A stretch of DNA of 64,000 bases from Candidatus Limnocylindrales bacterium (lineage in GTDB: Bacteria; Moduliflexota; Moduliflexia; Moduliflexales; JAUQPW01), in NCBI GenBank assembly GCA_035559535.1, contig DATMBG010000051.1, forward strand, positions 434,001 to 498,000, given 5' to 3'. Shown here one piece after another: positions 1 through 64,000 of this stretch; within the stretch, counting starts at the first letter, position 1; every line of letters begins with the position of its first letter. The translations under genes were made by a program, and so were the position numbers. Below the pieces are notes generated by a model. The model did no database searches. It saw only the letters and a program-made list of their open reading frames with translations, and was not told where the DNA came from.

Positions 1-845
1 GGTGGAGGCCTTAAAGATTCTACCTTTGTAACCAGATTTTGATCGATTGGGTCCAGGACAAAAATATCGAGGAAATCCTGATAGAGTTGAGCGACCTGAT
101 AAGCCGAGACTTCAAGACCCAGTCCTCGCATCAACTTATCTGCCGGACCCTTTAGGGGGGCCCCACCAACAAGGGGGCTGATAGCTGCAATCCTGGCCTG
201 AGTTTTCCGTAAAGCTTCCCGAACTCCCCTCACGGCTAAAATGGGTCCAATACTGATGATGGGATTGCTGGGACAGAGGATGATACCCTTTGCCTGCAAA
301 ATTGCTTCTAATACCCCCGGAGCCGGATCCGCATCCTCTATACCTCTAAATTGAACGCCTTTCACAGGATCTTGCATTTTGCGCTGAACCAAATATTCTT
401 GAAAATGAAGGATTCCCTGATCTGTCAAGATCAGGGTAGGAACCGGCTGATTCGTCATGGGAAGGATACGAACTTCGAGGTTAAAGGCCCGACGAATCGA
501 GTCGGTAATCTGAGAGAGACTCCATCCCTGTCTGAGTAAATGGGTTCGGTAAATGTGCGTCGCAAAGTCCCGATCTCCCAACATAAACCAGGTAGCATGA
601 CCATACTTCCCCAGCATATCCAGGCAATGAAAACTATCCCCCTGGATACCCCAACCCTTAGATTCATCTACAATTCCGGCCAGGGTATAGATAACAATAT
701 CGATATCCGGAGAGATATGTAAACCGTGGAGTTCGATATCATCTCCGGTATTAACAATGACGGTAATCTCTTGCGGAGCCACGACCTGAACCAAACCTTG
801 CAGAAATCGAGCGGCTCCCACCCCACCAGCAAGTACTGTAATCAT
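1..845 (-). CDS. cofD: 2-phospho-L-lactate transferase, F420 biosynthesis (3' end outside window)
   Basis: The protein begins MITVLAGGVGAARFLQGL, the nucleotide-binding glycine-rich start of the CofD/FbiA family, and continues through NTGDD, a conserved WFMLGDRD segment and a CPSNPIISIGPIL stretch. About 281 codons are visible of a family length near 310-330, so the C-terminus lies beyond the left edge. CofD joins the activated phospho-lactate (or PEP-type) donor to the deazaflavin Fo, giving the F420-0 core in the cytoplasm. The start ATG is at 843-845. The gene is transcribed leftward and its partners (cofE, cofG/H) are not visible. Presence of F420 synthesis outside Actinobacteria and archaea is a useful lineage hint. 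Family call is firm; substrate preference cannot be read from sequence. Confidence 0.93.
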   Translation of the reverse strand, partial: MITVLAGGVGAARFLQGLVQVVAPQEITVIVNTGDDIELHGLHISPDIDIVIYTLAGIVDESKGWGIQGDSFHCLDMLGKYGHATWFMLGDRDFATHIYRTHLLRQGWSLSQITDSIRRAFNLEVRILPMTNQPVPTLILTDQGILHFQEYLVQRKMQDPVKGVQFRGIEDADPAPGVLEAILQAKGIILCPSNPIISIGPILAVRGVREALRKTQARIAAISPLVGGAPLKGPADKLMRGLGLEVSAYQVAQLYQDFLDIFVLDPIDQNLVTKVESLRPP

Positions 846-952
846 ACAACCAGTATAGGGGCTCAGAGAATTTAAATCAAGGGAGTTATTTTTGTTATCC
901 TTGATAGGGAACTTTATTCCAGGCGATTCCTTTGGTTACGGGTACTAGTACA

Positions 953-970
953 GGTGACCGGCCGGTCACC
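953..970. repeat. Palindromic repeat, GGTGACCGG/CCGGTCACC
   Basis: This is a perfect 18-bp palindrome followed by CCTACAG. It is one of at least eight related palindromes in the window sharing the frame GTAGGGGC-G-NN-CGGCCG-NN-C-GCCCCTAC. It sits in the 220-bp spacer between cofD (leftward) and a small membrane peptide gene (rightward). Confidence 0.8.
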
Positions 971-1067
971 CCTACAGTTTTCTTTAAATATTAGACTTGA
1001 CAGTTCTTGAAGTGATTCTTATGTAAGTACAAAGGGGTTGAAAGAGAAGTTCTTCAAGGAGGCAGAT

Positions 1068-1181
1068 ATGGTTTCAAAGAAGGAACTATGGGGTAGAATC
1101 CTGTTTTTGTTAGGCGTGTTGGCCTTAAGTTTCACCCTGGCTATTGCCATTTTTATCGGATTGATAAAATGGTGGACTTAG
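1068..1181 (+). CDS. Small single-pass membrane peptide (37 aa)
   Basis: The ORF starts at an ATG five bases after a strong AAGGAGG ribosome site (1056-1062) and encodes 37 residues. Residues 1-9 are polar and basic (MVSKKELWG). Residues 10-34 form one continuous hydrophobic segment (ILFLLGVLALSFTLAIAIFI), followed by a short KWWT tail. It stops five bases before the start codon of the alkyltransferase-like gene, so the two are probably co-transcribed. I do not recognise the family. The strong ribosome site, the clear membrane segment and the tight spacing argue for a real gene; function is unknown. Confidence 0.6.
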   Translation: MVSKKELWGRILFLLGVLALSFTLAIAIFIGLIKWWT

Positions 1182-1185
1182 AAAT

Positions 1186-1524
1186 ATGAATTTTTATCAA
1201 CAGGTCTATGAGTTGGTTTTACAGATTCCGCCTGGAAAAGTGGCTACCTATGGTCAGATTGCAACCCTTCTGGGCCGTCCCCATGCCGCCCGTGCGGTAG
1301 GTTATGCCCTCCATCTGGCTCCGGACCATTTAAAAGTTCCCTGGCAACGAGTTATTAACTCCCAAGGGAAGATAAGCCCAAGATCGTCCTTAGATATGCC
1401 CCATGAACCCCTTATTCAAAGAATGCTGTTAGAAGCCGAAGGCGTAGTTTTTGACAAAACCGGACGTGTGGATTTAGAAAAGTATTTATGGGAAGGTAAA
1501 AAGAAGATAGGACGCGGGGAATAG
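1186..1524 (+). CDS. Alkyltransferase-like protein (ATL), MGMT-family DNA-binding fold without catalytic Cys
   Basis: The 112-residue protein matches the C-terminal DNA-binding domain of O6-alkylguanine-DNA alkyltransferases: IPPGKVATYGQIA, the helix region RAVGYAL, and the active-site loop. In true alkyltransferases that loop reads PCHRV; here it reads PWQRVINSQGKIS, with Trp in place of the methyl-acceptor Cys. That substitution and the short length define ATL proteins, which are known to bind O6-alkylguanine and recruit nucleotide excision repair rather than repair it directly. It lies directly behind the small membrane peptide gene. The last codons (IGRGE) are read from a GACGCGGGG repeat that begins before the stop, so the natural C-terminus may have been altered by repeat growth. 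Confidence 0.9.
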   Translation: MNFYQQVYELVLQIPPGKVATYGQIATLLGRPHAARAVGYALHLAPDHLKVPWQRVINSQGKISPRSSLDMPHEPLIQRMLLEAEGVVFDKTGRVDLEKYLWEGKKKIGRGE

Positions 1525-1673
1525 AGACGCGGGGACGCGGGGAAATGGGGACAGGGAGAGTATGGGCGACCGGCCGGTCGCCCCTTACAGGGATCTAAAT
1601 TAACGATTCGCCGTATGATATAAAGACACGGGAATAGAAAACCATGGTAAATGTCCCTGCGTCCCCGTGTTCC
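1511..1673. repeat. Convergent spacer bracketed by GACGCGGGG-type inverted arms, with a central palindrome
   Basis: The left arm (1511-1550) is built from tandem GACGCGGGG words and overlaps the 3' end of the ATL gene. The right arm (1653-1673, GTCCCTGCGTCCCCGTGT) is nearly complementary and ends just before the stop of the convergent Spy-like gene. A perfect 20-bp palindrome, GGGCGACCGG plus its complement (1564-1583), lies between. The structure could act as a bidirectional transcription barrier, but there is no terminal T-run, so that is inference. Confidence 0.6.
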
Positions 1674-1681
1674 ATATCCCC

Positions 1682-2629
1682 TCAATTTTCCTTATCCTCG
1701 CCGGAAGGTTCTTCCGAACCTTGAGGGGAAGAACGCTGGGAACGAGAAGAAGAGAGGGTAGCCAGTTTCTCCAGTTGGGAGGGCGTGAGGACCTCTCTGG
1801 ATTTGATGATAAAGTCTGCGCGGAGTTGGGCCTGCTCTTTCTTTGCCTGGATAAGTTCCTGGGTTATTTTTTCTACCTGCTTTTGATCTGTCGTCGGTTG
1901 GATAAAGAGATCCCTCAATTCCCCGGTCAGAGATTGAACTCTGTTATCGATTTCGCGTCGTTTTGGGATAAACTCCCTAAGAATCCCGCCCAATTTAGTC
2001 AGTTGATCGGAAGTTAAATCCAAATCCTTCCAGCGTTTTGCAAAATCGGATGCCAGAAACGGGAGCTTATCTACCTGGGCAGGGGTCAGAATTTTCTTAA
2101 TCTCTAAGAGATTTCGAAGGGCCAACTGGATCAACTGAGATTCCAGTTCCAGGATTTGATCGGTCAGTTCCCTAATTTTATCGGGATTTAATGGGGCTTT
2201 AGAGATCGTATCCCCTAAATCGGCTTTGGCAAATCGGAGTTTTTCGCGGAGTGTTGAAGTTGCAATCACAAATTCTCTTCGTTTCTGCCTGATCTGGGCT
2301 TTTTGTTCCGGAGAAAGATCTAGAGCACTCCAATCCAATCTAAATCTGAAGGGACCGGGCGCATCTTGTTGCCAGGATTTGCCCTTTTCTTGAGATGATT
2401 CCGGAAGATCTTCCTTTGGTTTCCTCTTCTGCCCGGGCTCATTTCTGGAGAGATAATTTTCGGAATCGGATGGGATTTCACCTCCTTTTTCCTTTTCTCC
2501 GGCCATGAGAAGGGGGTCTGAGGATTCCTTCACCCAGGTTGTAACAGACCGATGGCTAAAAACAGGAATACCGGCCAACACTAAAACTAGACCCACAAAC
2601 AGCCCTATACATAATTTTTTATTTTTCAT
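1682..2629 (-). CDS. Periplasmic Spy/CpxP-like protein with two LTxxQ domains
   Basis: The 315-residue protein has an N-terminal signal/anchor (residues 5-25, hydrophobic, ending near FSH), a low-complexity charged linker to about residue 95, and then two helical repeats. Each repeat carries the LTxxQ-type motifs of the Spy/CpxP/heavy-metal-resistance family: LSPEQKAQI, LTPAQVDKL, LTSDQLTKL and LTPSQLEKL. Spy-like proteins are periplasmic ATP-independent chaperones or metal/envelope-stress sensors. It is the last gene of an ECF sigma / anti-sigma unit, four bases after the anti-sigma stop, so it is probably a target or modulator of that sigma factor. Two fused domains is longer than the usual single-domain protein. 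The exact stimulus cannot be told from sequence. Confidence 0.75.
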   Translation of the reverse strand: MKNKKLCIGLFVGLVLVLAGIPVFSHRSVTTWVKESSDPLLMAGEKEKGGEIPSDSENYLSRNEPGQKRKPKEDLPESSQEKGKSWQQDAPGPFRFRLDWSALDLSPEQKAQIRQKRREFVIATSTLREKLRFAKADLGDTISKAPLNPDKIRELTDQILELESQLIQLALRNLLEIKKILTPAQVDKLPFLASDFAKRWKDLDLTSDQLTKLGGILREFIPKRREIDNRVQSLTGELRDLFIQPTTDQKQVEKITQELIQAKKEQAQLRADFIIKSREVLTPSQLEKLATLSSSRSQRSSPQGSEEPSGEDKEN

Positions 2630-2632
2630 AAC

Positions 2633-3160
2633 TTACCCTCCTGAGTCAGGCTCCTCGAAAAGATCATCAAAAGGAGTGGCTTCTAAGTTAAACGAAATCA
2701 GTTCCTCTCCTTGCCTAGAATGGTGGAGTGGCTCAAATAAAATATCTTCCGCATAAAGTTCCTCTAATTGGGAAGATTGAACCTGAGCCGTATTTACAAA
2801 CGGTTTCATCGGTTGATATTTTAAAAAAATAGATGTACCTCCGATAACTAAAATCAGCCAGAGGAAGGCATAAACCAGAGACTGGGGAAGTTGTTCCGAA
2901 GTCCAGACTTTGATACGATACCAGAAAGATGAGGCTTGCCGAGCCGTAGCTAATTTAGCACTTAAACGACCTCTGAAACCTAAAGCGGGTTCTTTGACTT
3001 CCAAATAACGAAATAACTCTTTGAGGCGATGAAGTTGATTAAGCTCGGCTGAACAGTTTTGACAGGTCGTCAAATGGGACTCCACCTCAACCCGTTCCTT
3101 TGGATCTACTTCTCCATCTACATAAGCTGAGAGGAGTATTTTAAAATTGTCACAATTCAT
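2633..3160 (-). CDS. Membrane anti-sigma factor with zinc-finger (ZAS/zf-HC2) domain
   Basis: The N-terminal 45 residues contain the anti-sigma zinc-finger pattern: HLTTCQNC gives HxxxCxxC, with an upstream Cys at MNCDNF. A single membrane segment follows at about residues 91-112 (SLVYAFLWLILVIGGTSIFL), and an acidic C-terminal region would lie in the periplasm. The architecture is that of RseA/ChrR-type factors that hold an ECF sigma factor at the membrane. It lies between the sigma gene upstream and the Spy-like gene downstream on the same strand, which strongly supports the assignment. Confidence 0.88.
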   Translation of the reverse strand: MNCDNFKILLSAYVDGEVDPKERVEVESHLTTCQNCSAELNQLHRLKELFRYLEVKEPALGFRGRLSAKLATARQASSFWYRIKVWTSEQLPQSLVYAFLWLILVIGGTSIFLKYQPMKPFVNTAQVQSSQLEELYAEDILFEPLHHSRQGEELISFNLEATPFDDLFEEPDSGG

Positions 3161-3190
3161 ATCTGTCTGAGAAATGAAAGATGAAAGATG

Positions 3191-3217
3191 TAGGGACTAC
3201 CGGCCGGTCGCCCGTAC
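3191..3217. repeat. Palindromic repeat copy with a decayed left arm
   Basis: TAGGGACTACCGG followed by CCGGTCGCCCGTACA is an imperfect member of the GTAGGGGCG...CGCCCCTAC family. It occupies the 76-bp gap between the ECF sigma stop and the anti-sigma start, within a presumed operon. Confidence 0.65.
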
Positions 3218-3236
3218 AACCCTTCTTCATCCTCCA

Positions 3237-3872
3237 TCATTGCAAATATTCCCTTAATTCTTCCTTTAAAAGTTCCCGAGCCCTGAATATTCTCGACTTA
3301 ACAGTTCCGACAGAGCACTTTAAAGTTTGTGCAATTTCCTCATAGGATAAACCCTGGATCTCTCTAAGCATAATGGCTACTTTATAATCCGGTGAGAGAT
3401 GATCCATTGCTTTTTGTAAAACCCTCTCCAGTTCTTTTTCTTCAAGGGATCGAATCGGATTATTTCCTGAAGAAGTTGTATACAACGCTTCGGCTTCTAT
3501 TTTTGGATTATCTTCTAAGTCGACCTCTTTAACCCGTCTCCTTTTGCGGATCTCATCATAGTAAAGATTAATAACAATGCGATGCAGCCAACTTTTAAAC
3601 TGTTTGGCTTCCTTAAGCATCGAAATGGATTTATAAACTCTTATGAAGACTTCTTGTGCTAAATCATCTACGTCTCTCCAATTAGGAGCCAAACGATAAA
3701 TAAAATTATAAACCAGCTTTTGATATCTCTGGACCAGTAAATTAAAAGCCTGATGATCGCCATCTTGACACCGTCTGATGATCGTTTCTTCGGAAATAGT
3801 ATCCGGCAGATTTTCCGACATGGAACTTATATAGTCCGGGAAACCTGTTTTCATGTGACCATAGGGCTTCAC
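3237..3872 (-). CDS. ECF RNA polymerase sigma factor (sigma-E/RpoE type)
   Basis: The 211-residue protein shows sigma region 2 (DHQAFNLLVQRYQKLVYNF, then DVDDLAQEVFIRVY) and region 4 (LSPDYKVAIMLREIQGLSYEEIA, then GTVKSRIFRAREL) joined by a short linker, with no region 3, as in group-4 sigma factors. Three Met codons lie near the N-terminus (positions 1, 7 and 18). The family alignment begins close to the third (MSENLPD), so the true start may be downstream; no candidate has a strong ribosome site. Gene order sigma / anti-sigma / Spy-like indicates an envelope-stress regulon. Confidence 0.92.
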   Translation of the reverse strand: MKPYGHMKTGFPDYISSMSENLPDTISEETIIRRCQDGDHQAFNLLVQRYQKLVYNFIYRLAPNWRDVDDLAQEVFIRVYKSISMLKEAKQFKSWLHRIVINLYYDEIRKRRRVKEVDLEDNPKIEAEALYTTSSGNNPIRSLEEKELERVLQKAMDHLSPDYKVAIMLREIQGLSYEEIAQTLKCSVGTVKSRIFRARELLKEELREYLQ

Positions 3873-4096
3873 TCTGTGAATAAAGACGTAACTATGTTAA
3901 AAAAGTTCCTCTTTGAAATTTACCATTCCTTTTTCCCGGAAAGGTTAAAAGGCTTCTCCCGATATTTTTCACAGAGTTCCCCCGCGTCACCTTCAGGCTT
4001 CTGTATAAAGCTTGACAAGATACCCGGCTAAAATTAACATGTTATAATTAATTCAGTTTAACCGATAATTTGCAGAAAATTCAAGGGGTTTATAAC

Positions 4097-4774
4097 ATGA
4101 AAGACAAAAATCCTATGGATCAGGAGACGGCGCTGTTAACTCAGTTAAAAAAAGAGAACGAAGCTTTAAAAAAAGAAATTCAGACTCTGCAAGGAGAAGT
4201 CCAGGAATATAATGACTTTATGAAAAGTTTAGTTAAGATTCTGGACGGCAAATCGGGCTTTATGCAGAGTTATGTGGACCGTACGGTTACCCAGGCCATG
4301 GAGATAGGGAAAGCCATAGGACTCTCCGAAGAAGATCTACGTATACTTAGAAAGGCTGTTTTATTTCGAGACTTGGGAAAGATAAAAATCCCGGAAGCTA
4401 TCTTGAATAAACCCGGTAAATTAACCGAAGAAGAAAGTACCATCATGAAGAAACATCCTCAATTCAGTGCAGAAATCATAGCCGAATTAAAGAGCAGGCA
4501 TAGGGATAAGCTTATCAGAGCCGTTCAGGAACATCACGAACGGGTTGATGGTAAAGGCTATCCCCAGGGTAAGAAAGGCTCAGAAATCTCTCTCCTGGCC
4601 AAAATTATAGCCATTGTTGACTTCTGGAACGCAATTGTTTCTGATAGACCCTATCGGAAGGGTCTCCCCCTTTCGGAGGCCTTAAGCCTGATAAAAGTTG
4701 CAGCCGGATCCCATTTGGATCCAGATCTGGTCAGGGTCTTCATAGAAAAAGGGATTTATTCTAGGGAGGCTTAA
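4097..4774 (+). CDS. HD-GYP-domain protein with degenerate metal site
   Basis: A charged coiled-coil segment (about residues 10-40) precedes an HD-GYP domain. The HHERVDGKGYPQG motif and the RPYR segment of cyclic-di-GMP phosphodiesterases are intact. However, the HD pair that normally reads HDIGK is RDLGK (FRDLGKI), the early conserved His before the first helix is Gln/Tyr (FMQSYVDR), and the late VAD..DA motif reads VDFWNA. Loss of these ligands suggests weak or no catalysis and perhaps a binding or sensor role. I chose the ATG at 4097, eight bases after AAGGGG, over an upstream TTG at 4070. It converges with ribF, with a four-base overlap at the stops. Confidence 0.8.
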   Translation: MKDKNPMDQETALLTQLKKENEALKKEIQTLQGEVQEYNDFMKSLVKILDGKSGFMQSYVDRTVTQAMEIGKAIGLSEEDLRILRKAVLFRDLGKIKIPEAILNKPGKLTEEESTIMKKHPQFSAEIIAELKSRHRDKLIRAVQEHHERVDGKGYPQGKKGSEISLLAKIIAIVDFWNAIVSDRPYRKGLPLSEALSLIKVAAGSHLDPDLVRVFIEKGIYSREA

Positions 4775-5748
4775 TTTTCCTGCTCAACCACGTCCAGGTC
4801 TTTGACTTTTGACTCCTGTACTTCAAGCTCCGCAAAATATTTTCTGGTGATTTCTACATCCTTGCCAATTTGCCTGACGAGCTCATCGACACTTGAAAAG
4901 GCAATTTCGTCGCGAATTCGCTTGTAGAAGATAATTTTGATTCGTTCACCGTAAATGTCTTGATCAAAATCCAAAATATGAACTTCGACACTGAATTTCT
5001 CGTTAGGAAAAGTGGGGTTAAAGCCTATGTTTAAAGCTCCTTTAAACATTTTATTCCGCCATAGAACACCTACGATATAAATCCCTTCTTTGGGAATAAG
5101 TTCGTGGTGAAGTTTTAAATTGGCCGTCGGAAATCCCAATTTTTTACCTAAGGCCTTACCCTGAATAACCTCTCCATCGATGGAGTATCTTCTGTTGAGA
5201 AGCAGAGCGGCCTCTTCTACATTCCCTTCTTTTAAGAGTTTTCGAATCCGGGTACTGCTCACCGGTTTCCCTTTGATCTGAACCGGAGGGACCACTACCA
5301 CCTTAAATCCGAACTTCTCTCCCAGGTATTTTAACTCCTGGGTATCCCCCTCTCTTCCTTTTCCAAAGGTACTATCGTAGCCCACATAGACTTCCTGGAC
5401 CCCAAGCTGTTCGTGAAGAATTTCTTTAACAAATTCATAGGAACTTTTATTGGCAAACTCCCGGGTGAACCTGGCGCAAATAACCACATCGATCCCGATC
5501 TTTTCTATTATTTGAATCTTTTCTTCCAGGGTATTAAGCAAAAAAAACTCTTTTTCCGGGAATAAAACTTTTTGAGGGTGGGGATCAAAGGTCAGAACGA
5601 TGGAAGTGCCACCAACTTCCCGGGCGCGGTTCCGGACCAGCTCAAAGATCTTCTGATGGCCGAGATGTACCCCATCAAAATTTCCCATAGTTAATATGGG
5701 ACAGGTGAATCTTTCTTGAACGTTTTCCAGTCCTTTGATGATTTTCAT
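4771..5748 (-). CDS. ribF: Bifunctional riboflavin kinase / FAD synthetase
   Basis: The N-terminal half has the nucleotidyltransferase motif GNFDGVHLGHQ (about residues 22-33) and the SSTRIRKLL signature near residue 165. These form the FMN adenylyltransferase domain. The C-terminal half (about 180-310) has the flavokinase signature GKALGKKLGFPTANL and the GIYIVGV strand. Length (325 aa) is normal. The enzyme converts riboflavin to FMN and FAD in the cytoplasm. It follows leuB on the same strand with a 27-base gap, so co-transcription is plausible. Confidence 0.96.
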   Translation of the reverse strand: MKIIKGLENVQERFTCPILTMGNFDGVHLGHQKIFELVRNRAREVGGTSIVLTFDPHPQKVLFPEKEFFLLNTLEEKIQIIEKIGIDVVICARFTREFANKSSYEFVKEILHEQLGVQEVYVGYDSTFGKGREGDTQELKYLGEKFGFKVVVVPPVQIKGKPVSSTRIRKLLKEGNVEEAALLLNRRYSIDGEVIQGKALGKKLGFPTANLKLHHELIPKEGIYIVGVLWRNKMFKGALNIGFNPTFPNEKFSVEVHILDFDQDIYGERIKIIFYKRIRDEIAFSSVDELVRQIGKDVEITRKYFAELEVQESKVKDLDVVEQEN

Positions 5749-5775
5749 GGGAGAAGACAGGTATCCTTTTATGGG

Positions 5776-6867
5776 CTAGGCCAGGTTTTCCGCGATCACA
5801 TCTCCCATCTCTTGGGTTCCCAAGATCCGGGTTCCTTCCTGGGCAATATCCTGGGTTCGATATCCTTTCTCCAAAGCCGTTAAGATGGCCCTTTCTATGC
5901 GAGTTGCTTCATTTTCTAAATGAAGCGAATAACGTAACATGAGGGCGGCAGAAGCAATGGCCGCAATAGGGTTTGCTTTGTTTTTCCCGGCTATATCCGG
6001 AGCACTTCCGTGGATAGGTTCATAGAAACCTATCTTACCCCCGATACTGGCAGAAGGAAGCATGCCAATGGAGCCTGTTAGCATGGCGGCTTCATCGCTG
6101 AGAATATCCCCAAACATGTTCTCAGTAACAATGACATCAAATTGTTTGGGAGATCGAATCAATTGCATGGCACAGTTATCCACGTAGAGATGCTCGACGG
6201 TCACGTCGGGATAATCCCTGGCTACTTCGGTTACGGTTCTTCTCCAGAGTTGCATTGTCTCCAAAACATTAGCTTTGTCAACAGAGGTCAAGATTTTACG
6301 GCGCTTTCTGGCTATCTCAAAGGCCAGTTTGGCAATCCGTCGTATCTCTGAAGCCGTATACACCAGGGTATTTAATCCTCGCTCTTCATGTACGGGCGAC
6401 CCACCGGTCGCCCCTACAATTTCGATTCCTCTGGGGTTTCCAAAATAAATCCCTCCGGTAAGTTCCCGCACGACCAGAATATCCACCCCTTCCACGATTT
6501 CTCGCTTTAAAGGAGAAGCATCCACCAATGCTGGGTAAACTTTAACAGGTCGGAGGTTTGCGTAAAGTCCCAGAGTCTGCCGGATATCCAGCAAGGCTTT
6601 TTCTGGACGAAGATGGTAAGCCACGTCATTCCATTTAGGGCCTCCTACAGCTCCAAATAAGATGGCATCGCTGTTCAAGCAGGTCTCTAAGGTCTCTGGG
6701 GGTAGAGGAACCCCGACCTCATCAATAGCTGCACCCCCCACCAAACACTCGGTAAATATAAACTCCTGGGACCCTTTTAACTTAAGGGCCTTTAATACTT
6801 TCACAGCTTCGGCAATAACTTCCCGCCCCACTCCATCTCCGGGTAATACGGCTATTTTGTAGGCCAT
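5776..6867 (-). CDS. leuB: 3-isopropylmalate dehydrogenase, with a palindromic repeat read through as protein
   Basis: The family landmarks are present: the [10 protein letters not shown] start, [10 protein letters not shown] near residues 135-143, the Lys-containing [18 protein letters not shown] and [11 protein letters not shown]. The enzyme oxidises 3-isopropylmalate in leucine synthesis using NAD+. The loop after YFGNPRGIE is unusual: residues about 151-159 (VGATGGSPV) are encoded by a copy of the window's palindromic repeat, in frame, before the conserved NT.VYT resumes. Total length (363 aa) stays near normal. The start codon overlaps the stop of the upstream DHH-CBS-CCA gene by one base, indicating coupling. 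Confidence 0.96.
6391..6417. repeat. Palindromic repeat copy inside leuB
   Basis: TACGGGCGACC-C-ACCGGTCGCCCCTACA is a near-palindromic member of the GTAGGGGCG family lying wholly within the leuB reading frame. It encodes a Gly/Ala/Thr/Ser/Pro stretch in a loop between conserved motifs. Confidence 0.75.
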
Positions 6868-9590
6868 TACTTTGTTGTCCGTTGTCCGTTGTCTATTTTC
6901 TGTTGTTCCGTACCATGAATAATGGACAACCGACGGCGGACAAGTTCCAGTTCATCTTCCTTTGTTTCTACTTTTCCATCTAACCGGGCCTCCAGTATCT
7001 CATCCAGGATTTGGTGGAAAACAGGACCCGGTTTAAGTCCCAAATTAATCAGGTCCTGGCCGGTAATTAAAGGTTTGATTCCCCGTAGTTTACTCATGTA
7101 AGCCGAGATAGCCCTCTTAATTGGATCGTTTTTTGTTTTGGCCATGATGAACAGAAGAATTTCTGTTGGGATCGGCTTAAAAATACGGTAAATCTCGCTA
7201 TTTTTTAAAGTCTCTCGGGTTTCGTCATGGAGTTGGGTTGATCCCTCTGAGAGATTTGAGAACTTCTGTTCCACAACCTGATACCAGGTCTTATAAGTTC
7301 GGAGTAACCGGACGGCTTTGGCCGGTAGAGCCAGCCGTTTTATGAGTTCTTCTATTTGGGTCGAGGATAGAGGATCCACCAATCCAAGAAAGTAAACCAG
7401 CCAGGTGTCTATTTTAGGCAGGTAAAGGAGTTCGTACCAGGCGATTGCAGCTCGAATACCCCGCAACAGGCTTTTGATTTCCTCTATGGAAGCATCCCGA
7501 CGGGAAGGATCTATCTTCAGGCCGGGATGGATCGCTTCCAGGAGATCCAGTTCTATCATTCTTTCCACAATACGAAGAACATTGACTTCCTGCAAGATCA
7601 AGAAAAGCTCTGTGAACAAACGTTTTCCGCTTAGCTTATCTATAAAATGCTTATGTACGGCATTTTTCAGGAGGTTTAGGGTAAATGGACTGATACGGAA
7701 ACCGAATCTCTGTTCAAACCGCACGGCCCTAAAGACCCGAGTCGGGTCCTCTACGAAGCTCAAACTGTGGAGAACCCGAATAACTTTATCTTTCAAATCC
7801 CGAAGGCCACCAAAGAAATCAAAAACTTTTCCGAATTCCCGCTGATTGAGCTTAATGGCCAGGGTATTGATGGTAAAATCTCGGCGGTATAAATCTAGTT
7901 TTAGAGAACTATGGGTAATGGTAGGCAAGGCAGCCGGGTATTCATAATGCTCGGTTCGTGCCGTAGCCATATCCAGTTTAAAGCCATCCGGGAATTTTAG
8001 TACAGCAGTTCCGAATTTAGGATGACTTTTGACCTGGGCCTGGTATTTTTCGGCCACCTTTTGCGCGAAAAGAATACCGTTTCCCTCCACCACGATATCT
8101 ATATCTAAATTTTCTTCAGCCCGCAGGAGTAAATCTCGAACGAATCCACCCACCACATAGGCCGAATAACCCATTTCGTCTGCAATCTGTCCGATTTCAT
8201 ATAAAAGCTGAAAAACCCTGGGAGGGAGCTGCTCCTGGAGGAGTTTCTCCAGGGATCTGCCATGGGTAACTTCTCGATCGCTGGTTGCCAGGGTTTTCTT
8301 GAGGGCACTTTCCTGAAGAACCTTGAGGATATCTGTCCGGGTTATAATACCCACAATTTTTTCGCCCTCAACAACCGGAATAATTTTTTGTGGATTCTGG
8401 CTCATAAGAAGCTCGATTTGGGAAAAGGGCGTATCGGGAGCTACAGTATAAATATCGGTGATCATATAATCCCCCACGCTTTCATTCTCCAATCCGTGAA
8501 AGATAGCCCGATAAACAATTTCACGGGTTATATATCCCAGGGGTTTTTCCTGATCCACCACAGGAAGGCTGTTAATAGAAAACCGATCCAGTAAGTCTTT
8601 GGCTTCGCTCAATCTGGCTTTCTGATCAATGGTAATGGCCGGCGTGGACATGATATACCTGGCCAGGTGAGCCGCTTGAATATGCCGACGTAAAACTGCC
8701 AGAAGCTGTTCCTCAGCTTGAGCCAGAGTCACATCCTTCAAGGTAGCCGACGCTGCCGTACGGTGGCCCCCTCCACCGAATTCCTGAGCAATTTTTCCCA
8801 CATCCACCGCTTCTATCCGACTCCGGGCGATAAGATAAACTTTCGATTCCATCATAATCAGAGCAAACACGACGTTTACCCCTTCCATATCCCGATATTT
8901 ATGAACCAGATAGGATATCTCTTCCACGTATCGGTCAAAAACCGCCTTGATGAGCACAATATCTATTCCCTCGATATGAAGGGTGGTAGAGGATTGGATG
9001 AGTTCATTTAGCAGAACAACCTGTTCTGGGGTAAGCTCCTTCTGGATATAATCGGATACCAGCGATAGGTCGGCTCCTTTAGATAAAAGATAAGCGACGG
9101 CCAGTAAATCTTTTTCTGTCGTATTGGGAAAGGTTAAACAGCCGGTATCTTCATAAATGCCCAAAGCCATCAGGGTCGCCTCTGCCGGTGTTATGGGAAG
9201 TCCTTTTTCTTTTAGAATGTGAACCAGGATCGTGGTGGTAGCTCCAACAGGTTCGATGATTTCCTTCTCTGCCTCGATATCTTTGTTTTCTATAGGATGA
9301 TGATCATAAATATGAATTTTTAAAGAAGGCTTATCCAGAATCTCCGCAAAGTCACCGATTCGTTTAGAACTGCTGGTATTGAGGATGATAAGCCGGGTTA
9401 TCTGATCCAGATCTAATTTTCGAAGCTTTTCACACTCTAAGGGAAATCCTGTTTGTTTCAAGAAATCCCGGACATTCTTCTCCTGTGAGCCTGAAAAGAC
9501 GATTTTAGCCTGTGGATAGAGCTTTTTTGCAGCGACCATGGAGGCAACGCTGTCAAAGTCAGCCGTTATGTGAGTAGTAATGACGTCCAT
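6867..9590 (-). CDS. DHH phosphoesterase / CBS pair / tRNA nucleotidyltransferase fusion
   Basis: The 907-residue protein has three parts. Residues 1-300 form a DHH/DHHA1 phosphoesterase (DFDSVASM start, IYDHHPIE at about 95, and GGGGH near 275). Residues 310-430 hold two CBS repeats ([18 protein letters not shown]). From about 455 onward is a class II nucleotidyltransferase with GGFVRDLLL and the DID metal motif ([10 protein letters not shown]), followed by the tRNA-binding helical region. The last part adds C or A to tRNA 3' ends. The DHH and CBS parts are of the type fused to A- or CCA-adding enzymes in Aquificota and Desulfobacterota and may sense or turn over a nucleotide. The C-terminal residues (NGQRTTK) come from a GTTGTCC tandem repeat. 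Confidence 0.93.
6874..6942. repeat. GTTGTCC heptamer tandem with inverted GGACAAC partners
   Basis: GTTGTCC occurs as a near-perfect triple tandem at 6874-6893. Complementary GGACAAC words follow at about 6922-6940. The block forms the last codons of the DHH-CBS-CCA gene, adjacent to the leuB start. The same word recurs around the pstS-pstC junction at 37.5 kb. Confidence 0.65.
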
Positions 9591-9696
9591 TAAATTAAAA
9601 ATATGAGCAATTTCGGATCACGTCAATAAACAATAAAATAGAAACAGGCATCACATTCCAGGTTGGAAATCTTTCTCCTGGGACTCCCTGGGGTTT

Positions 9697-11214
9697 TTAT
9701 CCTTTCTTGAACAAGAGCAGAAGGGGTAGAGAGAGCAGGGTTAAGAGGACGATAAATCGGAAGGCGTCGATAAAAGATAACATCAAGGCCTGGTTATTAA
9801 CCGTATGATCGAGAAGTTTAAGAGCACCCATTCTAGCCGATACAAAGTCCTCTCCCCGGGCCAGTAAACCTTGTTCCAGGGTATTTAATCGCTGAACTGT
9901 CAGAGGATTAAGCAGATGGACATGTTGAATCAAGTTGGCCCGATGGACTGCTTCCCCTCGGGTTAATAAAGCGACCAGGATGGCAATGCCGAAACTCCCA
10001 CCGAGCTGTCGCAGAAGATTATAAATACCCGAGGCTGCGGGAATATCCTTTTTATTCAGGGTTCGCAAGGCAATAATATTCAGGGGGACAAAGGATAGTC
10101 CCAGGCCAATTCCCCGTATAACTTGGGTCCAGAACACCTCACTATGTTCCGTCTCCAGAGTATAATGGGACATCCGATAAATAGCCAGGGCAAAGAAGCT
10201 AATCCCCAGTCCTACCATATAACGGGGAGAAATTCTGTTGACCAATCTTCCTGAAATCGGCATGATCAGGGCAATGGTAGAGGCCGCATAAAAAACGACC
10301 TTGCCGGTCTCCAGGCTACTGTAATTGAGGAGGTTTTGAAAATATACCGAAATTAAAACATTGCTCCCATATAATCCAAAACCGATAATCATACTGAAGA
10401 TAGATCCAATACAAAGGGAGCGGTTTGCCATGACCCTGAGGTTAACGATGGGATTTTCTATCCTCAACTCCCACCAGACAAACAGGGGGAGTGTCAGCCC
10501 TGCTATGATGCTGAGCCAGATGATGAAGTTAGATTCAAACCAGTCTTCTCGCTCTCCCTTTTCCAAAAGGGTTTGTAAACATCCAATACCTACGGCCAGC
10601 AAAATAAATCCAATATAATCTACCCGGGTATTTACCGGTTTTAAGTAAGGAGGATCTTCGATAAAGAAAAACACCAGAAAAAAAGCCAAAATGCCGATAG
10701 GGAGGTTAATATAGAAAATCCAGGGCCAGTCGTAGTTATCGGTAATCCATCCTCCCAGGGTCGGACCCAGGGTCGGACCTACCATCATACCCAACCCAAA
10801 AATGGATGTTGCCGTACCCTGTTCTTCCGGTGGGAACGTTTCCATGAGGATAGCCTGGGAAGTAGGAACGAGGGCACCTCCTCCGATTCCCTGAATAATT
10901 CGGGCAAAGACAAGGAAATAGAGGTTTTGAACAAAACCACAGAAAAATGAAGCTATGGTAAAGATGGCAATGGAAACGAGGAAATAGCGTTTTCGACCGA
11001 ATTGAATACTCAACCAGCCGGAAAGGGGAATAATAATCACATTGGCAACGATGTATCCGGTGACCATGAGGGTTATTTCATCCAGGGTGGCCCCTAAATT
11101 GCCCATCATATCCGGCAGAGCCACGTTAACAATACTGGCATCGATGATTTCCATCATCGTCCCTAACATGACGGCCAGGGATATAATCCATTTATGTTTT
11201 ACAGATCCGCTCAT
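9697..11214 (-). CDS. DHA2-type drug/H+ antiporter (EmrB/QacA-like MFS), copy 2
   Basis: The 505-residue protein has about 14 membrane segments and the DHA2 landmarks: motif D1 (MMEIIDASIVNVALP), motif A (SGWLSIQFGRKRYFL) and motif C (GPTLGPTLGGWI). It would export hydrophobic compounds across the inner membrane using the proton gradient. It lies two bases downstream of a close paralog, and the two share most of their sequence, including the C-terminal LLARGEDxVSA segment. That indicates a tandem duplication. No HlyD/EmrA adaptor or TolC gene is adjacent, so the periplasmic partner must be encoded elsewhere or be absent. Confidence 0.9.
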   Translation of the reverse strand: MSGSVKHKWIISLAVMLGTMMEIIDASIVNVALPDMMGNLGATLDEITLMVTGYIVANVIIIPLSGWLSIQFGRKRYFLVSIAIFTIASFFCGFVQNLYFLVFARIIQGIGGGALVPTSQAILMETFPPEEQGTATSIFGLGMMVGPTLGPTLGGWITDNYDWPWIFYINLPIGILAFFLVFFFIEDPPYLKPVNTRVDYIGFILLAVGIGCLQTLLEKGEREDWFESNFIIWLSIIAGLTLPLFVWWELRIENPIVNLRVMANRSLCIGSIFSMIIGFGLYGSNVLISVYFQNLLNYSSLETGKVVFYAASTIALIMPISGRLVNRISPRYMVGLGISFFALAIYRMSHYTLETEHSEVFWTQVIRGIGLGLSFVPLNIIALRTLNKKDIPAASGIYNLLRQLGGSFGIAILVALLTRGEAVHRANLIQHVHLLNPLTVQRLNTLEQGLLARGEDFVSARMGALKLLDHTVNNQALMLSFIDAFRFIVLLTLLSLPLLLLFKKG

Positions 11215-11216
11215 AC

Positions 11217-12734
11217 TTACCTTTTTTTGAATAAAAATAAAAGGGGTAAGGACAACAAGATCAGAGTGACAAGGAACTGGAAGCTGTCTACAAAAGATAA
11301 CATAAGTGCCTGGATATGAACGGTCTGATCCAGGAGTTTCAGGGCTCCCAGTTTAGCAGAGACCAAATCTTCTCCCCGGGCCAGCAACCCTTGTTCTAAG
11401 GTATCGAGTCGTTGAACGACCAGGGGATTGAGTGTATGGATATGCTGAATGAGATTTACCCGATGCATGGCCTCTCCCCGGGTAAGTAGTGCCACCAAAA
11501 TGGCGATTCCAAAACTACCCCCCAATTGACGCATCAAATTATAAATCCCTGAGGCCGATGGAATATCTTTTTTATCCAGGGTTTTCAAAGCAATGACATT
11601 CAGAGGAGCCACAGACAACCCAAGGCCGATTCCTCGAATGATCTGATTCCAGAATACTTCCTCATATCTGGTCTCCAGGGTAAAGTGGGACATACGATAA
11701 ATGGCCAGAGCAAAGAAGCCTACCCCGGTACCTACCAGATACCGGGGAGAAATCTTATTAAGCAACTTCCCAGAAATAGGCATTACGACAGCAATAGCTG
11801 CTGCCGAGTAGAAGAAAAATTTACCGGTTTCCCAACTGGTATAGTGGAGAAGATTCTGAAAATAGACAGAGATTAATACCAGGCTTCCATATAATCCAAA
11901 CCCTATGATTGTTGTAAAGATCGTTCCAACCCAAAGGGAACGGTTGGACAGTACACGCAGGTTGACAACCGGGTGATCTGTTTTAAGCTCTCGTAAAATA
12001 AATAGGGGTAAAGTTATCATTACTGCGAGGCTCAGCCAGGTAATAAGTTTAGATTCAAACCAATCGGCCCGTTCTCCTTTCTGTAAAACGGTTTGCAGAC
12101 ATCCAATTCCTATAGCCAATAAGATAAATCCCATGTAATCGATACGAGAGCCAGCAGGTTTTAAGTAAGGGGGATCTTCGATGAAGAACAAAACCAGGAA
12201 AAAGGCTAGAATTCCCAGGGGAACATTGATGTAAAAACTCCAGGACCAGTTGTAATTATCGGTTACCCAGCCGGAGATGATGGAACCCAGGGACGGGCAG
12301 ACCATCATCCCAAATCCAAAAATAGACATGGCGGTCCCCTGCTCTTCCGGGGGGAAGGTTTCCATAAGGACAGCTTGAGAGGTAGGAACCAGGGCACCTC
12401 CTCCAATTCCTTGAAGAATCCTTATTAAAATAAGGAGATAAAGATTATGGACAAAACTGCATAAAACCGACGCTATGGTAAAAAGTGAAATGGAAACCAG
12501 GAAGTAGCGCTTACGACCAAACCGCATGCTCAGCCAACCAGAAATGGGAACAATAGTTACATTGGCTACCATATAACCGGTCACCAGCCAGGTAACCTCA
12601 TCCAGATTTGCCCCCAAACTCCCCATCATGTTGGGAAGAGCAATATTGATAATACTGGAGTCAATGACTTCCATCATCGGCCCCAGCATAACGGCGAGGG
12701 AAATGACCCATTTATGTTTAATCGGCTCCTTCAA
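11217..12734 (-). CDS. DHA2-type drug/H+ antiporter (EmrB/QacA-like MFS), copy 1
   Basis: This protein has the same length and topology as its downstream paralog, with MMEVIDSSIINIALP, SGWLSMRFGRKRYFL and a motif C region changed to CPSLGSIISGWV. The altered motif C (GPTLGP to CPSLGS) may mean a different substrate range or poorer antiport. Its ATG overlaps the stop of the XerD-like recombinase gene by four bases (12731-12734), so the recombinase and both exporters form one leftward transcription unit. Confidence 0.9.
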   Translation of the reverse strand: MKEPIKHKWVISLAVMLGPMMEVIDSSIINIALPNMMGSLGANLDEVTWLVTGYMVANVTIVPISGWLSMRFGRKRYFLVSISLFTIASVLCSFVHNLYLLILIRILQGIGGGALVPTSQAVLMETFPPEEQGTAMSIFGFGMMVCPSLGSIISGWVTDNYNWSWSFYINVPLGILAFFLVLFFIEDPPYLKPAGSRIDYMGFILLAIGIGCLQTVLQKGERADWFESKLITWLSLAVMITLPLFILRELKTDHPVVNLRVLSNRSLWVGTIFTTIIGFGLYGSLVLISVYFQNLLHYTSWETGKFFFYSAAAIAVVMPISGKLLNKISPRYLVGTGVGFFALAIYRMSHFTLETRYEEVFWNQIIRGIGLGLSVAPLNVIALKTLDKKDIPSASGIYNLMRQLGGSFGIAILVALLTRGEAMHRVNLIQHIHTLNPLVVQRLDTLEQGLLARGEDLVSAKLGALKLLDQTVHIQALMLSFVDSFQFLVTLILLSLPLLFLFKKR

Positions 12735-13621
12735 TTAGCTCTGGGATGATACCGGTTATAGATCTCTCGCAATCGGTGCCCGGCAATGTGGGTATAGATT
12801 TGAGTTGTGGAAATATCCGAATGCCCCAGCATCATTTGTAGGGATCTGAGGTCTGCGCCTCGTTCCAGCAAATGAGTTGCAAAGGAGTGTCTCAGCGTAT
12901 GGGGAGAAATCGCCGGGTTTAACCTGGCTTTGCGCAGGTATTTTTTTATGATTTTCCAGAATCCCTGGCGGGTAAATTTATCTCCAAAACGGGTCAAAAA
13001 AAGATAAGGCACTGAAGGGTTTTTAACTAATTTTCCCCGGGCACGCTCCAGATACTGTCTTACAAATAAGATGGCTTCACTTCCCAAAGGAATCAGACGT
13101 TCCTTGGATCCCTTCCCAACACAAATAATATATCCCATTTCTAAATTAACCTGCTGGAGGGTCAGGGAGATCAACTCGGAAACCCGAACTCCGGTGGCAT
13201 ATAAAACCTCCAACATGGCTTTATCCCGGAGTCCACTGGTTGTAGAAACATCGGGAACTGCCATCAGCCTGTCTACTTCCTTCAAACTCATGACTTGGGG
13301 TAATTTACTTTCAGTTTTAGGAAATTCAAGATATAAGGTCGGATCCTCCTGGGTGAGTCCTTCTGAGATTAGAAAGCGGTGAAATCCTTTGACAGTACCC
13401 ATCATCCTGGCTATAGAAGTGGGGGCCAGTCCCTGGGCTTTGAGCCGGATCTTATAATTCCAGATCTCCCGTTTAGTAATCTGGGTAAGGTCCGTAATCC
13501 TTGAAGTTTCCAAAAATTTTAGATATTTTGTTAGATCCCGTCGATAAGACTCCAGCGAATTCTGAGCCAATCCTTTTTCCACTGTAAGATAATTTAAGTA
13601 AAGCTCCACAAGATGGTCCAT
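12731..13621 (-). CDS. xerD: XerC/XerD-type tyrosine recombinase
   Basis: The 296-residue protein has an N-terminal SAM-like domain (YLNYLTVEKGLAQNSLESYRRDL) and a catalytic domain carrying the full tyrosine-recombinase set: Arg in GVRVSELISL, Lys in GKGSKER, HTLRHSFATHLL giving H-x-x-R, LGHSDISTTQ, and the Tyr nucleophile in IYTHI. It is the right size for a chromosome-dimer resolution recombinase acting at dif. XerC and XerD are hard to separate by sequence; XerD is the better guess from the start and end motifs. The gene opens a transcription unit with two exporters. Confidence 0.88.
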   Translation of the reverse strand: MDHLVELYLNYLTVEKGLAQNSLESYRRDLTKYLKFLETSRITDLTQITKREIWNYKIRLKAQGLAPTSIARMMGTVKGFHRFLISEGLTQEDPTLYLEFPKTESKLPQVMSLKEVDRLMAVPDVSTTSGLRDKAMLEVLYATGVRVSELISLTLQQVNLEMGYIICVGKGSKERLIPLGSEAILFVRQYLERARGKLVKNPSVPYLFLTRFGDKFTRQGFWKIIKKYLRKARLNPAISPHTLRHSFATHLLERGADLRSLQMMLGHSDISTTQIYTHIAGHRLREIYNRYHPRAN

Positions 13622-13700
13622 AGATCCATATTTACAATAATTTAACGGCTAAGTCAATGGAAAATCAGGGTCATTATTCACCTGGATGATTTTTGTATCC

Positions 13701-13835
13701 GTATCCATTTAGTAGGTGGAAAAAGAAGTACCCTCTGCCCCTCCAGGGGGGATTCAGCAGCAGCAACCCTATGTCAGTCCCTCCTGGAGGGGGGGGTGTT
13801 CAGACAGAAAAAGTGACACCTACTAAATTGGTATA
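13701..13835. mobile_element. MITE-like element, copy 1
   Basis: The element is bounded by inverted ends TTTAGTAGGTG (13708-13718) and CACCTACTAAA (13817-13827), with flanking GTATCC and GGTATA words. Inner arms CTCCAGGGGG (13741-13750) and CCCTCCTGGAG enclose a core of about 29 bp starting GATTCAGCAGC. There is no ORF. Copy 2 is at 53771-53916 and a decayed copy 3 at 60847-61020. This matches a non-autonomous inverted-repeat element; its mobiliser is not identified here. Confidence 0.7.
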
Positions 13836-14477
13836 GTTACATGATTTTTCTGTTGCCCGTTGAAGATAACCGTATTAAAGTTAAATATGCAAAACGGTCT
13901 CCAGTTGATACAGAGGAGTAGGATTGGAATAGGCATATCTATTTATCCAGCTTATGGTTTAAAATCCGGAAATATCGAAACTCCACTGCCTGCATATAAC
14001 GCTCCTTTCGACCTTTCCTCAGAGGCTGAGGGAGACTTCTATAGAGCCAGATTCTCCTTCATAAGCTTACTTCCTACCGGAAGAGGTTTTGATAAGCAGG
14101 GTAACTTCTTCAGGGCCTGCTGGAGTACCAACGGAGTTATTAAAGTAACTTCAGATAAAAAAGTTCTTATTTTTGCAAAAAACCTTAAAACTTCCCCAGG
14201 CCTTACTTTTGATAAGGAAAGAAACTCGCCGGTCACCCGTTTGAAGGGAAGTGAAGTTGTCAGAATAACTCCCACAGGTAAATGGATTCCTTTGTGAAAG
14301 GGATTATAGGGTCTAAAGGAGTTGGGTCGGGTAAAGCTGGAAAATACTAATCCGTTTAAAGGCCGTGGAGTAAAAGCTTTAAATAAATTTGAATTTACTT
14401 GCAAATTGATCTACCAGAAGGCTTTAGAAAAACTTTAAACTCAGAGGCGAAAGCCGAACAGGACAAGGAGGGATCCT
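13836..14477. other. Spacer of about 640 bp without a supported gene
   Basis: Overlapping open frames exist on both strands (13860-14297 and 14039-14404), but neither has a ribosome site at its start or a recognisable motif, and the forward one opens with TTG. The only clear signal is the AAGGAGG ribosome site at 14466-14472 serving cinA. Confidence 0.5.
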
Positions 14478-15731
14478 ATGCAAGTACAAGCCGAACTTGT
14501 TGCTATCGGTACGGAGCTTTTATTAGGACAAATCGTTGATACCAATGCAACCTATATTGCGCAGCAACTTAACGCCATTGGGTTGAACCTTTTTTACAAA
14601 ACAACGGTTGGGGATAATGCCGGTCGCATAAAAGAAGTTTTGGAGCGGGCTCATAACCGGTCTCAAGTGGTAATTACAACGGGAGGGATAGGACCTACCG
14701 AAGATGATTTAACCCGGGAGATGGTAGCCGAAGCAACGGGACGTAAGCTAGTTTTTCAGCAACATTTGATGGATCAAATTGAAGCAATATTTAGAAGTCG
14801 GGGTTTTACCAGTATCAGTCCGAATAACCGAAAACAGGCATTTATCCCGGAAGGGGCCATCCCCATTGAAAATCCCGTAGGAACAGCCCCTGGGTTTATC
14901 GTGGATGATGAAAAGGGGGTTATTATCAGTATCCCGGGAGTTCCATCGGAAATGAAGTATCTGATGGAGAAGACCGTTATTCCTTTCTTAAAAAAGAGAT
15001 TTGGATTGAAGGGGCTTATTAAATCAAAGGTTTTAAAGAACAGTGGTATCGGAGAAAGCAGGATAGACCATATAATCGGAGATCTTATTGTCAACAGTTC
15101 CAATCCTACTGTAGGACTGTTGGCCCATGTAGGCCAGGTAGATATTCGGATTACTGCAAAGGCAGAGGATGAAGCTACGGCAGATCGACTTATTGCAGAG
15201 ATGGAAGCAAAAATCCGGGAACGACTCCCTAACCAGATCTTTGGAACCGATCAAGATACTTTGGAAGGGGTTGTGGCAGAAACCCTCAAAAGGCAAAATA
15301 AGACCCTGGCCGTGGCGGAATCTAACACGGGTGGACTTATTGCTTCCAAGCTATCGACTACCCCGGAAGCCCTCTCTATCCTTAGAGGTTGTGTGACTAC
15401 CTTGACAGAAGAGGCAGTCGTAAGCCTGTTGGGAGTTCCTCGGGAGTTGATCCAGGAACAGGGTCTGGCCAGTGCCCGGGTAGCCGAGGAGATGGCTTCT
15501 AGAATTCGATCCCTCACCGGTGCTAGCTTGGGGTTGGGGGTTGCGGGAATCCTCAACTGGAATGAGAAACAACCCCCGGAGACCCCTCCCACGACCTTTA
15601 TCTCTATTGCAGGGTTGGGTCCGCAACCTGTTACAGAAAAATATGGAATGGGAGGGCCTGCAAGTTTCGTGCAGACCCGAATTGCCATGATGAGCCTGGA
15701 AATTCTCAGAAGAAAATTGATTAACGCCTAA
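14478..15731 (+). CDS. cinA: CinA-like protein with degenerate C-terminal amidase domain
   Basis: Residues 1-170 form the MoaB/MogA-like domain of the CinA family (IGTELLLGQIVDTN, TTGGIGPTEDDLT, and the PGVPSEM segment). From about 270 is a PncC nicotinamide-nucleotide amidase domain, but its catalytic features are altered. ESCTGG reads ESNTGG, and the TYSNEAK segment that supplies catalytic Tyr and Lys reads TLTEEAV. The usual GIAGPDGG is also replaced (GVAGILN). The N-terminal domain of such proteins has ADP-ribose/CoA pyrophosphatase activity in studied members. A strong AAGGAGG site lies five bases before the ATG. Length (417 aa) is normal. Confidence 0.92.
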   Translation: MQVQAELVAIGTELLLGQIVDTNATYIAQQLNAIGLNLFYKTTVGDNAGRIKEVLERAHNRSQVVITTGGIGPTEDDLTREMVAEATGRKLVFQQHLMDQIEAIFRSRGFTSISPNNRKQAFIPEGAIPIENPVGTAPGFIVDDEKGVIISIPGVPSEMKYLMEKTVIPFLKKRFGLKGLIKSKVLKNSGIGESRIDHIIGDLIVNSSNPTVGLLAHVGQVDIRITAKAEDEATADRLIAEMEAKIRERLPNQIFGTDQDTLEGVVAETLKRQNKTLAVAESNTGGLIASKLSTTPEALSILRGCVTTLTEEAVVSLLGVPRELIQEQGLASARVAEEMASRIRSLTGASLGLGVAGILNWNEKQPPETPPTTFISIAGLGPQPVTEKYGMGGPASFVQTRIAMMSLEILRRKLINA

Positions 15732-15835
15732 AGTGTTTTGGGTTTTTAAGTGCCCTAAAGAACCTAAAAGGAATTAAAATTAAAAGATCCTTCGGGCACT
15801 GAAGTTAATTCAGACACTTTAGCCCACTGAAGTTA

Positions 15836-16927
15836 ATGAAGTTAGGTATTATCGGTCTTCCAAACAGTGGAAAGACAACGTTGTTTAATGTACTTACGGG
15901 GCGCCAGGTACAGACGGGTACCTTTACGCCCGCCGATGCGGAACCCAACATCGGTATTGTAAAAGTACCCGATGAACGACTGGATAGGCTGGCCGAAATG
16001 TTCCGACCAAAAAAAGTGACGCCGGCTACTGTGGAGTATATCGATATAGCCGGATTGAGACGAGAGGGGGGTGTGAAGGGGGAATTAGGTAAGGAACTTC
16101 TGTTTCACATCCGAAATGTGGATGCACTGATTCATGTCGTAAGAACCTTTAAGAATGATAAGGTTCCTCCCGCCGGCGGAGACATTAATCCGGAACGAGA
16201 TATTTCCACCGTCAATCTGGAACTGACTCTGTCGGATCTGGATATTGTGGAAAAACGGATGGAACGGGTTGAAATCAATATCAAGAAGAAAGGAGAAAAG
16301 GAGGGAGTCGCAGAACTTCAACTTCTAACCAAATTGAAACAAAATTTGGAAGCCGGCATTCCCATTCGGCAGTTGGAGTTATCGGAAGATGAAAAAAAAC
16401 TCATCAAAGGTTTCCAATTTTTAACGGCCAAGCCCATGCTGATCGTTTTAAATATCGGTGAGGAAGAACTCAAATTCCCGGAGCGTTATCGGGATTTAAA
16501 AGAAAAATACCAAAGCCTGGGTATCCCTGTCATCGAGCTTTGTGCAGAAATAGAAAGCCAGATTTCTCAATTAGGGGATAAGGAAACCGAAAAGGCTTTT
16601 ATGGAAGACCTGGGGATCAAGGAATCCGGATTAACCCGGCTGATCCGGGTTTCCTATGAGCTTTTAGGACTCATCTCTTTTCTGACTGCAGGTAAGGAAG
16701 AAGTACGGGCCTGGACGATTCGAAAAGGAACCAAAGCTCAACAAGCCGCGGGAGTTATCCATTCAGATATGGAGAAGGGATTTATCCGGGCTGAAGTGGT
16801 TAGCTATGAAGACCTTATTAAAAGTGGGTCTCTGGCAGCTGCCAGAAATAAAGGGCTTCTTCGACTGGAAGGAAAAGACTACATAGTCCAGGATGGAGAT
16901 GTGATGGAGATACGGTTTAACGTTTAA
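15836..16927 (+). CDS. ychF: Obg-family P-loop ATPase YchF
   Basis: The 363-residue protein opens MKLGIIGLPNSGKTTLFNVLT (Walker A from residue 7), followed by the EYIDIAGL switch region and a C-terminal TGS-like domain (SFLTAGKEEVRAWTI, then KSGSLAAARNKGLLRLEGKDY). The NxxE specificity region typical of ATP-preferring YchF/OLA1 replaces the NKxD of GTPases. YchF binds ribosomes and is involved in stress and redox responses. It stands alone between cinA and a thioesterase gene on the same strand. The 100-bp spacer upstream carries a CACTGAAGTTAAT direct repeat of no known role. Confidence 0.95.
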   Translation: MKLGIIGLPNSGKTTLFNVLTGRQVQTGTFTPADAEPNIGIVKVPDERLDRLAEMFRPKKVTPATVEYIDIAGLRREGGVKGELGKELLFHIRNVDALIHVVRTFKNDKVPPAGGDINPERDISTVNLELTLSDLDIVEKRMERVEINIKKKGEKEGVAELQLLTKLKQNLEAGIPIRQLELSEDEKKLIKGFQFLTAKPMLIVLNIGEEELKFPERYRDLKEKYQSLGIPVIELCAEIESQISQLGDKETEKAFMEDLGIKESGLTRLIRVSYELLGLISFLTAGKEEVRAWTIRKGTKAQQAAGVIHSDMEKGFIRAEVVSYEDLIKSGSLAAARNKGLLRLEGKDYIVQDGDVMEIRFNV

Positions 16928-17028
16928 AATATCTGTAACATTTTAAGTTCTCAAGCGCTCTGAAGGGCCTAAAGTGAGTCAAAGTTAATTTTATGCTTTA
17001 GGTACTTTAGACTCCTTAGCTCAATGCA

Positions 17029-17442
17029 ATGACCTTTGAGGAAATCCGAGCCAGTGCAGACAGATGTTTTGGATGTGGACAGGATAACCAGGTAGGGCTT
17101 AAACTTCAATTTCATGAAGTAGAAAAAGGGGTTGTTCGTGCAAAAACCATCCTCTCGACCCCTTACCAGGGTTATAACGGTATTGCCCATGGAGGAATCA
17201 TATGTACGCTTTTAGATGAAGCCATGGCCTATGCCGCTCTTTATGCCAGCCGGCCCGGTAGGGTTTCAACTGCTCGCATGGAGACCCGATTTTCAAAACC
17301 CGTTCCCATTGGAAAAGAGATTTACATCATGGGATGGGTAGCCGGCAGGAAAAGAAATATTCTCGAAACCGAAGGTAAAATTCAGTCCCCAGACGGGGAT
17401 ATCTTGGCTTCAGCCACGGGGAAATACGTCTGGGTGGGATAA
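17029..17442 (+). CDS. PaaI-like hotdog-fold thioesterase
   Basis: The 137-residue protein begins with a CFGCGQDNQVGLKLQF segment, typical of a hotdog subfamily with a short Cys pair, and has the hotdog helix NGIAHGGIICTLLDEAMAYAA with the conserved HGG and catalytic Asp/Glu region. It probably hydrolyses an acyl-CoA thioester in the cytoplasm; the substrate is not predictable. It follows ychF on the same strand. Confidence 0.85.
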   Translation: MTFEEIRASADRCFGCGQDNQVGLKLQFHEVEKGVVRAKTILSTPYQGYNGIAHGGIICTLLDEAMAYAALYASRPGRVSTARMETRFSKPVPIGKEIYIMGWVAGRKRNILETEGKIQSPDGDILASATGKYVWVG

Positions 17443-17508
17443 CTCCTTACAGGAATCACACCTAGAGAACCTTCCAGACAGGACCCGAGACCCCAGAAAA
17501 AATCTACT

Positions 17509-17575
17509 AGGAATTGGGAATTAGGGATTAGGAATTGGAGATTTAATTCCCCCAATTCCCAATCCCTAATTCCTA
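17509..17575. repeat. Imperfect inverted repeat built from GGAATTGGGA / TAGGGATTAGG words
   Basis: The left arm (17509-17540) is a chain of AGGAATTGGG-AATTAGGGATTAGG words. The right arm (17549-17574) is the near complement (CCCAATTCCC-AATCCCTAATTCCT). The hairpin lies after the thioesterase gene and may stop transcription, although it is not followed by a T-run. Confidence 0.6.
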
Positions 17576-17837
17576 AATAATAGAGAGATTGCAGTCAGTC
17601 CCTTGATACCGTTTTGGGCATGGGGTCTCCCCTATCAAAATTCCCCTTTGGGGTTTAACTTCCCTAAAGAAGGAATCCGGATTCCTGCAAGTCCTATTGG
17701 GAAATACACGACCTTAAGCCCTCCTCAGATCTTCCTTTCCTTCTGTGATTTGATTAAAAGAGAAAAAACTTTTAAAAATCTCTTGATTTTTGCCTCTCTT
17801 TGGTTGGAAAATCGCTTATACTTTTTACCGGAAATTG

Positions 17838-17889
17838 CAAAGGGCAAAAGGTAAAAATAACTAGGCTCATTGTTGTCTTTTGCCCTTTG
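17838..17889. repeat. Perfect 13-bp inverted repeat (CAAAGGGCAAAAG) before ftsB
   Basis: CAAAGGGCAAAAG at 17838-17850 is exactly complementary to CTTTTGCCCTTTG at 17877-17889, with a 26-base loop. The ftsB-like ATG lies 13 bases further on, so the structure would cover its ribosome-binding region. Confidence 0.65.
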
Positions 17890-17901
17890 TCTTTTGTTTT
17901 A

Positions 17902-18192
17902 ATGTTTTCAAAATTGGGTGTTGACTCGGTGATTTACTTTGTTTTATCGATTATTTTGATCTTTTTATTAAAGGGATTACTTTCTAAAGAAACGGGAATT
18001 TTTAAAGTTCACGAGGTGATGCGAATCAAGGCAAGATTGATAGAAGAAATCCACCAGCTCGAAGAAGAAAATAAAAATCTGGCAGATGAAATCCTATCCC
18101 TACGTAAGGATCCTTTCTGGACCGAAAAGATTGCCCGGGAAGAGTTGGACATGGTTAAACCCGAAGAAATTGTCATCAAGGTTCGCGAATGA
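17902..18192 (+). CDS. ftsB: Septum-formation-initiator (FtsB/DivIC) family protein
   Basis: The predicted protein of 96 residues has a short N-terminus, one membrane segment (about residues 7-25, VIYFVLSIILIFLLKGLL), a coiled coil (about 33-62, rich in Glu/Leu/Lys), and the conserved DPFWTEKIAREELDMVKPEE motif near 70-88. The last corresponds to the YxExxAREELGMVKPGE signature of FtsB/DivIC. These proteins link early and late septum assembly with FtsL and FtsQ. I chose the ATG at 17902 over the longer frame from 17800, because the extra residues would be read from an inverted repeat. Confidence 0.82.
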   Translation: MFSKLGVDSVIYFVLSIILIFLLKGLLSKETGIFKVHEVMRIKARLIEEIHQLEEENKNLADEILSLRKDPFWTEKIAREELDMVKPEEIVIKVRE

Positions 18193-18240
18193 AATGATTC
18201 GGGGGTTATTTCATTTTATTCGCCTTTCAGATCAGGAGTC

Positions 18241-19032
18241 ATGGGAGTCCGCTTAAAGAAAGCAGGAATTTATGCAGGTTTTCTCTTCTTAGGAACCTTT
18301 TTTCTGAATCCTCCGATCTCCGGTTATCCTAAAGGTCCGGTTCAGTATGTAACCAACGCGGGACCTTTTTGTGCCTCCTGTCATTCCGTTGCAGATCCAG
18401 AGTATCTAAGAGATCTTCCTCCAGAGAAGATTCCAGAGCAATTGATCGAATATAAGCATTATAAAGCTATCCGGGATGGAAAAGGGCCCTACGAGCAGGT
18501 CAGTCCCGAGGATCGGGCTCGATTACTGGAAGATGTCAGAATGGTAGATATAAATGCCAAAGTTTCCCTCCAGGCCCCCCCATCTGCCAAACCGGGAGAG
18601 ACGATTAAGGTCATGGTTACCACCCAGGGAGGAGCAGGCCCGGTGATAGGAATTATGCTCGTCGATATTAATCTACGAGATCAGGCAAGTCCTGTGTCTG
18701 CAACTGGCTGGGAAATCCTGGAAGCTCCTCAGGTTATTGGACCCGATGGAAAATCTCAAACTTGGTGGTTGGAGAAGCGTCTTCCGGAACTTAAGAGGAA
18801 TATCAACTTTATTTTGGTTAACGGAATCAAATCCGACCTTGCTGAGAAAAAATTTCCGGAGGCAAGGGTTATTTACACCTTGAAAGCTCCTCAAACCCCT
18901 GGAGAATATACCCTTACCGCAGCTTTCTTGTACGGAACCGAAAAAGCTTCCCAGATAGGGCTCAAGGGAGGGATCCTGGGACCTTCGGGGCGTATTCTCT
19001 TTTCAGAGGTTATAAAGGTCAGGGTAGAATAG
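18241..19032 (+). CDS. Exported monoheme cytochrome c-like protein
   Basis: The 263-residue protein has a signal segment (about residues 8-28) and one c-type heme motif, CASCH, at about residue 44 (GPFCASCHSVAD). A His-containing segment (EYKHYKAIRDGKGPYEQV) may supply another ligand. The C-terminal 160 residues look like a beta-rich immunoglobulin-like domain (PPSAKPGETIKVMVTT, then APQTPGEYTLTAAF). It is probably a periplasmic or membrane-anchored electron carrier. The gene stands between the ftsB-like gene and convergent ureF with no redox partner nearby. I do not recognise a named family. Confidence 0.6.
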   Translation: MGVRLKKAGIYAGFLFLGTFFLNPPISGYPKGPVQYVTNAGPFCASCHSVADPEYLRDLPPEKIPEQLIEYKHYKAIRDGKGPYEQVSPEDRARLLEDVRMVDINAKVSLQAPPSAKPGETIKVMVTTQGGAGPVIGIMLVDINLRDQASPVSATGWEILEAPQVIGPDGKSQTWWLEKRLPELKRNINFILVNGIKSDLAEKKFPEARVIYTLKAPQTPGEYTLTAAFLYGTEKASQIGLKGGILGPSGRILFSEVIKVRVE

Positions 19033-19162
19033 GGTAAAACTCAAGAACCCATTTCAAAAGGGCTGAACAAAAGCCGGAATGGAGGGTTACATGTCCCTGC
19101 CGTAAGGCAAAATGTCACCCTTCTTTTTGGTCGGATTCAAGAAAGGAGGTTAGAGATAATTT

Positions 19163-19846
19163 CTAGGACCTGAACAACCGCGTATACAAGAATTCGTGTT
19201 GCATTCCCCGGATATCCAGGGCCGGGGTAAATGGAGCTAGATCTTCCTTTTTACCTGTAAGGACCCGATGGACTACCTCCCATATGATAGGATGAAGATC
19301 CCGGATAAGCTTCTGTCCCTCTACCTGTCCTAAAGCAAAGAGGCGAATGGCCGCCGAGATCATGGAAAGTGTCCAGGAGGAAAGGTAGGTCTGTAGGGCT
19401 TCTTCCCTATGAATTTTCAAAATGAAGCATCCGGCTCCATAGGCTATGGCATAATGTCCCTGCATTTTTCCCTGGGTGATAGCCTGGAGGAGTTGGCTCA
19501 GAAGAGGGTCCGGATAGACCTCTTGAAGGGTTTTTAAAAATCGGATCCCCATTCGAATACTGGACTCACGGAAAGCTTTTACCGGTTTAAGGGCTGTCAA
19601 TAACCCATCCAGCTCCAAAACCTCTTTCAGGTTCTGCTTCTCGAGTGCTTCCAGGGTTAACTTTAAAGCCAGGGCATCCCCTTTTCCTTTTCCCTGTCGG
19701 AGAGCGGTCGTTAATAACTTTAGCAGATTTTCCTTAGAAAGGCTATGGGATTGAGCATAGGCTTCTAGCCCTTCCGAGAAAGAGTAGGCTCCAATAGGGA
19801 AGAGAGAATCGGCTATTTGGAGAAGTCGAAGATGTCGAAGGCCCAT
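19163..19846 (-). CDS. ureF: Urease accessory protein UreF
   Basis: The 227-residue helical protein begins LRLLQIADSLFPIGAYSFSEGLEAY, the UreF signature, and has the GHYAIAYGAGC segment in its second half. UreF helps load nickel by gating GTP hydrolysis by UreG in the UreD-F-G complex. It is the last gene in the leftward ure cluster. No ureG or ureD follows, since the next gene is convergent, so the remaining maturation factors must lie elsewhere. Confidence 0.93.
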   Translation of the reverse strand: MGLRHLRLLQIADSLFPIGAYSFSEGLEAYAQSHSLSKENLLKLLTTALRQGKGKGDALALKLTLEALEKQNLKEVLELDGLLTALKPVKAFRESSIRMGIRFLKTLQEVYPDPLLSQLLQAITQGKMQGHYAIAYGAGCFILKIHREEALQTYLSSWTLSMISAAIRLFALGQVEGQKLIRDLHPIIWEVVHRVLTGKKEDLAPFTPALDIRGMQHEFLYTRLFRS

Positions 19847-19875
19847 ATTTTAGGAAAAATTAAATTCTTTTTTTG

Positions 19876-20304
19876 TCATGGGGAATGACTTTGAAAGTGT
19901 GGCTTAAAGGGACGAAGCTCTCGCCGGAAGGTAACTTTTATTTTTTTTAAAAAAACTTCCAGAGGAAGATCATAGAGAACGAGAATACCGTCCGGCTCGA
20001 TGGCAATGGTTTTATGTTGATTGCCTATGTGATGAGCTACCAGGGCGGCTTCTCTCCAATCGTCGGGTTTAATCACCAGCACATCTTCCTCACGGGCAGC
20101 CACGATAAAAGCAAGATTTCCTTCGACGTGAAGGACGTCCCCGGGCTGTAAAAGGGTTCCCGTGGGTAAAGTCAGACCTAATTCCAGTCCGCTTTTTGTT
20201 TTAATTCGCTGCCGGGTCCTCTGCCGGTCTTCCCAGGTCATGGGAATATATTCAATTTCTTTTCCGGTCAGATCCCATCGCTTGAGTTCTTGAACCAGGA
20301 TCAT
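19876..20304 (-). CDS. ureE: Urease nickel metallochaperone UreE
   Basis: The 142-residue protein has the UreE N-terminal domain (RQRIKTKSGLELGLTLPTG, LQPGDVL) and the C-terminal ferredoxin-like domain with the conserved HHIGNQHK motif, whose first His pair contributes to the dimeric nickel site. There is no His-rich tail (the end is HFQSHSP), so it resembles short UreE types that deliver rather than store nickel. It lies between ureC and ureF on the same strand. Confidence 0.94.
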   Translation of the reverse strand: MILVQELKRWDLTGKEIEYIPMTWEDRQRTRQRIKTKSGLELGLTLPTGTLLQPGDVLHVEGNLAFIVAAREEDVLVIKPDDWREAALVAHHIGNQHKTIAIEPDGILVLYDLPLEVFLKKIKVTFRRELRPFKPHFQSHSP

Positions 20305-20343
20305 ATAAAAGGTAAAGACCCAGGGCTATGCCTATAACTCAGA

Positions 20344-20371
20344 GTACGGGCGGACGGCCGTCCGCCCGTAC
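20344..20371. repeat. Perfect 28-bp palindrome between ureE and ureC
   Basis: GTACGGGCGGACGG followed by its exact complement. It is a full-length member of the window's palindrome family, placed in the 220-bp ureC-ureE spacer, where a hairpin in the mRNA could reduce read-through from structural to accessory genes or protect the upstream transcript. Confidence 0.8.
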
Positions 20372-20524
20372 TTTTTCTTGTGATCCAATCTTAATCGAGA
20401 ATAAGGTCTAGAGGTCCTGCCGCAGTGCAAGGAGAGTTTGCAGCAGAACCTCAGGGGTATTTCGAGAGAGGAGTCCAGAAACAAGATACGGACAAAAATG
20501 TCCTACTTTTCATCCCCCCCGTCT

Positions 20525-22234
20525 TTAAAAGAGAAAGTATCGCTGAGCCATGGGGAGTACTGAAGCCGGTTCGCATTTCAAGAGTATCCCGTCTGCCCGA
20601 ACTTCGTAGGTTTCCGGATCAACCTCCATTTTCGGAAGATAGGCATTGAGTTTCATATCTTTTTTTCCGATATTACGGCAATTTTTAACCGGTAGAAGGG
20701 GACGTTCGTGTTTAAACGAGATTCCCTTCTTCAGAGATATTTCCGATACGAAGCTATAAGCCGTACTTGCCGGAGCCTTTCCGAAGGAGCCAAACATGGG
20801 GCGATAGATAACCGGTTGGGGAGTTGGTATGGAAGCGTTGGGATCACCCATGGCATTGGCTGCGATGAATCCCCCTTTGAGGATAATTTCCGGTTTTACT
20901 CCGAAGAACGCCGGTTTCCAAAGTACCAAATCGGCTATTTTCCCTATTTCGATAGAACCCACATAACTGGAAATACCGTGGGTAATAGCCGGATTAATGG
21001 TGTATTTAGCTATGTATCGTTTCACTCTGAAGTTATCATTATCTCCTGTTTCCTCGGGGAGACGTCCTCGCTGTCGTTTCATCTTATCGGCCGTCTGCCA
21101 GGTTCGAATAATAACTTCTCCTACTCGACCCATAGCCTGGGAATCTGAACTCATCATGCTAAAGGCCCCCAGGTCGTGAAGAATATCTTCGGCAGCAATG
21201 GTTTCTGCCCGAATCCGGGATTCGGCAAACGCCACATCTTCAGGAATTTTAGGATCTAGATGATGACACACCATCATCATATCCAGATGTTCTTCTACAG
21301 TGTTAACCGTAAAAGGACGGGTGGGATTGGTTGAAGAGGGAAGGACGTTGGCTTCCCCGCAAACTTTGATGATATCCGGTGCGTGCCCCCCGCCTGCCCC
21401 TTCCGTATGATAGGTATGGATCGTCCGACCTTTAAAAGCGGCAATGGAATCTTCAACAAATCCCGATTCGTTCAGGGTGTCGGTGTGAATGGCAATTTGT
21501 ACATCGTAATCCTCTGCCACCGAGAGGGCACAATCAATGGTAGCCGGGGTGGTCCCCCAGTCCTCATGAAGTTTCAATCCAATAGCTCCTGCTTCAATCT
21601 GTTCAATAAGAGGTTTGGGAAGGGCCGAATTCCCTTTTCCTAAGAACCCAAAGTTCATGGGAAAACCTTCTACAGCTTCCAACATCCGGTGAATATTCCA
21701 GGCTCCGGGGGAACAGGTGGTTGCGTTGGTTCCCGTAGCAGGCCCCGTACCGCCTCCGACCATGGTTGTAATACCGGCATATAAGGCTTCCCAGATCTGC
21801 TGCGGACAGATAAAATGGATATGGGAATCAATACCCCCCGGGGTAACGATCAAGCCTTCCCCGGCGATCACCTCGGTAGAAGGCCCTACCACCATGGAAG
21901 GATCCACCCCGTTCATGACCCCCGGATTCCCTCCTTTGCCAATACCCCAAATACGACCATCTCGAATTCCAATATCTGCCTTTACAATTCCCCAGTAATC
22001 CAGGATGATGGCATTGGTAATAATCAAATCTAAGGCCCCGTCGGCCCGTGTATGCTGTGCCGACTGGCCCAGATTATCCCGAAGGACTTTACCACCCCCA
22101 AAGACACATTCGTCTCCATAATGGGTATAATCCTTTTCAATCTCAATGATCAATTCGGTATCGGCCAGTCGAACTTTATCTCCTGTGGTAGGACCAAACA
22201 AATTCGCATAGGTTCTTCTAGGTATTCTTAACAT
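20525..22234 (-). CDS. ureC: Urease alpha subunit (catalytic)
   Basis: The 569-residue protein contains the complete urease active site: [10 protein letters not shown] (two nickel His), [10 protein letters not shown] with the carbamylated Lys, the [13 protein letters not shown] His, the [14 protein letters not shown] loop, the MVCHHL mobile-flap region, and the Asp ligand in [10 protein letters not shown]. It hydrolyses urea to ammonia and carbamate in the cytoplasm. Its start overlaps the end of ureB by 17 bases. Length is normal. Confidence 0.98.
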
Positions 22235-22601
22235 AGGATTCTCCCCTTTTTAGAGCTATGGCCTTCTTCTCCTCTAAATTGCCTCCAACTAAACCGTTCA
22301 ACCCATAGATAGTGCGGCTTCCTCCAATTTCTACCAGCTCGACCCTTTTCTGATCTCCGGGCTCAAATCTAACCGCCGTACCTGCGGGGATATTCAACCG
22401 CATACCATAAGCTTTCTCTCGATCAAATTGTAAAAACCGGTTCACTTCAAAGAAGTGATAATGAGAACCTACCTGAATAGGCCGATCTCCGGTGTTGGTA
22501 ACAACCAGCTCGATGACCTTCCGACTGACATTTGCAAGAATATCTTCTTCTTTGAGAATATATTCACCTGGAATCATCTGATTCGAAGCGTGAAAACTCA
22601 A
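22218..22601 (-). CDS. ureB: Urease beta subunit
   Basis: The 127-residue protein starts with the [18 protein letters not shown] type beginning and contains the hallmark [20 protein letters not shown] segment, followed by [20 protein letters not shown]. It is a separate polypeptide from UreA, as in most bacteria. It overlaps ureC by 17 bases and follows ureA after 61 bases. Confidence 0.98.
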
Positions 22602-22662
22602 AGATACAGGAACTTTCTGCCCTCGTATCTTCCTGCCTCCACACTTCCGGGTTTTTGTCCTT

Positions 22663-22968
22663 CTAGGATCTTATCGGGTCGTGGATCGTAACCAACTTCG
22701 TCCCATCGGGAAACGTCCCTTCTACTTGAATTTCTGTAATCATCTCCGGAACTCCCTCCATTACATCGTTCCGGGTGAGGATAGTCGCCCCGTAAGCCAT
22801 AAGCTCGGTAACGGATTTTCCGTCCCGAATACCCTCCAGGATCTCAGAGGTAATCAAAGCAACGGCTTCCGGGTAATTAAGCTTGAGTCCTCGTGCTCGC
22901 CGCTTTCTGGCCAACTCACCGGCCAGAAATATCAAGAGTTTTTCTTGCTCTCGTTCGGTTAAATACAT
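22663..22968 (-). CDS. ureA: Urease gamma subunit
   Basis: The 101-residue protein shows the family sequence [31 protein letters not shown] and [20 protein letters not shown]. It is the first gene of the leftward ureABC-E-F set. A sigma-54 promoter match lies about 240 bases upstream, leaving a long untranslated leader that contains a TTCTCCCT/AGGGAGAA hairpin but no T-run. Confidence 0.98.
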
Positions 22969-23206
22969 GTCTTTTCCTTCATTGAGAAACCTCTGTTCCC
23001 ATGGAAAACGGGGTTCCTCAACTTTCCAAATCCAAAAATGTATCTGCCCGGCCCAGGATTACTCCTTCTTCTCCCTACGATAAAAGGGAGAAAAGGGAAT
23101 TTTACTCGAACCTTCCAGGCCGCGGCTTTACCTTTTCCGTTCTATCAGAGCGGTTGAAACCCGATAGATAATGCTTGAAAACAGCTTACCAGCAAATCCC
23201 TAAAAG

Positions 23207-23222
23207 TGCAACCTAAATGCCA
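23207..23222 (-). promoter_or_regulatory. Sigma-54 (-24/-12) promoter upstream of ureA
   Basis: On the minus strand the site reads TGGCATTTAGGTTGCA: GG and GC separated by exactly ten bases, with TGGCA and TTGCA matching the consensus TGGCACG-N4-TTGCA at all but two positions. It points toward ureA. An almost identical site stands before urtA. Sigma-54 control by NtrC-type activators is the usual nitrogen-limitation circuit. Confidence 0.75.
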
Positions 23223-23669
23223 TTGTCTGGTTAAAATTTAATTACGACGGAGTAGTGGGTTGATAAAAATTTTGATGATTTTTTAATCACCTTCTTCTAG
23301 ATCTGCTGGGAAATAAAAGCTAAGAGGATAAGGTAAAATATAGAAAGAGAAAGTATTACACAAACTGCCTATAACTTAGTAAATAGATGCCTAAACTTTA
23401 ATCAGATCTGACATTTGGATATGAGCCCCCCCATCCTAATTTTCCCTCCACCTATTTCCCTTGAGCTTGGGACAGGCCATGGCATGGGGTAAACGGCATA
23501 CCTATCAAGCTAAGAAGGGGAAAAGCCTTATTTTTGGTCTGAACACCCCCCCTCGAGGGGGAAGGGGGGGTGTTTCCCCACACGCGCCAGGATAAGGCTT
23601 AGCTGAACCTCCTGCGTGTCCCTGGTTGCAGAAAAGATGTTTGTCGAAACTAGAGGTTAACCCAGAAGA

Positions 23670-23697
23670 GTAGGGGCGTACGGCCGTACGCCCCTAC
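23670..23697. repeat. Perfect 28-bp palindrome (GTAGGGGCGTACGG plus complement)
   Basis: This is the most regular member of the palindrome family in the window. It lies 220 bases upstream of the Omp85 barrel gene in a region otherwise without genes. Confidence 0.85.
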
Positions 23698-23804
23698 TTT
23701 TTACTTATAAAACTTGCCAAAAAATAAAGTTGCTTTATACTTTATAACTTATAAAGGAAAGAGATGTATCCAAATTTCTTTTAGTACATCCTGATCGTGA
23801 TCTT

Positions 23805-23820
23805 TTATAACCTGTTATAA
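23805..23820. promoter_or_regulatory. Candidate operator TTATAAC-CT-GTTATAA
   Basis: Two perfect 7-bp inverted arms separated by two bases lie about 96 bases before the barrel start codon. Similar TTTATAACTTATAAA words occur about 70 bases upstream. A TTGACA at about 23844 follows. The symmetry suggests a dimeric repressor or activator site; the regulator is unknown. Confidence 0.35.
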
Positions 23821-23916
23821 GTTGAATGTATGATAATTAAATGTTGACAAATTAAAACGCGGAGGAAAAATTGAGGAAAACTTGATCCTGACGGTTTATC
23901 CACATAAGTCATACCC

Positions 23917-25206
23917 ATGATACAAAAGCTCTTTCTCATCATTCTTCTACTTATCCCGGGTGGAGTTTTAAGTGCCTCAGAGGAAGGCCCGGGCAGTCGA
24001 ACCGAACAGCTAGAACAACAGCGTCTTCAAAAGCTTCAAAAAATCGAGCCTTATCGTCAGACAGGATTGGAAAGGGATTTCCTTTGGGTAGAACAAAATC
24101 TCGACAAACTCTTACATCTTAACTACAAAGGATTCTACCCTCAAGCCGGAAGTATTAGTACAGGATCTGGTATCTCCCTGGGGGTTCGTTATTGGAAACC
24201 CGATTTGGGCGATTCATCCCTTGACCTTCAACTCTCGGCAGCTGGCTCATTGCATGGTTATCAAGAATATGCCTTTCAATTTGGAAAGATTCCACAAGCG
24301 GAGCCCGGACTTCTTTTGGAGTCTATTCGCTCCGAGCGTATCTACCAATTGGGAGATATTCCGATAAAACAACGAGGTTCCTTTTATTACGTGGACCTTC
24401 GTTATCGGGATTTTCCCCAAGAGGACTTTTTCGGTATTGGGCCCCAATCCAGAGAAGAAGATCGGTCGAATTTCAGGCTCAAGAACACTTCCTATGATGC
24501 CGTTATAGGATATAGATTTTCTCGATGGCTTCGAGTAGGGACCCGGTTAGGGTTTCAACAATTCGATATCGGTGGCGGGACCGATGATCGTTTTCCGGAT
24601 ACCCAGGCTTTATTCAACGAGACTTCGGCGCCGGGATTGACAGAGCAACCAGATTTTTTTCTCTTGAGACCCTTTGTACTCTTTGATTACCGGGATGTAT
24701 CCGGGAATCCTCATAAAGGGGGTTTGGTAGGTTTTTCATTTACTCGATTTGATGATGTGGATAAAAGTCAATTTGACTTTAACCGTTTTATCTTCGAAAC
24801 CCGGCAATTCCTGCCATTATTTTCAAGATCCCAGATACTGGCTTTACGTTTCTTCACGTCCTTGAGCGATGCGGACAAGGGGAGCCAGGTTCCCTTCTAT
24901 CTTCAAGAAACGCTCGGTGGAGGTGATACGCTTCGGGGTTTTGCTACCTTCCGATTTCAAGATAACGACCTGTTGTACCTTTCGGCAGAATATCGCTTTG
25001 AGGCTGCCTCAGCTTTAGAACTTGCCCTCTTTTATGATACGGGAAAAGTCTTTCCCGACCGTTCAGATTTTAATTTCAAGGACTTAGAGAACAGCTACGG
25101 TTTTGGAATCAGAATTAAGGCCCCTTCGGCAGTCATCTTCAGATTTGATGTAGGTCATAGCGGCGAGGGCACTGAGTTTCATTTTAAATTCGGATCGTCG
25201 TTCTAA
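23917..25206 (+). CDS. POTRA-less Omp85/BamA-type outer-membrane barrel (copy A)
   Basis: The 429-residue protein has a signal peptide (about residues 1-19, cleavage near LSA-SEE), a short Gln/Leu-rich region, and then a beta-barrel of the BamA/TamA/bacterial-surface-antigen family. The C-terminal half holds the conserved YLQETLGGGDTLRGF motif, where LRGF corresponds to the VRGF/Y loop of Omp85. Repeated barrel strands follow, and the protein ends in Phe as outer-membrane proteins do. There are no POTRA repeats, so it is unlikely to be the essential BamA. It is followed by the exported kinase-like gene, and the same pair recurs at 55.9 kb, so the two proteins probably work together. What the pore moves or inserts is unknown. 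Confidence 0.8.
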   Translation: MIQKLFLIILLLIPGGVLSASEEGPGSRTEQLEQQRLQKLQKIEPYRQTGLERDFLWVEQNLDKLLHLNYKGFYPQAGSISTGSGISLGVRYWKPDLGDSSLDLQLSAAGSLHGYQEYAFQFGKIPQAEPGLLLESIRSERIYQLGDIPIKQRGSFYYVDLRYRDFPQEDFFGIGPQSREEDRSNFRLKNTSYDAVIGYRFSRWLRVGTRLGFQQFDIGGGTDDRFPDTQALFNETSAPGLTEQPDFFLLRPFVLFDYRDVSGNPHKGGLVGFSFTRFDDVDKSQFDFNRFIFETRQFLPLFSRSQILALRFFTSLSDADKGSQVPFYLQETLGGGDTLRGFATFRFQDNDLLYLSAEYRFEAASALELALFYDTGKVFPDRSDFNFKDLENSYGFGIRIKAPSAVIFRFDVGHSGEGTEFHFKFGSSF

Positions 25207-25275
25207 ACTCTTAGAATGTTTTAGATCACCTCACAAAGGAAAATGAGGTGACTTCAGACTTTTGTATGGATAACC

Positions 25276-27012
25276 ATGGTAAAGAATACAAAGAATAAAA
25301 AATGGTTCGAACGACCTTTCAAGGTCATCAGTTTGATATTATTGTTGGGTACCATGGGCCATCCGTGGGCCATCGCTAAAAGTCAGAACCAACCGGCCAC
25401 ATATCTTTCCCCTCAGCTCAAGGGAGACAGGCAACCTTCAACAACCGATAAAGGCCCAAAATTCTTACCGGATGATCCCATCTGGGTAGATCCCGATCGA
25501 TTTTCCATCCCTAAGCCCCGGCAAATTGAGTTAAGCCAGGTCTATGACTTCCTGGAGAACACCTTTGCAGACCCAGGGGGTAGCTTTAACCGGCGGGCTC
25601 AAAATATTAATACCTTGGGAGAGGTCCCTGATTCCAGTTGGTTTACCAACCGAATTGGACTTCATCCCATGACCGTGGAGCAATTGGTTCGGGGTCCCAA
25701 CCGGGGGGATGGACCTGACAGGTCGCAACCCTGGACGATTATTAAAGCTAAATCCGAAGGAATTACACCCGGGTTTGTAATCCGAGATGGACGAGGAGAT
25801 ATCTACTTTATCAAGTTCGATCCTTTACAATATCCCCAGATGGCAACCTCTACCGAGGTAATCAGCACCAAGTTTTTCTATGCCTTTGGATATAACGTGC
25901 CCGAAAACTATCTGGCCTTTCTGCAACCAGATCAACTTCAAATCGATCCCGAAGCCGTGGTTACCGGGGAAGATGGCAAGAAAAGAAAGATGACCCTGGA
26001 GGATGTCGTAGAGCTTCTCAAGAAGGTTCCTAAACGTCCAGATGGAACCATTCAAGTTGTTGCAAGCCTTAAACTTCCTGGAGAGCCGTTAGGGCCTTTT
26101 AAATATTATGGAACACGAAGTGATGACCCCAACGATATTTTCCCCCATGAAGATCGGCGCGAGTTACGGGGACTACGCGTCTTTGCTGCCTGGTTGAATC
26201 ACAACGACTCCCGCAGTATTAACTCTCTGGATATGTACGTCACCGAGGAAGGACGGAGTTATGTTAAACATTACCTCATCGATTTTGGCGCCACGCTGGG
26301 TAGTGCCTCTGTAAAACCCAATGCACGTCGTGAAGGTTTTGCCTATCTCCTGGAATGGGACCCTATATGGAAGTCTGCTTTGACGTTAGGATTTAAAGGT
26401 CGTCCCTGGCAGCATATCAAATATCCCAATTATCCCGAGATAGGAAGATTCGAATCTTCCTTCTTCAGACCGGAGAGTTGGAAACCCAACTATCCCAATC
26501 CTGCATTCATTCGGATGCAGAACGAAGATGCCTTTTGGGCAACCCGTACCGTCATGCATTTCAATGATGAAGCCATCCGGGCCATTGTGAAAACCGGACA
26601 AATCTCCAATCCAGAAGCCGAGAACTACCTGATTGAAACCCTCCTTCGAAGAAGAGATAAGATTATTCAGTACTACTTGAGTCAGATTAATCCCCTGGAT
26701 GATTTTCAACTAAACGACGAGACCCGAACTTTAAACTTCAAAAACCTGGGAGTAGAGGCTAAGCTGGCTCCGGTGGAAGCTTATGAGTATCAATGGTTCC
26801 GATTCGATAATCAACGAGGCTCATCGGAACCCTTAGGTCCCCCTCAATCGCTATCTTCTCCTTCTTTACCTCTTCCACAGGATGGTTCTCCCTATTGGAT
26901 GGTAAGGATACGAACGATAAGTAAAAACCAGGTAAACTGGAAGAAGAAGGTAGAAGTGTTTATACGAAACGGTTCACATAGAACCGTTGTAGGCATTGAG
27001 AGAGAGAATTAA
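25276..27012 (+). CDS. Exported protein with kinase-like motifs (copy A), conserved hypothetical
   Basis: After a signal/anchor segment (about residues 15-35) the 578-residue protein shows motifs in the order of the protein-kinase/HipA/PI3K superfamily. A beta-hairpin GFVIRDGRGDIYFIKFD has a Lys at 180, and a helix Glu follows at 194 (ATSTEVIS). A catalytic-loop-like H309-x-D311-x4-N316 occurs in AWLNHNDSRSIN, and a DFG at 336-338 in YLIDFGATLG. Other landmarks are NTLGEVPDSSWFTNRIG, FGYNVPENY and YYGTRSDDPNDI. I know similar proteins only as hypotheticals in Acidobacteriota and relatives. The kinase reading is inference from motif order. Its neighbours are the barrel upstream and a nucleotide carrier downstream. 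Confidence 0.6.
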   Translation: MVKNTKNKKWFERPFKVISLILLLGTMGHPWAIAKSQNQPATYLSPQLKGDRQPSTTDKGPKFLPDDPIWVDPDRFSIPKPRQIELSQVYDFLENTFADPGGSFNRRAQNINTLGEVPDSSWFTNRIGLHPMTVEQLVRGPNRGDGPDRSQPWTIIKAKSEGITPGFVIRDGRGDIYFIKFDPLQYPQMATSTEVISTKFFYAFGYNVPENYLAFLQPDQLQIDPEAVVTGEDGKKRKMTLEDVVELLKKVPKRPDGTIQVVASLKLPGEPLGPFKYYGTRSDDPNDIFPHEDRRELRGLRVFAAWLNHNDSRSINSLDMYVTEEGRSYVKHYLIDFGATLGSASVKPNARREGFAYLLEWDPIWKSALTLGFKGRPWQHIKYPNYPEIGRFESSFFRPESWKPNYPNPAFIRMQNEDAFWATRTVMHFNDEAIRAIVKTGQISNPEAENYLIETLLRRRDKIIQYYLSQINPLDDFQLNDETRTLNFKNLGVEAKLAPVEAYEYQWFRFDNQRGSSEPLGPPQSLSSPSLPLPQDGSPYWMVRIRTISKNQVNWKKKVEVFIRNGSHRTVVGIEREN

Positions 27013-27129
27013 AGTAGGAAAACGGAGACTGCCCTGGATTTAACCAAAAGTCAGAGGAGAAACCCGTCTTCATTGATCCGATGTAAGGCCTATCCGGATC
27101 AAAGAAAACGGATTTCCGGGTAGGAGTTT

Positions 27130-28482
27130 ATGAGGACTGTAGAAGTCAGATCCAGAAAGAGCGTGCTAGAGCAGTTCCTTGGGCTCTTCACCGAAGTTCG
27201 AGCCGGGGAAGGACCGACCGTCCTTCTATTGACCATAAACCTGTTTCTTATTCTGACTGCTTATTACGTCCTTAAACCTGTACGTGAAGCCCTGATCCTT
27301 GCGGGAGGAGGTGCCGAGATAAAAAGCTATGCGGCGGCGGGGCAGGCTCTCTTACTTCTCGGTGCAGTACCCCTCTATTCTGCACTGGCAAGCCGTTTCA
27401 CAAGACGCCGACTTATCAATACTGTTACGGTTTTCTTCACTGCTTGTCTGGTATTTTTCTACCTTCTCGCCCATCTTAATGTCCCCCTGGGAGTTGTGTT
27501 TTATTTGTGGATGGGAATCTTTAACCTGATGGTTATAGCTCAAATCTGGTCCTTTGCCAACGACCTTTATACTCCAGAAGAAGGAAAACGTCTCTTCCCT
27601 ATTGTAGCCTTTGGGGCTTCCTCAGGAGCTGTATTTGGAAGTTTTATTACCAGCCATCTTATCGGCCTGCTCGGAGTGTATCAACTTCTTTTGGTCGGTG
27701 CAGCTATTTTGATTCTAAGCCTTCTCATTACAAATTTCATCGATCAGCGAGAACAATACCAAGTTAAAATAAAGGCGGGACCGAAACCTGCCTTGTCACC
27801 AGGAGAAGCGCCCATTGGCAAAGGAGGCGGCTTTCAACTGGTTATTAAGAGTAAGTACCTGCTTTTAATCGCCTGCCTTATGTTATTTTTGAACTGGGTA
27901 AATACCAACGGAGAATATATCCTGGGAAAAACGGTATCAAAGGCGGCCATTGAGGCAGTAGCTTCAGGAAACTCGGGAGGGCTCTCCGAAAAAGAATTTA
28001 TAGGAAAGTTTTACTCGGACTTTTTTACCTGGGTAAACATGTTGGGACTCCTGGCCCAGCTTTTCCTGGTTTCTCGTATCCTCAAATACCTGGGCATACA
28101 GATTGCGATCCTTATTCTACCAATAATTGCCCTGAGTGGTTATGCCTTACTTGCCTTCTATCCCATCTTGGGTGTAGTCCGTTGGGTAAAGATTGCAGAG
28201 AATGCAACCGACTATAGTCTACAAAATACCGTTCGCAACGCTTTGTTTTTACCCACTACACGAGAAGAAAAATACAAAGCTAAACAGGCTGTTGACACCT
28301 TCTTTGTGCGGGCCGGAGATGTTCTCTCCGCAGGATTGGTCTATGTCGGGGTCAATAAGCTGGCCTTCAACACCAAAAATTTTGCCCTGGTAAACCTTGG
28401 GCTTGTGGTCATCTGGTTCATCCTTGCAATTTTTATCGGCAAAAAGAACCAACAATTAACGACTCCTGCCTCTCAAAGCTAA
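27130..28482 (+). CDS. ATP/ADP-translocase-like (TLC/NTT family) membrane carrier
   Basis: The 450-residue protein has about 12 membrane segments. It begins with a soluble stretch (FLGLFTEVRAGEGPTVLL) and YYVLKPVREALIL, a segment with the conserved KPVRE-type charged motif of nucleotide transporters. It continues with IAQIWSFANDLYTPEEGKRLFP and NATDYSLQNTVRNALFLPT, both typical of bacterial relatives of the plastid and rickettsial ATP/ADP translocases. These free-living members are often annotated as MFS or NTP/NDP exchange transporters. It lies 118 bases after the kinase-like gene on the same strand. A nucleotide carrier here could supply or recover nucleotides across the inner membrane. Confidence 0.75.
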   Translation: MRTVEVRSRKSVLEQFLGLFTEVRAGEGPTVLLLTINLFLILTAYYVLKPVREALILAGGGAEIKSYAAAGQALLLLGAVPLYSALASRFTRRRLINTVTVFFTACLVFFYLLAHLNVPLGVVFYLWMGIFNLMVIAQIWSFANDLYTPEEGKRLFPIVAFGASSGAVFGSFITSHLIGLLGVYQLLLVGAAILILSLLITNFIDQREQYQVKIKAGPKPALSPGEAPIGKGGGFQLVIKSKYLLLIACLMLFLNWVNTNGEYILGKTVSKAAIEAVASGNSGGLSEKEFIGKFYSDFFTWVNMLGLLAQLFLVSRILKYLGIQIAILILPIIALSGYALLAFYPILGVVRWVKIAENATDYSLQNTVRNALFLPTTREEKYKAKQAVDTFFVRAGDVLSAGLVYVGVNKLAFNTKNFALVNLGLVVIWFILAIFIGKKNQQLTTPASQS

Positions 28483-28858
28483 ATTCGCTTTTTATACGGT
28501 TTTTAAAGAAGTCAGTGCTTTTAAGAAACTTCTAAAGACTTTGATTCAGTACCCCGGGGTTAAACTGATACAAGTCTGTTAAGGTCAGTTTCTCTTATTT
28601 CCTTTTTTACCGGATCTTCTTGAAAGCCTCCTGTCCCCTTTCAGGAATAGGTTTTTCCTCGCCTAACCCTTTTTGTGTCAGGAAAGGAGAATTTGGAGAG
28701 GGCTTGGGGACCTCACTCTCTCTTTTTTTGGGAGGGAAGGAAAGTTGGAAGAGTCAGGTCCAATATTTTTTTTGTTTCTCCCGGGCGTATCTAAAGACTC
28801 CGTACGAATTTATCTCTCTACTTTACCCTGACGGCATCCTTTACTTTTTCGATGGGGT

Positions 28859-28886
28859 TTAACAGAAATTTAACGAATCATTCATA
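28859..28886 (+). promoter_or_regulatory. Pho box: three direct repeats at 11-bp period
   Basis: TTAACA (28859), TTAACG (28870) and TTCATA (28881) are spaced exactly 11 bases apart, the layout of PhoB/PhoP binding sites. The array ends 87 bases before the zinc-ribbon gene, pointing to phosphate control of that gene and the HMA gene behind it. Confidence 0.6.
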
Positions 28887-28972
28887 ATGGCATAATGGTC
28901 GGTTGCTATTAACAATATAGAACTTATGCCCCTGCCTATCAGATTCAAATTCTCGGAGCTATCGGCCAGATT

Positions 28973-29287
28973 ATGAGCAAGTTATATACATCAGAAGAAT
29001 TTCACTTGAAATTAGAGGGACTTCATGTGAAGTGTCCTTATTGTAGTTCAGATGCAATTTATCGATATGGAAAGGCACGAACAGGAAAACAGCGCTTCCT
29101 ATGCCTCTTATGTGGAAAGCAATTTACCTTTGGAGCCAAAAAATCTGAGGTAAGGAATAGACCTACCTGTCCTACCTGTGGAAAGTTCATGCATCTCTAT
29201 AAGAGGGAAGAAAAAACCCTTCGATTCAGGTGTTCAAATTATCCAGAGTGCAGAACGTACCTGAAAACCCTAATGAAGGAGGGATAA
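28973..29287 (+). CDS. Double zinc-ribbon protein, IS1/InsA-like and topoisomerase-like fingers
   Basis: The 104-residue protein contains two four-Cys zinc ribbons. The first (CPYC...CLLC, residues about 20-46) resembles the N-terminal finger of InsA-type transposase proteins, with the RYGKARTGKQRFLC sequence. The second (CPTC...CSNYPEC, about 65-95) resembles the C-terminal fingers of topoisomerase I. No transposase catalytic domain follows, so it is more likely a small DNA-binding protein. It ends one base before the HMA-domain gene begins and sits behind a Pho box, so the two genes are probably one phosphate-responsive unit. Confidence 0.65.
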   Translation: MSKLYTSEEFHLKLEGLHVKCPYCSSDAIYRYGKARTGKQRFLCLLCGKQFTFGAKKSEVRNRPTCPTCGKFMHLYKREEKTLRFRCSNYPECRTYLKTLMKEG

Positions 29288-29288
29288 A

Positions 29289-29660
29289 ATGAGCTATTAT
29301 ATTCATAACATTCCAGGAAGACTACGCATCAAGACTCCTGTTGCTAAAAGCAGCTCTCAGCAGGCTAAAGCCATCCAAAGAATTCTTCACTCGATACCTG
29401 GCATTCTTTCAACCCTTGTAAACCCTCTTACAGGGAGTATTGTTATTCACTATGATCCTGAGGTAGTGAACTCGGAAGAAATCTTGAATACCCTGAATCA
29501 GCAAGATTATTTTGACTGGTCCCGGGCGGTAACAAATGATCAATATATACGGGATATAGTCGCAAAAATAGGTAAGGTAATTTGGAAAGCTTTTTTTGGA
29601 ACCTTGGTAGAAGAAGCCTTAGAAGGCTCTTCTCTCTCCTTCATAAAGGTTCTTATATAA
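29289..29660 (+). CDS. HMA-like domain protein without CxxC
   Basis: The 123-residue protein has a ferredoxin-like HMA fold pattern: YYIHNIPGRLRIKTP, then IPGILSTLVNPLTGSIVIHYDP, then a helix. The family's metal-binding CxxC is missing; there is no Cys at all. The C-terminal 40 residues contain a weakly hydrophobic helix. It is closely similar in pattern to the protein at 35116-35619 and to the N-terminus of the P-type ATPase at 31116-34292. Such CxxC-less HMA domains accompany a subgroup of P-type ATPases and DUF5132 proteins, possibly as assembly or regulatory modules. Confidence 0.7.
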   Translation: MSYYIHNIPGRLRIKTPVAKSSSQQAKAIQRILHSIPGILSTLVNPLTGSIVIHYDPEVVNSEEILNTLNQQDYFDWSRAVTNDQYIRDIVAKIGKVIWKAFFGTLVEEALEGSSLSFIKVLI

Positions 29661-29815
29661 CAGGGTGCTTCCCTTCATCACTTTATCTTTTGGTACCAAA
29701 TTTTCAAGGGTGAAATAAACTTACCCTTTTATTCCCATTTTTTAACCAAGGTCGGTAAGGCAGTTCTGGCCCTTATCAAACCCAACAAGTTATCCCGGAA
29801 CTGGACCGTGGAGGG

Positions 29816-31009
29816 TTATGATCCGGATAGAACCTGAACCTTATCGGTAACTTCCCAGGGAAGTCCCAAATCCATCCTGCCAACATGGCCATAGGCAGCC
29901 AGTTTTCTATAGAAACCTCCCTTAACGGTAGCAGGAAGAAATCTCAGGTTAAATTGTTTAATGATCCCCGCAAGGCGAAAATCGAAATGTTTCTGAATGC
30001 GCGTCATGATTTCTTCATCGGGGATTTTACCTGTGCCAAAGGTTTCTACCTGAACACTTACGGGTCGTGAAAGGCCGATGGAATAACTTAACTGAACCTC
30101 GCATTCAGAGGCAAGGCCGGCGGCAACCACATTTTTAGCAGCATATCGGGCTACATAGGCACCGATCCGATCTATTCGCATAGGATCCTTTCCGCTCAGA
30201 GCAGCACCACTATGTCGAGAATATTCTCCATAGGTATCTATGGCCGTTTTTCTTCCGGTAAGGCCAGAGTGGCTGGAGGGACCGCCTATAATGAGTGGGC
30301 CATCTGGGTTGATGAATATTCGGGTTTTTTCGTCGGGCTGAATTTCTTCATCTTGAAATACCGGACCAATAATAACCTCCCGGAGATCTTCTCTCAGCTT
30401 CGCTAAATCGGGATCTTTGGGTTTATTTTGACTGGCTATAACTGTGATACTATGAATCCGATAGGGCTTACGATTTCTATATTCGACGCCTACCTGGGTC
30501 TTGCCATCGGGAGTGAGATAGGGGAGTATTTTTTGGAATCTTACGGAGGTAATCCGCCTTGCAAGCTTATGGGCAAGCCAGATTGGAAGAGGCATCAGGG
30601 CGGGAGTTTGGTCACATGCAAAGCCAAAAACCGTAACCTGGTTTTTTACAGGAATCTGGTCTATTTCCTCCTCTGACAGCTTTTTTTCGTCAAAATACAT
30701 TTGCTCTTCTAGGGGTGACTCCTTAAGACTGGTTACAATACTGCAAGTCTTACTGTTAAAATCCGGGTATTCATAACCGACTTGACTGATGACCTGTCTT
30801 GCAGTATTTGGAATATCCACGCTGGCGGTAGATGCAAATCGGGCCGCTATGAAGAGGATAGCCGTAGATACTGCACATTCCGCAATAATACTGGAATAAG
30901 GATCCTGTTGAAGGAATCTATCGATGATGGCATCACTGATTTGATCACAAAGCTTATCAGGATGCCCTTCCGTGACAGATTCCGATGTAAACATGAAATC
31001 TTTTTTCAT
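29816..31009 (-). CDS. metK: S-adenosylmethionine synthetase, divergent subfamily
   Basis: The 397-residue protein has the MetK landmarks FTSESVTEGHPDK, ISDAIID, INPDGPLIIGGP, GLTGRK, SGKDP, and KNVVAAGLA. Several standard segments differ from the E. coli type. GEITTS is replaced by ARFAST, GDQG by a KNQVTVFGF segment, and HGGGAFSGKD by HSGAALSGKD. These changes match a second bacterial MetK subgroup known to me rather than decay. The enzyme makes SAM from methionine and ATP. It lies 107 bases downstream of the P-type ATPase gene on the same strand. No SAM riboswitch was seen in the gap. Confidence 0.93.
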   Translation of the reverse strand: MKKDFMFTSESVTEGHPDKLCDQISDAIIDRFLQQDPYSSIIAECAVSTAILFIAARFASTASVDIPNTARQVISQVGYEYPDFNSKTCSIVTSLKESPLEEQMYFDEKKLSEEEIDQIPVKNQVTVFGFACDQTPALMPLPIWLAHKLARRITSVRFQKILPYLTPDGKTQVGVEYRNRKPYRIHSITVIASQNKPKDPDLAKLREDLREVIIGPVFQDEEIQPDEKTRIFINPDGPLIIGGPSSHSGLTGRKTAIDTYGEYSRHSGAALSGKDPMRIDRIGAYVARYAAKNVVAAGLASECEVQLSYSIGLSRPVSVQVETFGTGKIPDEEIMTRIQKHFDFRLAGIIKQFNLRFLPATVKGGFYRKLAAYGHVGRMDLGLPWEVTDKVQVLSGS

Positions 31010-31115
31010 AAATGCCTACCCTTAATTAGGAGTAAATTTAGGGGATAATCTCGGTTGGAAGTAGCTTTCTTCACCAACCCAGGATCATTTTCACATGGCT
31101 TCTATCAAACGATTC

Positions 31116-34100
31116 TTAGAATATCTTTTTATTTTTCGTTATTTCATTTAATATAAGCGGAACCAGGGCACTACTCCCTACGACCAGGCTATCAGTCAGA
31201 CTTATAGGGGTAATGCCGAGGAGATTCCGGATTCCTGGAATCAGGAGAGCGACGATTTGTAATGCAAAGGAGCCTCCTAAAGCCATCGTAAGATAAGTGT
31301 TAGACGGAAGTTTCCCTTTATCCCATAAACCGTATTTCTCAGAGCGGCAACTCATAGCATGAAGAAGCTGACTTGAGGTTAATCCCATAAAGGCCAGAGT
31401 ACTTGCCTGGGGCCCCCGACCATATTTTAGAATCCCGTAACCATAAGCTCCCAAGGCACCACCGGCTATTGTTCCCGCTTCGAAGATTATTCTTTTAAAA
31501 TCGGATGTTTTAAGGATAGGTTCCTCGGGGTCTCGGGGAGGTCGGCTAAGGATATCAGGTTCTGGAGATTCCAGAGCAAGAGCAAGACCTGGAAAGATAT
31601 CCGAAATTAAGTTAATCCACAGGAGTTGCATGGCGTTCAAAGGATGACCCAGACCTGCCGTAAGGGCCACAAACATCACCATGATTTCACTCAGGTTAGT
31701 AGCCAAGAGGAAATGAACCGATTTCCGTATGTTATTATAAATAGTCCGTCCCTGGCTTAGGGCAACAATCATAGTTTCGAGGTTATCGTCTTCAAGTATA
31801 ATATCGGCTACTTCTCGAGCCACATCGGTCCCTGTCTTTCCCATGGCAATTCCGATATTTGCTGCCTTTAAAGCCGGTCCATCATTAATTCCATCGCCTG
31901 TCATGGCAACGACTTTTCCGGCCCTCTGGAGAGCTTGAACAATCCGCAGCTTATGGGCAGGGCTGACCCTTGCGAAAACGTGTACCCGTTCGGCTAATCC
32001 CTTTAAAATCTCCGGGTCCATTTCGGTAAGATGGGTTGAATCCAGAATTTCCAGTTGCTTATCCTGACTTAGATGGAGTTCCTTTCCTATGGCGTAAGCC
32101 GTCGGGCTTTGATCTCCTGTTATCATGACCGTATTGATTCCGGCTTGGTGAAGAACTCCAAGAACTTCCTTGACCCCTTTTCTTATGGGATCTATCATCC
32201 CGATAAGACCGAGCCATATCAACCCTTTCTGGACGTTAAGATTTTCCTCTCCCTCATCGAAGTAAGTATGGGCAACCCCCAGAACCCGAAGGGCCTCTCC
32301 GGCCATGAATTCATTCTCCATTTCTATGCGTAGTCGATCCTCTTCCGTAAGTGGGATCTTTATTCCATCTTTGATCTGCCAATCACAAAGGGATAAAACC
32401 TCTGTAGGACTCCCTTTTAAGGCCAGAAGCAGAGAAGACTTACCGGATTCCCCTATATCATGAGTCCTATGAAGGGTGCTCATAAAGTTACGATTTTCGG
32501 AACGGTGACTGATCTTCACTATGGGATGTACTTTCCGAAGTTCTATCACATCAACCCCCGCACTGATCCCCATGTGAATCAGCGCATTTTCAGTAGGAGA
32601 ACCTTTAAGAATATACTCATTGTCTGTTCTAATGATTTCAGTTTCATTACAGAGAACTGAGATATGAATCAACCTCAATAATTCTTCACAGGTGAAAGGG
32701 TTAATCGACTCCTTTCCCGTCATGAATTTGCCCTCGGATACTCTCAAGGATTTCATTCCCGTATGGATAGCAACCACAGCCATTTTATTCAAAGTAATGG
32801 TTCCTGTCTTATCCAAACAAAGGGTTTGAACAGAACCCAGAGTCTCTACAGCATCGAGATGGCGGATAAGAACTTTCTGTTTCCGCATATTCCGAATACC
32901 CAGGGCCAGGGTGGTGGTTGCAACGGTTGGAAGTCCTTCAGGAACAGCAGCTACGGCCAGAGAGATAGAGGTGGTCAGCATTTGAGTGAAACCATATCCC
33001 CGCAGGAGTCCAATTACGAAAACCAAACCACAAATCGTACCACCTATCAGAACCAGCTGACGTCCCATTCTGTTTAACTGCCTTTCCATGGGAGTTTCAG
33101 GGGTTTCCGCCTCTCCAACAAGGGTTTGAATCTGGCCCATCTCCGTAAACTTACCAGTAGCCACAACAACGGCAAGTCCCTGTCCCCCGGTAACCAAAGT
33201 TCCCATATAAACCATATTTACTCTATCGGCCAAAGGGACAGCTTTTGAAGAGAGAATAGGTTGAGAGGTTTTAAGAACCGGCACACTTTCCCCGGTTAGA
33301 GCAGATTCATCTATACTAAGATGATGGCTCTCAATGAGTCGACCATCAGCAACCACGTAGCTTCCGGGTCTAAGGACCAGCACATCTCCTGGAACGACTT
33401 CCTCTGCCCTTATTTCCTGGAGGTAACCCTGCCGGATTACCAAAGCGGAAGGTCTGATTAAGCTCTTGAGAGCATGAATGGTTTTCTCCGATTGGGTTTC
33501 TGTTATATAACCAATCGTTGCGTTGATGGCAACAACCCCCATAATAACCACTGCATCTGCAAGTCCACCGGTAAAAAGGGAAATACCCGCCGCTACAGTT
33601 AAAAGAGCTACAGGAAGAGAGTTTAGTTGATCAAAAAAGATACTAAGCCCGGAGCGAGGAGCCGATTCAGGTAAGACATTGGGCCCATATGTCTTCAAAC
33701 GTTCCCTGGCAACCTCACCGGATAAACCGGATTCCCCTGAGCTATTAAAGGCAGTTATAACCTCCTCGGTATCCACCAGATACCAGGGTTTGAGAACCTG
33801 CTCTTCCTCTTGAGTAATCAGCTTTCTTAAGGTTCTTCTGATAGCAGGCAGGGAAGAAGCATCCAAATCCGCCGGTTTTTCTTCTTTTCTATAAGATAGG
33901 GGGAAAGCTGAGGTTATTAATCTCTCAGAAGGGGGATTTAAAGGCTTTGGTAAGTTCTCTTTGGAAAAAGAAAAGGATAAATTTTCTTGCCGGGTTGATC
34001 CTCCTGGAAGAAAAGAAGGACCGAGGTTTTCGGATCGCCCAGTTTCCTGGTTTTCATATTTAAGCGCAATATCCTCAATAAGGGCCGCTATTTCTGATAC

Positions 34101-34292
34101 CGTGTTATCTGAGTTAAAAACAACCAGAACATTTCCGGTCAATACGTTGGCAGAGACCTGATAGATTCCTTCCTTATTTAGGAGCCTGAACTCAAGTTCT
34201 TTTTTAAAGGAGTTTGAACGATAAAGCAAAGATACTTTGTATCGGGCTCTTCCCTTTACTGCGGTGTGGATCGCCTGGATTAACACCTTCAC
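31116..34292 (-). CDS. P-type cation ATPase with N-terminal HMA-like domain
   Basis: The 1058-residue protein starts with an HMA-like domain lacking CxxC (residues about 1-80) and a variable linker to about 155. It continues with a type II P-type ATPase: cation-ATPase N domain, TGES actuator loop, LCLDKTGTIT with the phosphorylated Asp at residue 494, MITGD, and MTGDGINDGPALK. The C-terminal membrane segments (LLWINLISDIFPGLALALE) are of the Ca2+/Mn2+/Na+-type. Substrate is not certain; the class resembles mycobacterial CtpF/CtpI-like pumps. It ends a leftward set DUF5132 / HMA / Ala-Gly-rich protein / ATPase. Confidence 0.92.
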   Translation of the reverse strand: MKVLIQAIHTAVKGRARYKVSLLYRSNSFKKELEFRLLNKEGIYQVSANVLTGNVLVVFNSDNTVSEIAALIEDIALKYENQETGRSENLGPSFLPGGSTRQENLSFSFSKENLPKPLNPPSERLITSAFPLSYRKEEKPADLDASSLPAIRRTLRKLITQEEEQVLKPWYLVDTEEVITAFNSSGESGLSGEVARERLKTYGPNVLPESAPRSGLSIFFDQLNSLPVALLTVAAGISLFTGGLADAVVIMGVVAINATIGYITETQSEKTIHALKSLIRPSALVIRQGYLQEIRAEEVVPGDVLVLRPGSYVVADGRLIESHHLSIDESALTGESVPVLKTSQPILSSKAVPLADRVNMVYMGTLVTGGQGLAVVVATGKFTEMGQIQTLVGEAETPETPMERQLNRMGRQLVLIGGTICGLVFVIGLLRGYGFTQMLTTSISLAVAAVPEGLPTVATTTLALGIRNMRKQKVLIRHLDAVETLGSVQTLCLDKTGTITLNKMAVVAIHTGMKSLRVSEGKFMTGKESINPFTCEELLRLIHISVLCNETEIIRTDNEYILKGSPTENALIHMGISAGVDVIELRKVHPIVKISHRSENRNFMSTLHRTHDIGESGKSSLLLALKGSPTEVLSLCDWQIKDGIKIPLTEEDRLRIEMENEFMAGEALRVLGVAHTYFDEGEENLNVQKGLIWLGLIGMIDPIRKGVKEVLGVLHQAGINTVMITGDQSPTAYAIGKELHLSQDKQLEILDSTHLTEMDPEILKGLAERVHVFARVSPAHKLRIVQALQRAGKVVAMTGDGINDGPALKAANIGIAMGKTGTDVAREVADIILEDDNLETMIVALSQGRTIYNNIRKSVHFLLATNLSEIMVMFVALTAGLGHPLNAMQLLWINLISDIFPGLALALESPEPDILSRPPRDPEEPILKTSDFKRIIFEAGTIAGGALGAYGYGILKYGRGPQASTLAFMGLTSSQLLHAMSCRSEKYGLWDKGKLPSNTYLTMALGGSFALQIVALLIPGIRNLLGITPISLTDSLVVGSSALVPLILNEITKNKKIF

Positions 34293-34360
34293 ACTTGAGA
34301 CTTCCGATTTCAGACCATGGATTTTAAGCTGAAACCTGAAATCTGTAATAAGAGATCGAT

Positions 34361-35071
34361 TTATTCCTGTTTTCTTCCCTTTGTCCTTGTCGTAATCTCC
34401 GGCTTTTCAGGAGCTTCTTGAGGAGTTTCCTTAGAAAGTTTCTTCTCTTCTAAACTTGAAGAAGTTGGAGAAGGTTTAGGTAGTGCAGCTCCTACAACTT
34501 CCTTCGCCCCCTCCGCAACTCCAACGAGCATATCCTTAACAGCTTTGACTGCCGTGTTTCCAATGGTACTGGCTGCTTCAATGGCACCGAGAACAACTTC
34601 TCTCGCAACAGCTTCTACATTCCCACCCATTTCTCGAGTTGCTTCGATAATCCCATCTACCGAGCGCCTTGTTACAAGACCGATATCTGCTCCAATTTCA
34701 GCAGCACCTTTGAACGTCCCTTTAACGGTTTGAACTGCGACGGTAACCACATCCCCTCCCACATCGCTAACTCCCATGATAACCCCCTTGGCGACATTTT
34801 TGGCGCTCAAGATTAATCCTGTTCCTACCTCTTCGGTAGCCTGAATGGCTCCATTTATAATCTCCTTGGTGATATGGATACTTTCTGTAGCTGTTGATCC
34901 TGTAGTTCGCAGGGTGTGCGAAACAGTATTCCTGACCAGCGTAGTAATCTCGGCCTCGATTTCGTTGATCCCTCTCAAACTCCCTATAATCCCTTCCTTA
35001 ACCGTTTTCCCAGCTTTCCCTAATTCCCCTCCCAGAGTGGCATTTGATGTGTTGTCCTTATGATCATTCAT
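34361..35071 (-). CDS. Ala/Gly/Val-rich repetitive protein, phasin- or LEA-like
   Basis: The 236-residue protein consists of degenerate repeats of about 33-37 residues in which GVI-G, AVxxVKGxxxGAAEIG and ATREMGGxVEAVAREV motifs recur from about residue 20 to 185. A charged Pro/Glu/Lys tail follows (residues 190-236). There is no signal peptide. The pattern is that of amphipathic helices which coat a surface, as in phasins, LEA proteins or membrane-associated coat proteins. It sits between the HMA-like gene and the P-type ATPase gene, in the same orientation. I do not recognise a named family. Confidence 0.6.
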   Translation of the reverse strand: MNDHKDNTSNATLGGELGKAGKTVKEGIIGSLRGINEIEAEITTLVRNTVSHTLRTTGSTATESIHITKEIINGAIQATEEVGTGLILSAKNVAKGVIMGVSDVGGDVVTVAVQTVKGTFKGAAEIGADIGLVTRRSVDGIIEATREMGGNVEAVAREVVLGAIEAASTIGNTAVKAVKDMLVGVAEGAKEVVGAALPKPSPTSSSLEEKKLSKETPQEAPEKPEITTRTKGRKQE

Positions 35072-35115
35072 ATAAACCTCCTTTAAAATCCCCCAAAAGC
35101 TTTTCTATTGGCTTT

Positions 35116-35619
35116 TCACGGGTCCTTTCTGTTCTTATCTGACTTAAACTTAAAAAACTCATAAACACTGAATCCGTACCAAAAAGCCGTATACCAGGGA
35201 ATAGGTGCGAGATTTCCCCTGAGAATTTGAAAAAGACCTGCGCTCACCAGACCTAAAAACACCAGGCCTGGAAAATCCAGAGTACCCCGGGTAAACTCCT
35301 TCATTCGATTCTCTAACTCTTGAAGTTGTCTGGATATCGTCCAGGATAAGTTCTCTGACTGAGGGTTCAGATCTCCAAGTTGAAAAAGATTATTTTTTTG
35401 AGCATATGCTGCAAGGGCTTTCCAGTCCCGAGTGTCCCCCGTATGAACAAAAAGTATGCTTCCCGTTAAGGGGTTTACTTCTAGCTTTTTAATTCCCGGA
35501 TAGGTAGAAAACAGAGTCTTCAGAGATGAAAAATAAACTTCATCTCCTCTTTTCGAGGGAATTTTTATACGTAGCCTTTCGGTTGTAGAATGAACGATAT
35601 AAGCATCGGGAAGCATCAA
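35116..35619 (-). CDS. HMA-like domain protein with C-terminal membrane segment
   Basis: The 167-residue protein starts YIVHSTTERLRIKIPSKRGD, then has PGIKKLEVNPLTGSILFVHTG, matching the CxxC-less HMA pattern of the protein at 29289. Residues about 115-150 include a hydrophobic hairpin (FPGLVFLGLVSAGLFQILRG, then WYTAFWYGFSVYEFFKF), so it is probably membrane-associated. Its ATG overlaps the stop of the DUF5132 gene by four bases. Confidence 0.7.
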   Translation of the reverse strand: MMLPDAYIVHSTTERLRIKIPSKRGDEVYFSSLKTLFSTYPGIKKLEVNPLTGSILFVHTGDTRDWKALAAYAQKNNLFQLGDLNPQSENLSWTISRQLQELENRMKEFTRGTLDFPGLVFLGLVSAGLFQILRGNLAPIPWYTAFWYGFSVYEFFKFKSDKNRKDP

Positions 35620-35915
35620 TGGATGGGTTCTCCTTTAGCGTTAACAATAGGGGACGTTTTTTGGGATGTTTCTGAGAGTTCCGCCTTTGCCTCCGCGATT
35701 ATATCTTCAACCATCTCTCCAGCTTCAGCAACTAGTTCTCTACCCTTTTCATAGATAAGGATCCCACTTTTTATAGCGGCTTTGGCTAAAGGTTTAACTA
35801 CATTGGCTGCAATGGGAATTACAACCGGCGAGAGGATCGTTGCTCCTACGCCTATTGCAAGTCCGGTTGCAATACTACCTCCTAAACCATCCCTAAGATC
35901 ATCTAAAAGAGCCAT
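35616..35915 (-). CDS. DUF5132 family small membrane protein
   Basis: The 99-residue protein has one strong hydrophobic segment (residues about 12-45, GGSIATGLAIGVGATILSPVV, running into IPIAANVVKPLAKAAIK), then KGRELVAEAGEMVEDIIAEAKAEL. This is the DUF5132 signature. Such proteins are found beside HMA-like proteins and P-type ATPases, as here. An AGGAGG ribosome site stands directly upstream. The gene is divergent from pstS across a 600-bp region. Confidence 0.8.
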   Translation of the reverse strand: MALLDDLRDGLGGSIATGLAIGVGATILSPVVIPIAANVVKPLAKAAIKSGILIYEKGRELVAEAGEMVEDIIAEAKAELSETSQKTSPIVNAKGEPIH

Positions 35916-36295
35916 AATAAACCTCCTTTTTTTATCTTTGTTTGTGTACCAGTTATTATAAAAATCTCAAAAGATTAACCCCACAGGGAGTTAACATCAT
36001 AAAAATAGTTCCTTGCCCTACAGGTGGTTAGCAATTTTTATAATTTTTTCATTACTTACCTACTCATAGAAATGACCTCCTTTACCCGTCCTTTATCCCA
36101 ATTCTGATTAAGTAGGTCGCACCCTAGGCACTCCCCCTGAAAAGGTTACATCCTGAGGAGGGACGGCTGTACAGGGCCCTTAGGCAGGTAATCCTTCCCT
36201 CCCCGCATGGAGAGAGAGTTAAAGTAGGACCCTATCCACTTTACATCCCATTTCCTTACTGACCTGGTATCAGTTTTATTTCCTTTAATAAAATC

Positions 36296-36323
36296 TTAAC
36301 AGAAACGTCACGGAACTATAACA
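36296..36323 (+). promoter_or_regulatory. Pho box upstream of pstS
   Basis: TTAACA (36296), GTCACG (36307) and ATAACA (36318) recur at an exact 11-bp period. This is the tandem layout recognised by PhoB/PhoP response regulators. The box is 194 bases before the pstS ATG and about 380 bases from the divergent DUF5132 start, so it could serve either direction. The rest of the 600-bp spacer (35916-36516) shows no gene. Confidence 0.65.
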
Positions 36324-36516
36324 CGGCAGGAGTGAAGTTATAAAAGATTCGGATTTAATACAATTTTAATACCGTCATCATACAAACATAATAATCAGGC
36401 GGCTTATTAAGAGTGACTTCTTTAGGATAAAGAATCGGATTAACCCAATTCTCATCAGATGGTCCTTTACAGACCATGGTATTGTTTACCCACTAAAGAT
36501 AAAGGAGGTTAAATTT

Positions 36517-37527
36517 ATGAGAAACCAAAACTTTTGGATCCGTTATCTATTCATTCCAGTTGGGATACTTTTACTGGTCGGATATACCCTTGCCCAGGAG
36601 ACCTCTGTTAAAGTAGATCCCGCCATTCCCGATTATAAGCCGACCAAAGGTATTTCAGGAAATCTTAAGAGTGTCGGTTCGGATACCATGAATAACTTGA
36701 TGACCCTATGGGCAGAAGGCTTTAATAAGTTTTATCCTGGGGTTAAAATTGAAATTGAAGGAAAAGGTTCCAGTACGGCTCCACCTGCATTGACTGCCGG
36801 AACCGCCCATTTTGGTCCTATGTCTCGAGAGATGAAGGCTCAAGAGATCGATGAGTTTGAGAAAAAGTATGGTTACAAACCCACAGAAGTGAAAACCTCT
36901 CTGGATGTTCTGGCGGTTTATGTTCACAAAGATAATCCTATCCAATGCCTGAGTCTTCCGCAGATCGATGCGATCTTTTCCAAAACCCGACGGGGAGGTT
37001 ATGAAAAGGATATACGAACCTGGGGAGATCTGGGTTTAACAGGGGAATGGGCTGATAAACCTATCAGTCTGTATGGGCGTAATAGCGCTTCCGGTACTTA
37101 TGGATACTTCAAGGAGCATGCCTTATTTAAGGGTGATTACAAGGATGAAGTCAAAGAACAACCCGGAAGCTCATCAGTTGTGCAGGGCGTTGCTTCAGAT
37201 AAATTCGGAATCGGCTACAGTGGAATTGGTTACAAGACGGCAGATGTACGGGCTGTACCCCTTGCAGCCAAGGAAGGGGCTACCTGCTATGAGGCTAATA
37301 TGGAAAATGCTTACAGCGGCGAATATCCCATTGCCCGATTCTTATATATCTATGTCAATAAAGCCCCGGGTAAGAGCCTCGATCCACTGCGACGAGAATT
37401 TCTGAGTTTCGTTTTAAGCAAACAAGGTCAGGAAGTTGTCGTGAAGGATGGATTTATTCCTTTACCCGCCAGTTTGATTCAGGAAGAAAGAAGCAAACTA
37501 GGCCTCATGGAGAATAATAAAGGTTAA
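36517..37527 (+). CDS. pstS: Periplasmic phosphate-binding protein
   Basis: The 336-residue protein has a signal peptide (about residues 1-27) and the PstS motifs [45 protein letters not shown], and GIGYSGIGY. It captures inorganic phosphate for the Pst ABC importer. The ribosome site AAAGGAGG precedes the ATG. It leads the pstSCAB-phoU run behind a Pho box. Confidence 0.96.
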
Positions 37528-37547
37528 GACCGTAACCTGAATCTATT

Positions 37548-37652
37548 GTTCGTTGTCCGCCGGGTCCCGTTGTCAGGGATAACGGTAGCGGACAACGGGC
37601 AATGGGTGAAGGAATAGAATAAATAAAGGAACATGGAGGACGGACAACGAAC
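37548..37652. repeat. GTTCGTTGTCCG / CGGACAACGAAC inverted repeats across the pstS-pstC junction
   Basis: GTTCGTTGTCCG at 37548-37559 is exactly complementary to CGGACAACGAAC at 37641-37652, with a second partial arm (GCGGACAACG) at 37588-37597. The distal arm lies inside the first codons of pstC (giving GQRTT). A hairpin here could hold pstC expression below pstS. Confidence 0.6.
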
Positions 37653-40302
37653 TACAGATCATAGGCTGCCGGTCAGATCGAAACGCCCAAGAAAAACCAA
37701 AAGAAGCGTTATCTTCATTGATAAGTTTTCTACAACTATTATCAGTCTTGGGGGTATTCTGGTAATCATAGCCGTACTGGGAATCTTGATATTTCTAATA
37801 ACGGTCGTAGTTCCTCTCTTCCGGGGTGCCAGGGTAATTTCTTTTACCTCTTATAACCTTCCTCTCACAGATCGGGAGTTACTCTTTGCGGAGATGGACG
37901 ATTATTTATCGTTAGGGATGGCTTTATCCAGAGATGGCTTTCTGACTACCTTCCAGGCTTCGACAGGAAAGAAGATGTTTGAAGAGAGAATAGTCCCTTC
38001 CGACGCCGAGATAACTGCCTTCTCCAGGACCTTACGCAGAGGTTATGTGGCTCTAGGGTTGTCCAATGGAGAGGTTTCTCTGGGAAACCTCTCGTTTAAG
38101 ATTTCCTTTCCTACGGAAGAAGAGGTTCCGGAAGAATTTAAGAATTTGAGTCCTGGAGCCTCAGTGGTATTTGGAAAAGGGATCTTAGAGAGAGCCCCGG
38201 AAGGTCAATTCCGAAAGATTGAAGAACAGATAGAATTTGCTCCACCTGTAAAAGTAGGAACAAGTCAAGCTTCGGTAGTTTTGATAGATTACAGGCCCCT
38301 GGAAGGCCAGATAGAGGAATTAGTTACCCTCCAGGCAGATGGTCGGTTGTTCTTGAGCAGGGTGACCAGGAAGAAGAATCTCCTGACCGGTAAAGTAACC
38401 ACCAGTTTAGACAGGAGGGAAATACCCTACTCAGAGTCTGAGAACCAAAAGTCGAAAACCGGGGAGTTAGAACCAGGCCTGCCCATAAAACTTTTGGTAA
38501 GTGGGCAGGGAGATCAGCTTTACCTGGCCTGGAAGGATGGAACACTCCATCGATACGACCTTCGGAATCCGGAAAAAGCCGTTGTTGTCGAGAAAACTAA
38601 TCTGATTCAATGGAATACAACGAATACTCAACAACGAATCCTTACCCAATTAAAGTTCATGATCGGAGATCAATCCCTTATCTCTACAGATTCTGCGGGA
38701 AACGTTATCGCCTGGTTTCGGGTAGAAAAAGGACCCCAGGCCCGGGGAAGCGACGGCTATGAACTTGTTCCGGCCCATATACTGGAAAAGCATCATGGCC
38801 CGGTATCGGCTTTGGCCGTGTCGCCCCGGGATAAAAGCCTGGTTACGGCAACTTCCGATGGGGAAGTTTTCCTCCGGCATATGACTTCAGAACAGGTTCT
38901 TGCCCGGTTGTCCCTTCCTTCCAAAGAAGAGATCCTTACCATCCAATTAACTCCTAAATTGGATGGTATCTTTGCCGTCGATAAATCGCTAACGGCTTAT
39001 CTCTGGAAAATCCATAATCCGCATCCAGAAACAACCTGGAAGTCTATCTTTGGTAAAGTCTGGTATGAGGGATATCCGAAACCTACTTATACCTGGCAAT
39101 CCTCCAGTGGAACCGACGATTTTGAGCCAAAACTCAGTCTGGTCCCCTTAATCTTCGGTACCCTGAAGGCAACGTTTTACTCTCTCCTGTTTGCGGTACC
39201 GGTGGCTCTTCTGGCTGCAATTTATACTTCTGAGTTCCTGGATAAAAAACTTAAATCTATTCTAAAACCCGGTATAGAGACGATGGCTTCCCTACCCAGT
39301 GTAGTTTTAGGTTTTATTGCGGCCTTGGTGTTGGCTCCTTTCGTGGAGAACTGGGTCCTGTCCATCTTGTTTGCCTTTGGGATGCTACCTTTGATTCTTC
39401 TCTTCTGGGGCTATATCTGGCAGCTTTTACCCCCCCAAATTACCATCCGACTCTCAGGAGCCCTTCAATTTATCATTATCCTGGCCGTGATGATAATCGG
39501 TTTTAATTTGGCCGAGAATTTAGGCGTGAGGGTAGAAAAGCTGATTTTCCATGGAGATTTTAAAGCCTGGCTGGATGGGCGCATTGGAACGGGTACCCCT
39601 CTCTGGTTTATCCTGTTTTTCCCCTTTTCAATCCTCCTGGTTTCTCTATTTAAAAAAAGGTTCCTAAACAGGATAATCTGGGAAAGGATCTCTTATAAAA
39701 ATCACCTGAGAGCAGGGTTAATAGAATTTATGGGGGCCCTCTCCGTCTTTATAGTATCCGTTTTTCTAAGTTATGGAACAGGCCTATTACTGACAACCCT
39801 GGGATGGGATGCGCGGGGCGAGTTGGTTGGAACTTATGTACAAAGAAATACTCTGATCGTCGGGTTTGCCATGGGATTTGCGGTTATTCCCATTATCTAT
39901 ACCATCACCGAAGATGCTCTGGCTGCGGTTCCTGAATCTCTTCGTGCAGCCTCCTTAGCCTGTGGAGCGACACGATGGCAGACGGCCATTCGAATTGTTC
40001 TTCCCACGGCGGCCAGTGGGATCTTTTCGGCTGTTATGGTCGGCCTGGGGAGAGCCGTTGGGGAAACCATGATTGTGGTCATGGCAGCCGGAAATACACC
40101 GGTTCTGGATCTAAATATTTTCAACGGACTTCGTGCCTTATCTGCCAACATCGCCGTGGAATTACCGGAAGCAGTTAAAGACAGTACCCTGTATCGGATG
40201 CTTTTCCTGGCAGCGCTACTGCTCTTTGTAATGACTTTTATCGTTAATACCTTAGCTGAAATTATTCGACTCAGATTTAGAAAGAAGGCCTATCAACTCT
40301 AA
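37633..40302 (+). CDS. pstC: Phosphate ABC transporter permease with large periplasmic beta-propeller-like insertion
   Basis: The 889-residue protein is about three times a minimal PstC. After one membrane segment (about residues 33-60) comes a region of about 430 residues with WD40-like repeats (HGPVSALAVSPRDKSLVTATSDG). The permease core follows from about 510, with the EAA-type loop (EDALAAVPESLRAASLACGATRW). Long PstC proteins with such insertions are known in Proteobacteria and relatives. It pairs with PstA and PstB for ATP-driven phosphate import. The first residues (MEDGQRTTDHR) are encoded by a repeat, so a later start at a basic segment is possible. Confidence 0.93.
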   Translation: MEDGQRTTDHRLPVRSKRPRKTKRSVIFIDKFSTTIISLGGILVIIAVLGILIFLITVVVPLFRGARVISFTSYNLPLTDRELLFAEMDDYLSLGMALSRDGFLTTFQASTGKKMFEERIVPSDAEITAFSRTLRRGYVALGLSNGEVSLGNLSFKISFPTEEEVPEEFKNLSPGASVVFGKGILERAPEGQFRKIEEQIEFAPPVKVGTSQASVVLIDYRPLEGQIEELVTLQADGRLFLSRVTRKKNLLTGKVTTSLDRREIPYSESENQKSKTGELEPGLPIKLLVSGQGDQLYLAWKDGTLHRYDLRNPEKAVVVEKTNLIQWNTTNTQQRILTQLKFMIGDQSLISTDSAGNVIAWFRVEKGPQARGSDGYELVPAHILEKHHGPVSALAVSPRDKSLVTATSDGEVFLRHMTSEQVLARLSLPSKEEILTIQLTPKLDGIFAVDKSLTAYLWKIHNPHPETTWKSIFGKVWYEGYPKPTYTWQSSSGTDDFEPKLSLVPLIFGTLKATFYSLLFAVPVALLAAIYTSEFLDKKLKSILKPGIETMASLPSVVLGFIAALVLAPFVENWVLSILFAFGMLPLILLFWGYIWQLLPPQITIRLSGALQFIIILAVMIIGFNLAENLGVRVEKLIFHGDFKAWLDGRIGTGTPLWFILFFPFSILLVSLFKKRFLNRIIWERISYKNHLRAGLIEFMGALSVFIVSVFLSYGTGLLLTTLGWDARGELVGTYVQRNTLIVGFAMGFAVIPIIYTITEDALAAVPESLRAASLACGATRWQTAIRIVLPTAASGIFSAVMVGLGRAVGETMIVVMAAGNTPVLDLNIFNGLRALSANIAVELPEAVKDSTLYRMLFLAALLLFVMTFIVNTLAEIIRLRFRKKAYQL

Positions 40303-40315
40303 CAGGAAGAAGAAA

Positions 40316-42082
40316 ATGAGAAAAATCGATAGAACCCGCTTGAAAGAAGAACCGAACTTGCAGAAGCCAGCCGGCCCGGAAAAATTTCAGAAAAAAAAGC
40401 ACGCTTCCCGTCCTACCCTGCAAGGGGAGCCTCTGGTCTGGCTGACCGGTGGAGGTCTGGCTCTTGCCACTTTGATGGTCACCGGATTGCTCTTTTTGGT
40501 TTTTTATCAAGGTATCTTGACTTTTTGGCCTGAACCCCTCGTCAAAGTAGTAGATCGACAAGGAAGAGTCTATCTGGGGGAAATTACCCGTAAAGAAAGC
40601 TATCATCCCGGTCAGGAGGTTCTAAAACAACTCCCGGAACCCCAAGATCCCAGGGCTAAAAGTCTCCTGAAGAGGGGAATTGCCGAGAGAATCTTGATAA
40701 GAACGGGAAATTACGATCTCTACGGAGATGATTTTAAATGGATCTCGCTTTTCGAGATTCAGGAAAAAGAGTACCCTCCGGAGGCTATTACTGTGGAACG
40801 TTTAGAGTGGGGACCTTTCTATGGATTTATGGAAGAGTTTCGAATCGATGGCAATCCTATAGCCCAGGGACCTACAGAAACCTGGAAAAAATTCCAAGAA
40901 TTCCATGATCAGGCCAGGGAACGTTATCTAAAAATCAAACAGATGGAGAAAAAGGATCTGGATGGGGTTAATACGCAAATTGAGGAATCTAGATTAAAGC
41001 TCAGAAAAGCCGAGTTAATTTATGGAAAGAACTCGGATCGTTATAAGAAAATACGGGCTCAGATCGAAAAGGAAGAAAACGCTTTAACCATACACTATCA
41101 TCAAATAAGTGAACAAATAACCCGACTCCAGGAAGAAAACAATCGTTATAAAATTTTGCTGAAAGAAGTGGGTGGGACTCCTAAAGAAATCGGTTTATTT
41201 GAAGTGGTTCGCGCCTATCGGGCCAATGAGTTGAACTTTTGGGAGAGATTAAAAATCTACCTCTCCCGTTGGTGGGAGTTTCTAAGCAGTGAGCCCCGGG
41301 AAGCCAATACGGAAGGAGGGGTTTTTCCGGCTATTTTTGGGACTTTTGTAATGACCGTTATCATGTCCCTGGCTGTAGCTCCCTTTGGGGTTATTGCTGC
41401 CTTATATTTAAGGGAATATGCCAAACAGGGACCTTTGGTATCCGGGGTACGGATTGCGGTCAATAATTTAGCCGGGGTACCCAGTATTGTTTTTGGTGTT
41501 TTCGGTCTTGGCTTTTTCTGCTATATAGTAGGTGGAACGATCGATTCGATATTTTTCCCTGAAAAGCTTCCGGTACCCACCTTCGGTACAGGTGGAATCC
41601 TTTGGGCTTCGCTGACCCTGGCTTTATTGACGGTTCCTGTGGTTATTGTCGCTACGGAAGAAGCCCTGGCCGCCGTCCCCAGAAGTATGCGAGAAGGTTC
41701 CTATGCCTGTGGTGCCAGCAAGTGGCAAACCATTCGAAGGGTCGTACTTCCTCAAGCAACCCCTGGCATTATGACGGGATTAATTCTGGCCATGGCGCGG
41801 GGAGCCGGAGAAGTCGCCCCCCTGATGATTACCGGGGTCGTTAAACTGGCTCCCCAACTACCCCTGGATGATCGCTTCCCCTATTTCCACCTGGAGCGAA
41901 GTTTTATGCATCTGGGATTTCACATTTATGATGTCGGATTTCAATCTCGAAATTCAGAAGCCGGAAAACCTATGGTATTCACGACAACGCTTCTCCTCAT
42001 TCTTTTGATCGTAACCTTGAATGCAACGGCCATTTACTTGCGCAATAAACTCAAAAGAAAATATAAGGTAGGACATTTCTAA
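40316..42082 (+). CDS. pstA: Phosphate ABC transporter permease
   Basis: The 588-residue protein has a basic N-terminus, one membrane segment (about residues 38-63), a large soluble region of about 230 residues including a coiled coil (about 200-280, rich in Glu/Lys/Arg), then the permease core with the EAA loop (EEALAAVPRSMREGSYACGASKW). This is longer than the roughly 300-residue minimal PstA but parallels its long PstC partner. It starts 13 bases after pstC. Confidence 0.94.
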   Translation: MRKIDRTRLKEEPNLQKPAGPEKFQKKKHASRPTLQGEPLVWLTGGGLALATLMVTGLLFLVFYQGILTFWPEPLVKVVDRQGRVYLGEITRKESYHPGQEVLKQLPEPQDPRAKSLLKRGIAERILIRTGNYDLYGDDFKWISLFEIQEKEYPPEAITVERLEWGPFYGFMEEFRIDGNPIAQGPTETWKKFQEFHDQARERYLKIKQMEKKDLDGVNTQIEESRLKLRKAELIYGKNSDRYKKIRAQIEKEENALTIHYHQISEQITRLQEENNRYKILLKEVGGTPKEIGLFEVVRAYRANELNFWERLKIYLSRWWEFLSSEPREANTEGGVFPAIFGTFVMTVIMSLAVAPFGVIAALYLREYAKQGPLVSGVRIAVNNLAGVPSIVFGVFGLGFFCYIVGGTIDSIFFPEKLPVPTFGTGGILWASLTLALLTVPVVIVATEEALAAVPRSMREGSYACGASKWQTIRRVVLPQATPGIMTGLILAMARGAGEVAPLMITGVVKLAPQLPLDDRFPYFHLERSFMHLGFHIYDVGFQSRNSEAGKPMVFTTTLLLILLIVTLNATAIYLRNKLKRKYKVGHF

Positions 42083-42242
42083 GTTGCCCGAGAATAGAAT
42101 ATGGAGGTTAATCCCCTATACCTTAAGCTAATGCTTCCTCCCCGACCTTTCCCCGCTTTGCAGGGAAAGAAATTTGCGCCAAAGTTTCTTTCTCTGTAAA
42201 ACAGGGAAGGAATAGGGCGAAGATACCCTTTAGCAGGGCTTT

Positions 42243-43106
42243 ATGAAGACCATGAAAAATTCTACTCATTGGATCAGGTCTAAGTCTGTAGAAGAGAAGT
42301 TAGAAGAATTTGCAGAACTGGAGTCGACCATTCATCCAGAACTGGACACCGAAAATGCTATTATCGAAATAAAGGACTTTAATCTCTGGTACGGGTCTCA
42401 ACAGGCACTCTATAATATCAACATGCGTATTCCTTATGGGAAAGTGACGGCCCTTATGGGACCCTCGGGTTGTGGAAAGTCTACATTGATCCGCTGTATC
42501 AACCGATTGAACGATTTAATAGATAACGTTCGTATCAAAGGGGAAATGTATCTCAATAAAGATCCCATTTATGCTCCAGATGTGGATGTGATCGAACTCC
42601 GAAAACGGATTGGTATGGTTTTTCAAAAATCCAACCCCTTCCCCATGAGCATTTACGAAAACGTAGTTTATCCACTTCGAATCGATGGAGAAAATCGCAA
42701 AGCTGTTTTGGATGAGGTTGTGGAGCGAAGCTTAAAAAGTGCTGCGCTGTGGGAGGAAGTCAAAGACCGACTTCACCATTCGGCGCTGGAACTTTCCGGT
42801 GGTCAACAACAACGTCTCTGCATCGCCCGGGCTATTGCCCAGGAACCGGAAGTGCTACTCATGGATGAACCTTGCTCGGCCCTGGATCCCATCGCAACGG
42901 GAAAAATCGAGGATCTTATCCACGCCCTCAAAGGGGAGTATACCGTGGTGATCGTAACCCATAACCTACAGCAAGCGGCCCGAATCTCAGACTATACGGC
43001 TTTCATGTACCTTGGAAAGCTTATTGAATTCGGACCCACGGCAGTTATTTACCAAAATCCTATAAGGCCTCAAACCGAGGCCTATATCACAGGTCGATTT
43101 GGATAA
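42243..43106 (+). CDS. pstB: Phosphate ABC transporter ATP-binding protein
   Basis: Walker [10 protein letters not shown] lies at residues 73-81, followed by the Q-loop [12 protein letters not shown] characteristic of PstB, the signature LSGGQQQRL, and Walker [14 protein letters not shown]. An N-terminal extension of about 35 residues precedes the conserved domain. It energises PstCA. Confidence 0.97.
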
Positions 43107-43128
43107 TAGGAAATCAGGAGCCGGGGAT

Positions 43129-43303
43129 CAGGGACCGGAAGGAAAGAAGGAATACCAAATCTCTATTGAAATACGCCACAGGCTGGATGACCTCTCCCCG
43201 TTCGGACTTTGATAAATTCAGGACGAACGGTATACGGCTGCCGGCTCATTTCAATCAGAAATAGGTATGACGCCGGTCCCTGATTCCTGAATTCTGACTC
43301 CTG
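43129..43303. repeat. CAGGGACCGG inverted arms bracketing the pstB-phoU spacer
   Basis: CAGGGACCGG (43129-43138) is exactly complementary to CCGGTCCCTG (43273-43282). Each arm is extended by ATCAGGA-type words on its outer side, so the arms hug the end of pstB and the start of phoU. Confidence 0.55.
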
Positions 43304-43308
43304 GAGAT

Positions 43309-43983
43309 ATGAGAGAACACCTTGTCCGAGAACTTATGGGACTAAAAGCAAAATGGATCGATCTGAGTCGGCATGTCATTACCCAGTTGGATGATGCGAT
43401 TTCTTCTTTATTAACCGATAACTATGAACTGGCTCAAAAAGTCATCGAAGAGGACTCAGATATAGACCATCAGGAAGTCTTGATCGAAGAAGAGTGCCTG
43501 AAGATTATAGCCCTCTATCAGCCGGTATCCCGGGACTTACGTCTGATTGCAGCCATCTTAAAAGCCAACAACGACTTAGAACGAATCGGAGATCATGCTG
43601 TTAATATCGCCCAAATGACTTTAAGCCTTCGGGATAACCCCATTAAAAATTTCCCTCCCCATCTGGGAGAGATGACCCAAAAGGTCACCGATATTTGCCA
43701 ACGGGGATTCCAGGCATTTATAGATGGGGATCTGGAAATGGCCCGGGTAATTTGTAGAGAAGATCGGACCGTGGACGAACTGGAAGAGTATATTTACGCT
43801 GAAACAAAAAAAGCCCGTGAGGCAGGAATTTTAAATTTTGACCATGCGCTTTATTTGCATAGATTTGCCAGGGAATTGGAGCGGGTTTCCGATCTTATCA
43901 CCAATATTGCCGAAGACACCATTTATCTGATCACAGGTAAAATCGTCCGACATAACCCGGACATAAAGGGTTATATCACCTGA
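43309..43983 (+). CDS. phoU: Phosphate transport regulator PhoU
   Basis: The 224-residue all-helical protein has the two PhoU three-helix repeats: VIEEDSDIDHQEVLIEEECL and later VICREDRTVDELEEYIYAE, with ERIGDHAVNIA and ERVSDLITNIAED metal-binding motifs. It damps Pst uptake and Pho kinase signalling when phosphate is ample. A CTGGAGATATG start lies 200 bases after pstB. It converges with urtE with only 23 bases between stops. No phoB/phoR gene is in the window. Confidence 0.96.
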   Translation: MREHLVRELMGLKAKWIDLSRHVITQLDDAISSLLTDNYELAQKVIEEDSDIDHQEVLIEEECLKIIALYQPVSRDLRLIAAILKANNDLERIGDHAVNIAQMTLSLRDNPIKNFPPHLGEMTQKVTDICQRGFQAFIDGDLEMARVICREDRTVDELEEYIYAETKKAREAGILNFDHALYLHRFARELERVSDLITNIAEDTIYLITGKIVRHNPDIKGYIT

Positions 43984-44006
43984 GGGGGTTTGAGAATCAA
44001 AATGTA

Positions 44007-44702
44007 TTATACCGTTAAGTGCCTGCGGACAATCTCTTCTCCAATTTCCTGCCTTGTTCCCTGGGCAACAATAGTACCTTTGTCCATGATATAATAAGTA
44101 TCGGCCAGACGTTCAGCGAACTCGATGTACTGCTCGACCAACAAAATTGTAATTTTGCCTTCGGCTTTAAGGTGGGCAATAACTTCCTCGATTTCGAGAA
44201 TAATGGACGGTTGAATACCTTCTGTGGGCTCATCCAGTAATAAGAGTTGGGGTTCTCCTACCAGGGCCCGGGCAATGGCCAGTTGTTGTTGTTGACCTCC
44301 GCTCAATACCCCACCCTGACGCTGAAGCATGGTCTTGAGAACCGGGAACAAGCGAAATACCTCCTCCGGGAGGGTCTGTTGCTTATCTTTTCGGGCTTCT
44401 AATCCCAGTCGTAAATTTTCACCTACACTGAGTTGGGGAAAGATTTCTCGTCCCTGGGGTACATAGCCAATCCCCATGCGGACCCGTTCATGGGTACTAC
44501 GTCGGGTAATGTCTTTCCCTTGAAAGATGACCCGACCGCTACGGACCGGGAGGAGACCCATGATTCCTTTAAGCAAGGTAGTCTTGCCGGCCCCATTACG
44601 TCCCATCAGACAGACTATCTGCCCGGCCGGTACCTGCAGGCTTACCTGCCTCAAAATATGACTCTGACCGTAATAAACATTCAGATTCTCAACACTCAAC
44701 AT
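44007..44702 (-). CDS. urtE: Urea ABC transporter ATP-binding protein UrtE
   Basis: The 231-residue protein has Walker A GRNGAGKTTLL, the SGGQQQQLAIARAL signature and LLLDEPTEGIQPSI, with the GMGYVPQGREIFPQ region of the LivF/UrtE group. It is the last gene of the leftward urtABCDE set, which imports urea at low concentration. The assignment to urea rather than branched-chain amino acids rests on the neighbouring UrtA and UrtB. Confidence 0.94.
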   Translation of the reverse strand: MLSVENLNVYYGQSHILRQVSLQVPAGQIVCLMGRNGAGKTTLLKGIMGLLPVRSGRVIFQGKDITRRSTHERVRMGIGYVPQGREIFPQLSVGENLRLGLEARKDKQQTLPEEVFRLFPVLKTMLQRQGGVLSGGQQQQLAIARALVGEPQLLLLDEPTEGIQPSIILEIEEVIAHLKAEGKITILLVEQYIEFAERLADTYYIMDKGTIVAQGTRQEIGEEIVRRHLTV

Positions 44703-44720
44703 AACCGTGGTTTTTAACTT

Positions 44721-45491
44721 TTACCTCCCCGTTGAATTGTCGTTACGTTTCCTTCCCAGATAGATCTCCACAACCCGTGGATCGTTTTGGACCACTTCTA
44801 CCGGGCCCTCACACAAAACCTGCCCCTCGTGAAGAACCGTAATTTTCCGTGCAATCTGACGTACAAAGGCCATATCATGTTCAATAACCAACACAGAATG
44901 ATCCTCTGCAATTCTTTCCAATAGCTTGGCCGTGTGGGCCGTTTCTTGATCGGTCATACCGGCAACCGGTTCATCAATGAGCAAAAGTTTAGGTTCCTGT
45001 AACAAAACCATGCCGATCTCTAACCACTGTTTTTCACCATGGGCCAGGACTCCTGCCGGCACATGGGCTTTGGATGCCAATCCGGTGATATCCAATACCG
45101 TCTCGATACTTTGTAATTGCCTGGATGAAAGAGGGGACAGCAGGGTTGCAAACACACCTCGCTTGGGTTGGTAAAGGGAAAGCTCTAGATTTTCAAAAAC
45201 GGTCAGGTGATTGAATACCGAAGGAGTTTGAAATTTACGACCTACGCCCAGCCGAACGATTTCATGTTCACGGAGTCGGGTGATATCGGTATTCATTCCG
45301 AAAATCACCCGACCCTCTGCAGGTCTGACCCGCCCTGAAATCACATCCAGCAAGGTGGTTTTACCTGCTCCATTGGGACCGATAACCACTCGCAGCTCGG
45401 GATAATCCATATAAAAGTTTAACCTCTGCAGAGCCTTGAAACCGTCAAAGCTTACCGTTACGTCTTCTAGATAGATAATGGATCCTTGCAT
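44721..45491 (-). CDS. urtD: Urea ABC transporter ATP-binding protein UrtD
   Basis: The 256-residue protein has Walker A GPNGAGKTTLLDVI, VGRKFQTPSVFNHLTV, LAHGEKQWLEIGMVL, and LLIDEPVAGMTDQE, the UrtD version of the LivG motifs. It powers the UrtBC permease with UrtE. It lies 18 bases upstream of urtE. Confidence 0.95.
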   Translation of the reverse strand: MQGSIIYLEDVTVSFDGFKALQRLNFYMDYPELRVVIGPNGAGKTTLLDVISGRVRPAEGRVIFGMNTDITRLREHEIVRLGVGRKFQTPSVFNHLTVFENLELSLYQPKRGVFATLLSPLSSRQLQSIETVLDITGLASKAHVPAGVLAHGEKQWLEIGMVLLQEPKLLLIDEPVAGMTDQETAHTAKLLERIAEDHSVLVIEHDMAFVRQIARKITVLHEGQVLCEGPVEVVQNDPRVVEIYLGRKRNDNSTGR

Positions 45492-45535
45492 TTTAAATTA
45501 ACTTCCCCCATTAACCCTTAACATGATTCCAGAGA

Positions 45536-46672
45536 TTAAGGATTAACGGCCAGTGCAGCCTGTTTTCTTTTAAAGAATGAGCGTTCTCGTAAATAATTGC
45601 GATGGAGTTGTCGTAACGATCCTATAATCCCATCTGGAAACAACAGAACGACGGCAATGAATAAGCCTCCCAGGAAATATAGCCAGAAATCGGGATAATG
45701 GGTGGTCAGGAAACTCCGCATCCAGTTAACCACGACAGCGCCTAAAGCAGCTCCCACGAGAGTACCACGCCCGCCGACTGCCACCCAGACTACCATTTCA
45801 ATGGAAGGAAGCACCCCAATAGCACCCGGTGTAATAATCCCTACCTGTGGAACATACAGGGCTCCAGCCAGACCTGCCAAACCTGCCGATAGAACAAATA
45901 CAAACAACTTAAATTCAGCCGGAGAGTAGCCTAAAAAACGGACTCGATTCTCACCATCCCGGATGGCTATCAACATGCGACCCAGGCGCGAACGTACTAT
46001 CCAACGACAGAGCAGATAAGCTCCCAACAAGCAGATGGCCGTTATTATATATAACCCCCGTTTGGTACCCGGATTCTGCAAAGGAAAACCGAGCAGGGTT
46101 TTAAAATCTGTTAATCCGTTGGTTCCTCCCAGGTTCAGGGAATTACGGTTAAAGGTTAGCCAGGCAGACAGCGCAAGGGCCTGGGTAATAATGGAAAAAT
46201 AGACCCCCCGGATGCGGCTGCGAAATGCAAAGAAACCGAATATGGTAGCAAACAACATGGGCACCAGGAATACAGCCAGTAGAGTAAATCCAAAACTATA
46301 AAAAGGCTTCCAGAAGAGAGGTAGTTCGGTGACCCGGTTCCAAACCATAAAATCGGGTAAGTTACTCCGATATACCCCTTCGGTACCTATGGATAAAGCC
46401 AGATGCATGCCCATGCAATAAGCCCCCAGGCCAAAGAAGACCCCATGACCCAGACTCAGAATCCCGGTATAACCCCAGATCAGGTCGAGCCCCAGGGCGA
46501 GAATAGCATAGGCGAGGAACTTGCCAAACAGATTTAAAGAAAAATTCGATACCCGATACCAGGCCCCTTCGTCGGGAAGTACATTGAGAAGAGGCAGGAT
46601 GACCACTAAAAATAGGGCTACGATCATAAAAGGCAGCCATGTTCTGAATAATGAAGCAGATACTTTACCCAT
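45536..46672 (-). CDS. urtC: Urea ABC transporter permease UrtC
   Basis: The 378-residue protein has about 9-10 membrane segments and the LivM/UrtC signature (GYTGILSLGHGVFFGLGAY, VRSRLGRMLIAIRDGENR). Length fits UrtC. It forms the channel with UrtB and lies 44 bases upstream of urtD. Confidence 0.94.
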   Translation of the reverse strand: MGKVSASLFRTWLPFMIVALFLVVILPLLNVLPDEGAWYRVSNFSLNLFGKFLAYAILALGLDLIWGYTGILSLGHGVFFGLGAYCMGMHLALSIGTEGVYRSNLPDFMVWNRVTELPLFWKPFYSFGFTLLAVFLVPMLFATIFGFFAFRSRIRGVYFSIITQALALSAWLTFNRNSLNLGGTNGLTDFKTLLGFPLQNPGTKRGLYIITAICLLGAYLLCRWIVRSRLGRMLIAIRDGENRVRFLGYSPAEFKLFVFVLSAGLAGLAGALYVPQVGIITPGAIGVLPSIEMVVWVAVGGRGTLVGAALGAVVVNWMRSFLTTHYPDFWLYFLGGLFIAVVLLFPDGIIGSLRQLHRNYLRERSFFKRKQAALAVNP

Positions 46673-46717
46673 AACCGATCCCCCGGTAATTAATACCTAG
46701 CAATTCCTTGATAATTG

Positions 46718-48529
46718 TTAATTTTCAATGCTTCGTCCTTTAAGTGCAAAAAGCCCTGAAGGCTTCGCCTGAAGGAGTAGGATAACCAGGATAAGAATTG
46801 CAACTTTACTAAAAACCGAACCCAGACTGGGTTCGAAGATTTTATTGAGACTTCCAATCCCAAGAGCGGCTAAAATAGAACCTGCCAATTTACCTACACC
46901 CCCGGTAACTACAACCATAAAAGAATCCACCACATAGGTTTGACCTAAATCGGGTCCCACATTACCGATCTGGCTTAAGGCGCATCCCGCCAGCCCGGCC
47001 ATACCTGCTCCAAATCCAAACGTCCAGGCATCTATTTTACGGGTTGCAATTCCAAGACAGGAGCTCATAGAGCGATTTTGTGTGACGGCCCGAATTTTCA
47101 ATCCTATATTCGAACGAAAAAGCACAGCGTAAGTGATTATAACGCATACCACCGCCAATCCGATAATGAAAAGTCGATTGTAGGGAAGATAAACCCCCAC
47201 CAGAATCTGGATACCGCCACTGAGCCAATTTGGAGAAACTACCGAGACGTTTGCTGCACCAAAGATCTGTCGTACCGCCTGTTGCAGAATCAAGCTAACA
47301 CCCCAGGTAGCCAGTAAAGTTTCCAGGGGTCGCCCGTAAAGGAAACGAATCAGACACCGCTCCAAAAGTAAACCCATCCCACTGGCCACTACAAAGGAGA
47401 AGGGAAGAGCCAGTAAAAAGTAGTAATTAAAAAGACTAGCAGGTAAAGAGTTCACAAACCATTGTTGCATCACATAGGTGGCATAGGCTCCCAACATCAT
47501 AAGTTCACCGTGGGCCATATTAATGACACCCATTAAACCGAAGACGATGGCCAGCCCTAAAGCCATCAAGAGCAAAATAGAACTGAGACTAATCCCTCGA
47601 AACAGGGTCTCCACGACCCGGGTAAAGATTGCCCAATTTTCTATCTTCTTAATTGCCTGTCCGGCAGCTTCACGCACAGTTGGATCCGGGTCCCCTCCAG
47701 AGCCATCGGGAGTTGTATCCTGTAATTTTTGAAGGCCGGGAATCGCCTCTTCAACACCTAACTCTCCAAGCCGTCGGGCCGCAGTACGTCGTACAGTAGG
47801 ATCTGCGTCTGTTAATTTGATGAGTTGAATCGCGGCCTCAATAGCGTAACGGTTCCATCGATCCGATTCGGCGGCCAAAGCCTCTGTCAACAAGGGTATA
47901 GAAGCCGGATCTCCCATCTGACCCAGCTTAATAGCAGACGCCCGACGGGTACTGCTATCCGGGCTGAAGAGGCTGAGCCGGTTGGTAAGATCATCAATAA
48001 AAGGCTTAATTATTTTGCGTAAATTTCGATTCGCTTGAATTTCCTTAAGTTCTGTGAGTGGAACCTGGAGGATTTGACCCTTGGCATCCAACAAGGGTTG
48101 TTTACCATATGCACTGAACAGAGGTACAATTTTGGTCTCCCCCTGGGTCAGGATTTCCCCTCCGATGACTATCTGGGATCCTCCGTCGGCAGACTTCCAT
48201 ACATAAAGCCCCCCTTCTCGAAGAGCAATAAAAAGCGGAAGTAATTGAAGATCATTCCGTTTACCCAAGGCCAGGACCGCTGCTTCAAGGGTCGCAGCAT
48301 CCTGACTGGCCAGGGCGGCTATCTCTTGGGAGATCTCGGCTCCGGGAGCCGACCCACCGGTAGCCATCTTTGAGGTTAACTCACCTTCCGCGCCTTCCAC
48401 CCTCTGGAGCCATCCCCCTAACCCATTCGGGATTAAAATCAATAATAACCCTAAACCCCAGATAAATGCCCAACGACACGCAATCCCATGTTTCTGTTTT
48501 TTCTTTCTACCGGCTGGTATTGTAGCCAT
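46718..48529 (-). CDS. urtB: Urea ABC transporter permease UrtB with N-terminal HEAT-like domain
   Basis: The protein of about 603 residues has a signal or membrane segment (about residues 20-40), a soluble region of some 250 residues with HEAT-type repeats (LGQMGDPASIPLLTEALA, LGELGVEEAIPGLQ), and a LivH-type permease core (GLMGVINMAHGELMMLGAY, IRAVTQNRSMSSCLGI). The extra HEAT region is common in UrtB. I chose the ATG at 48529; the longer frame to 48592 opens with TTG. The 375-bp gap to urtA carries a large palindrome. Confidence 0.93.
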   Translation of the reverse strand: MATIPAGRKKKQKHGIACRWAFIWGLGLLLILIPNGLGGWLQRVEGAEGELTSKMATGGSAPGAEISQEIAALASQDAATLEAAVLALGKRNDLQLLPLFIALREGGLYVWKSADGGSQIVIGGEILTQGETKIVPLFSAYGKQPLLDAKGQILQVPLTELKEIQANRNLRKIIKPFIDDLTNRLSLFSPDSSTRRASAIKLGQMGDPASIPLLTEALAAESDRWNRYAIEAAIQLIKLTDADPTVRRTAARRLGELGVEEAIPGLQKLQDTTPDGSGGDPDPTVREAAGQAIKKIENWAIFTRVVETLFRGISLSSILLLMALGLAIVFGLMGVINMAHGELMMLGAYATYVMQQWFVNSLPASLFNYYFLLALPFSFVVASGMGLLLERCLIRFLYGRPLETLLATWGVSLILQQAVRQIFGAANVSVVSPNWLSGGIQILVGVYLPYNRLFIIGLAVVCVIITYAVLFRSNIGLKIRAVTQNRSMSSCLGIATRKIDAWTFGFGAGMAGLAGCALSQIGNVGPDLGQTYVVDSFMVVVTGGVGKLAGSILAALGIGSLNKIFEPSLGSVFSKVAILILVILLLQAKPSGLFALKGRSIEN

Positions 48530-48715
48530 GAACCTTTGTCTCCCATTTACCGTGAAAATGTTGCCTGAAGGTAAGGACAACCTGACTTTCAAGGGCTGAT
48601 AGACAGACCCCCTTCCCTACTCTTTCCCCTTCCATGGCAAGGAAGAGTTAGAATAGGAGCCTGTCCCCATCCGCTACCTGTAAAGAGCGACCCATCGGGT
48701 AACCCTTTAACGGGA

Positions 48716-48823
48716 TTCCCTTCGTAACTCGCTGCTCACCCTTCGCTCCCTGTAGGGCAGGTTTGAAACCTGCCCTACAGGGTTTCCCTTCGTAATTCAC
48801 CACGCGCCCTTCGCTACGTGTAA
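48716..48823. repeat. Long palindrome flanked by direct repeats between urtA and urtB
   Basis: CCCTGTAGGGCAGGTTT (48748-48764), one central base, and the exact complement (48766-48782) form a 35-bp palindrome. Imperfect direct repeats of about 38 bases flank it, TTCCCTTCGTAACTCGC...CGCTCCCTGTA and TTCCCTTCGTAATTCAC...CGCTACGTGTA (ends near 48716 and 48823). Confidence 0.75.
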
Positions 48824-48904
48824 GGGTAATTAGAGAAAACTGCCTTACCGGCTAACACGGAAATGGTTTAGACCTTGTGGAAGTTATCCAATAAAAATTT
48901 CCTC

Positions 48905-50239
48905 CTAACCTTTGGTATAAGTCCCCTTGTGATTAACCCAATCACAACCTTTATCCGGACTGGTATATTGGCTCCAGGGCTCGGCACGGACTAACCCCTC
49001 GGATTGCCAAACAATTCGAAATTGCCCATCCTTCTGAATTTCTCCAATGAGAACCGGCTTATAGGTGTGATGATTGTTCTCATCCATTTTTTTCTTTCCA
49101 CCGGGTGCCATAAACTCCAGTCCGTAAACGGCCTGGCGGACAGCATCCACGTCGGTAGTACCGGCTTTTTCAACGGCCATCCTCCAGACATAGACTCCGT
49201 AATAAGCAGCCTCGATGGGATCGTCGGTAACCCGAGATTCTCCACCCGGTAAATTATTTTTCTTACAATAGGCTTTAAAATTAGCTACAAACTTCTTGTT
49301 CTCCGGGGTATCAATGGATTGAAAATAGTTCCAGGTAGCCAAATGACCTACCAAGGCAGAGGTATCCATACCTCGCAATTCATCCTCGGCTACACTGAAG
49401 GCCATGATCGGCACTTGCTCCGACGTAATCCCTTGATTAACAAATTCCTTGTAGAAAGGCACATTACTATCTCCATTAATCGTGCTGAGGACTGCGGCAT
49501 CCCCCCCGCTGGCAAATTTCTTAATTTTTCCTACAATGGTTTGATAATCTTGATGATGGAAAGGCGTGTACTCTTCCATAATATTTTCTTCAGGAATACC
49601 CTTAGCTAACAGCATAGCCCGCAGGATTTTATTAGCCGTACGGGGGAACACATAATCCGTTCCTAACAGATAGAATTTTTTATACCCTCCTCCCTCTTTG
49701 CTCATCAAATACTCGGCAGCCGGAATCAATTGTTGATTGGGGGTTGCGCCTGTATAGAAAACATTACGGGAACATTCCTCACCCTCATATTGGACCGGAT
49801 AGAAAAGCAATCCATTGTTCTGCTCAAAAACAGGCAATACAGACTTACGACTTACCGAGGTCCAGCACCCGAAAACAACGGCTACCTTCTCCTGCAACAG
49901 GAGTTGTTTGGCTTTCTCTGCAAAGAGGTCCCAATCCGATGCAGGATCCACCACTACAGGTTGAATCGGTTGACCGAGTACACCTCCACTGGCGTTAATT
50001 TCTTCAACGGCCATCAGAACCACATCCCGTAAAGACACCTCACTGATGGCCATCGTCCCACTTAATGAATGAAGCACGCCTATTTTAATTCCCTTACCCT
50101 GGGCTCTGGCCAGTCGTGGCAGCGGCGTACCCCCTATAAAGCTGCCGGCGGCAAGACCCAGTCCGGCTGCAGCCGTCTGTTTTAAAAACTCCCTACGACC
50201 CGGATTTTGAAGCCCCTTAGGACCCTTTGTATCCGACAT
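48905..50239 (-). CDS. urtA: Urea-binding protein UrtA, Tat-exported
   Basis: The protein of about 444 residues has a twin-arginine signal (GRREFLKQTAAAGLGLAAG) and the UrtA core (KIGVLHSLSGTMAISEVSL, FGCWTSVSRKSVLPVFE, NGLLFYPVQYEGEECSRN, LLGTDYVFPRTANKI, STINGDSNVPFYKE). The start is uncertain. The frame extends to a GTG at 50326 and has in-frame ATGs at 50266, 50245 and 50239; I prefer 50239, six bases after GAGG. It heads the urt operon behind a sigma-54 site and a leader hairpin. Confidence 0.96.
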   Translation of the reverse strand: MSDTKGPKGLQNPGRREFLKQTAAAGLGLAAGSFIGGTPLPRLARAQGKGIKIGVLHSLSGTMAISEVSLRDVVLMAVEEINASGGVLGQPIQPVVVDPASDWDLFAEKAKQLLLQEKVAVVFGCWTSVSRKSVLPVFEQNNGLLFYPVQYEGEECSRNVFYTGATPNQQLIPAAEYLMSKEGGGYKKFYLLGTDYVFPRTANKILRAMLLAKGIPEENIMEEYTPFHHQDYQTIVGKIKKFASGGDAAVLSTINGDSNVPFYKEFVNQGITSEQVPIMAFSVAEDELRGMDTSALVGHLATWNYFQSIDTPENKKFVANFKAYCKKNNLPGGESRVTDDPIEAAYYGVYVWRMAVEKAGTTDVDAVRQAVYGLEFMAPGGKKKMDENNHHTYKPVLIGEIQKDGQFRIVWQSEGLVRAEPWSQYTSPDKGCDWVNHKGTYTKG

Positions 50240-50286
50240 CTTCATCCTCTTCTTCTTTCTCTTCATAGACCTTCGAAGGAACAAAT

Positions 50287-50324
50287 GAACTCCCCAATCT
50301 TTTTTAGAAAAAAGTGGGGAGTTC
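50287..50324 (-). repeat. Near-perfect hairpin in the urtA leader
   Basis: GAACTCCCCA and TGGGGAGTTC form a 10-bp outer stem around a TTTTTT/AAAAAA inner stem (38 bp in all). It lies between the sigma-54 promoter and the preferred urtA start, so it would be in the urtA mRNA leader. Confidence 0.65.
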
Positions 50325-50387
50325 ACCGGTACTTTCAGAAGGAGTGTTAAAACCTAGATTAAGCTTGCTTGGTTGATAGATCTGAAG

Positions 50388-50403
50388 AGCAACTCAAATG
50401 CCA
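50388..50403 (-). promoter_or_regulatory. Sigma-54 (-24/-12) promoter upstream of urtA
   Basis: The minus strand reads TGGCATTTGAGTTGCT, with GG and GC exactly ten bases apart and near-consensus halves. It points at urtA, with 149 bases to the preferred start. It differs from the ureA site at only three positions. Confidence 0.78.
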
Positions 50404-51318
50404 ATTCAGTCAAAAACTAACTTATGTAATCTCAACAACTTAAAAAAACCCGTCTGGAAAAAATGCCTAATACTTGGGCAGGTAGGGAGGGGATCTGTCT
50501 AAAAAAGAGGCTAAAGGAACTGACCCTAAGTCCTTGCAGTAAATTTTTAAACGTCTGAAAGCCCGAAGATTTCACGAAAACAACCCTGGAAATCTTATGC
50601 TGACCCTGACTAAAGAGGTGGCTCCTGGGGAGGGGCGACTCTGCGGAGCTTTTATGTAGGCCATCCTGCCCTTCCTTTCTCACAGGCAGGGAGGGTCAGG
50701 GTGGGGTGGTTCCCATGTGCATCAAGTTAAGGATTAAGTAGGGCGTCTGGACACCCTCCTGACTCCCTTTCCGGGGTAGATGTTTCTAACCTGACCCTCT
50801 AACCCCCTTCCTGATGCGGGAAGGGGGAACTCGGAGATGGTTTGGATCCTAACTCTTCCCTTTCCTGTAGCCTGGATTAGTACCCTTTCTTGAGGATTAA
50901 TAAGGCTTCCTACGCTAAGGTTACTTAAAGAAACCTACCCTTAAAAGCATGCTCCCACCTTATCGGCTACACGCTCAGTTAGAAAAATCTCCCCTTTCTT
51001 CGCCTCTAGCTTCTCCTCATTCCCCCACTTAGGGCATCTCGATTACTTCACGAAACAATATAATGCCGGTAGTTGAGCGACTTGAACTACACTCCCTTCA
51101 TTAAGGGGAAAACTTATGCTGACGTCGCTTGGGGTATGTAGATGCTAGGAGGTTGTGGCAAAGCCGGCTTTCCAAGCTGATGTTTGACGATGGCCTCTTA
51201 AACCGAGACAACACTAAAATAAACCTTATGAGCTGGATCACGAATCATGTGCTGTTCCCGTGACACCATATCCAATGACCTCCGCTTTACCTGTGCTGCG
51301 AAGTACAGCGGAGCAGGG
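50404..51318. other. Spacer of about 900 bp without a supported gene
   Basis: Only short shadow frames are seen. A weak relative of the ATCAAGCTAAG repeat (near 50716) is present. A CTCCGCT/AGCGGAG hairpin at about 51279-51312 follows the carbonic anhydrase stop and may end that transcript. Confidence 0.45.
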
Positions 51319-51924
51319 TTAGGTGCAAGCGCGTGTTGGACGGCTTATAACTTCGACAATACCTGTATTCAAATCGTAGTATGCTCCCAGGACATTCACA
51401 TCCTTGGATATAGGCATTATGAGGTTCTCTATCCGAGCAAGGGTCATTTTTACATGGGTTTTGACAATACTATTTAACAAATCGTCCTCATTCTTGTATT
51501 GTGGTATATTCCCGTGCTGTTCTATTGCCAGCGCGATTTGTTCTGTTATGCAAGATGCATCATCAGCGTTTCCTAATTGTTGCCTCTTTTGGATTACAAG
51601 TGATACTGCACCACAACGTGCATGCCCAAGCACTACTATCAGAGGAATATAAAGCGATTTGATGCCAAATAGAATGCTCTCCATCACAACTTTGTCAATG
51701 GTATGCCCGGCTGTTCGTATCACGAACAAATCACCCAGCCCACAATCGAAAACTATTTCAGGAGGGACACGAGAATCTGAACATCCCAGAATCATGGCAA
51801 ATGGCTGTTGAGAAACGCTGAGTTGATAACGACGGGCAATACTTATGTCAGAACGCAGTGCCTCGCCGAGAGAAAATCGGCGATTTCCCTGCAAGAGTCG
51901 TTCTATTATGTCATTCACAAGCAA
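51319..51924 (-). CDS. Beta-class carbonic anhydrase
   Basis: The 201-residue protein has the beta-class zinc ligands and catalytic dyad: C48-x-D50-x-R52 in ILGCSDSRVPPE, and H101-x-x-C104 in VLGHARCGAV. It interconverts CO2 and bicarbonate. Because urease and the urea importer are encoded nearby, a role in handling urea-derived CO2 is possible, but the gene is separated from urtA by about 1 kb and lies in a region of decayed genes. The C-terminus (EVISRPTRACT) is a little unusual but length is normal. It seems intact. Confidence 0.9.
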   Translation of the reverse strand: MLVNDIIERLLQGNRRFSLGEALRSDISIARRYQLSVSQQPFAMILGCSDSRVPPEIVFDCGLGDLFVIRTAGHTIDKVVMESILFGIKSLYIPLIVVLGHARCGAVSLVIQKRQQLGNADDASCITEQIALAIEQHGNIPQYKNEDDLLNSIVKTHVKMTLARIENLIMPISKDVNVLGAYYDLNTGIVEVISRPTRACT

Positions 51925-52043
51925 TTTAATGGCCTCCTTCCTTGAGACTGTGGTTGGAGAGAACAGGTGGATCCATCCACATGAATTATCATGAATTATA
52001 AAGTTACCTAACGACCGGGCTAAGCTGCGGGAAGGGGGTAAGG

Positions 52044-52079
52044 GGCATATACATCAAGCTAAGAAAGGAAAAAGCCTTA
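52044..52079. repeat. Dispersed repeat related to 23496-23530
   Basis: GGCATATACATCAAGCTAAG followed by AAAGGAAAAAGCCTTA matches the 35-base block at 23496-23530 at nearly every position. Neither is coding. The block at 23.5 kb is adjacent to a MITE-like half element. Confidence 0.6.
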
Positions 52080-52129
52080 AATCCTTAGAACTGCGTACTT
52101 TGGAACGGTATTGTAACTGCAAATTTTCG

Positions 52130-52393
52130 GTTCTGATGACTGTGGTAGACGAGGAGTTGCGAACGCCCTCGGAAGAGGTCTGCCAGCGAGGCGTTCCCCT
52201 TGTCGGTCTCAAACCGATACGCCTTATCGATCTGAACCCACGGCAGCTCCTGTCGCCGCCGTGCCAGTTCGTCGCTGTGCTACGTGAGTTTCTTCTCCGC
52301 CCCGAGCCGCTCGAGCCGCGCTGCAAGCCACTGTTTACGTGTTCCGGCCGCATGGTGAGTCCTCGTCTTCTCTCCTTTCGTGGGGTCGGTCAT
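52130..52393 (-). pseudogene. DUF899 (thioredoxin-like) pseudogene, N-terminal fragment
   Basis: Read from the ATG at 52393, the frame gives MTDPTKGEKTRTHHAAG, then WLAARLERLGAEKKLT-stop-HSDELARRRQELPWVQIDKAY, then TDKGNASLADLFRGRSQLLVYH. This is clearly the start of the DUF899 family (dithiol-disulfide isomerase-like), with an in-frame TAG in the first helix and loss of everything after the LVYH strand, including the usual Cys motif. It is a dead remnant. Confidence 0.75.
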
Positions 52394-52598
52394 AGTATTC
52401 TCTCCTTATCGTCTATGTCCGCTCGTGCACCTTCTGGTTTTAGCACGCACAGGATGTGCAGGGAGAGATGCTTGCAGGACGCGTGTTTGGTTAAGGGACG
52501 AACTTATGAATTAACTCCTAGCCTTTGTTAAGGCAGGATACTTTGTGCAGGCCGTAAAGAATAACTCCTCGCATGATTTGACTTCTGGTCGCCGATAC

Positions 52599-52844
52599 TT
52601 ACGGTCGTGACAATTCCGATAGATCGTAGCCCGGTCTCTTGTAAAGCTGCTTCGGTTTGTTGACAATGTCAGGCTTATACACCTTCTCTGCCCAGTCCTG
52701 GGGCTCGACCTCTTCTATCGAGACCGAGACGGATTCCTCTCCGCAGCCCAGGATGCTCATGACATCCTTGGTGATAGCTTCTGCGAGCCGGGCCTTCTGT
52801 TGCTCGGACCTGCCAGGCCAGAGCTTCAAGATTACATGAGGCAT
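52599..52844 (-). CDS. Tautomerase (4-oxalocrotonate tautomerase/PptA-like)
   Basis: The 81-residue protein begins [20 protein letters not shown]. Pro2, which becomes the N-terminal catalytic proline after Met removal, is present, and the [21 protein letters not shown] segment is that of the PptA-like subgroup. It appears intact between two pseudogenes. The substrate is unknown. A GCCTT-TG-TTAAGGC hairpin follows about 65 bases beyond the stop. Confidence 0.85.
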
Positions 52845-52887
52845 GTTAAAGACCCTCCGATTCTTTCAAACTGATCGCCGCTCGATC

Positions 52888-53140
52888 TACTCGCGGTACT
52901 GCTGGTCGCTAATCTGCTCCATCCAGTCCACCGCTTTGTTGTCGAGCTTCTCTTGGATAGCGATGTGCATTATTACCGTTGTCGGGGTCACTCCGTGCCA
53001 GTGCTTCTCGCCCAATCAGATTTCCTCGACCGGTCCGCTCCCGCGTTACGCCCAACTGCAGCCGGTCGTCACGATCAAGATCCGACCCGGCGGGTGCGTA
53101 TGCCATGCAGTTCAGGCATCTGGCTTAAAGTGCTGGCGAT
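52888..53140 (-). pseudogene. Cupin-domain protein pseudogene
   Basis: The decayed frame reads FKPDA-stop-TAWHTHPPGRILIVTTG, then CSWA[36 protein letters not shown], then [20 protein letters not shown]. This matches small cupins with the H-x-H-P metal motif and the EKHWHG second motif. Three in-frame stops occur, and the segment between EEI and GEKHWHG is shortened by about ten residues. It is non-functional. Its 5' part overlaps the 3' end of the neighbouring membrane-protein frame. Confidence 0.75.
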
Positions 53141-53517
53141 AGAGACACACTCCAGATCGAATGACTCGAACAGTGAGCCGACTCGAACCATACCGGTAAA
53201 CCAATCTGATAGACCTTTACCAGACGGTTAAGAACCACTCCGTTTACAGTAATCAGCGTACCACTTTCAAGCACGGGCTCGTACTGACGTAATATCTGTA
53301 CCAACCGACTTCCCAAACCCTGAGGCAGAATATCTTGCGTGCGAACCTGAATCACACTCCCAACTCTTAAGTTAGACGTCAACACTCCGTGTAACAGATA
53401 CAGGAAAGTAAAGGCTACAATGATCAGCATTACTCCGAAAATGGCAAAACGAAGCACAACACCCGGAGCATCAATACCATAGTCAGCGTGCCTTGTTGCA
53501 GTAGATTGTTGGTTCAT
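53125..53517 (-). CDS. Truncated membrane-anchored protein of unknown function
   Basis: The 130-residue frame begins MNQQSTATRHADYGIDAPGV, a start I associate with some membrane-anchored SAM-dependent methyltransferases, and has one hydrophobic segment (about residues 22-45). No methyltransferase motif follows, and the C-terminus runs into the cupin remnant. It is probably a truncated or fused leftover in the decaying island. Function cannot be assigned. Confidence 0.35.
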   Translation of the reverse strand: MNQQSTATRHADYGIDAPGVVLRFAIFGVMLIIVAFTFLYLLHGVLTSNLRVGSVIQVRTQDILPQGLGSRLVQILRQYEPVLESGTLITVNGVVLNRLVKVYQIGLPVWFESAHCSSHSIWSVSLSPAL

Positions 53518-53770
53518 TCTTGATATTTAACCTACGCTTCACAAAGCATCCAACAAGTTATTGTACAGTTTCTGGATAACTCCACCACAACATCAAATAA
53601 GACGTTTAACCTACTTGGAAGGTTCCACGCGCCTCTAAGCGGCAACAAACTCCCTGACCCGGAGTCACTCGCCGGTGCTATGACCTTCTACATCGTTTTT
53701 TGCTATATTGAATATATTATGCTCCATACATAGATCCTTGACAAGTTTTTTCTGCTATTTGTAACTGTAA

Positions 53771-53916
53771 CAGCTTAGTAGGTGTCACTTTTCTGCCTGA
53801 ACACCCCCCCCTTAACCCCCCTCCAGGGGGATTCAGCAGCGGCAATCCCACGTCAGTTCCCCCTGGAGGGGGGTTAAGGGGGGGTGTTTCTTTTTCCACC
53901 TACTAAATTGATACAG
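53771..53916. mobile_element. MITE-like element, copy 2 (core inverted)
   Basis: The ends CTTAGTAGGTGTCAC (53774) and TCCACCTACTAAA (53895-53907) and inner arms CCCCTCCAGGGGG / CCCCCTGGAGGGG match copy 1, but in reverse orientation. The core of about 29 bp (53830-53858) keeps the same plus-strand orientation as in copy 1, so it is inverted relative to its own ends. Confidence 0.72.
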
Positions 53917-54104
53917 GTACCTGCTATTTTAGCTTCTTCTCTCTGGATATCCTGTCAGGAGAAAACTATCTGGAAATCTATTCTACTTCAGGAAAACACC
54001 CTAGGCTCAATATTCCTCCCCGTCCACGGGGAGGGATGGAGTGGGGGTCTCCAGCCTTACGGACACAATTTGAAACGGGCTTACGGAACATGGCAATTCC
54101 GAAA

Positions 54105-54729
54105 CATGCCCAGACTGCTTATACAAAATGGCTGCGCCAGGATCTGGATTTTTGCCAGAAGTACCATTTCCCCCACACGTAGAGAGAGTCTTCCTCACTT
54201 TCTCCACAAATTACAGGAAAAGAAGCAAACCCAGGCGCAATAACAGCCGGCGTCCCATGCCATCTTGCTGGATTACGAGTGGGGGCACACGGCCGTGTGC
54301 CCCTACCGAGGAATCATCCCTTCGACCAGTTCAGGACCCCGCTCCTAAGGCTTTCTCTTCCTCCCACATCGCAAAAACATCCCTTCCACCCTTCCATAAG
54401 CCCCAGACCCTGCAAGCCCAGGACCCCGCAACGGGAGTTTCCTGGAAAACGGGTACACTTGGTTAGTCAACGAAATCTAGGTTGGGCATTATTCCCCGAA
54501 AACCTTAGAAACCTATACCCGATGGGTACGACACTTTCAAATTTTTACTCGAGGCAAGGATCTGCAATGGCTCTTTTCTACCGACAAACGAGGCGTTGGA
54601 CCTACCCTTGTCAGGGAATTCTTGAAGTTTTTGGCGGTGACCCGAAAGGTGTCGGCCTCAACCCAGAACCAGGCCTTTAAGGCAGTGTTATTTTTTATAA
54701 ACCTGTTCGGAATAAGGGGTTTGGGATAG
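54105..54729 (+). pseudogene. Tyrosine recombinase (integron-integrase-like) pseudogene, N-terminal part only
   Basis: From about 54105 the sequence reads AYTKWLRQDLDFCQKYHFPH, then after a frameshift ESLPHFLHKLQEKKQTQAQ. After an interrupted stretch it reads YSPKTLETYTRWVRHFQ, VREFLKFLAVTRKVSASTQN and QAFKAVLFFINLFG, then a stop at 54727. This is the N-terminal SAM-like region of integron-type or phage-type integrases (Phage_int_SAM_4). A palindromic repeat (54282-54303) interrupts the middle. The catalytic domain is missing altogether. Confidence 0.72.
54282..54303. repeat. Palindromic repeat inside the integrase pseudogene
   Basis: GGGGCACACGG plus its exact complement (22 bp), followed by TACC. 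It is a member of the palindrome family, lying within the broken recombinase gene. Confidence 0.75.
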
Positions 54730-54752
54730 TCAGCCAGAACCGTTTACTTACT

Positions 54753-55046
54753 TTATCCCAGGGGTGAAGTCGTTAAGAGGGTATTGAGGGTTTTAAAATA
54801 AACTTGCGATTTTCTGGCGTGGATCACCGGAATCCCTCGTCTTCTGGCTTCTGATTTAAGGCGATAGACCAGGGTGTGATTAACAAAATCACAAAGAAGA
54901 ATAATGACTTCAATTCCATCTGGAATTTTTTTTCGAACCTCCTCATGGCTCCGTCCCTTCCAATGAAGGATCTGCTTAATCCCTAAGTCCTGGAGATTCC
55001 TTGTAAGCGATCCCAGATGATCTGCTCCTACAACTAAAACCTTCAT
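54753..55046 (-). CDS. DUF2325 family protein
   Basis: The 97-residue protein is a compact alpha/beta domain: VLVVGADHLGSLTRNLQDLG, a segment IEVIILLCDFVNHTLVYRLK, and RRGIPVIHARKSQV. These match DUF2325, whose members are found alone or with nucleotide/iron-related proteins but have no settled function. It follows the pseudo-receiver gene on the same strand by 29 bases, so they may act together. Confidence 0.8.
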   Translation of the reverse strand: MKVLVVGADHLGSLTRNLQDLGIKQILHWKGRSHEEVRKKIPDGIEVIILLCDFVNHTLVYRLKSEARRRGIPVIHARKSQVYFKTLNTLLTTSPLG

Positions 55047-55075
55047 GTTGTTTCCTTTTCCGAAAACCTATCCCT

Positions 55076-55492
55076 CTACCTGTAAACCCAAAACGTAGGG
55101 GCGGACGGCCGTCCGCCCGTACATCGGATGGCTGCAAGGACTTGCTCCAACATAGATCTTTCTAAGGGTTTATCCAGGCAATCAAAGACTCCACAAACCT
55201 GGGCTTTAATAAATACCTCTGCCCCTACCTGTGGGGTGATGAGTACTACTTTGGCTTGAGATTCAAAACGTCGAACAAGATCTAAAATTTTCATTCCCTC
55301 AAACTCCGGAAATCCAAGCTCGCTGATAATTAAAGAGAAAGCCTCCTCCCTGAAAAGTTGTGCGGCTTCATACGCCCGCGCCACTCCTTTAACCTGATAG
55401 CCATGCTCATTCAGCATTTCTTCTAAAAATTTTCGATCGTCGGGATCGGAATTTATAACCAGGGCCTTACTTAACCCATTTGTTGGTTCCAT
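55076..55492 (-). CDS. Response-regulator-like pseudo-receiver, phospho-Asp replaced by Glu
   Basis: The 138-residue protein is a stand-alone receiver fold. The acidic pair (NSDPDD) and the conserved Lys (CLDKPLE) are kept. The phospho-acceptor position, normally D in a D-x-x-MP motif, is Glu (SELGFPEFEG), so normal phosphorylation is unlikely and a constitutively active-like state is possible. The final residues (CTGGRPSAPTFWVYR) are read from a perfect 28-bp palindrome, so the C-terminus has been replaced or extended by a repeat. It lies immediately upstream of the DUF2325 gene. Confidence 0.78.
   Translation of the reverse strand: MEPTNGLSKALVINSDPDDRKFLEEMLNEHGYQVKGVARAYEAAQLFREEAFSLIISELGFPEFEGMKILDLVRRFESQAKVVLITPQVGAEVFIKAQVCGVFDCLDKPLERSMLEQVLAAIRCTGGRPSAPTFWVYR
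55095..55122. repeat. 28-bp palindrome forming the 3' end of the pseudo-receiver gene
   Basis: GTAGGGGCGGACGG followed by CCGTCCGCCCGTAC is a near-perfect family member read in frame as the protein's C-terminal tail. Confidence 0.8.
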
Positions 55493-55887
55493 GATGTACC
55501 TCCCTACCTGATAAGGACAAGGGGTTTAAAGATATCCAAGATCGTTACCTCCAGAATACGCAAAGGTGGTACCATCCAGACCAAAGGAAAGGTTTTAAGG
55601 GATATTCTCTTTAAAAACAGATACTTAGAATGAAGATGCTCCTTCTAAGCAGTCTTCAAATACGAGTAGATTTTAGGCAAATCCCGGAAAAGGTGATTAA
55701 AATCCATACAATTGGATTAGTTTTTATGTAAAATATCCCTATTCAAAAACAAAACCCCCATAGACAAAAAACTTCTTTGTCTTTATTCTTTAAATAATGA
55801 AAAAGTAAACGGTCGTGTAAAACCTCTCCCTTTTAAGAGATGGGTTACTGTGTAGTCAGAGGAACCCGAAACAACAGAAAATGAAAT

Positions 55888-57195
55888 ATGAACCCAATAA
55901 CAAAAAGGATTGTTTTCCTCCTCTTTTTTGTAAATCTATTTTTTGTCCAAAACGAAGTTTTCAGCGCCTCCGAAGAAAGTTCCGAGCTGCAAACCGAAGC
56001 GGAGCGACAACGTCTTCAAAAGCTTCAAAACATCCAGCCTCCCAACCAGAGTGGCGTGGAACGAGGGCTTGTCTGGTTAGAAGGCTATTTTCTTGAAGGC
56101 ATACTTCCCAATTATAAAGGATTTACCCCTCAAGTAGGAACCATTACATCGGGTTCCAGCATCGCTTTTGGAGGACTTTACTGGAAGCCCAATATCGGCG
56201 GCTCGATCATTGACCTTCAAGTTTCTGGTGGCTATTCAATCTTGGGCTATCAGGAATACGAGTTGCAAATCGGAAGGGTTACCCAAAAACCGACCCTCTT
56301 TTTAGAATTCCCTCATTTTATCGGGGATATCTTCCAATTTGGTGATATTCGACAGGAGGATCGGGATTTTTTCCTTTACGCGGATCTGGATTATCGCAAT
56401 TTTCCTCAGCAAGATTTTTTTGGTATTGGTCCGAACTCCCTGGAAGACAATCGAACTGATTATAAACTGGAAGGAGCTACCTATGATGCCGTCGTAGGGT
56501 ATCAGTTTAACCGTTGGCTTCGTACCGGCCTCCGGGTGGGGTTTATACAGGTAAATATCGATCGGGGTACCGATGAGAGCATTCCAGCCACACAAGACGT
56601 ATTCAATGATATTTCAGCCCCGGGATTGGCCAAACAACCGGACTTTTTTCGCCTGAGTAGCTCTCTAATCTTTAACTATCGGGATGTACCGGGAAATCCT
56701 CACCGGGGTGGAGTCTTAGGGTTTATGTTTACCCGATATCAGGATCTTGATGAGGATCAATTCAGCTTCAATCGTTTCGCCTTTGATGCTCGACATTACT
56801 TACCTTTAGGGTCACCTGCCCGGGTTCTTGCTGTTCGATTCTTTACTTCCCTGGATGACACCGATGAAGGAAATCGGGTTCCTTTTTACCTCCAGGAAAC
56901 TTTAGGAGGAAGTAATACGCTGCAAGGCTTTCGTTCCTTTCGTTTTCAGGATACAAACTTGCTATACCTCGCCGCCGAATATCGATGGGAAGCCTTAGAT
57001 TATCTGGAATTTGCCCTTTTTTATGATACAGGTAAGGTTTTTGCCGACCGGTCTGATTTTAATCTTACCGATTTAGAAGATAGTTACGGCTTTGGAGTCC
57101 GATTTAAAGCACCGAGTTCGGTCATCTTCCGGTTTGATATAGGTCACAGCGTCGAAGGTACTCAACTTTATTTTGCCTTTGGATCCACGTTTTAA
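55888..57195 (+). CDS. POTRA-less Omp85/BamA-type outer-membrane barrel (copy B)
   Basis: The 435-residue protein parallels copy A along its whole length. It has a signal peptide (residues about 1-27), the QRLQKLQ-rich start, NYKGFTPQVG, the FYLQETLGGSNTLQGF motif (here LQGF rather than LRGF, so the conserved Arg of the Omp85 motif is lost), and the FALFYDTGKVF and GFGVRFKAPSSVIFRFDIGH strands, ending in Phe. The kinase-like gene follows 62 bases later. The arrangement repeats that at 23.9 kb. Confidence 0.8.
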   Translation: MNPITKRIVFLLFFVNLFFVQNEVFSASEESSELQTEAERQRLQKLQNIQPPNQSGVERGLVWLEGYFLEGILPNYKGFTPQVGTITSGSSIAFGGLYWKPNIGGSIIDLQVSGGYSILGYQEYELQIGRVTQKPTLFLEFPHFIGDIFQFGDIRQEDRDFFLYADLDYRNFPQQDFFGIGPNSLEDNRTDYKLEGATYDAVVGYQFNRWLRTGLRVGFIQVNIDRGTDESIPATQDVFNDISAPGLAKQPDFFRLSSSLIFNYRDVPGNPHRGGVLGFMFTRYQDLDEDQFSFNRFAFDARHYLPLGSPARVLAVRFFTSLDDTDEGNRVPFYLQETLGGSNTLQGFRSFRFQDTNLLYLAAEYRWEALDYLEFALFYDTGKVFADRSDFNLTDLEDSYGFGVRFKAPSSVIFRFDIGHSVEGTQLYFAFGSTF

Positions 57196-57257
57196 ATCCT
57201 GCTTAAGGCCGGTTGTCATTTGCAAGATCTCATGTACAACCGATACTAGGTAAAAAT

Positions 57258-59018
57258 ATGAAAGATTTACTAAAGCAACTTTCCAAAATACTCTGGCTTG
57301 GACTCTTGTTATCCGTAATCAACCTTTCGGGAGCAATTGCCTGGGACAACCAACAACAATCCAACGATCCTTCAACCCGACCTGAGACAAGGAACGTAGA
57401 ACCGGTCGCGGATCAAAAACCCAAATTCTTTCCCTATGATCCTGTATGGGTAGATCGAGACCAGATTTCCATTCCCAAGCCAAAACCTATTGAGTTGAGT
57501 AAGATATATGATTTTGCAGAGAACACCTTTAGTAAGCCTGGAGATCCAACGATTCGGCGGGCTCAGAACATCAACACCCTGGGAGAAGTTCCCGATTCCA
57601 GTTGGTTTACCAACCGAATTGGACTCCACCCCATGACTTTAGAACAACTCGCTCGGGGCCCCAATCGAAGCGATGGACCGGATATGTCCGGCCCCTGGAC
57701 CATCATCTCAGCCAAAACTCAGGGCGTTACCCCGGGATTCGTCATGAAGGATAGCCGAGGAGATACTTATTTTATCAAGTTAGATCCCAAGAAATACCCC
57801 CAAATGGCAACCTCAGCCGAGGTCATAAGCACGAAGTTTTTCTACGCCTTTGGATATAATGTTCCGGAGAACTATCTCGCCTTCTTCCGACCGGAGCAAC
57901 TTAAAATTGGACCGGAAGCTAAAGTTCCCGGTAGGGATGGTAAAAAACGACCGATGACCAAAGCCGATATCGATGCGATCCTGTGTAAAGTGCCGAAGCG
58001 TTCCGATGGAACCATTCAGGCTCTTGCCAGTCTCAAGCTTCCAGGAGAACCCCTGGGTCCTTTTAAATATTATGGAACCCGAAGTGACGACCCCAACGAT
58101 ATATTTCCCCATGAGAACCGTCGTGAGTTACGAGGATTGCAAGTTTTTTTCTCCTGGTTGAACGATAATGATTCCGATGCGACCAATACTTTAGATATGT
58201 ATGTAACGGAAGCAGGTCGTAGCTACGTTAAGCATTACCTCATCGATTTTGGAACCACCCTGGGGAGTGCGGCCATTGCTCCCCATGGTCCCCGGGAAGG
58301 GAATGCCTACTACTTTGAAGGGAAGCCCACTCTGAAATCGGCCCTTACTTTAGGCCTCTGGGACCCCCCTTGGAGACACATCCAATATCAAGAATATCCG
58401 GAAATCGGACGGTTTGAAGCTTCTTATTTCCGACCCGAACACTGGAAACCAGATTATCCCAATCCTGCCGGCATTCGGATGCAGAATGAAGATGCCTTCT
58501 GGGCTACCCGGACGGTAATGCGTTTTACCGATGAGATGGTCCGGGCCATTGTAAAAACCGGTCAAATTTCTAACCCGGAAGCCGAGAATTTTCTCGTAAA
58601 AACTCTCCTTCAAAGACGAGATAAGATCCTTCATTATTATCTAAACCAGATTAACCCCTTAGATGATTTTCGGTTAGTCATCCCAGAAACAACTCCCCAA
58701 ACTACTCCGGAACAGCCTGAGGAAGCTACTCCTTTCCTGAATTTCAAAAATCTAGGAGTAGAAGCCAGAATTTCTACGGCTAATTCATACGAGTATCAAT
58801 GGTTCCGATTTAATAACCAAGACGGTTCAACAGAACCTTTGACCGAGATTCAATCCTCTGCCTCTCCCTCAATCCCTGTACCCCAGGATGCTTCTCCTTA
58901 TCTCATGGTAAGAATCCGAACCCTCAGTCCGAATCAGGAAAACTGGAAGAAAAAAGTAGAAGTTTTTATCCGTAACATTCCGGAAAAATCCGTCGTAGGA
59001 ATTGAAAGGGAAAACTAA
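57258..59018 (+). CDS. Exported protein with kinase-like motifs (copy B), catalytic His changed to Asp
   Basis: The 586-residue protein is a paralog of copy A. A signal peptide (about residues 1-28) comes first. Motifs are K174 in YFIKLD, E188 in ATSAEVIS, a loop D303-x-D305-x4-N310 (WLNDNDSDATN) where copy A has His, and D330-F-G in YLIDFGTTLG. I chose the ATG at 57258; the longer frame opens with TTG. No nucleotide-carrier gene follows this copy; the convergent pgl gene is next. A Pro/Thr/Glu-rich insertion near residue 480 is absent from copy A. Confidence 0.6.
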   Translation: MKDLLKQLSKILWLGLLLSVINLSGAIAWDNQQQSNDPSTRPETRNVEPVADQKPKFFPYDPVWVDRDQISIPKPKPIELSKIYDFAENTFSKPGDPTIRRAQNINTLGEVPDSSWFTNRIGLHPMTLEQLARGPNRSDGPDMSGPWTIISAKTQGVTPGFVMKDSRGDTYFIKLDPKKYPQMATSAEVISTKFFYAFGYNVPENYLAFFRPEQLKIGPEAKVPGRDGKKRPMTKADIDAILCKVPKRSDGTIQALASLKLPGEPLGPFKYYGTRSDDPNDIFPHENRRELRGLQVFFSWLNDNDSDATNTLDMYVTEAGRSYVKHYLIDFGTTLGSAAIAPHGPREGNAYYFEGKPTLKSALTLGLWDPPWRHIQYQEYPEIGRFEASYFRPEHWKPDYPNPAGIRMQNEDAFWATRTVMRFTDEMVRAIVKTGQISNPEAENFLVKTLLQRRDKILHYYLNQINPLDDFRLVIPETTPQTTPEQPEEATPFLNFKNLGVEARISTANSYEYQWFRFNNQDGSTEPLTEIQSSASPSIPVPQDASPYLMVRIRTLSPNQENWKKKVEVFIRNIPEKSVVGIEREN

Positions 59019-59047
59019 AATTTATTTTGGTCAAGCCGATGAAATTT

Positions 59048-59818
59048 TTAGCTGCAGGATTCATCTCCTTGAAGTAAACGTGCGGCGGCGTGATCGACCA
59101 GCCAGAGTAACTCTCCGGGGTCTGGACGAATCAACTGGGCAGGGAGTTGTTGGGGTTCATATCTTCCTTCAAGGACTGCCTTCAAAGGCAGGGCTTTTTC
59201 ATCTCCACTCACCAGGAAGATCACACAGGCTGCACGGTTCAAGACGGGTACCGTCAAGGTTACCCGATTGGTATACAACTTTCCGACCCAGTTGGAGACG
59301 ACCAGTCGTTTTTGTTCCTGTAATGCTCTTGTACAGGGAAAAAGTGAAGCGGTATGGGCATCGGACCCAAGACCCAGGAACACCAGATCGAAACGTGGAA
59401 GTTGTTCGGCCGACAATTGAAAGAAATCTCGTAATACCTGCTCATATTCCTCGGCTGCTTTCCCGGCATCCGGATTCTCACCTCTGATCCGATGGATATG
59501 GGTTGGTGGAACGGGTACTTTGGATAACATTACCTCGTTGGCCATGCGATAGTTACTCTCTATATGATCAGGTGGAACGGGACGTTCATCCCCCCAGAAG
59601 AAGTAAATCCGGTCCCAAGGTATCTGGTTTCGAAAGGTTGCATCATCGACCAACAATGAGTAAAATCCCTTGGGCGTTGAACCACCGGACAGTACCACCG
59701 TAAAGGAACCTTTTGCTTCTACCGCTTCTCTGGCCCGGCGCATAAACTCTGTAGCTGCTGCACGATATAAGGCCTCGGCATCGGTTACAATCTGAATTTT
59801 GGGTTTCATAGAGACCAT
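59048..59818 (-). CDS. pgl: 6-phosphogluconolactonase
   Basis: The 256-residue protein of the SugI/Pgl family has VVLSGGSTPKGFYSLL, IYFFWGDERPVPPDHIESNYRM, FDLVFLGLGSDAHTASLFP and VFLVSGDEKA-type segments (here VIFLVSGDEKALPLK). It hydrolyses 6-phosphogluconolactone in the oxidative pentose-phosphate pathway. No zwf or gnd gene is adjacent. It converges with the kinase-like copy B gene. Confidence 0.95.
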   Translation of the reverse strand: MVSMKPKIQIVTDAEALYRAAATEFMRRAREAVEAKGSFTVVLSGGSTPKGFYSLLVDDATFRNQIPWDRIYFFWGDERPVPPDHIESNYRMANEVMLSKVPVPPTHIHRIRGENPDAGKAAEEYEQVLRDFFQLSAEQLPRFDLVFLGLGSDAHTASLFPCTRALQEQKRLVVSNWVGKLYTNRVTLTVPVLNRAACVIFLVSGDEKALPLKAVLEGRYEPQQLPAQLIRPDPGELLWLVDHAAARLLQGDESCS

Positions 59819-59887
59819 ACTTCTCCTTTATTCCCTAATAATCTTCCTCTTTCCCTCCTCTTTTGGAGTGCTTATAGATTTTTTCCT

Positions 59888-60688
59888 TCATGCCAATAGA
59901 ACGGCAATGATCCCCGTGAGGAATATCCCATCGAATCGGCCTGCACCCCCAATGGAAGCGATGGGGGCCCCTAAACGGGGAATAACATGTAGATTAAGCA
60001 AATCGGCACCAATCAAACTACCCAGACTTCCAGCAATATAGGCTATCGGCGGTGCATTTTGCGGGGCAAGGAGATAGGCCAGGAATGCAGCTAAAAGAGG
60101 GGGAAGAAACATGGGTACGGCTATCCCTACACCCGGTACCGGCCGGGCTATCCAATGGACTACCATCGTCATAATTAAAACGGCGATACCGCTCTGGAGC
60201 AACAGATGCAGATTTTTAATTAAAAGGTAGAGTGAAATCAGAATGGGAACCACAGCTCCTCCTACATTGATGGCAATAACCGTCCTTCCCGTGCTTACAA
60301 GGGTAGGAATAACATATCGCATACCGAAGAAATTAACCACCTTGTTTTCGATAAATCGTTCCCCGGGAATTTCCATGATGGGGATGTTGATGTAACTCCC
60401 TATCAAGGATAAAAACAGTAAAATCAGAATATACCTGGAATTAACGCCGGCCTTCTCATAGGCATAGCTGATGATTCCTATTTCGATCATAACTACAAGA
60501 ACGGCCAAAACCAGAAAGAACAACAGGATAAAGGGAATGGTAAGGGGGAAGAAATACATACCGATGCCTCCTTTTAGAAGAGTTATCACGGTACCGGGTA
60601 CCTTTGAAGGGTCAAGTACCTTAGCCTGGATTAACTCGGTTAAATAAGTCAATGAAATGATGGGTAACCGATGGGGATATTTCTCCAT
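59888..60688 (-). CDS. DUF1614 family integral membrane protein
   Basis: The 266-residue protein has about seven membrane segments. Family sequence is seen in SYAYEKAGVNSRYILILLFL, GSYINIPIMEIPGE, NVGGAVVPILISLYLL and the C-terminal GADLLNLHVIPRLGAPIASI, IGGAGRFDGIFLTGIIAVLL. Function is unknown. The coding strand is opposite to the histidine-kinase gene that follows across a repeat-rich spacer. Confidence 0.82.
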   Translation of the reverse strand: MEKYPHRLPIISLTYLTELIQAKVLDPSKVPGTVITLLKGGIGMYFFPLTIPFILLFFLVLAVLVVMIEIGIISYAYEKAGVNSRYILILLFLSLIGSYINIPIMEIPGERFIENKVVNFFGMRYVIPTLVSTGRTVIAINVGGAVVPILISLYLLIKNLHLLLQSGIAVLIMTMVVHWIARPVPGVGIAVPMFLPPLLAAFLAYLLAPQNAPPIAYIAGSLGSLIGADLLNLHVIPRLGAPIASIGGAGRFDGIFLTGIIAVLLA

Positions 60689-60846
60689 CTACGGTCACTC
60701 TACGGTCACTTAAAATTTACTCCTTCTCACCTGTTTACCTCAAGCCTAAGACCTATAAAATCTACCTTTGCTCTTTTTATACCTCTTCACCGCACAACGG
60801 ATAGGGTAGGAAGAAGTAACGGTAACCCTTTAACCGGTGTCATTTT

Positions 60847-61020
60847 TTCTGTCTAAACATCCCCCATCCATACGCGCCGGGTTAAGCTGAAAAGCCCCGT
60901 TAAGGGCGAACCGTGGCTGGCACATATACCCTCAAGGGGGGACTGATGCGGGATTGTTCCTATTGAAGTCCCCCCTCCAGGCGGACCCGGCAGGTGATTC
61001 TTCTTCCATCTACTAAACGG
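60847..61020. mobile_element. MITE-like element, decayed copy 3
   Basis: The left end (TTCTGTCTAAACATCCCCC), right end (TTCTTCCATCTACTAAAC) and core (60941-60970, GACTGATGCGGGATTG) correspond to copies 1 and 2 with mutations and an insertion of about 70 bp on the left side. The core orientation relative to the ends agrees with copy 1 and is opposite to copy 2. Confidence 0.55.
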
Positions 61021-61176
61021 TCCTGGCCCGTTGGGTCACCACAATGCATGAAAATAGCTCAGATTGATTAAACTGCCTCAGGTACCAGAGTCTTCACGGC
61101 TATTTTCACATGAAATCGATACAGACCCTATTAAGAAACCCTACCTTGACCTCCTCTAAGCAGAAGAATAAGTTAT

Positions 61177-61222
61177 TAAAGTAAAAGAAGATTTTCTCCT
61201 AAAGTAAAAGAAGATTTTCTCC
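61177..61222. repeat. Perfect 2 x 23-bp tandem repeat
   Basis: The unit TAAAGTAAAAGAAGATTTTC plus TCC occurs twice in a row, ending 28 bases before the histidine-kinase start. Copy-number change could alter the promoter or leader of that gene. Confidence 0.8.
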
Positions 61223-61250
61223 TATAACAAGGGTAGGTCCCTGTCTCCGG

Positions 61251-62927
61251 TTGATGATTTCGAATTTTTTCTCCATGATTACAAGAAAACTGGCCATAAA
61301 GTGGAGTTTCATCCTGGCTATCTTTCTCATTGTAAGTCTCATAACGCTTTTTATATTCACTTCGACCTTCATCTGGCAAACGGCGACAGAAAGAACCCAA
61401 GAAAAGTTTGAAAAAGGATTTATACGACTGGAAGCTATGTTTGAAAGAATCCTCCAGGAAAATCTGGAGCGGGCCTTATTTCTCAGCCAGGATGAGGAAA
61501 AACTCCTTCAACCTTTACAACAAAAAAATTACCTACAACTTCAAAGGAATCTGGAAACCGAACTGAAAAAGCGGGTAGCAATTAATCTTATGCTCATAAC
61601 AGATAACGAGGGTCATCTGGTTACCCAGGTACCTGGAGACTCGATTTTCGGATTATCGGAACCTTTCAAGGATACCGACCTGATGGAATTTATAGAACAA
61701 GCCTTAAAAGGAGAGGCAGCTCGTCGGATCCTGATCTCACCGTCTGATTTTGTATTGGCCGTAGCTGTCCCGATTAAAATTGGTAATCAGATCATAGGAA
61801 CCTGTTTGATAGGAAGTCGGATTACCCCCCAGGTTATAGAAAGCTATAGTCGTATCATTGGATTAGGAATTGGCATCTACTTCCGGGGTTCCAAGGTGCT
61901 AGGTTCTTATAAAGGCCTTGCCAGTCTACCGGATTCCCTTACCTTTGATACTTTTCAAACCTTCCTTATCGATCAGGAAAAATTCGATGTGGCGTTTAAA
62001 CAGGCAATGCGTTATTCTCAGCCAGGTTCCTGGATTCTGGCAGGAATTCTTCCCTATCACGAGCGAGAAGCCATGGTGAGGAATGAACAGAAAGTACTCT
62101 TGATGCTGATAGTGGGGATCCATTTGATCCTCATAGGATTAATTTTCTTTGGTTTTCGAAGTCTGGTTCGACCTATCCTCCGCTTAACAGAGGCTTCTCG
62201 GGAGATAGCTCGGGGGAAATGGCAGGGGAGAGTACCTGAAACTTCTCGAAGGGATGAAATCGGAGAACTGGCCCGTTCTTTTGAACAAATGATCCTTCAA
62301 CGAAAACAGGTTGAAGACAGCTTGATAGAACAAACCCGGGAAATGCACCATCGGATCAAAAACAATCTTCAGATGATTAGCAGTTTATTACAACTTCAGC
62401 TACGACGTAAAAACATCCAGGATCCCGAAGCCCTTATCCGATCCACCTTGGAACGTATTCAAAATATTGCCTTAACCCATGAGTTCCTCTCCTGTAGGGA
62501 AAAGGATTCCATCCATGCCCTGGATTTGCTTGGTCGAATTGGAGAAGCCTGCCTTAAGACCCTGGTCCAATCCAATCAAACGATCGAAATCTCCGTAACA
62601 GGTCAAGACATCTTGATGAATTCGACGACCGCTCTCCCCCTGGCTTTTATCACCCATGAGTTGGTGGTTAATGCGATTAAGCATGGATTTAAAAATCGGG
62701 ATAAGGGTTTGATTCAAATACACTTGATCCCAGAAGGTAGCCGGGTTATTTTACGAATCCAGGATGATGGACAGGGTCTTCCCGAAGAAAGTCCCGCCTC
62801 CCAGGATTTCTATAACCTGGGACTACAATTGGTCCAACGATTTGTGAGCCGGGATCTAAAAGGGACTTTTCATTTAAGTAAAAACCTTTCCCAAGGAACC
62901 ACGGCGCAAATCGTATTCGAACCTTAA
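61251..62927 (+). CDS. Membrane sensor histidine kinase (HisKA_2/HWE-like) with extracellular Cache-like domain
   Basis: The 558-residue protein has a membrane segment (about residues 17-40), a periplasmic sensor region of about 240 residues (LMLITDNEGHLVTQVPG is Cache-like), a second membrane segment (about 282-305), a HAMP domain (about 307-360), and a HisKA_2 domain with EMHHRIKNNLQMISSLLQLQ (phospho-His at about 367). A HATPase domain follows (ELVVNAIKHGF, DDGQGLPEE). It is directly upstream of the ANTAR regulator, so they form a two-component pair acting on RNA rather than DNA. The signal is unknown. Confidence 0.92.
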   Translation: MMISNFFSMITRKLAIKWSFILAIFLIVSLITLFIFTSTFIWQTATERTQEKFEKGFIRLEAMFERILQENLERALFLSQDEEKLLQPLQQKNYLQLQRNLETELKKRVAINLMLITDNEGHLVTQVPGDSIFGLSEPFKDTDLMEFIEQALKGEAARRILISPSDFVLAVAVPIKIGNQIIGTCLIGSRITPQVIESYSRIIGLGIGIYFRGSKVLGSYKGLASLPDSLTFDTFQTFLIDQEKFDVAFKQAMRYSQPGSWILAGILPYHEREAMVRNEQKVLLMLIVGIHLILIGLIFFGFRSLVRPILRLTEASREIARGKWQGRVPETSRRDEIGELARSFEQMILQRKQVEDSLIEQTREMHHRIKNNLQMISSLLQLQLRRKNIQDPEALIRSTLERIQNIALTHEFLSCREKDSIHALDLLGRIGEACLKTLVQSNQTIEISVTGQDILMNSTTALPLAFITHELVVNAIKHGFKNRDKGLIQIHLIPEGSRVILRIQDDGQGLPEESPASQDFYNLGLQLVQRFVSRDLKGTFHLSKNLSQGTTAQIVFEP

Positions 62928-62938
62928 GTTTATTTTCT

Positions 62939-63541
62939 ATGGCCAGAAAGGAAAATATGCCTGAACCATTACGGGTTTTGATTGCAGAAGATGATACGGT
63001 GATTGCTATGGATCTCCGAGAAGCCCTGGAATCCCTGGGGCATCGGGTAATCGGAGAGGCTTCAACGGGAGTGGAAGCCCTTCGACTGGCTCGAGAACTG
63101 AAACCGGATCTCCTTCTGTTGGATATTAAGATGCCGGAACTGGATGGAATAGAAGCTGCTACCAGAATTCTGGCAGAATATCCCCTTGCCATTATCATGC
63201 TTACGGCCTATACCGATGAGGTTTTGATCCAACGGGCAGAAAAAGCCGGGGCTTTAGCGTACTTGGTTAAACCTATCCAGGAGGAAGCTCTAAAACCAGC
63301 TATTCGCGTAGCCATGGCTCGATTCAGAGAACTTCAGGCACTCCGTACCGAGGTCAGTAACTTGAAGGAAGCCCTTGAAGCCAGAAAACTCATCGAACGC
63401 GCCAAAGGAATTTTGATGGAAAAGTTGGGTATATCCGAAGCTGAGGCTATGAAGCGGCTGCAAGAGCAGAGCCGTAACCATCGTAAGAAACTGGTCGAAA
63501 TAGCTAAGGCCATCCTCATGGCTCAAGATCTATTGGCTTAA
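62939..63541 (+). CDS. ANTAR-domain response regulator (transcription antiterminator)
   Basis: Residues 12-125 are a receiver domain with phospho-Asp at 62 (LLLLDIKMPELDG) and conserved Lys (LVKPI). Residues about 135-190 are an ANTAR RNA-binding domain (RAKGILMEKLGISEAEAMKR, EIAKAILMAQ). ANTAR proteins bind tandem hairpins in leader RNAs and prevent terminator formation; known members include AmiR, NasR and EutV. It begins 12 bases after the histidine-kinase stop. An attenuator-like leader lies immediately downstream. Confidence 0.94.
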   Translation: MARKENMPEPLRVLIAEDDTVIAMDLREALESLGHRVIGEASTGVEALRLARELKPDLLLLDIKMPELDGIEAATRILAEYPLAIIMLTAYTDEVLIQRAEKAGALAYLVKPIQEEALKPAIRVAMARFRELQALRTEVSNLKEALEARKLIERAKGILMEKLGISEAEAMKRLQEQSRNHRKKLVEIAKAILMAQDLLA

Positions 63542-63712
63542 AAGGTAGAAATCCAAAAAACGAAATTCCTCAAGACCCCAATAAAAATAGAGAATTTCCC
63601 ATGATAGCGTTCTCTCCCCATTTTTCGTCTTCAAGGCGATGGCCATGGACCTTACAGGGGCAAAATTTTTAATAACAGGAAAAAGCCCAGGATAAGAGAA
63701 GAAGGAGTTTAT

Positions 63713-63760
63713 ATGCGAGAGGTAACTCTGGATGAAGAATTGACAAAGATTCTGGAATGA
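63713..63760 (+). CDS. Possible 15-residue leader peptide
   Basis: ATG at 63713 follows GAAGGAG with normal spacing and opens a 15-codon frame (MREVTLDEELTKILE) ending 36 bases before the first hairpin of the attenuator. It may be a leader peptide or merely the start of a lost gene. Confidence 0.35.
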   Translation: MREVTLDEELTKILE

Positions 63761-63795
63761 CTATTTTATAATAACAGGAATAAAAAATTACCAGA

Positions 63796-63882
63796 GTATC
63801 ACAAACCCACGGTTGCTTTGTGATACCCGGCTATGGGAGCCTTTTGGGAGAAGTATTCTTTTCTCCAAAAGGCTTTTTTTTT
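63796..63882 (+). terminator. Leader attenuator: hairpin, competing hairpin and intrinsic terminator
   Basis: A 10-bp stem GTATCACAAA/TTTGTGATAC (63796-63826) is followed by GGCT-ATGGG-AGCC (63829-63841). The AGCC of the latter is also the 5' foot of a strong terminator, AGCCTTTTGGGAGAA with TTCTCCAAAAGGCT (63838-63874) and nine T residues. The two structures exclude each other, as in ANTAR-controlled leaders, though neither loop is a textbook ANTAR hexaloop. Confidence 0.7.
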
Positions 63883-63946
63883 GGAACCGAGCCTGAGGTA
63901 AGAAAAATTCTTGTGCCCAGGATTTTAAGGGGGAGGGACAGAAACC

Positions 63947-64000
63947 ATGAATTCTAAAACAGTCAGGATGGTAGCAGAGAGTTTAGGAGGAATTGTTCTC
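63947..64000 (+). CDS. Start of an unidentified gene, cut by the window edge
   Basis: ATG at 63947 follows a GGGGGAGGG ribosome site and gives MNSKTVRMVAESLGGIVL before the window ends. It is the first gene behind the attenuator and thus the probable ANTAR target. Eighteen residues are too few to assign a family. Confidence 0.4.
   Translation, partial: MNSKTVRMVAESLGGIVL

What the first reader, a model, noticed from the sequence alone, without database searches (positions are those of the whole stretch)
23207..23222. Matching sigma-54 promoter in front of urease, with a long leader
TGGCATTTAGGTTGCA differs from the urtA site at three of sixteen positions although the operons are 27 kb apart. 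It is about 240 bases from ureA, leaving an unusually long leader containing a TTCTCCCT/AGGGAGAA hairpin, so a second layer of control is possible.
Basis: partly seen in the sequence, partly recalled or inferred. Interest (0 to 1): 0.65.

Follow-up and report, generated by a model that had tools for sequence, protein, structure and literature searches.

The report
Nitrogen-type sigma-54 promoter before urease

Summary
The site is real: TGGCATTTAGGTTGCA, minus strand, 239 nt before ureA. The genome has rpoN, about 28 sigma-54 activators and 28 strict sites against 4 in a backward control. A sister MAG keeps all 16 bases. The 3-of-16 likeness to urtA is not special: 75 of 378 pairs of sites in this genome are that close. 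Better evidence of a shared regulon is an NtrC-box-like palindrome, TGCCYAANNNTTRGGCA, 77 bp before both the urtA and a liv-like promoter, before amt2, and (weaker) before glnK-glnA-ntrB-ntrC. ureA has only a degenerate copy (8 of 500 shuffles as good), poorly kept in the sister, so NtrC control of ureA is likely but not settled. The leader is long but not exceptional (13th of 23). The named hairpin lies in the least conserved leader segment and is not supported. A 54-nt block directly before the Shine-Dalgarno, identical in both genomes, forms an 18-pair hairpin and is the better candidate for a second layer; identical noncoding runs of 52-75 nt occur elsewhere in the pair, so it stays a lead. 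New member of a known kind.

The parts
23207..23222 (-). sigma-54 (-24/-12) promoter TGGCATTTAGGTTGCA of the ureABCEF operon
   Evidence: Strict consensus; 28 sites in the genome vs 4 in the backward control; 16 of 16 identical in sister genome G001, inside a 24-nt identical block 23224-23201
23388..23404 (-). degenerate NtrC-box-like sequence TGATTAAAGTTTAGGCA, 182 bp before the promoter; a weaker one at 23366-23382, 22 bp nearer
   Evidence: PWM 12.3 bits, 8 of 500 shuffles as good; differs at one of 17 bases from a glnK upstream box; one base poorer in G001
23264..23292 (-). 29-nt identical block with the near-palindrome GGTGATT-AAAA-AATCATC (23274-23291): possible activator or bending-protein site
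   Evidence: 100% identical in G000 and G001 in an 80% identical region; palindrome found by script; function inferred
22969..23195 (-). predicted untranslated leader of ureA, about 227 nt (start site inferred about 12 nt past the -12 GC)
   Evidence: position of the promoter and ureA; start site not mapped
   Evidence: Folds well here (2 of 1000 shuffles as good), but the stretch 23060-23109 is only 34 of 51 columns identical to G001 and the G001 fold is unremarkable (93 of 1000 shuffles; drift 0.199)
22977..23030 (-). 54-nt invariant leader block; hairpin GUUGAGGAACCCC..CAGAGGUUUCUCAAU at 23022-22981, ending at the Shine-Dalgarno
   Evidence: 54 of 54 identical; 18 pairs, -17.6 kcal/mol, mean pair probability 0.92 in the leader; single copy, in 2 of 144 genomes
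22979..23002 (-). possible mini-ORF MGTEVSQ*, start codon at the loop of the conserved hairpin, stop at the ureA Shine-Dalgarno
   Evidence: read from sequence; identical in G001; no coding signature can be tested on invariant DNA
22663..22968 (-). ureA, urease gamma
   Evidence: TIGR00193 168 bits
22218..22601 (-). ureB, urease beta
   Evidence: TIGR00192
20525..22234 (-). ureC, urease alpha
   Evidence: TIGR01792 981 bits, cut-off 680
19876..20304 (-). ureE
   Evidence: best UreE model 111.4 bits, below its cut-off of 138
19163..19846 (-). ureF
   Evidence: PF01730
50388..50403 (-). sigma-54 promoter of urtABCDE, TGGCATTTGAGTTGCT
50464..50480 (-). NtrC-box-like palindrome TGCCCAAGTATTAGGCA, 77 bp before the urtA promoter
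   Evidence: Same spacing as a liv-like promoter in both genomes
44007..50326 (-). urtABCDE urea ABC transporter operon
   Evidence: TIGR03407, 03409, 03408, 03411, 03410 over cut-offs

Best explanation
The site is a sigma-54 promoter that drives ureABCEF when nitrogen is short. RNA polymerase with RpoN binds the -24/-12 element and waits as a closed complex. A bacterial enhancer-binding protein, most likely NtrC encoded in the glnK-glnA-ntrB-ntrC cluster, binds upstream boxes and opens it by ATP hydrolysis. The same activator would drive urtABCDE, a liv-like transporter, an ammonium transporter and glnK, so that urea uptake and urea hydrolysis rise together. Shown here by sequence: the promoter, RpoN, NtrC, the shared palindrome at the other nitrogen genes, and conservation of the ureA promoter. 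Inferred: which activator acts at ureA, the start site and the response to nitrogen. The leader's named hairpin probably has no function of its own. The invariant hairpin beside the ribosome site may tune translation or mRNA stability.
For: rpoN present; 28 strong activator genes; 28 sites vs 4 control; site fully conserved in the sister genome; a protein over the ntrC equivalog cut-off (562.7 vs 558.6 bits) in a cluster with P-II, glutamine synthetase and a PAS histidine kinase; palindrome TGCCYAANNNTTRGGCA 77 bp before urtA and liv-like promoters, and 136-137 bp before a one-mismatch sigma-54 site at amt2 in both genomes; held-out test on glnK, 1 of 500 shuffles as good. The E. coli NtrC box reported in PMC8743547 (passages seen) has the same 17-bp length, 3-bp centre, outer TGC/GCA and inner A/T.
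Against: The ureA box is degenerate and weaker still in the sister (best hit there reached by 31 of 500 shuffles). The genome has about 28 activators, so another may act, perhaps through the invariant palindrome at 23274-23291 that the urtA and glnK upstreams lack. No strict or loosened sigma-54 site was found upstream of glnK; one with a mismatch in the -12 element is there. amt1 shows no good box. I saw no expression data for this organism.
Confidence: 0.7

Rival explanations
1. A sigma-54 promoter, but driven by an activator other than NtrC that binds the invariant palindrome GGTGATTAAAAAATCATC 52-69 bp upstream; urease would answer to another signal than urea uptake.
For: This palindrome lies in a 29-nt block identical in both genomes while the NtrC-box-like sequence decays; no match with 3 or fewer mismatches to its consensus lies within 300 bp before 26 of the 27 other sigma-54 sites (one 3-mismatch match, at L015), and none upstream of glnK; the sister keeps the ureA promoter although its best UrtA-like protein is only 29% identical.
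Against: AT-rich near-palindromes are common (24 matches with 3 or fewer mismatches in 440,711 bases); it could be an IHF or HU bending site, although no IHF consensus with one mismatch or fewer falls within it.
Confidence: 0.25
2. The leader hairpins are a true second layer (riboswitch, RNA-binding protein or mini-ORF control) acting on ureA.
For: The 54-nt block before the Shine-Dalgarno is invariant while the leader just upstream is 67-72% identical; a stable 18-pair hairpin; 1 of 200 shuffles of the whole leader folds as well as the leader.
Against: Two identical sequences give no covariation; the 81-nt fold alone is unremarkable (21 of 200 shuffles); identical noncoding runs of 52-75 nt occur seven times elsewhere in about 4.6 kb compared; no Rfam family; the Shine-Dalgarno is mostly unpaired.
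Confidence: 0.15
3. The site is a chance match and ureA is transcribed from a nearer sigma-70 promoter.
For: 6 of the genome's 28 strict sites lie inside long ORFs, so some matches are chance.
Against: Intergenic, right strand, 16 of 16 conserved; no minus-strand sigma-70-like site at 22850-23950.
Confidence: 0.05

Closest known systems
NtrC/sigma-54 control of urea use in Pseudomonadota (Pseudomonas stutzeri A1501, PMC8443478; Bradyrhizobium DOA9, PMC13207237; passages seen)
   Same: In P. stutzeri ureC and ureE transcripts fall in an ntrC mutant and a putative NtrC site lies before ureE; in Bradyrhizobium ure and urt genes fall in rpoN mutants and urtABC has a predicted -24/-12 site TGGCATGGTTCTTGC at -77.
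   Different: Here the organism is an undescribed lineage, ure and urt are separate operons 27 kb apart, and the palindrome differs from the E. coli NtrC box.
E. coli NtrC box TGCACCAnnnTGGTGCA (PMC8743547, passages seen)
   Same: 17 bp, 3-bp centre, outer TGC and GCA, inner A and T.
   Different: Positions 4 and 6 and their mates: TGCCYAA against TGCACCA.
Helicobacter 5'ureB antisense RNA (Rfam RF02514)
   Same: Scores 81.6 bits on the strand opposite ureC at 21787-22084.
   Different: Lies inside ureC, not in the leader; the match may merely reflect the conserved urease coding sequence (inference).

Membership tests
sigma-54-dependent promoter | TGGCAY-N5-TTGCW core | tested here: met
   23207-23222 minus
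sigma-54-dependent promoter | RpoN and AAA+ activators encoded in the genome | tested here: met
   PF00309 5.4e-18; 28 PF00158 matches at E 1.4e-62 or better among 36
sigma-54-dependent promoter | site conserved in a relative | tested here: met
   16 of 16 in G001, the only same-genus genome held
sigma-54-dependent promoter | transcription start about 12 nt downstream and loss in an rpoN mutant | not testable with these tools
   no expression data
NtrC regulon | NtrBC two-component pair in the genome | tested here: met
   ntrC over the equivalog cut-off; neighbouring PAS histidine kinase, below the NR(II) cut-off (193.1 vs 240)
NtrC regulon | NtrC box upstream of ureA | tested here: inconclusive
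   best hit 12.3 bits, 8 of 500 shuffles; G001 31 of 500
NtrC regulon | NtrC box upstream of urtA | tested here: met
   TGCCCAAGTATTAGGCA at 50464-50480; this site was used to define the motif; the liv-like, amt2 and glnK sites support it
structured RNA leader or riboswitch | covariation or a match to a known family | tested here: not met
   no Rfam match in the leader; invariant in the only two genomes, so no covariation

The most novel reading that the evidence does not exclude
The invariant 54-nt hairpin beside the ureA ribosome site, with a seven-codon mini-ORF that starts at its loop and stops at the Shine-Dalgarno, is an undescribed cis-acting RNA element that couples urease translation to a second signal beyond the sigma-54 promoter.
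Probability: 0.1. Interest if true: 0.5.

Novelty: new member of a known kind. Interest (0 to 1): 0.27.

Why it matters
It shows that an undescribed, probably hot-spring lineage wires urea uptake and other nitrogen genes through sigma-54 and an NtrC-box variant that can be read from sequence. That gives a testable regulon and replaces a resemblance between two core promoters with a defined activator site. The leader element is a small, specific lead.

Tried and rejected
Likeness of the two core promoters as evidence of co-regulation: rejected, 75 of 378 site pairs are as close.

The named hairpin as a conserved element: rejected on comparison. It does fold in the sister by different pairing, but 93 of 1000 shuffles and 19.9% of 2000 drifted copies do as well.

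An intrinsic terminator in the leader: none found at 22850-23950.

A known RNA family in the leader: none (five sub-threshold matches are taken as chance).

Sigma-54 before ureA in other species: only 2 of 80 loci (the sister and an Akkermansiaceae MAG, L082) have a strict site within 600 bp upstream. This is a weak negative, since ureA need not be first in its operon and one locus (L094) had under 600 bp.

Other copies of the leader block: none by blastn in 4 genomes or covariance model in 144 genomes beyond the ureA leaders of G000 and G001.

Conservation of the 54-nt block as proof of function: not accepted, because runs of 52-75 nt occur elsewhere.

The sister's glnK upstream could not be checked: its contig ends inside the first box.

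In one search I compared the wrong flank of ureA and did not turn minus-strand loci; both were redone and are not used.

Papers: six search listings seen; passages of PMC8443478, PMC12316311, PMC13207237 and PMC8743547 (one search found no passage).

Full report
What is there. The 16-mer TGGCATTTAGGTTGCA is at 23207-23222 on the minus strand, 239 nt before the ATG of ureA. Downstream on the same strand are ureA, ureB, ureC, ureE and ureF. ureG and ureD lie together on another contig with no sigma-54 site (looser pattern) in the 6 kb fetched. The urt operon (urtABCDE, 50326 to 44007) has its own site at 50388-50403.

Is it more than chance? The strict pattern TGGCAYNNNNNTTGCW is found twice in the window against 0.05 expected, and 28 times in the 5.6-Mb genome against 4 for the pattern read backwards. 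Of the 28, 6 lie inside ORFs of more than 300 nt. The genome has rpoN and 36 matches to the activator domain, 28 of them at E 1.4e-62 or better. The only same-genus genome held, G001, has the same UreA protein. It keeps 16 of 16 bases of the site inside a 24-nt identical block, while the flanks are 80.3% (upstream) and 83.7% (5' leader) identical. JZ-2 turns up in papers on Tengchong hot springs (search listing), so a hot-spring origin is likely, by inference.

The likeness to urtA. It is what the consensus gives: among the 28 sites, 75 of 378 pairs differ at 3 or fewer of 16 positions, and the site nearest to ureA's is that of a liv-like operon (2 differences), not urtA. The better evidence lies further upstream. 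A 17-bp palindrome starts exactly 77 bp before the urtA site (TGCCCAAGTATTAGGCA) and 77 bp before the liv-like site (TGCCTAAAAATCAGGCA), the latter also in G001. A genome scan allowing one mismatch gave 15 matches in G000 (control 11) and 11 in G001 (control 10), both strands counted, so the motif alone is not enriched. Yet one match seen in both genomes lies 136-137 bp before TGGTATACTCATTGCT; in G001 that site precedes an ammonium transporter gene, and in G000 the contig ends before the gene. A weight matrix built from these three sites scores the glnK upstream at 17.1 bits (1 of 500 shuffles as good) with a second box at 15.9. glnK is followed by glutamine synthetase, a PAS histidine kinase and a protein over the ntrC equivalog cut-off. 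The 17-bp layout matches the E. coli NtrC box given in PMC8743547. I therefore read the palindrome as this lineage's NtrC box.

ureA itself. The best box is TGATTAAAGTTTAGGCA at 23388-23404, 182 bp upstream: 12.3 bits, 8 of 500 shuffles as good, the highest among the 26 sigma-54 upstreams of G000 tested (ureA and 25 others; urtA and liv-like were in the training set). It differs at one base of 17 from the second glnK box. A half-box follows 22 bp nearer. In G001 the same position is weaker (7.5 bits), and the best hit anywhere in its 400 bp is matched by 31 of 500 shuffles. By contrast a 29-nt block at 23264-23292 with the near-palindrome GGTGATTAAAAAATCATC is identical in both. So NtrC is the likeliest activator, but another one is not excluded.

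The leader. Assuming a start about 12 nt past the -12 GC (recalled rule for sigma-54 promoters), it is about 227 nt. Distances from site to ORF run from 45 to 865 nt for the 23 of 28 sites that have an ORF of at least 95 aa within 900 nt; ureA is 13th. Some of those ORFs may not be true targets. The hairpin TTCTCCCT/AGGGAGAA at 23069-23092 folds well here (2 of 1000 shuffles) but lies in the least conserved leader segment (34 of 51 columns), and the G001 fold is no better than 93 of 1000 shuffles or 19.9% of simulated drift. The stretch 23030-22977 is 54 of 54 identical and forms an 18-pair hairpin of -17.6 kcal/mol that ends at the Shine-Dalgarno, which stays mostly unpaired. It holds a mini-ORF, MGTEVSQ, that starts at the loop and stops at the Shine-Dalgarno. 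Against a strong claim: in about 20 kb compared between the two genomes, noncoding identical runs of 52 nt or more occur at seven other places, and noncoding identity is 86.7% overall (the unannotated stretches may include short genes). The block is single-copy and found in 2 of 144 genomes, so covariation cannot be tested.

Known context. NtrC or RpoN control of urease and of urt is documented in Pseudomonas stutzeri (PMC8443478) and Bradyrhizobium (PMC13207237). A sigma-54 survey lists urease genes, mainly in alpha- and beta-Proteobacteria (PMC12316311). In the 80 ureA loci fetched from other genomes, 2 have a strict site within 600 bp upstream, one of them the sister. The finding is thus a new member of a known kind in an undescribed lineage.

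Noticed in passing
window 21787-22084 (+): Rfam RF02514 (Helicobacter 5'ureB antisense RNA) scores 81.6 bits, gathering 40, opposite ureC. It may only reflect the conserved urease coding sequence read from the other strand, so Rfam hits to this family in other urease genes need care.
   Followed up: no
G000:C39:69500-75500 (L190) and G001:C83 (L191): ureG and ureD are unlinked to ureABCEF in both genomes, with no sigma-54 site in the stretch fetched.
   Followed up: partly
G000:C44:103000-113000 (L164); same promoter in G001 (L169): A liv-like ABC transporter operon has a sigma-54 site and an NtrC-box-like palindrome at exactly the urtA spacing; its substrate could be another nitrogen compound.
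   Followed up: partly
L161, about 430 to 260 nt before glnK: At least two good, and two weaker, NtrC-box-like sequences before glnK-glnA-ntrB-ntrC, with only a one-mismatch -24/-12 site.
   Followed up: partly
window 23540-23580: C-rich/G-rich inverted repeat (CCCCCCCTCGAGGGGGAAGGGGGGG) between ureA and the divergent Omp85-like gene; G001 has a longer version and a second related copy nearby.
   Followed up: no
window 46718-48592 (-): UrtB is 624 aa with about 330 residues before the UrtB permease match.
   Followed up: no
G001 whole genome: No close UrtA in the sister MAG (best 29% identity), although it keeps urease and its promoter; could be real loss or a gap in the assembly.
   Followed up: no

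Follow-up and report, generated by a model that had tools for sequence, protein, structure and literature searches.

Can nucleotide-driven chemistry take place in the envelope of a bacterium, given that the periplasm is usually regarded as ATP-free? The question is raised by three genes in the 64,000-nucleotide stretch of DNA analysed here (the window), which encode an Omp85-type barrel (BAR1), a kinase-like protein predicted to be exported (KIN1) and a relative of the ATP/ADP translocases (TLC). All three open reading frames were recovered on the plus strand, exactly as laid out in a preliminary description of this DNA (Table 1). The intergenic gaps are 69 nt between BAR1 and KIN1 and 117 nt between KIN1 and TLC, and terminator-like signals between the three genes are not above the shuffled expectation. 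About 32 kb downstream lies a second BAR-KIN pair (55888-59018), which the preliminary description had missed and beside which no carrier gene is found.

Table 1. Coordinates of the genes and motifs in the window, with the basis of each assignment
Feature	Position	Strand	Basis
BAR1, POTRA-less Omp85-type outer-membrane barrel, 429 aa, signal peptide	23917..25206	+	PF01103, AlphaFold2 model, Foldseek
KIN1, predicted exported protein with modelled HipA/Fam20/PI3K-type kinase fold, 578 aa	25276..27012	+	AlphaFold2, Foldseek, hhalign, residue conservation
KIN1 predicted N-terminal signal sequence, hydrophobic core then AIA-K	25276..25380	+	Sequence reading, signal analysis
KIN1 K180 codon, end of N-lobe beta-3	25813..25815	+	Homologue alignment, AlphaFold2 model
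KIN1 E194 codon, in helix C (189-204)	25855..25857	+	Homologue alignment, AlphaFold2 model
KIN1 catalytic-loop segment D311-x4-N316, right after helix 295-307	26206..26223	+	Alignment, AlphaFold2 model, hhalign
KIN1 D336-F337-G338, DFG-type metal-binding motif, after a strand	26281..26289	+	Alignment, AlphaFold2 model, hhalign
TLC, multi-pass inner-membrane carrier, ATP/ADP translocase-like family, 450 aa	27130..28482	+	PF03219 1.7e-11; hydrophobic segments; KIN linkage
BAR2, second Omp85 barrel	55888..57195	+	PF01103 2.5e-15; 57% identical to BAR1
Second KIN copy, predicted exported, kinase-like, full catalytic set	57213..59018	+	About 70% identical to KIN1

BAR and KIN form one functional unit

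Matches in a profile search for KIN come from 65 of 396 Acidobacteriota genomes (a few of them only weak or fragmentary); a second phylum contributes 15 of 82 genomes, and the small phylum to which the window belongs one of four. About 60 genomic regions were fetched with their flanks. The BAR-KIN pair occurs in at least three bacterial phyla and is also present on named Acidobacteria contigs. Among the other loci, which come from Acidobacteriota and the second phylum, the gene immediately upstream of KIN, and on its strand, is BAR in all 63 cases with enough upstream sequence, at a median gap of about 36 nt. Within 16 genomes, barrel matches above about 150 bits adjoin a KIN with one exception, a same-genus genome (G001) in which a contig ends inside the BAR1 gene. 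The evolutionary distances of BAR and KIN follow each other closely in mirror trees (r 0.90; shuffled maximum 0.19). At the second locus of G001, probed by comparing L151 (G001:C80) with window positions 54049-63117, KIN copy 2 is cleanly deleted and BAR2 is broken too, being truncated and carrying a stop. Based on the invariant gene order, the barrel matches adjoining KIN, the correlated distances and this joint decay, BAR and KIN are one functional unit, and their linkage is obligate.

The system seems to be missing from G001, but at the first locus this reflects an assembly break inside BAR1, and only the second locus shows a true deletion. Large same-strand frames with the appearance of KIN-BAR fusions (e.g., at L086, L103 and L108) proved to be upstream over-extensions of high-GC frames, and clusters of antisense open reading frames in the neighbourhood survey were artefacts of opposite-strand coding. 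Three second-phylum loci have another Omp85 gene upstream of BAR-KIN (L116:4599-6296, L119:3949-5529 and L120:44-1630), with POTRA present in those of L116 and L120.

BAR1 is an Omp85-type barrel without POTRA domains

The preliminary description had called BAR1 a POTRA-less Omp85 barrel, and our analysis agrees. PF01103 matches in the Pfam scan at E 1.1e-17, and the AlphaFold2 model (pLDDT 90.6) contains 16 strands preceded by two N-terminal helices, its closest Foldseek structural matches being the BamA and TamA barrels. An L6-type LRGF motif is present, of which R340 and G341 are conserved at 90% or more. BAR1 thus has both the 16-strand C-terminal barrel and the L6 R-G-F/Y motif of the Omp85 superfamily, but not even one N-terminal POTRA domain is found by the Pfam scan or in the model.

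KIN1 has a predicted kinase fold with conserved catalytic residues

From the order of its motifs, KIN1 had been likened to kinases, and structure prediction followed by a fold search of this product now supports that assignment. The AlphaFold2 model, computed from an alignment of 67 sequences, reaches a pLDDT of 92 and a pTM of 0.89, with 500 of 578 residues at pLDDT of at least 90, and displays a two-lobe kinase fold of the HipA/PI3K/Fam20 branch. The best 50 Foldseek matches among 350,542 PDB chains all appear, going by their titles, to be kinases or pseudokinases, with no indication of an unrelated fold; Fam20C and Fam20A lead together with CtkA, and HipT, HipA, PI4KII-alpha, VPS34 and RIO2 are included. 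The best E-value is 1.7e-4, and the TM-scores of the top matches are low (0.25-0.56) because KIN has large insertions and additions as well as a mostly-beta C-terminal domain (about residues 474-578).

KIN belongs to no named Pfam or NCBIfam family, its sole trace there being a sub-threshold match to HipA_2 (PF20613), which for KIN1 amounts to 12.5 bits against a gathering score of 27 bits and among seven KIN homologues reaches a best E of 0.0076. Searches of PDB sequences with KIN or its profile returned chance matches only, so that a fold search was needed to recognise the kinase fold. Comparison of the KIN family with three HipA_2 kinases by hhalign gives E 1.1e-6 (91%), with K, E and DFG in register and the catalytic-loop part shifted by one residue; a control with the barrel profile gives E 0.14. 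According to the model and these comparisons, KIN is a protein of the HipA/Fam20/PI3K-type kinase fold.

The motif residues K180, E194, D311, N316 and DFG 336-338 occur precisely where first reported. Judged from secondary-structure positions in the model, the lysine, the glutamate, D-x4-N and the DFG aspartate fall on the right elements of a kinase in KIN1, as they do in 52 of 67 homologues. Among 68 homologues, which are 28-73% identical to KIN1, K180 is conserved in 58, D311 in 63, N316 in 66, D336 in 66 and G338 in 59; E194 is kept in 52 and replaced by Asp in 7 more, and H309 is less constant (53 of 68). Conservation at K180, E194, D311, N316 and D336 greatly exceeds the background level. 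The complete set (K, E/D, D, N, D) is intact in 52 of 67 homologues, and both KIN copies of the window possess it. Part of the set is missing in the other 15, which look degenerate. Among them is a clade in which Glu replaces K180, and two members of this clade (L101 and L127) have TLC directly downstream. Three very degenerate members (L089:1090-2886, L097:5203-7018 and L104:8545-9808) carry 400-600 extra C-terminal residues, and no Pfam match was found in the extensions of L089 and L104. Outside the kinase motifs, R281, D284, N286, D287, R295, R298, D418 and W421 are highly conserved and family-specific, and may form a docking face.

KIN carries export signals

Besides the signal sequence of KIN1, hydrophobic N-terminal signals are present in nearly all KIN homologues, with AxA-type ends in Acidobacteriota and a lipoprotein-type Cys in most members from the second phylum. 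The few homologues in which no signal was seen are mostly anchor failures of the detection, wrong starts or truncated frames. No further membrane segment was found in KIN1 beyond the N-terminal signal. The conserved signals and this topology suggest that KIN, whether soluble or lipid-anchored, most likely works outside the cytoplasm, in line with the export first proposed for it and without any sign of a cytoplasmic location.

TLC is a frequent but optional neighbour

The window TLC shares its family with the TLC/NTT ATP/ADP translocases above the Pfam cut-off (PF03219, 44.1 against a gathering score of 21 bits) but differs from the NTP/NDP exchangers, as it stays far under the cut-off of their model (TIGR00769, 45.2 against 387 bits). 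Of the nucleotide carrier claimed earlier, the family membership therefore holds, and the nucleotide role is a guess at the level of the family. Counted with a clean TLC model that replaced a looser first one, TLC occurs within 5 kb of KIN at 27 of 63 loci and directly after KIN in 10. Conversely, in 14 genomes, partly chosen after TLC had already been seen near KIN, 21 of 42 TLC genes are within 5 kb of KIN (16 on the same strand), with 0.19 expected under uniform placement; owing to that choice of genomes, the nominal probability of the excess is exaggerated. We considered TLC as a core part of the system and rejected this, since it is found at only 27 of the 63 loci and not at the second copy in the window. 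TLC is a frequent but optional neighbour of BAR-KIN, and the three-gene system of the preliminary description survives as its BAR-KIN unit, for which the conserved linkage does extend across genomes, without the carrier as a core member.

The slot beside KIN is filled by different TLC subfamilies. In the window, TLC groups with TLCs of the second phylum, while KIN groups with Acidobacteriota; their different affinities suggest that the TLC-KIN linkage seems to have arisen more than once. At L129:4465-6942, TLC and an Omp85 barrel share one uninterrupted frame of 825 aa, and the genes for KIN and PAP2 come next; as the barrel has an apparent signal peptide of its own at the junction, this fusion is possibly a lost stop codon.

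Phosphatases and a second kinase-like family near KIN

PAP2 phosphatases lie beside KIN in eight loci, and four loci encode, near KIN, a second exported protein that is small and weakly similar to PI3/PI4-kinases. In hhalign, the catalytic loop and DFG of this small PI4K-like family are in register with those of KIN, the match itself being not significant. With TLC and a tyrosine-phosphatase-like protein also among the neighbours, the gene content around KIN points towards phosphate chemistry in the envelope.

The second exported kinase-like family, of about 280 aa, is encoded at L105:5191-6132, L106:9558-10415, L108:5191-6036 and L124:8723-9562 and 11196-11993; it has weak PI3/PI4-kinase, HipA_2 and Fam20C matches and adjoins KIN and mostly PAP2. 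The DSP/tyrosine-phosphatase-like protein, also exported, directly follows barrel, KIN and TLC at L007:5576-6145.

Proposed mechanism and alternative explanations

As the most plausible reading, to which we assign a probability of about 0.52, KIN would be a kinase-type enzyme active at its own barrel within the envelope, and the carrier might deliver its nucleotide. BAR would be sited in the outer membrane as a POTRA-less Omp85 barrel, and exported KIN would probably dock on its periplasmic face, thereby filling the place taken in other Omp85 proteins by POTRA or enzyme domains. There, KIN would most likely move phosphate (or nucleotide) from ATP onto a substrate in the envelope, which may be a lipid, a glycan or a protein that BAR handles. 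Where linked, TLC may import ATP to the periplasm and return ADP, similar to the carriers on which the Fam20 kinases of the Golgi rely for their nucleotide supply, and PAP2 or DSP-type phosphatases may strip the phosphate at some loci. Several points argue against this mechanism: ATP is commonly believed not to occur in the periplasm, most loci have no TLC, the TLC that is present scores far below TIGR00769, the catalytic set is incomplete in 15 of 67 homologues, the TM-scores are low and the HipA_2 match is sub-threshold. A more specific version, possible but in our view doubtful, is a bacterial counterpart of secretory-pathway phosphorylation, in which a dedicated TLC brings ATP or another nucleotide into the periplasm and a Fam20/HipA-like KIN at the Omp85 barrel phosphorylates an outer-membrane lipid, glycan or protein. 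The BAR-KIN pair, often with an ATP/ADP-carrier relative, hints at phosphorylation-type chemistry where ATP is usually assumed to be absent. With KIN, BAR and the frequent TLC relative, the question of such nucleotide-driven chemistry in bacterial envelopes can be put to a direct test, and a group of POTRA-less Omp85 barrels thereby gains an obligate partner.

KIN could instead be the cargo of BAR, moved to the surface or into the medium by two-partner or patatin-type secretion and acting extracellularly. This would fit the obligate BAR-KIN order, as FhaC-type Omp85 barrels export a partner encoded alongside, and the signal peptide on KIN. However, BAR is devoid of POTRA domains, the substrate binders of two-partner secretion, the KIN model is compact and globular over its 500 of 578 confidently predicted residues rather than a TPS-type helix, and most second-phylum KIN members look like lipoproteins. 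In PlpD, moreover, the enzyme domain turned out to be periplasmic and stays beside its Omp85 barrel (PMC11116518), and we consider secretion of KIN somewhat unlikely. Degenerate KIN members still paired with BAR, and conserved residues outside the kinase motifs (R281 to W421) that may be a docking face, would suit a non-catalytic kinase-fold scaffold, in which KIN stands in for POTRA or plugs the barrel and the two proteins assemble or move components of the outer membrane; exported pseudokinases exist, e.g., Fam20A (PMC7948968). Yet the retention of K, E/D, D, N and D in 52 of 67 members of a strongly diverged family is difficult to account for unless KIN binds nucleotide or metal, and the linkage to ATP/ADP-carrier relatives and phosphatases likewise makes a purely structural role unlikely.

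A catalytic KIN need not be a kinase, since SelO and SidJ are kinase-fold enzymes with other chemistries. KIN could transfer AMP, glutamate, or phosphate from a non-ATP donor such as a lipid diphosphate, with PAP2 and TLC handling lipids, and in favour of this are the distance of the TLC relatives from proven nucleotide exchangers and the occurrence of PAP2 (lipid phosphatases or phosphotransferases) in the slot after KIN at several loci. As kinases use the D-x4-N and DFG residues for ATP-metal, we regard such chemistry as quite improbable and favour kinase-type catalysis at the barrel.

Comparison with known systems

Fam20C and Fam20A (PF06702) are the top PDB structural matches of KIN and share with it a kinase fold outside the cytosol as well as active and degenerate members side by side. 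KIN differs in being bacterial and barrel-paired and in its extra C-terminal mostly-beta domain, and as it has no Pfam match to Fam20C, the resemblance is structural only. With HipA, CtkA and HipA_2 (PF20613, PF07804), KIN has in common the kinase fold, the N-lobe K/E spacing, D-x4-N and DFG/DHG. In contrast to KIN, which is predicted to be exported, paired with BAR and below the Pfam cut-off, HipA proteins are cytoplasmic and mostly toxins acting with HipB; the cytoplasmic kinase and hipB gene of a HipA toxin-antitoxin system are not found here, where the neighbours are BAR, TLC and PAP2.

PlpD-type Omp85 proteins (type Vd) also combine an Omp85 barrel with a periplasmic enzyme domain (PMC11116518). 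PlpD is one polypeptide with patatin and POTRA, whereas BAR-KIN consists of two genes with a kinase fold and no POTRA, and the Pfam scan of BAR1 shows no patatin fused to POTRA and barrel. The layout of two-partner secretion, a TpsB with two POTRA domains and a large beta-helical TpsA, is also absent, as the barrel has no POTRA and its partner has the predicted kinase fold. By domain layout, BAR resembles the noNterm subfamily of Omp85 barrels, which lack any N-terminal domain and which, in the parts of Heinz and Lithgow 2014 (PMC4104836) concerned with them, form a class without assigned function and with no partner described, unlike BAR with its obligate partner gene. A search of the open-licence literature found no description of such a barrel and kinase-like pair.

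Origin and surroundings of the two copies in the window

Both KIN copies of the window are nested in the acidobacterial part of the tree (support 99/95 and 100/100), which suggests that KIN moved between phyla and was later duplicated locally. Upstream of the first pair, urease subunit genes occupy 20525-22968 on the minus strand. Between the TLC gene and the following opposite-strand genes, positions 28973-29660 encode a zinc-ribbon protein with an IS1-like N-terminal domain and then an HMA_2 domain protein. A short repeat, about 57 nt long and bounded by CCCTCCAGGGGG/CCCCTGGAGGGGG ends, is located at 13738-13794 and 53817-53873 of the window and also in G001, near window 23664-23704, and resembles a REP or MITE-like element.
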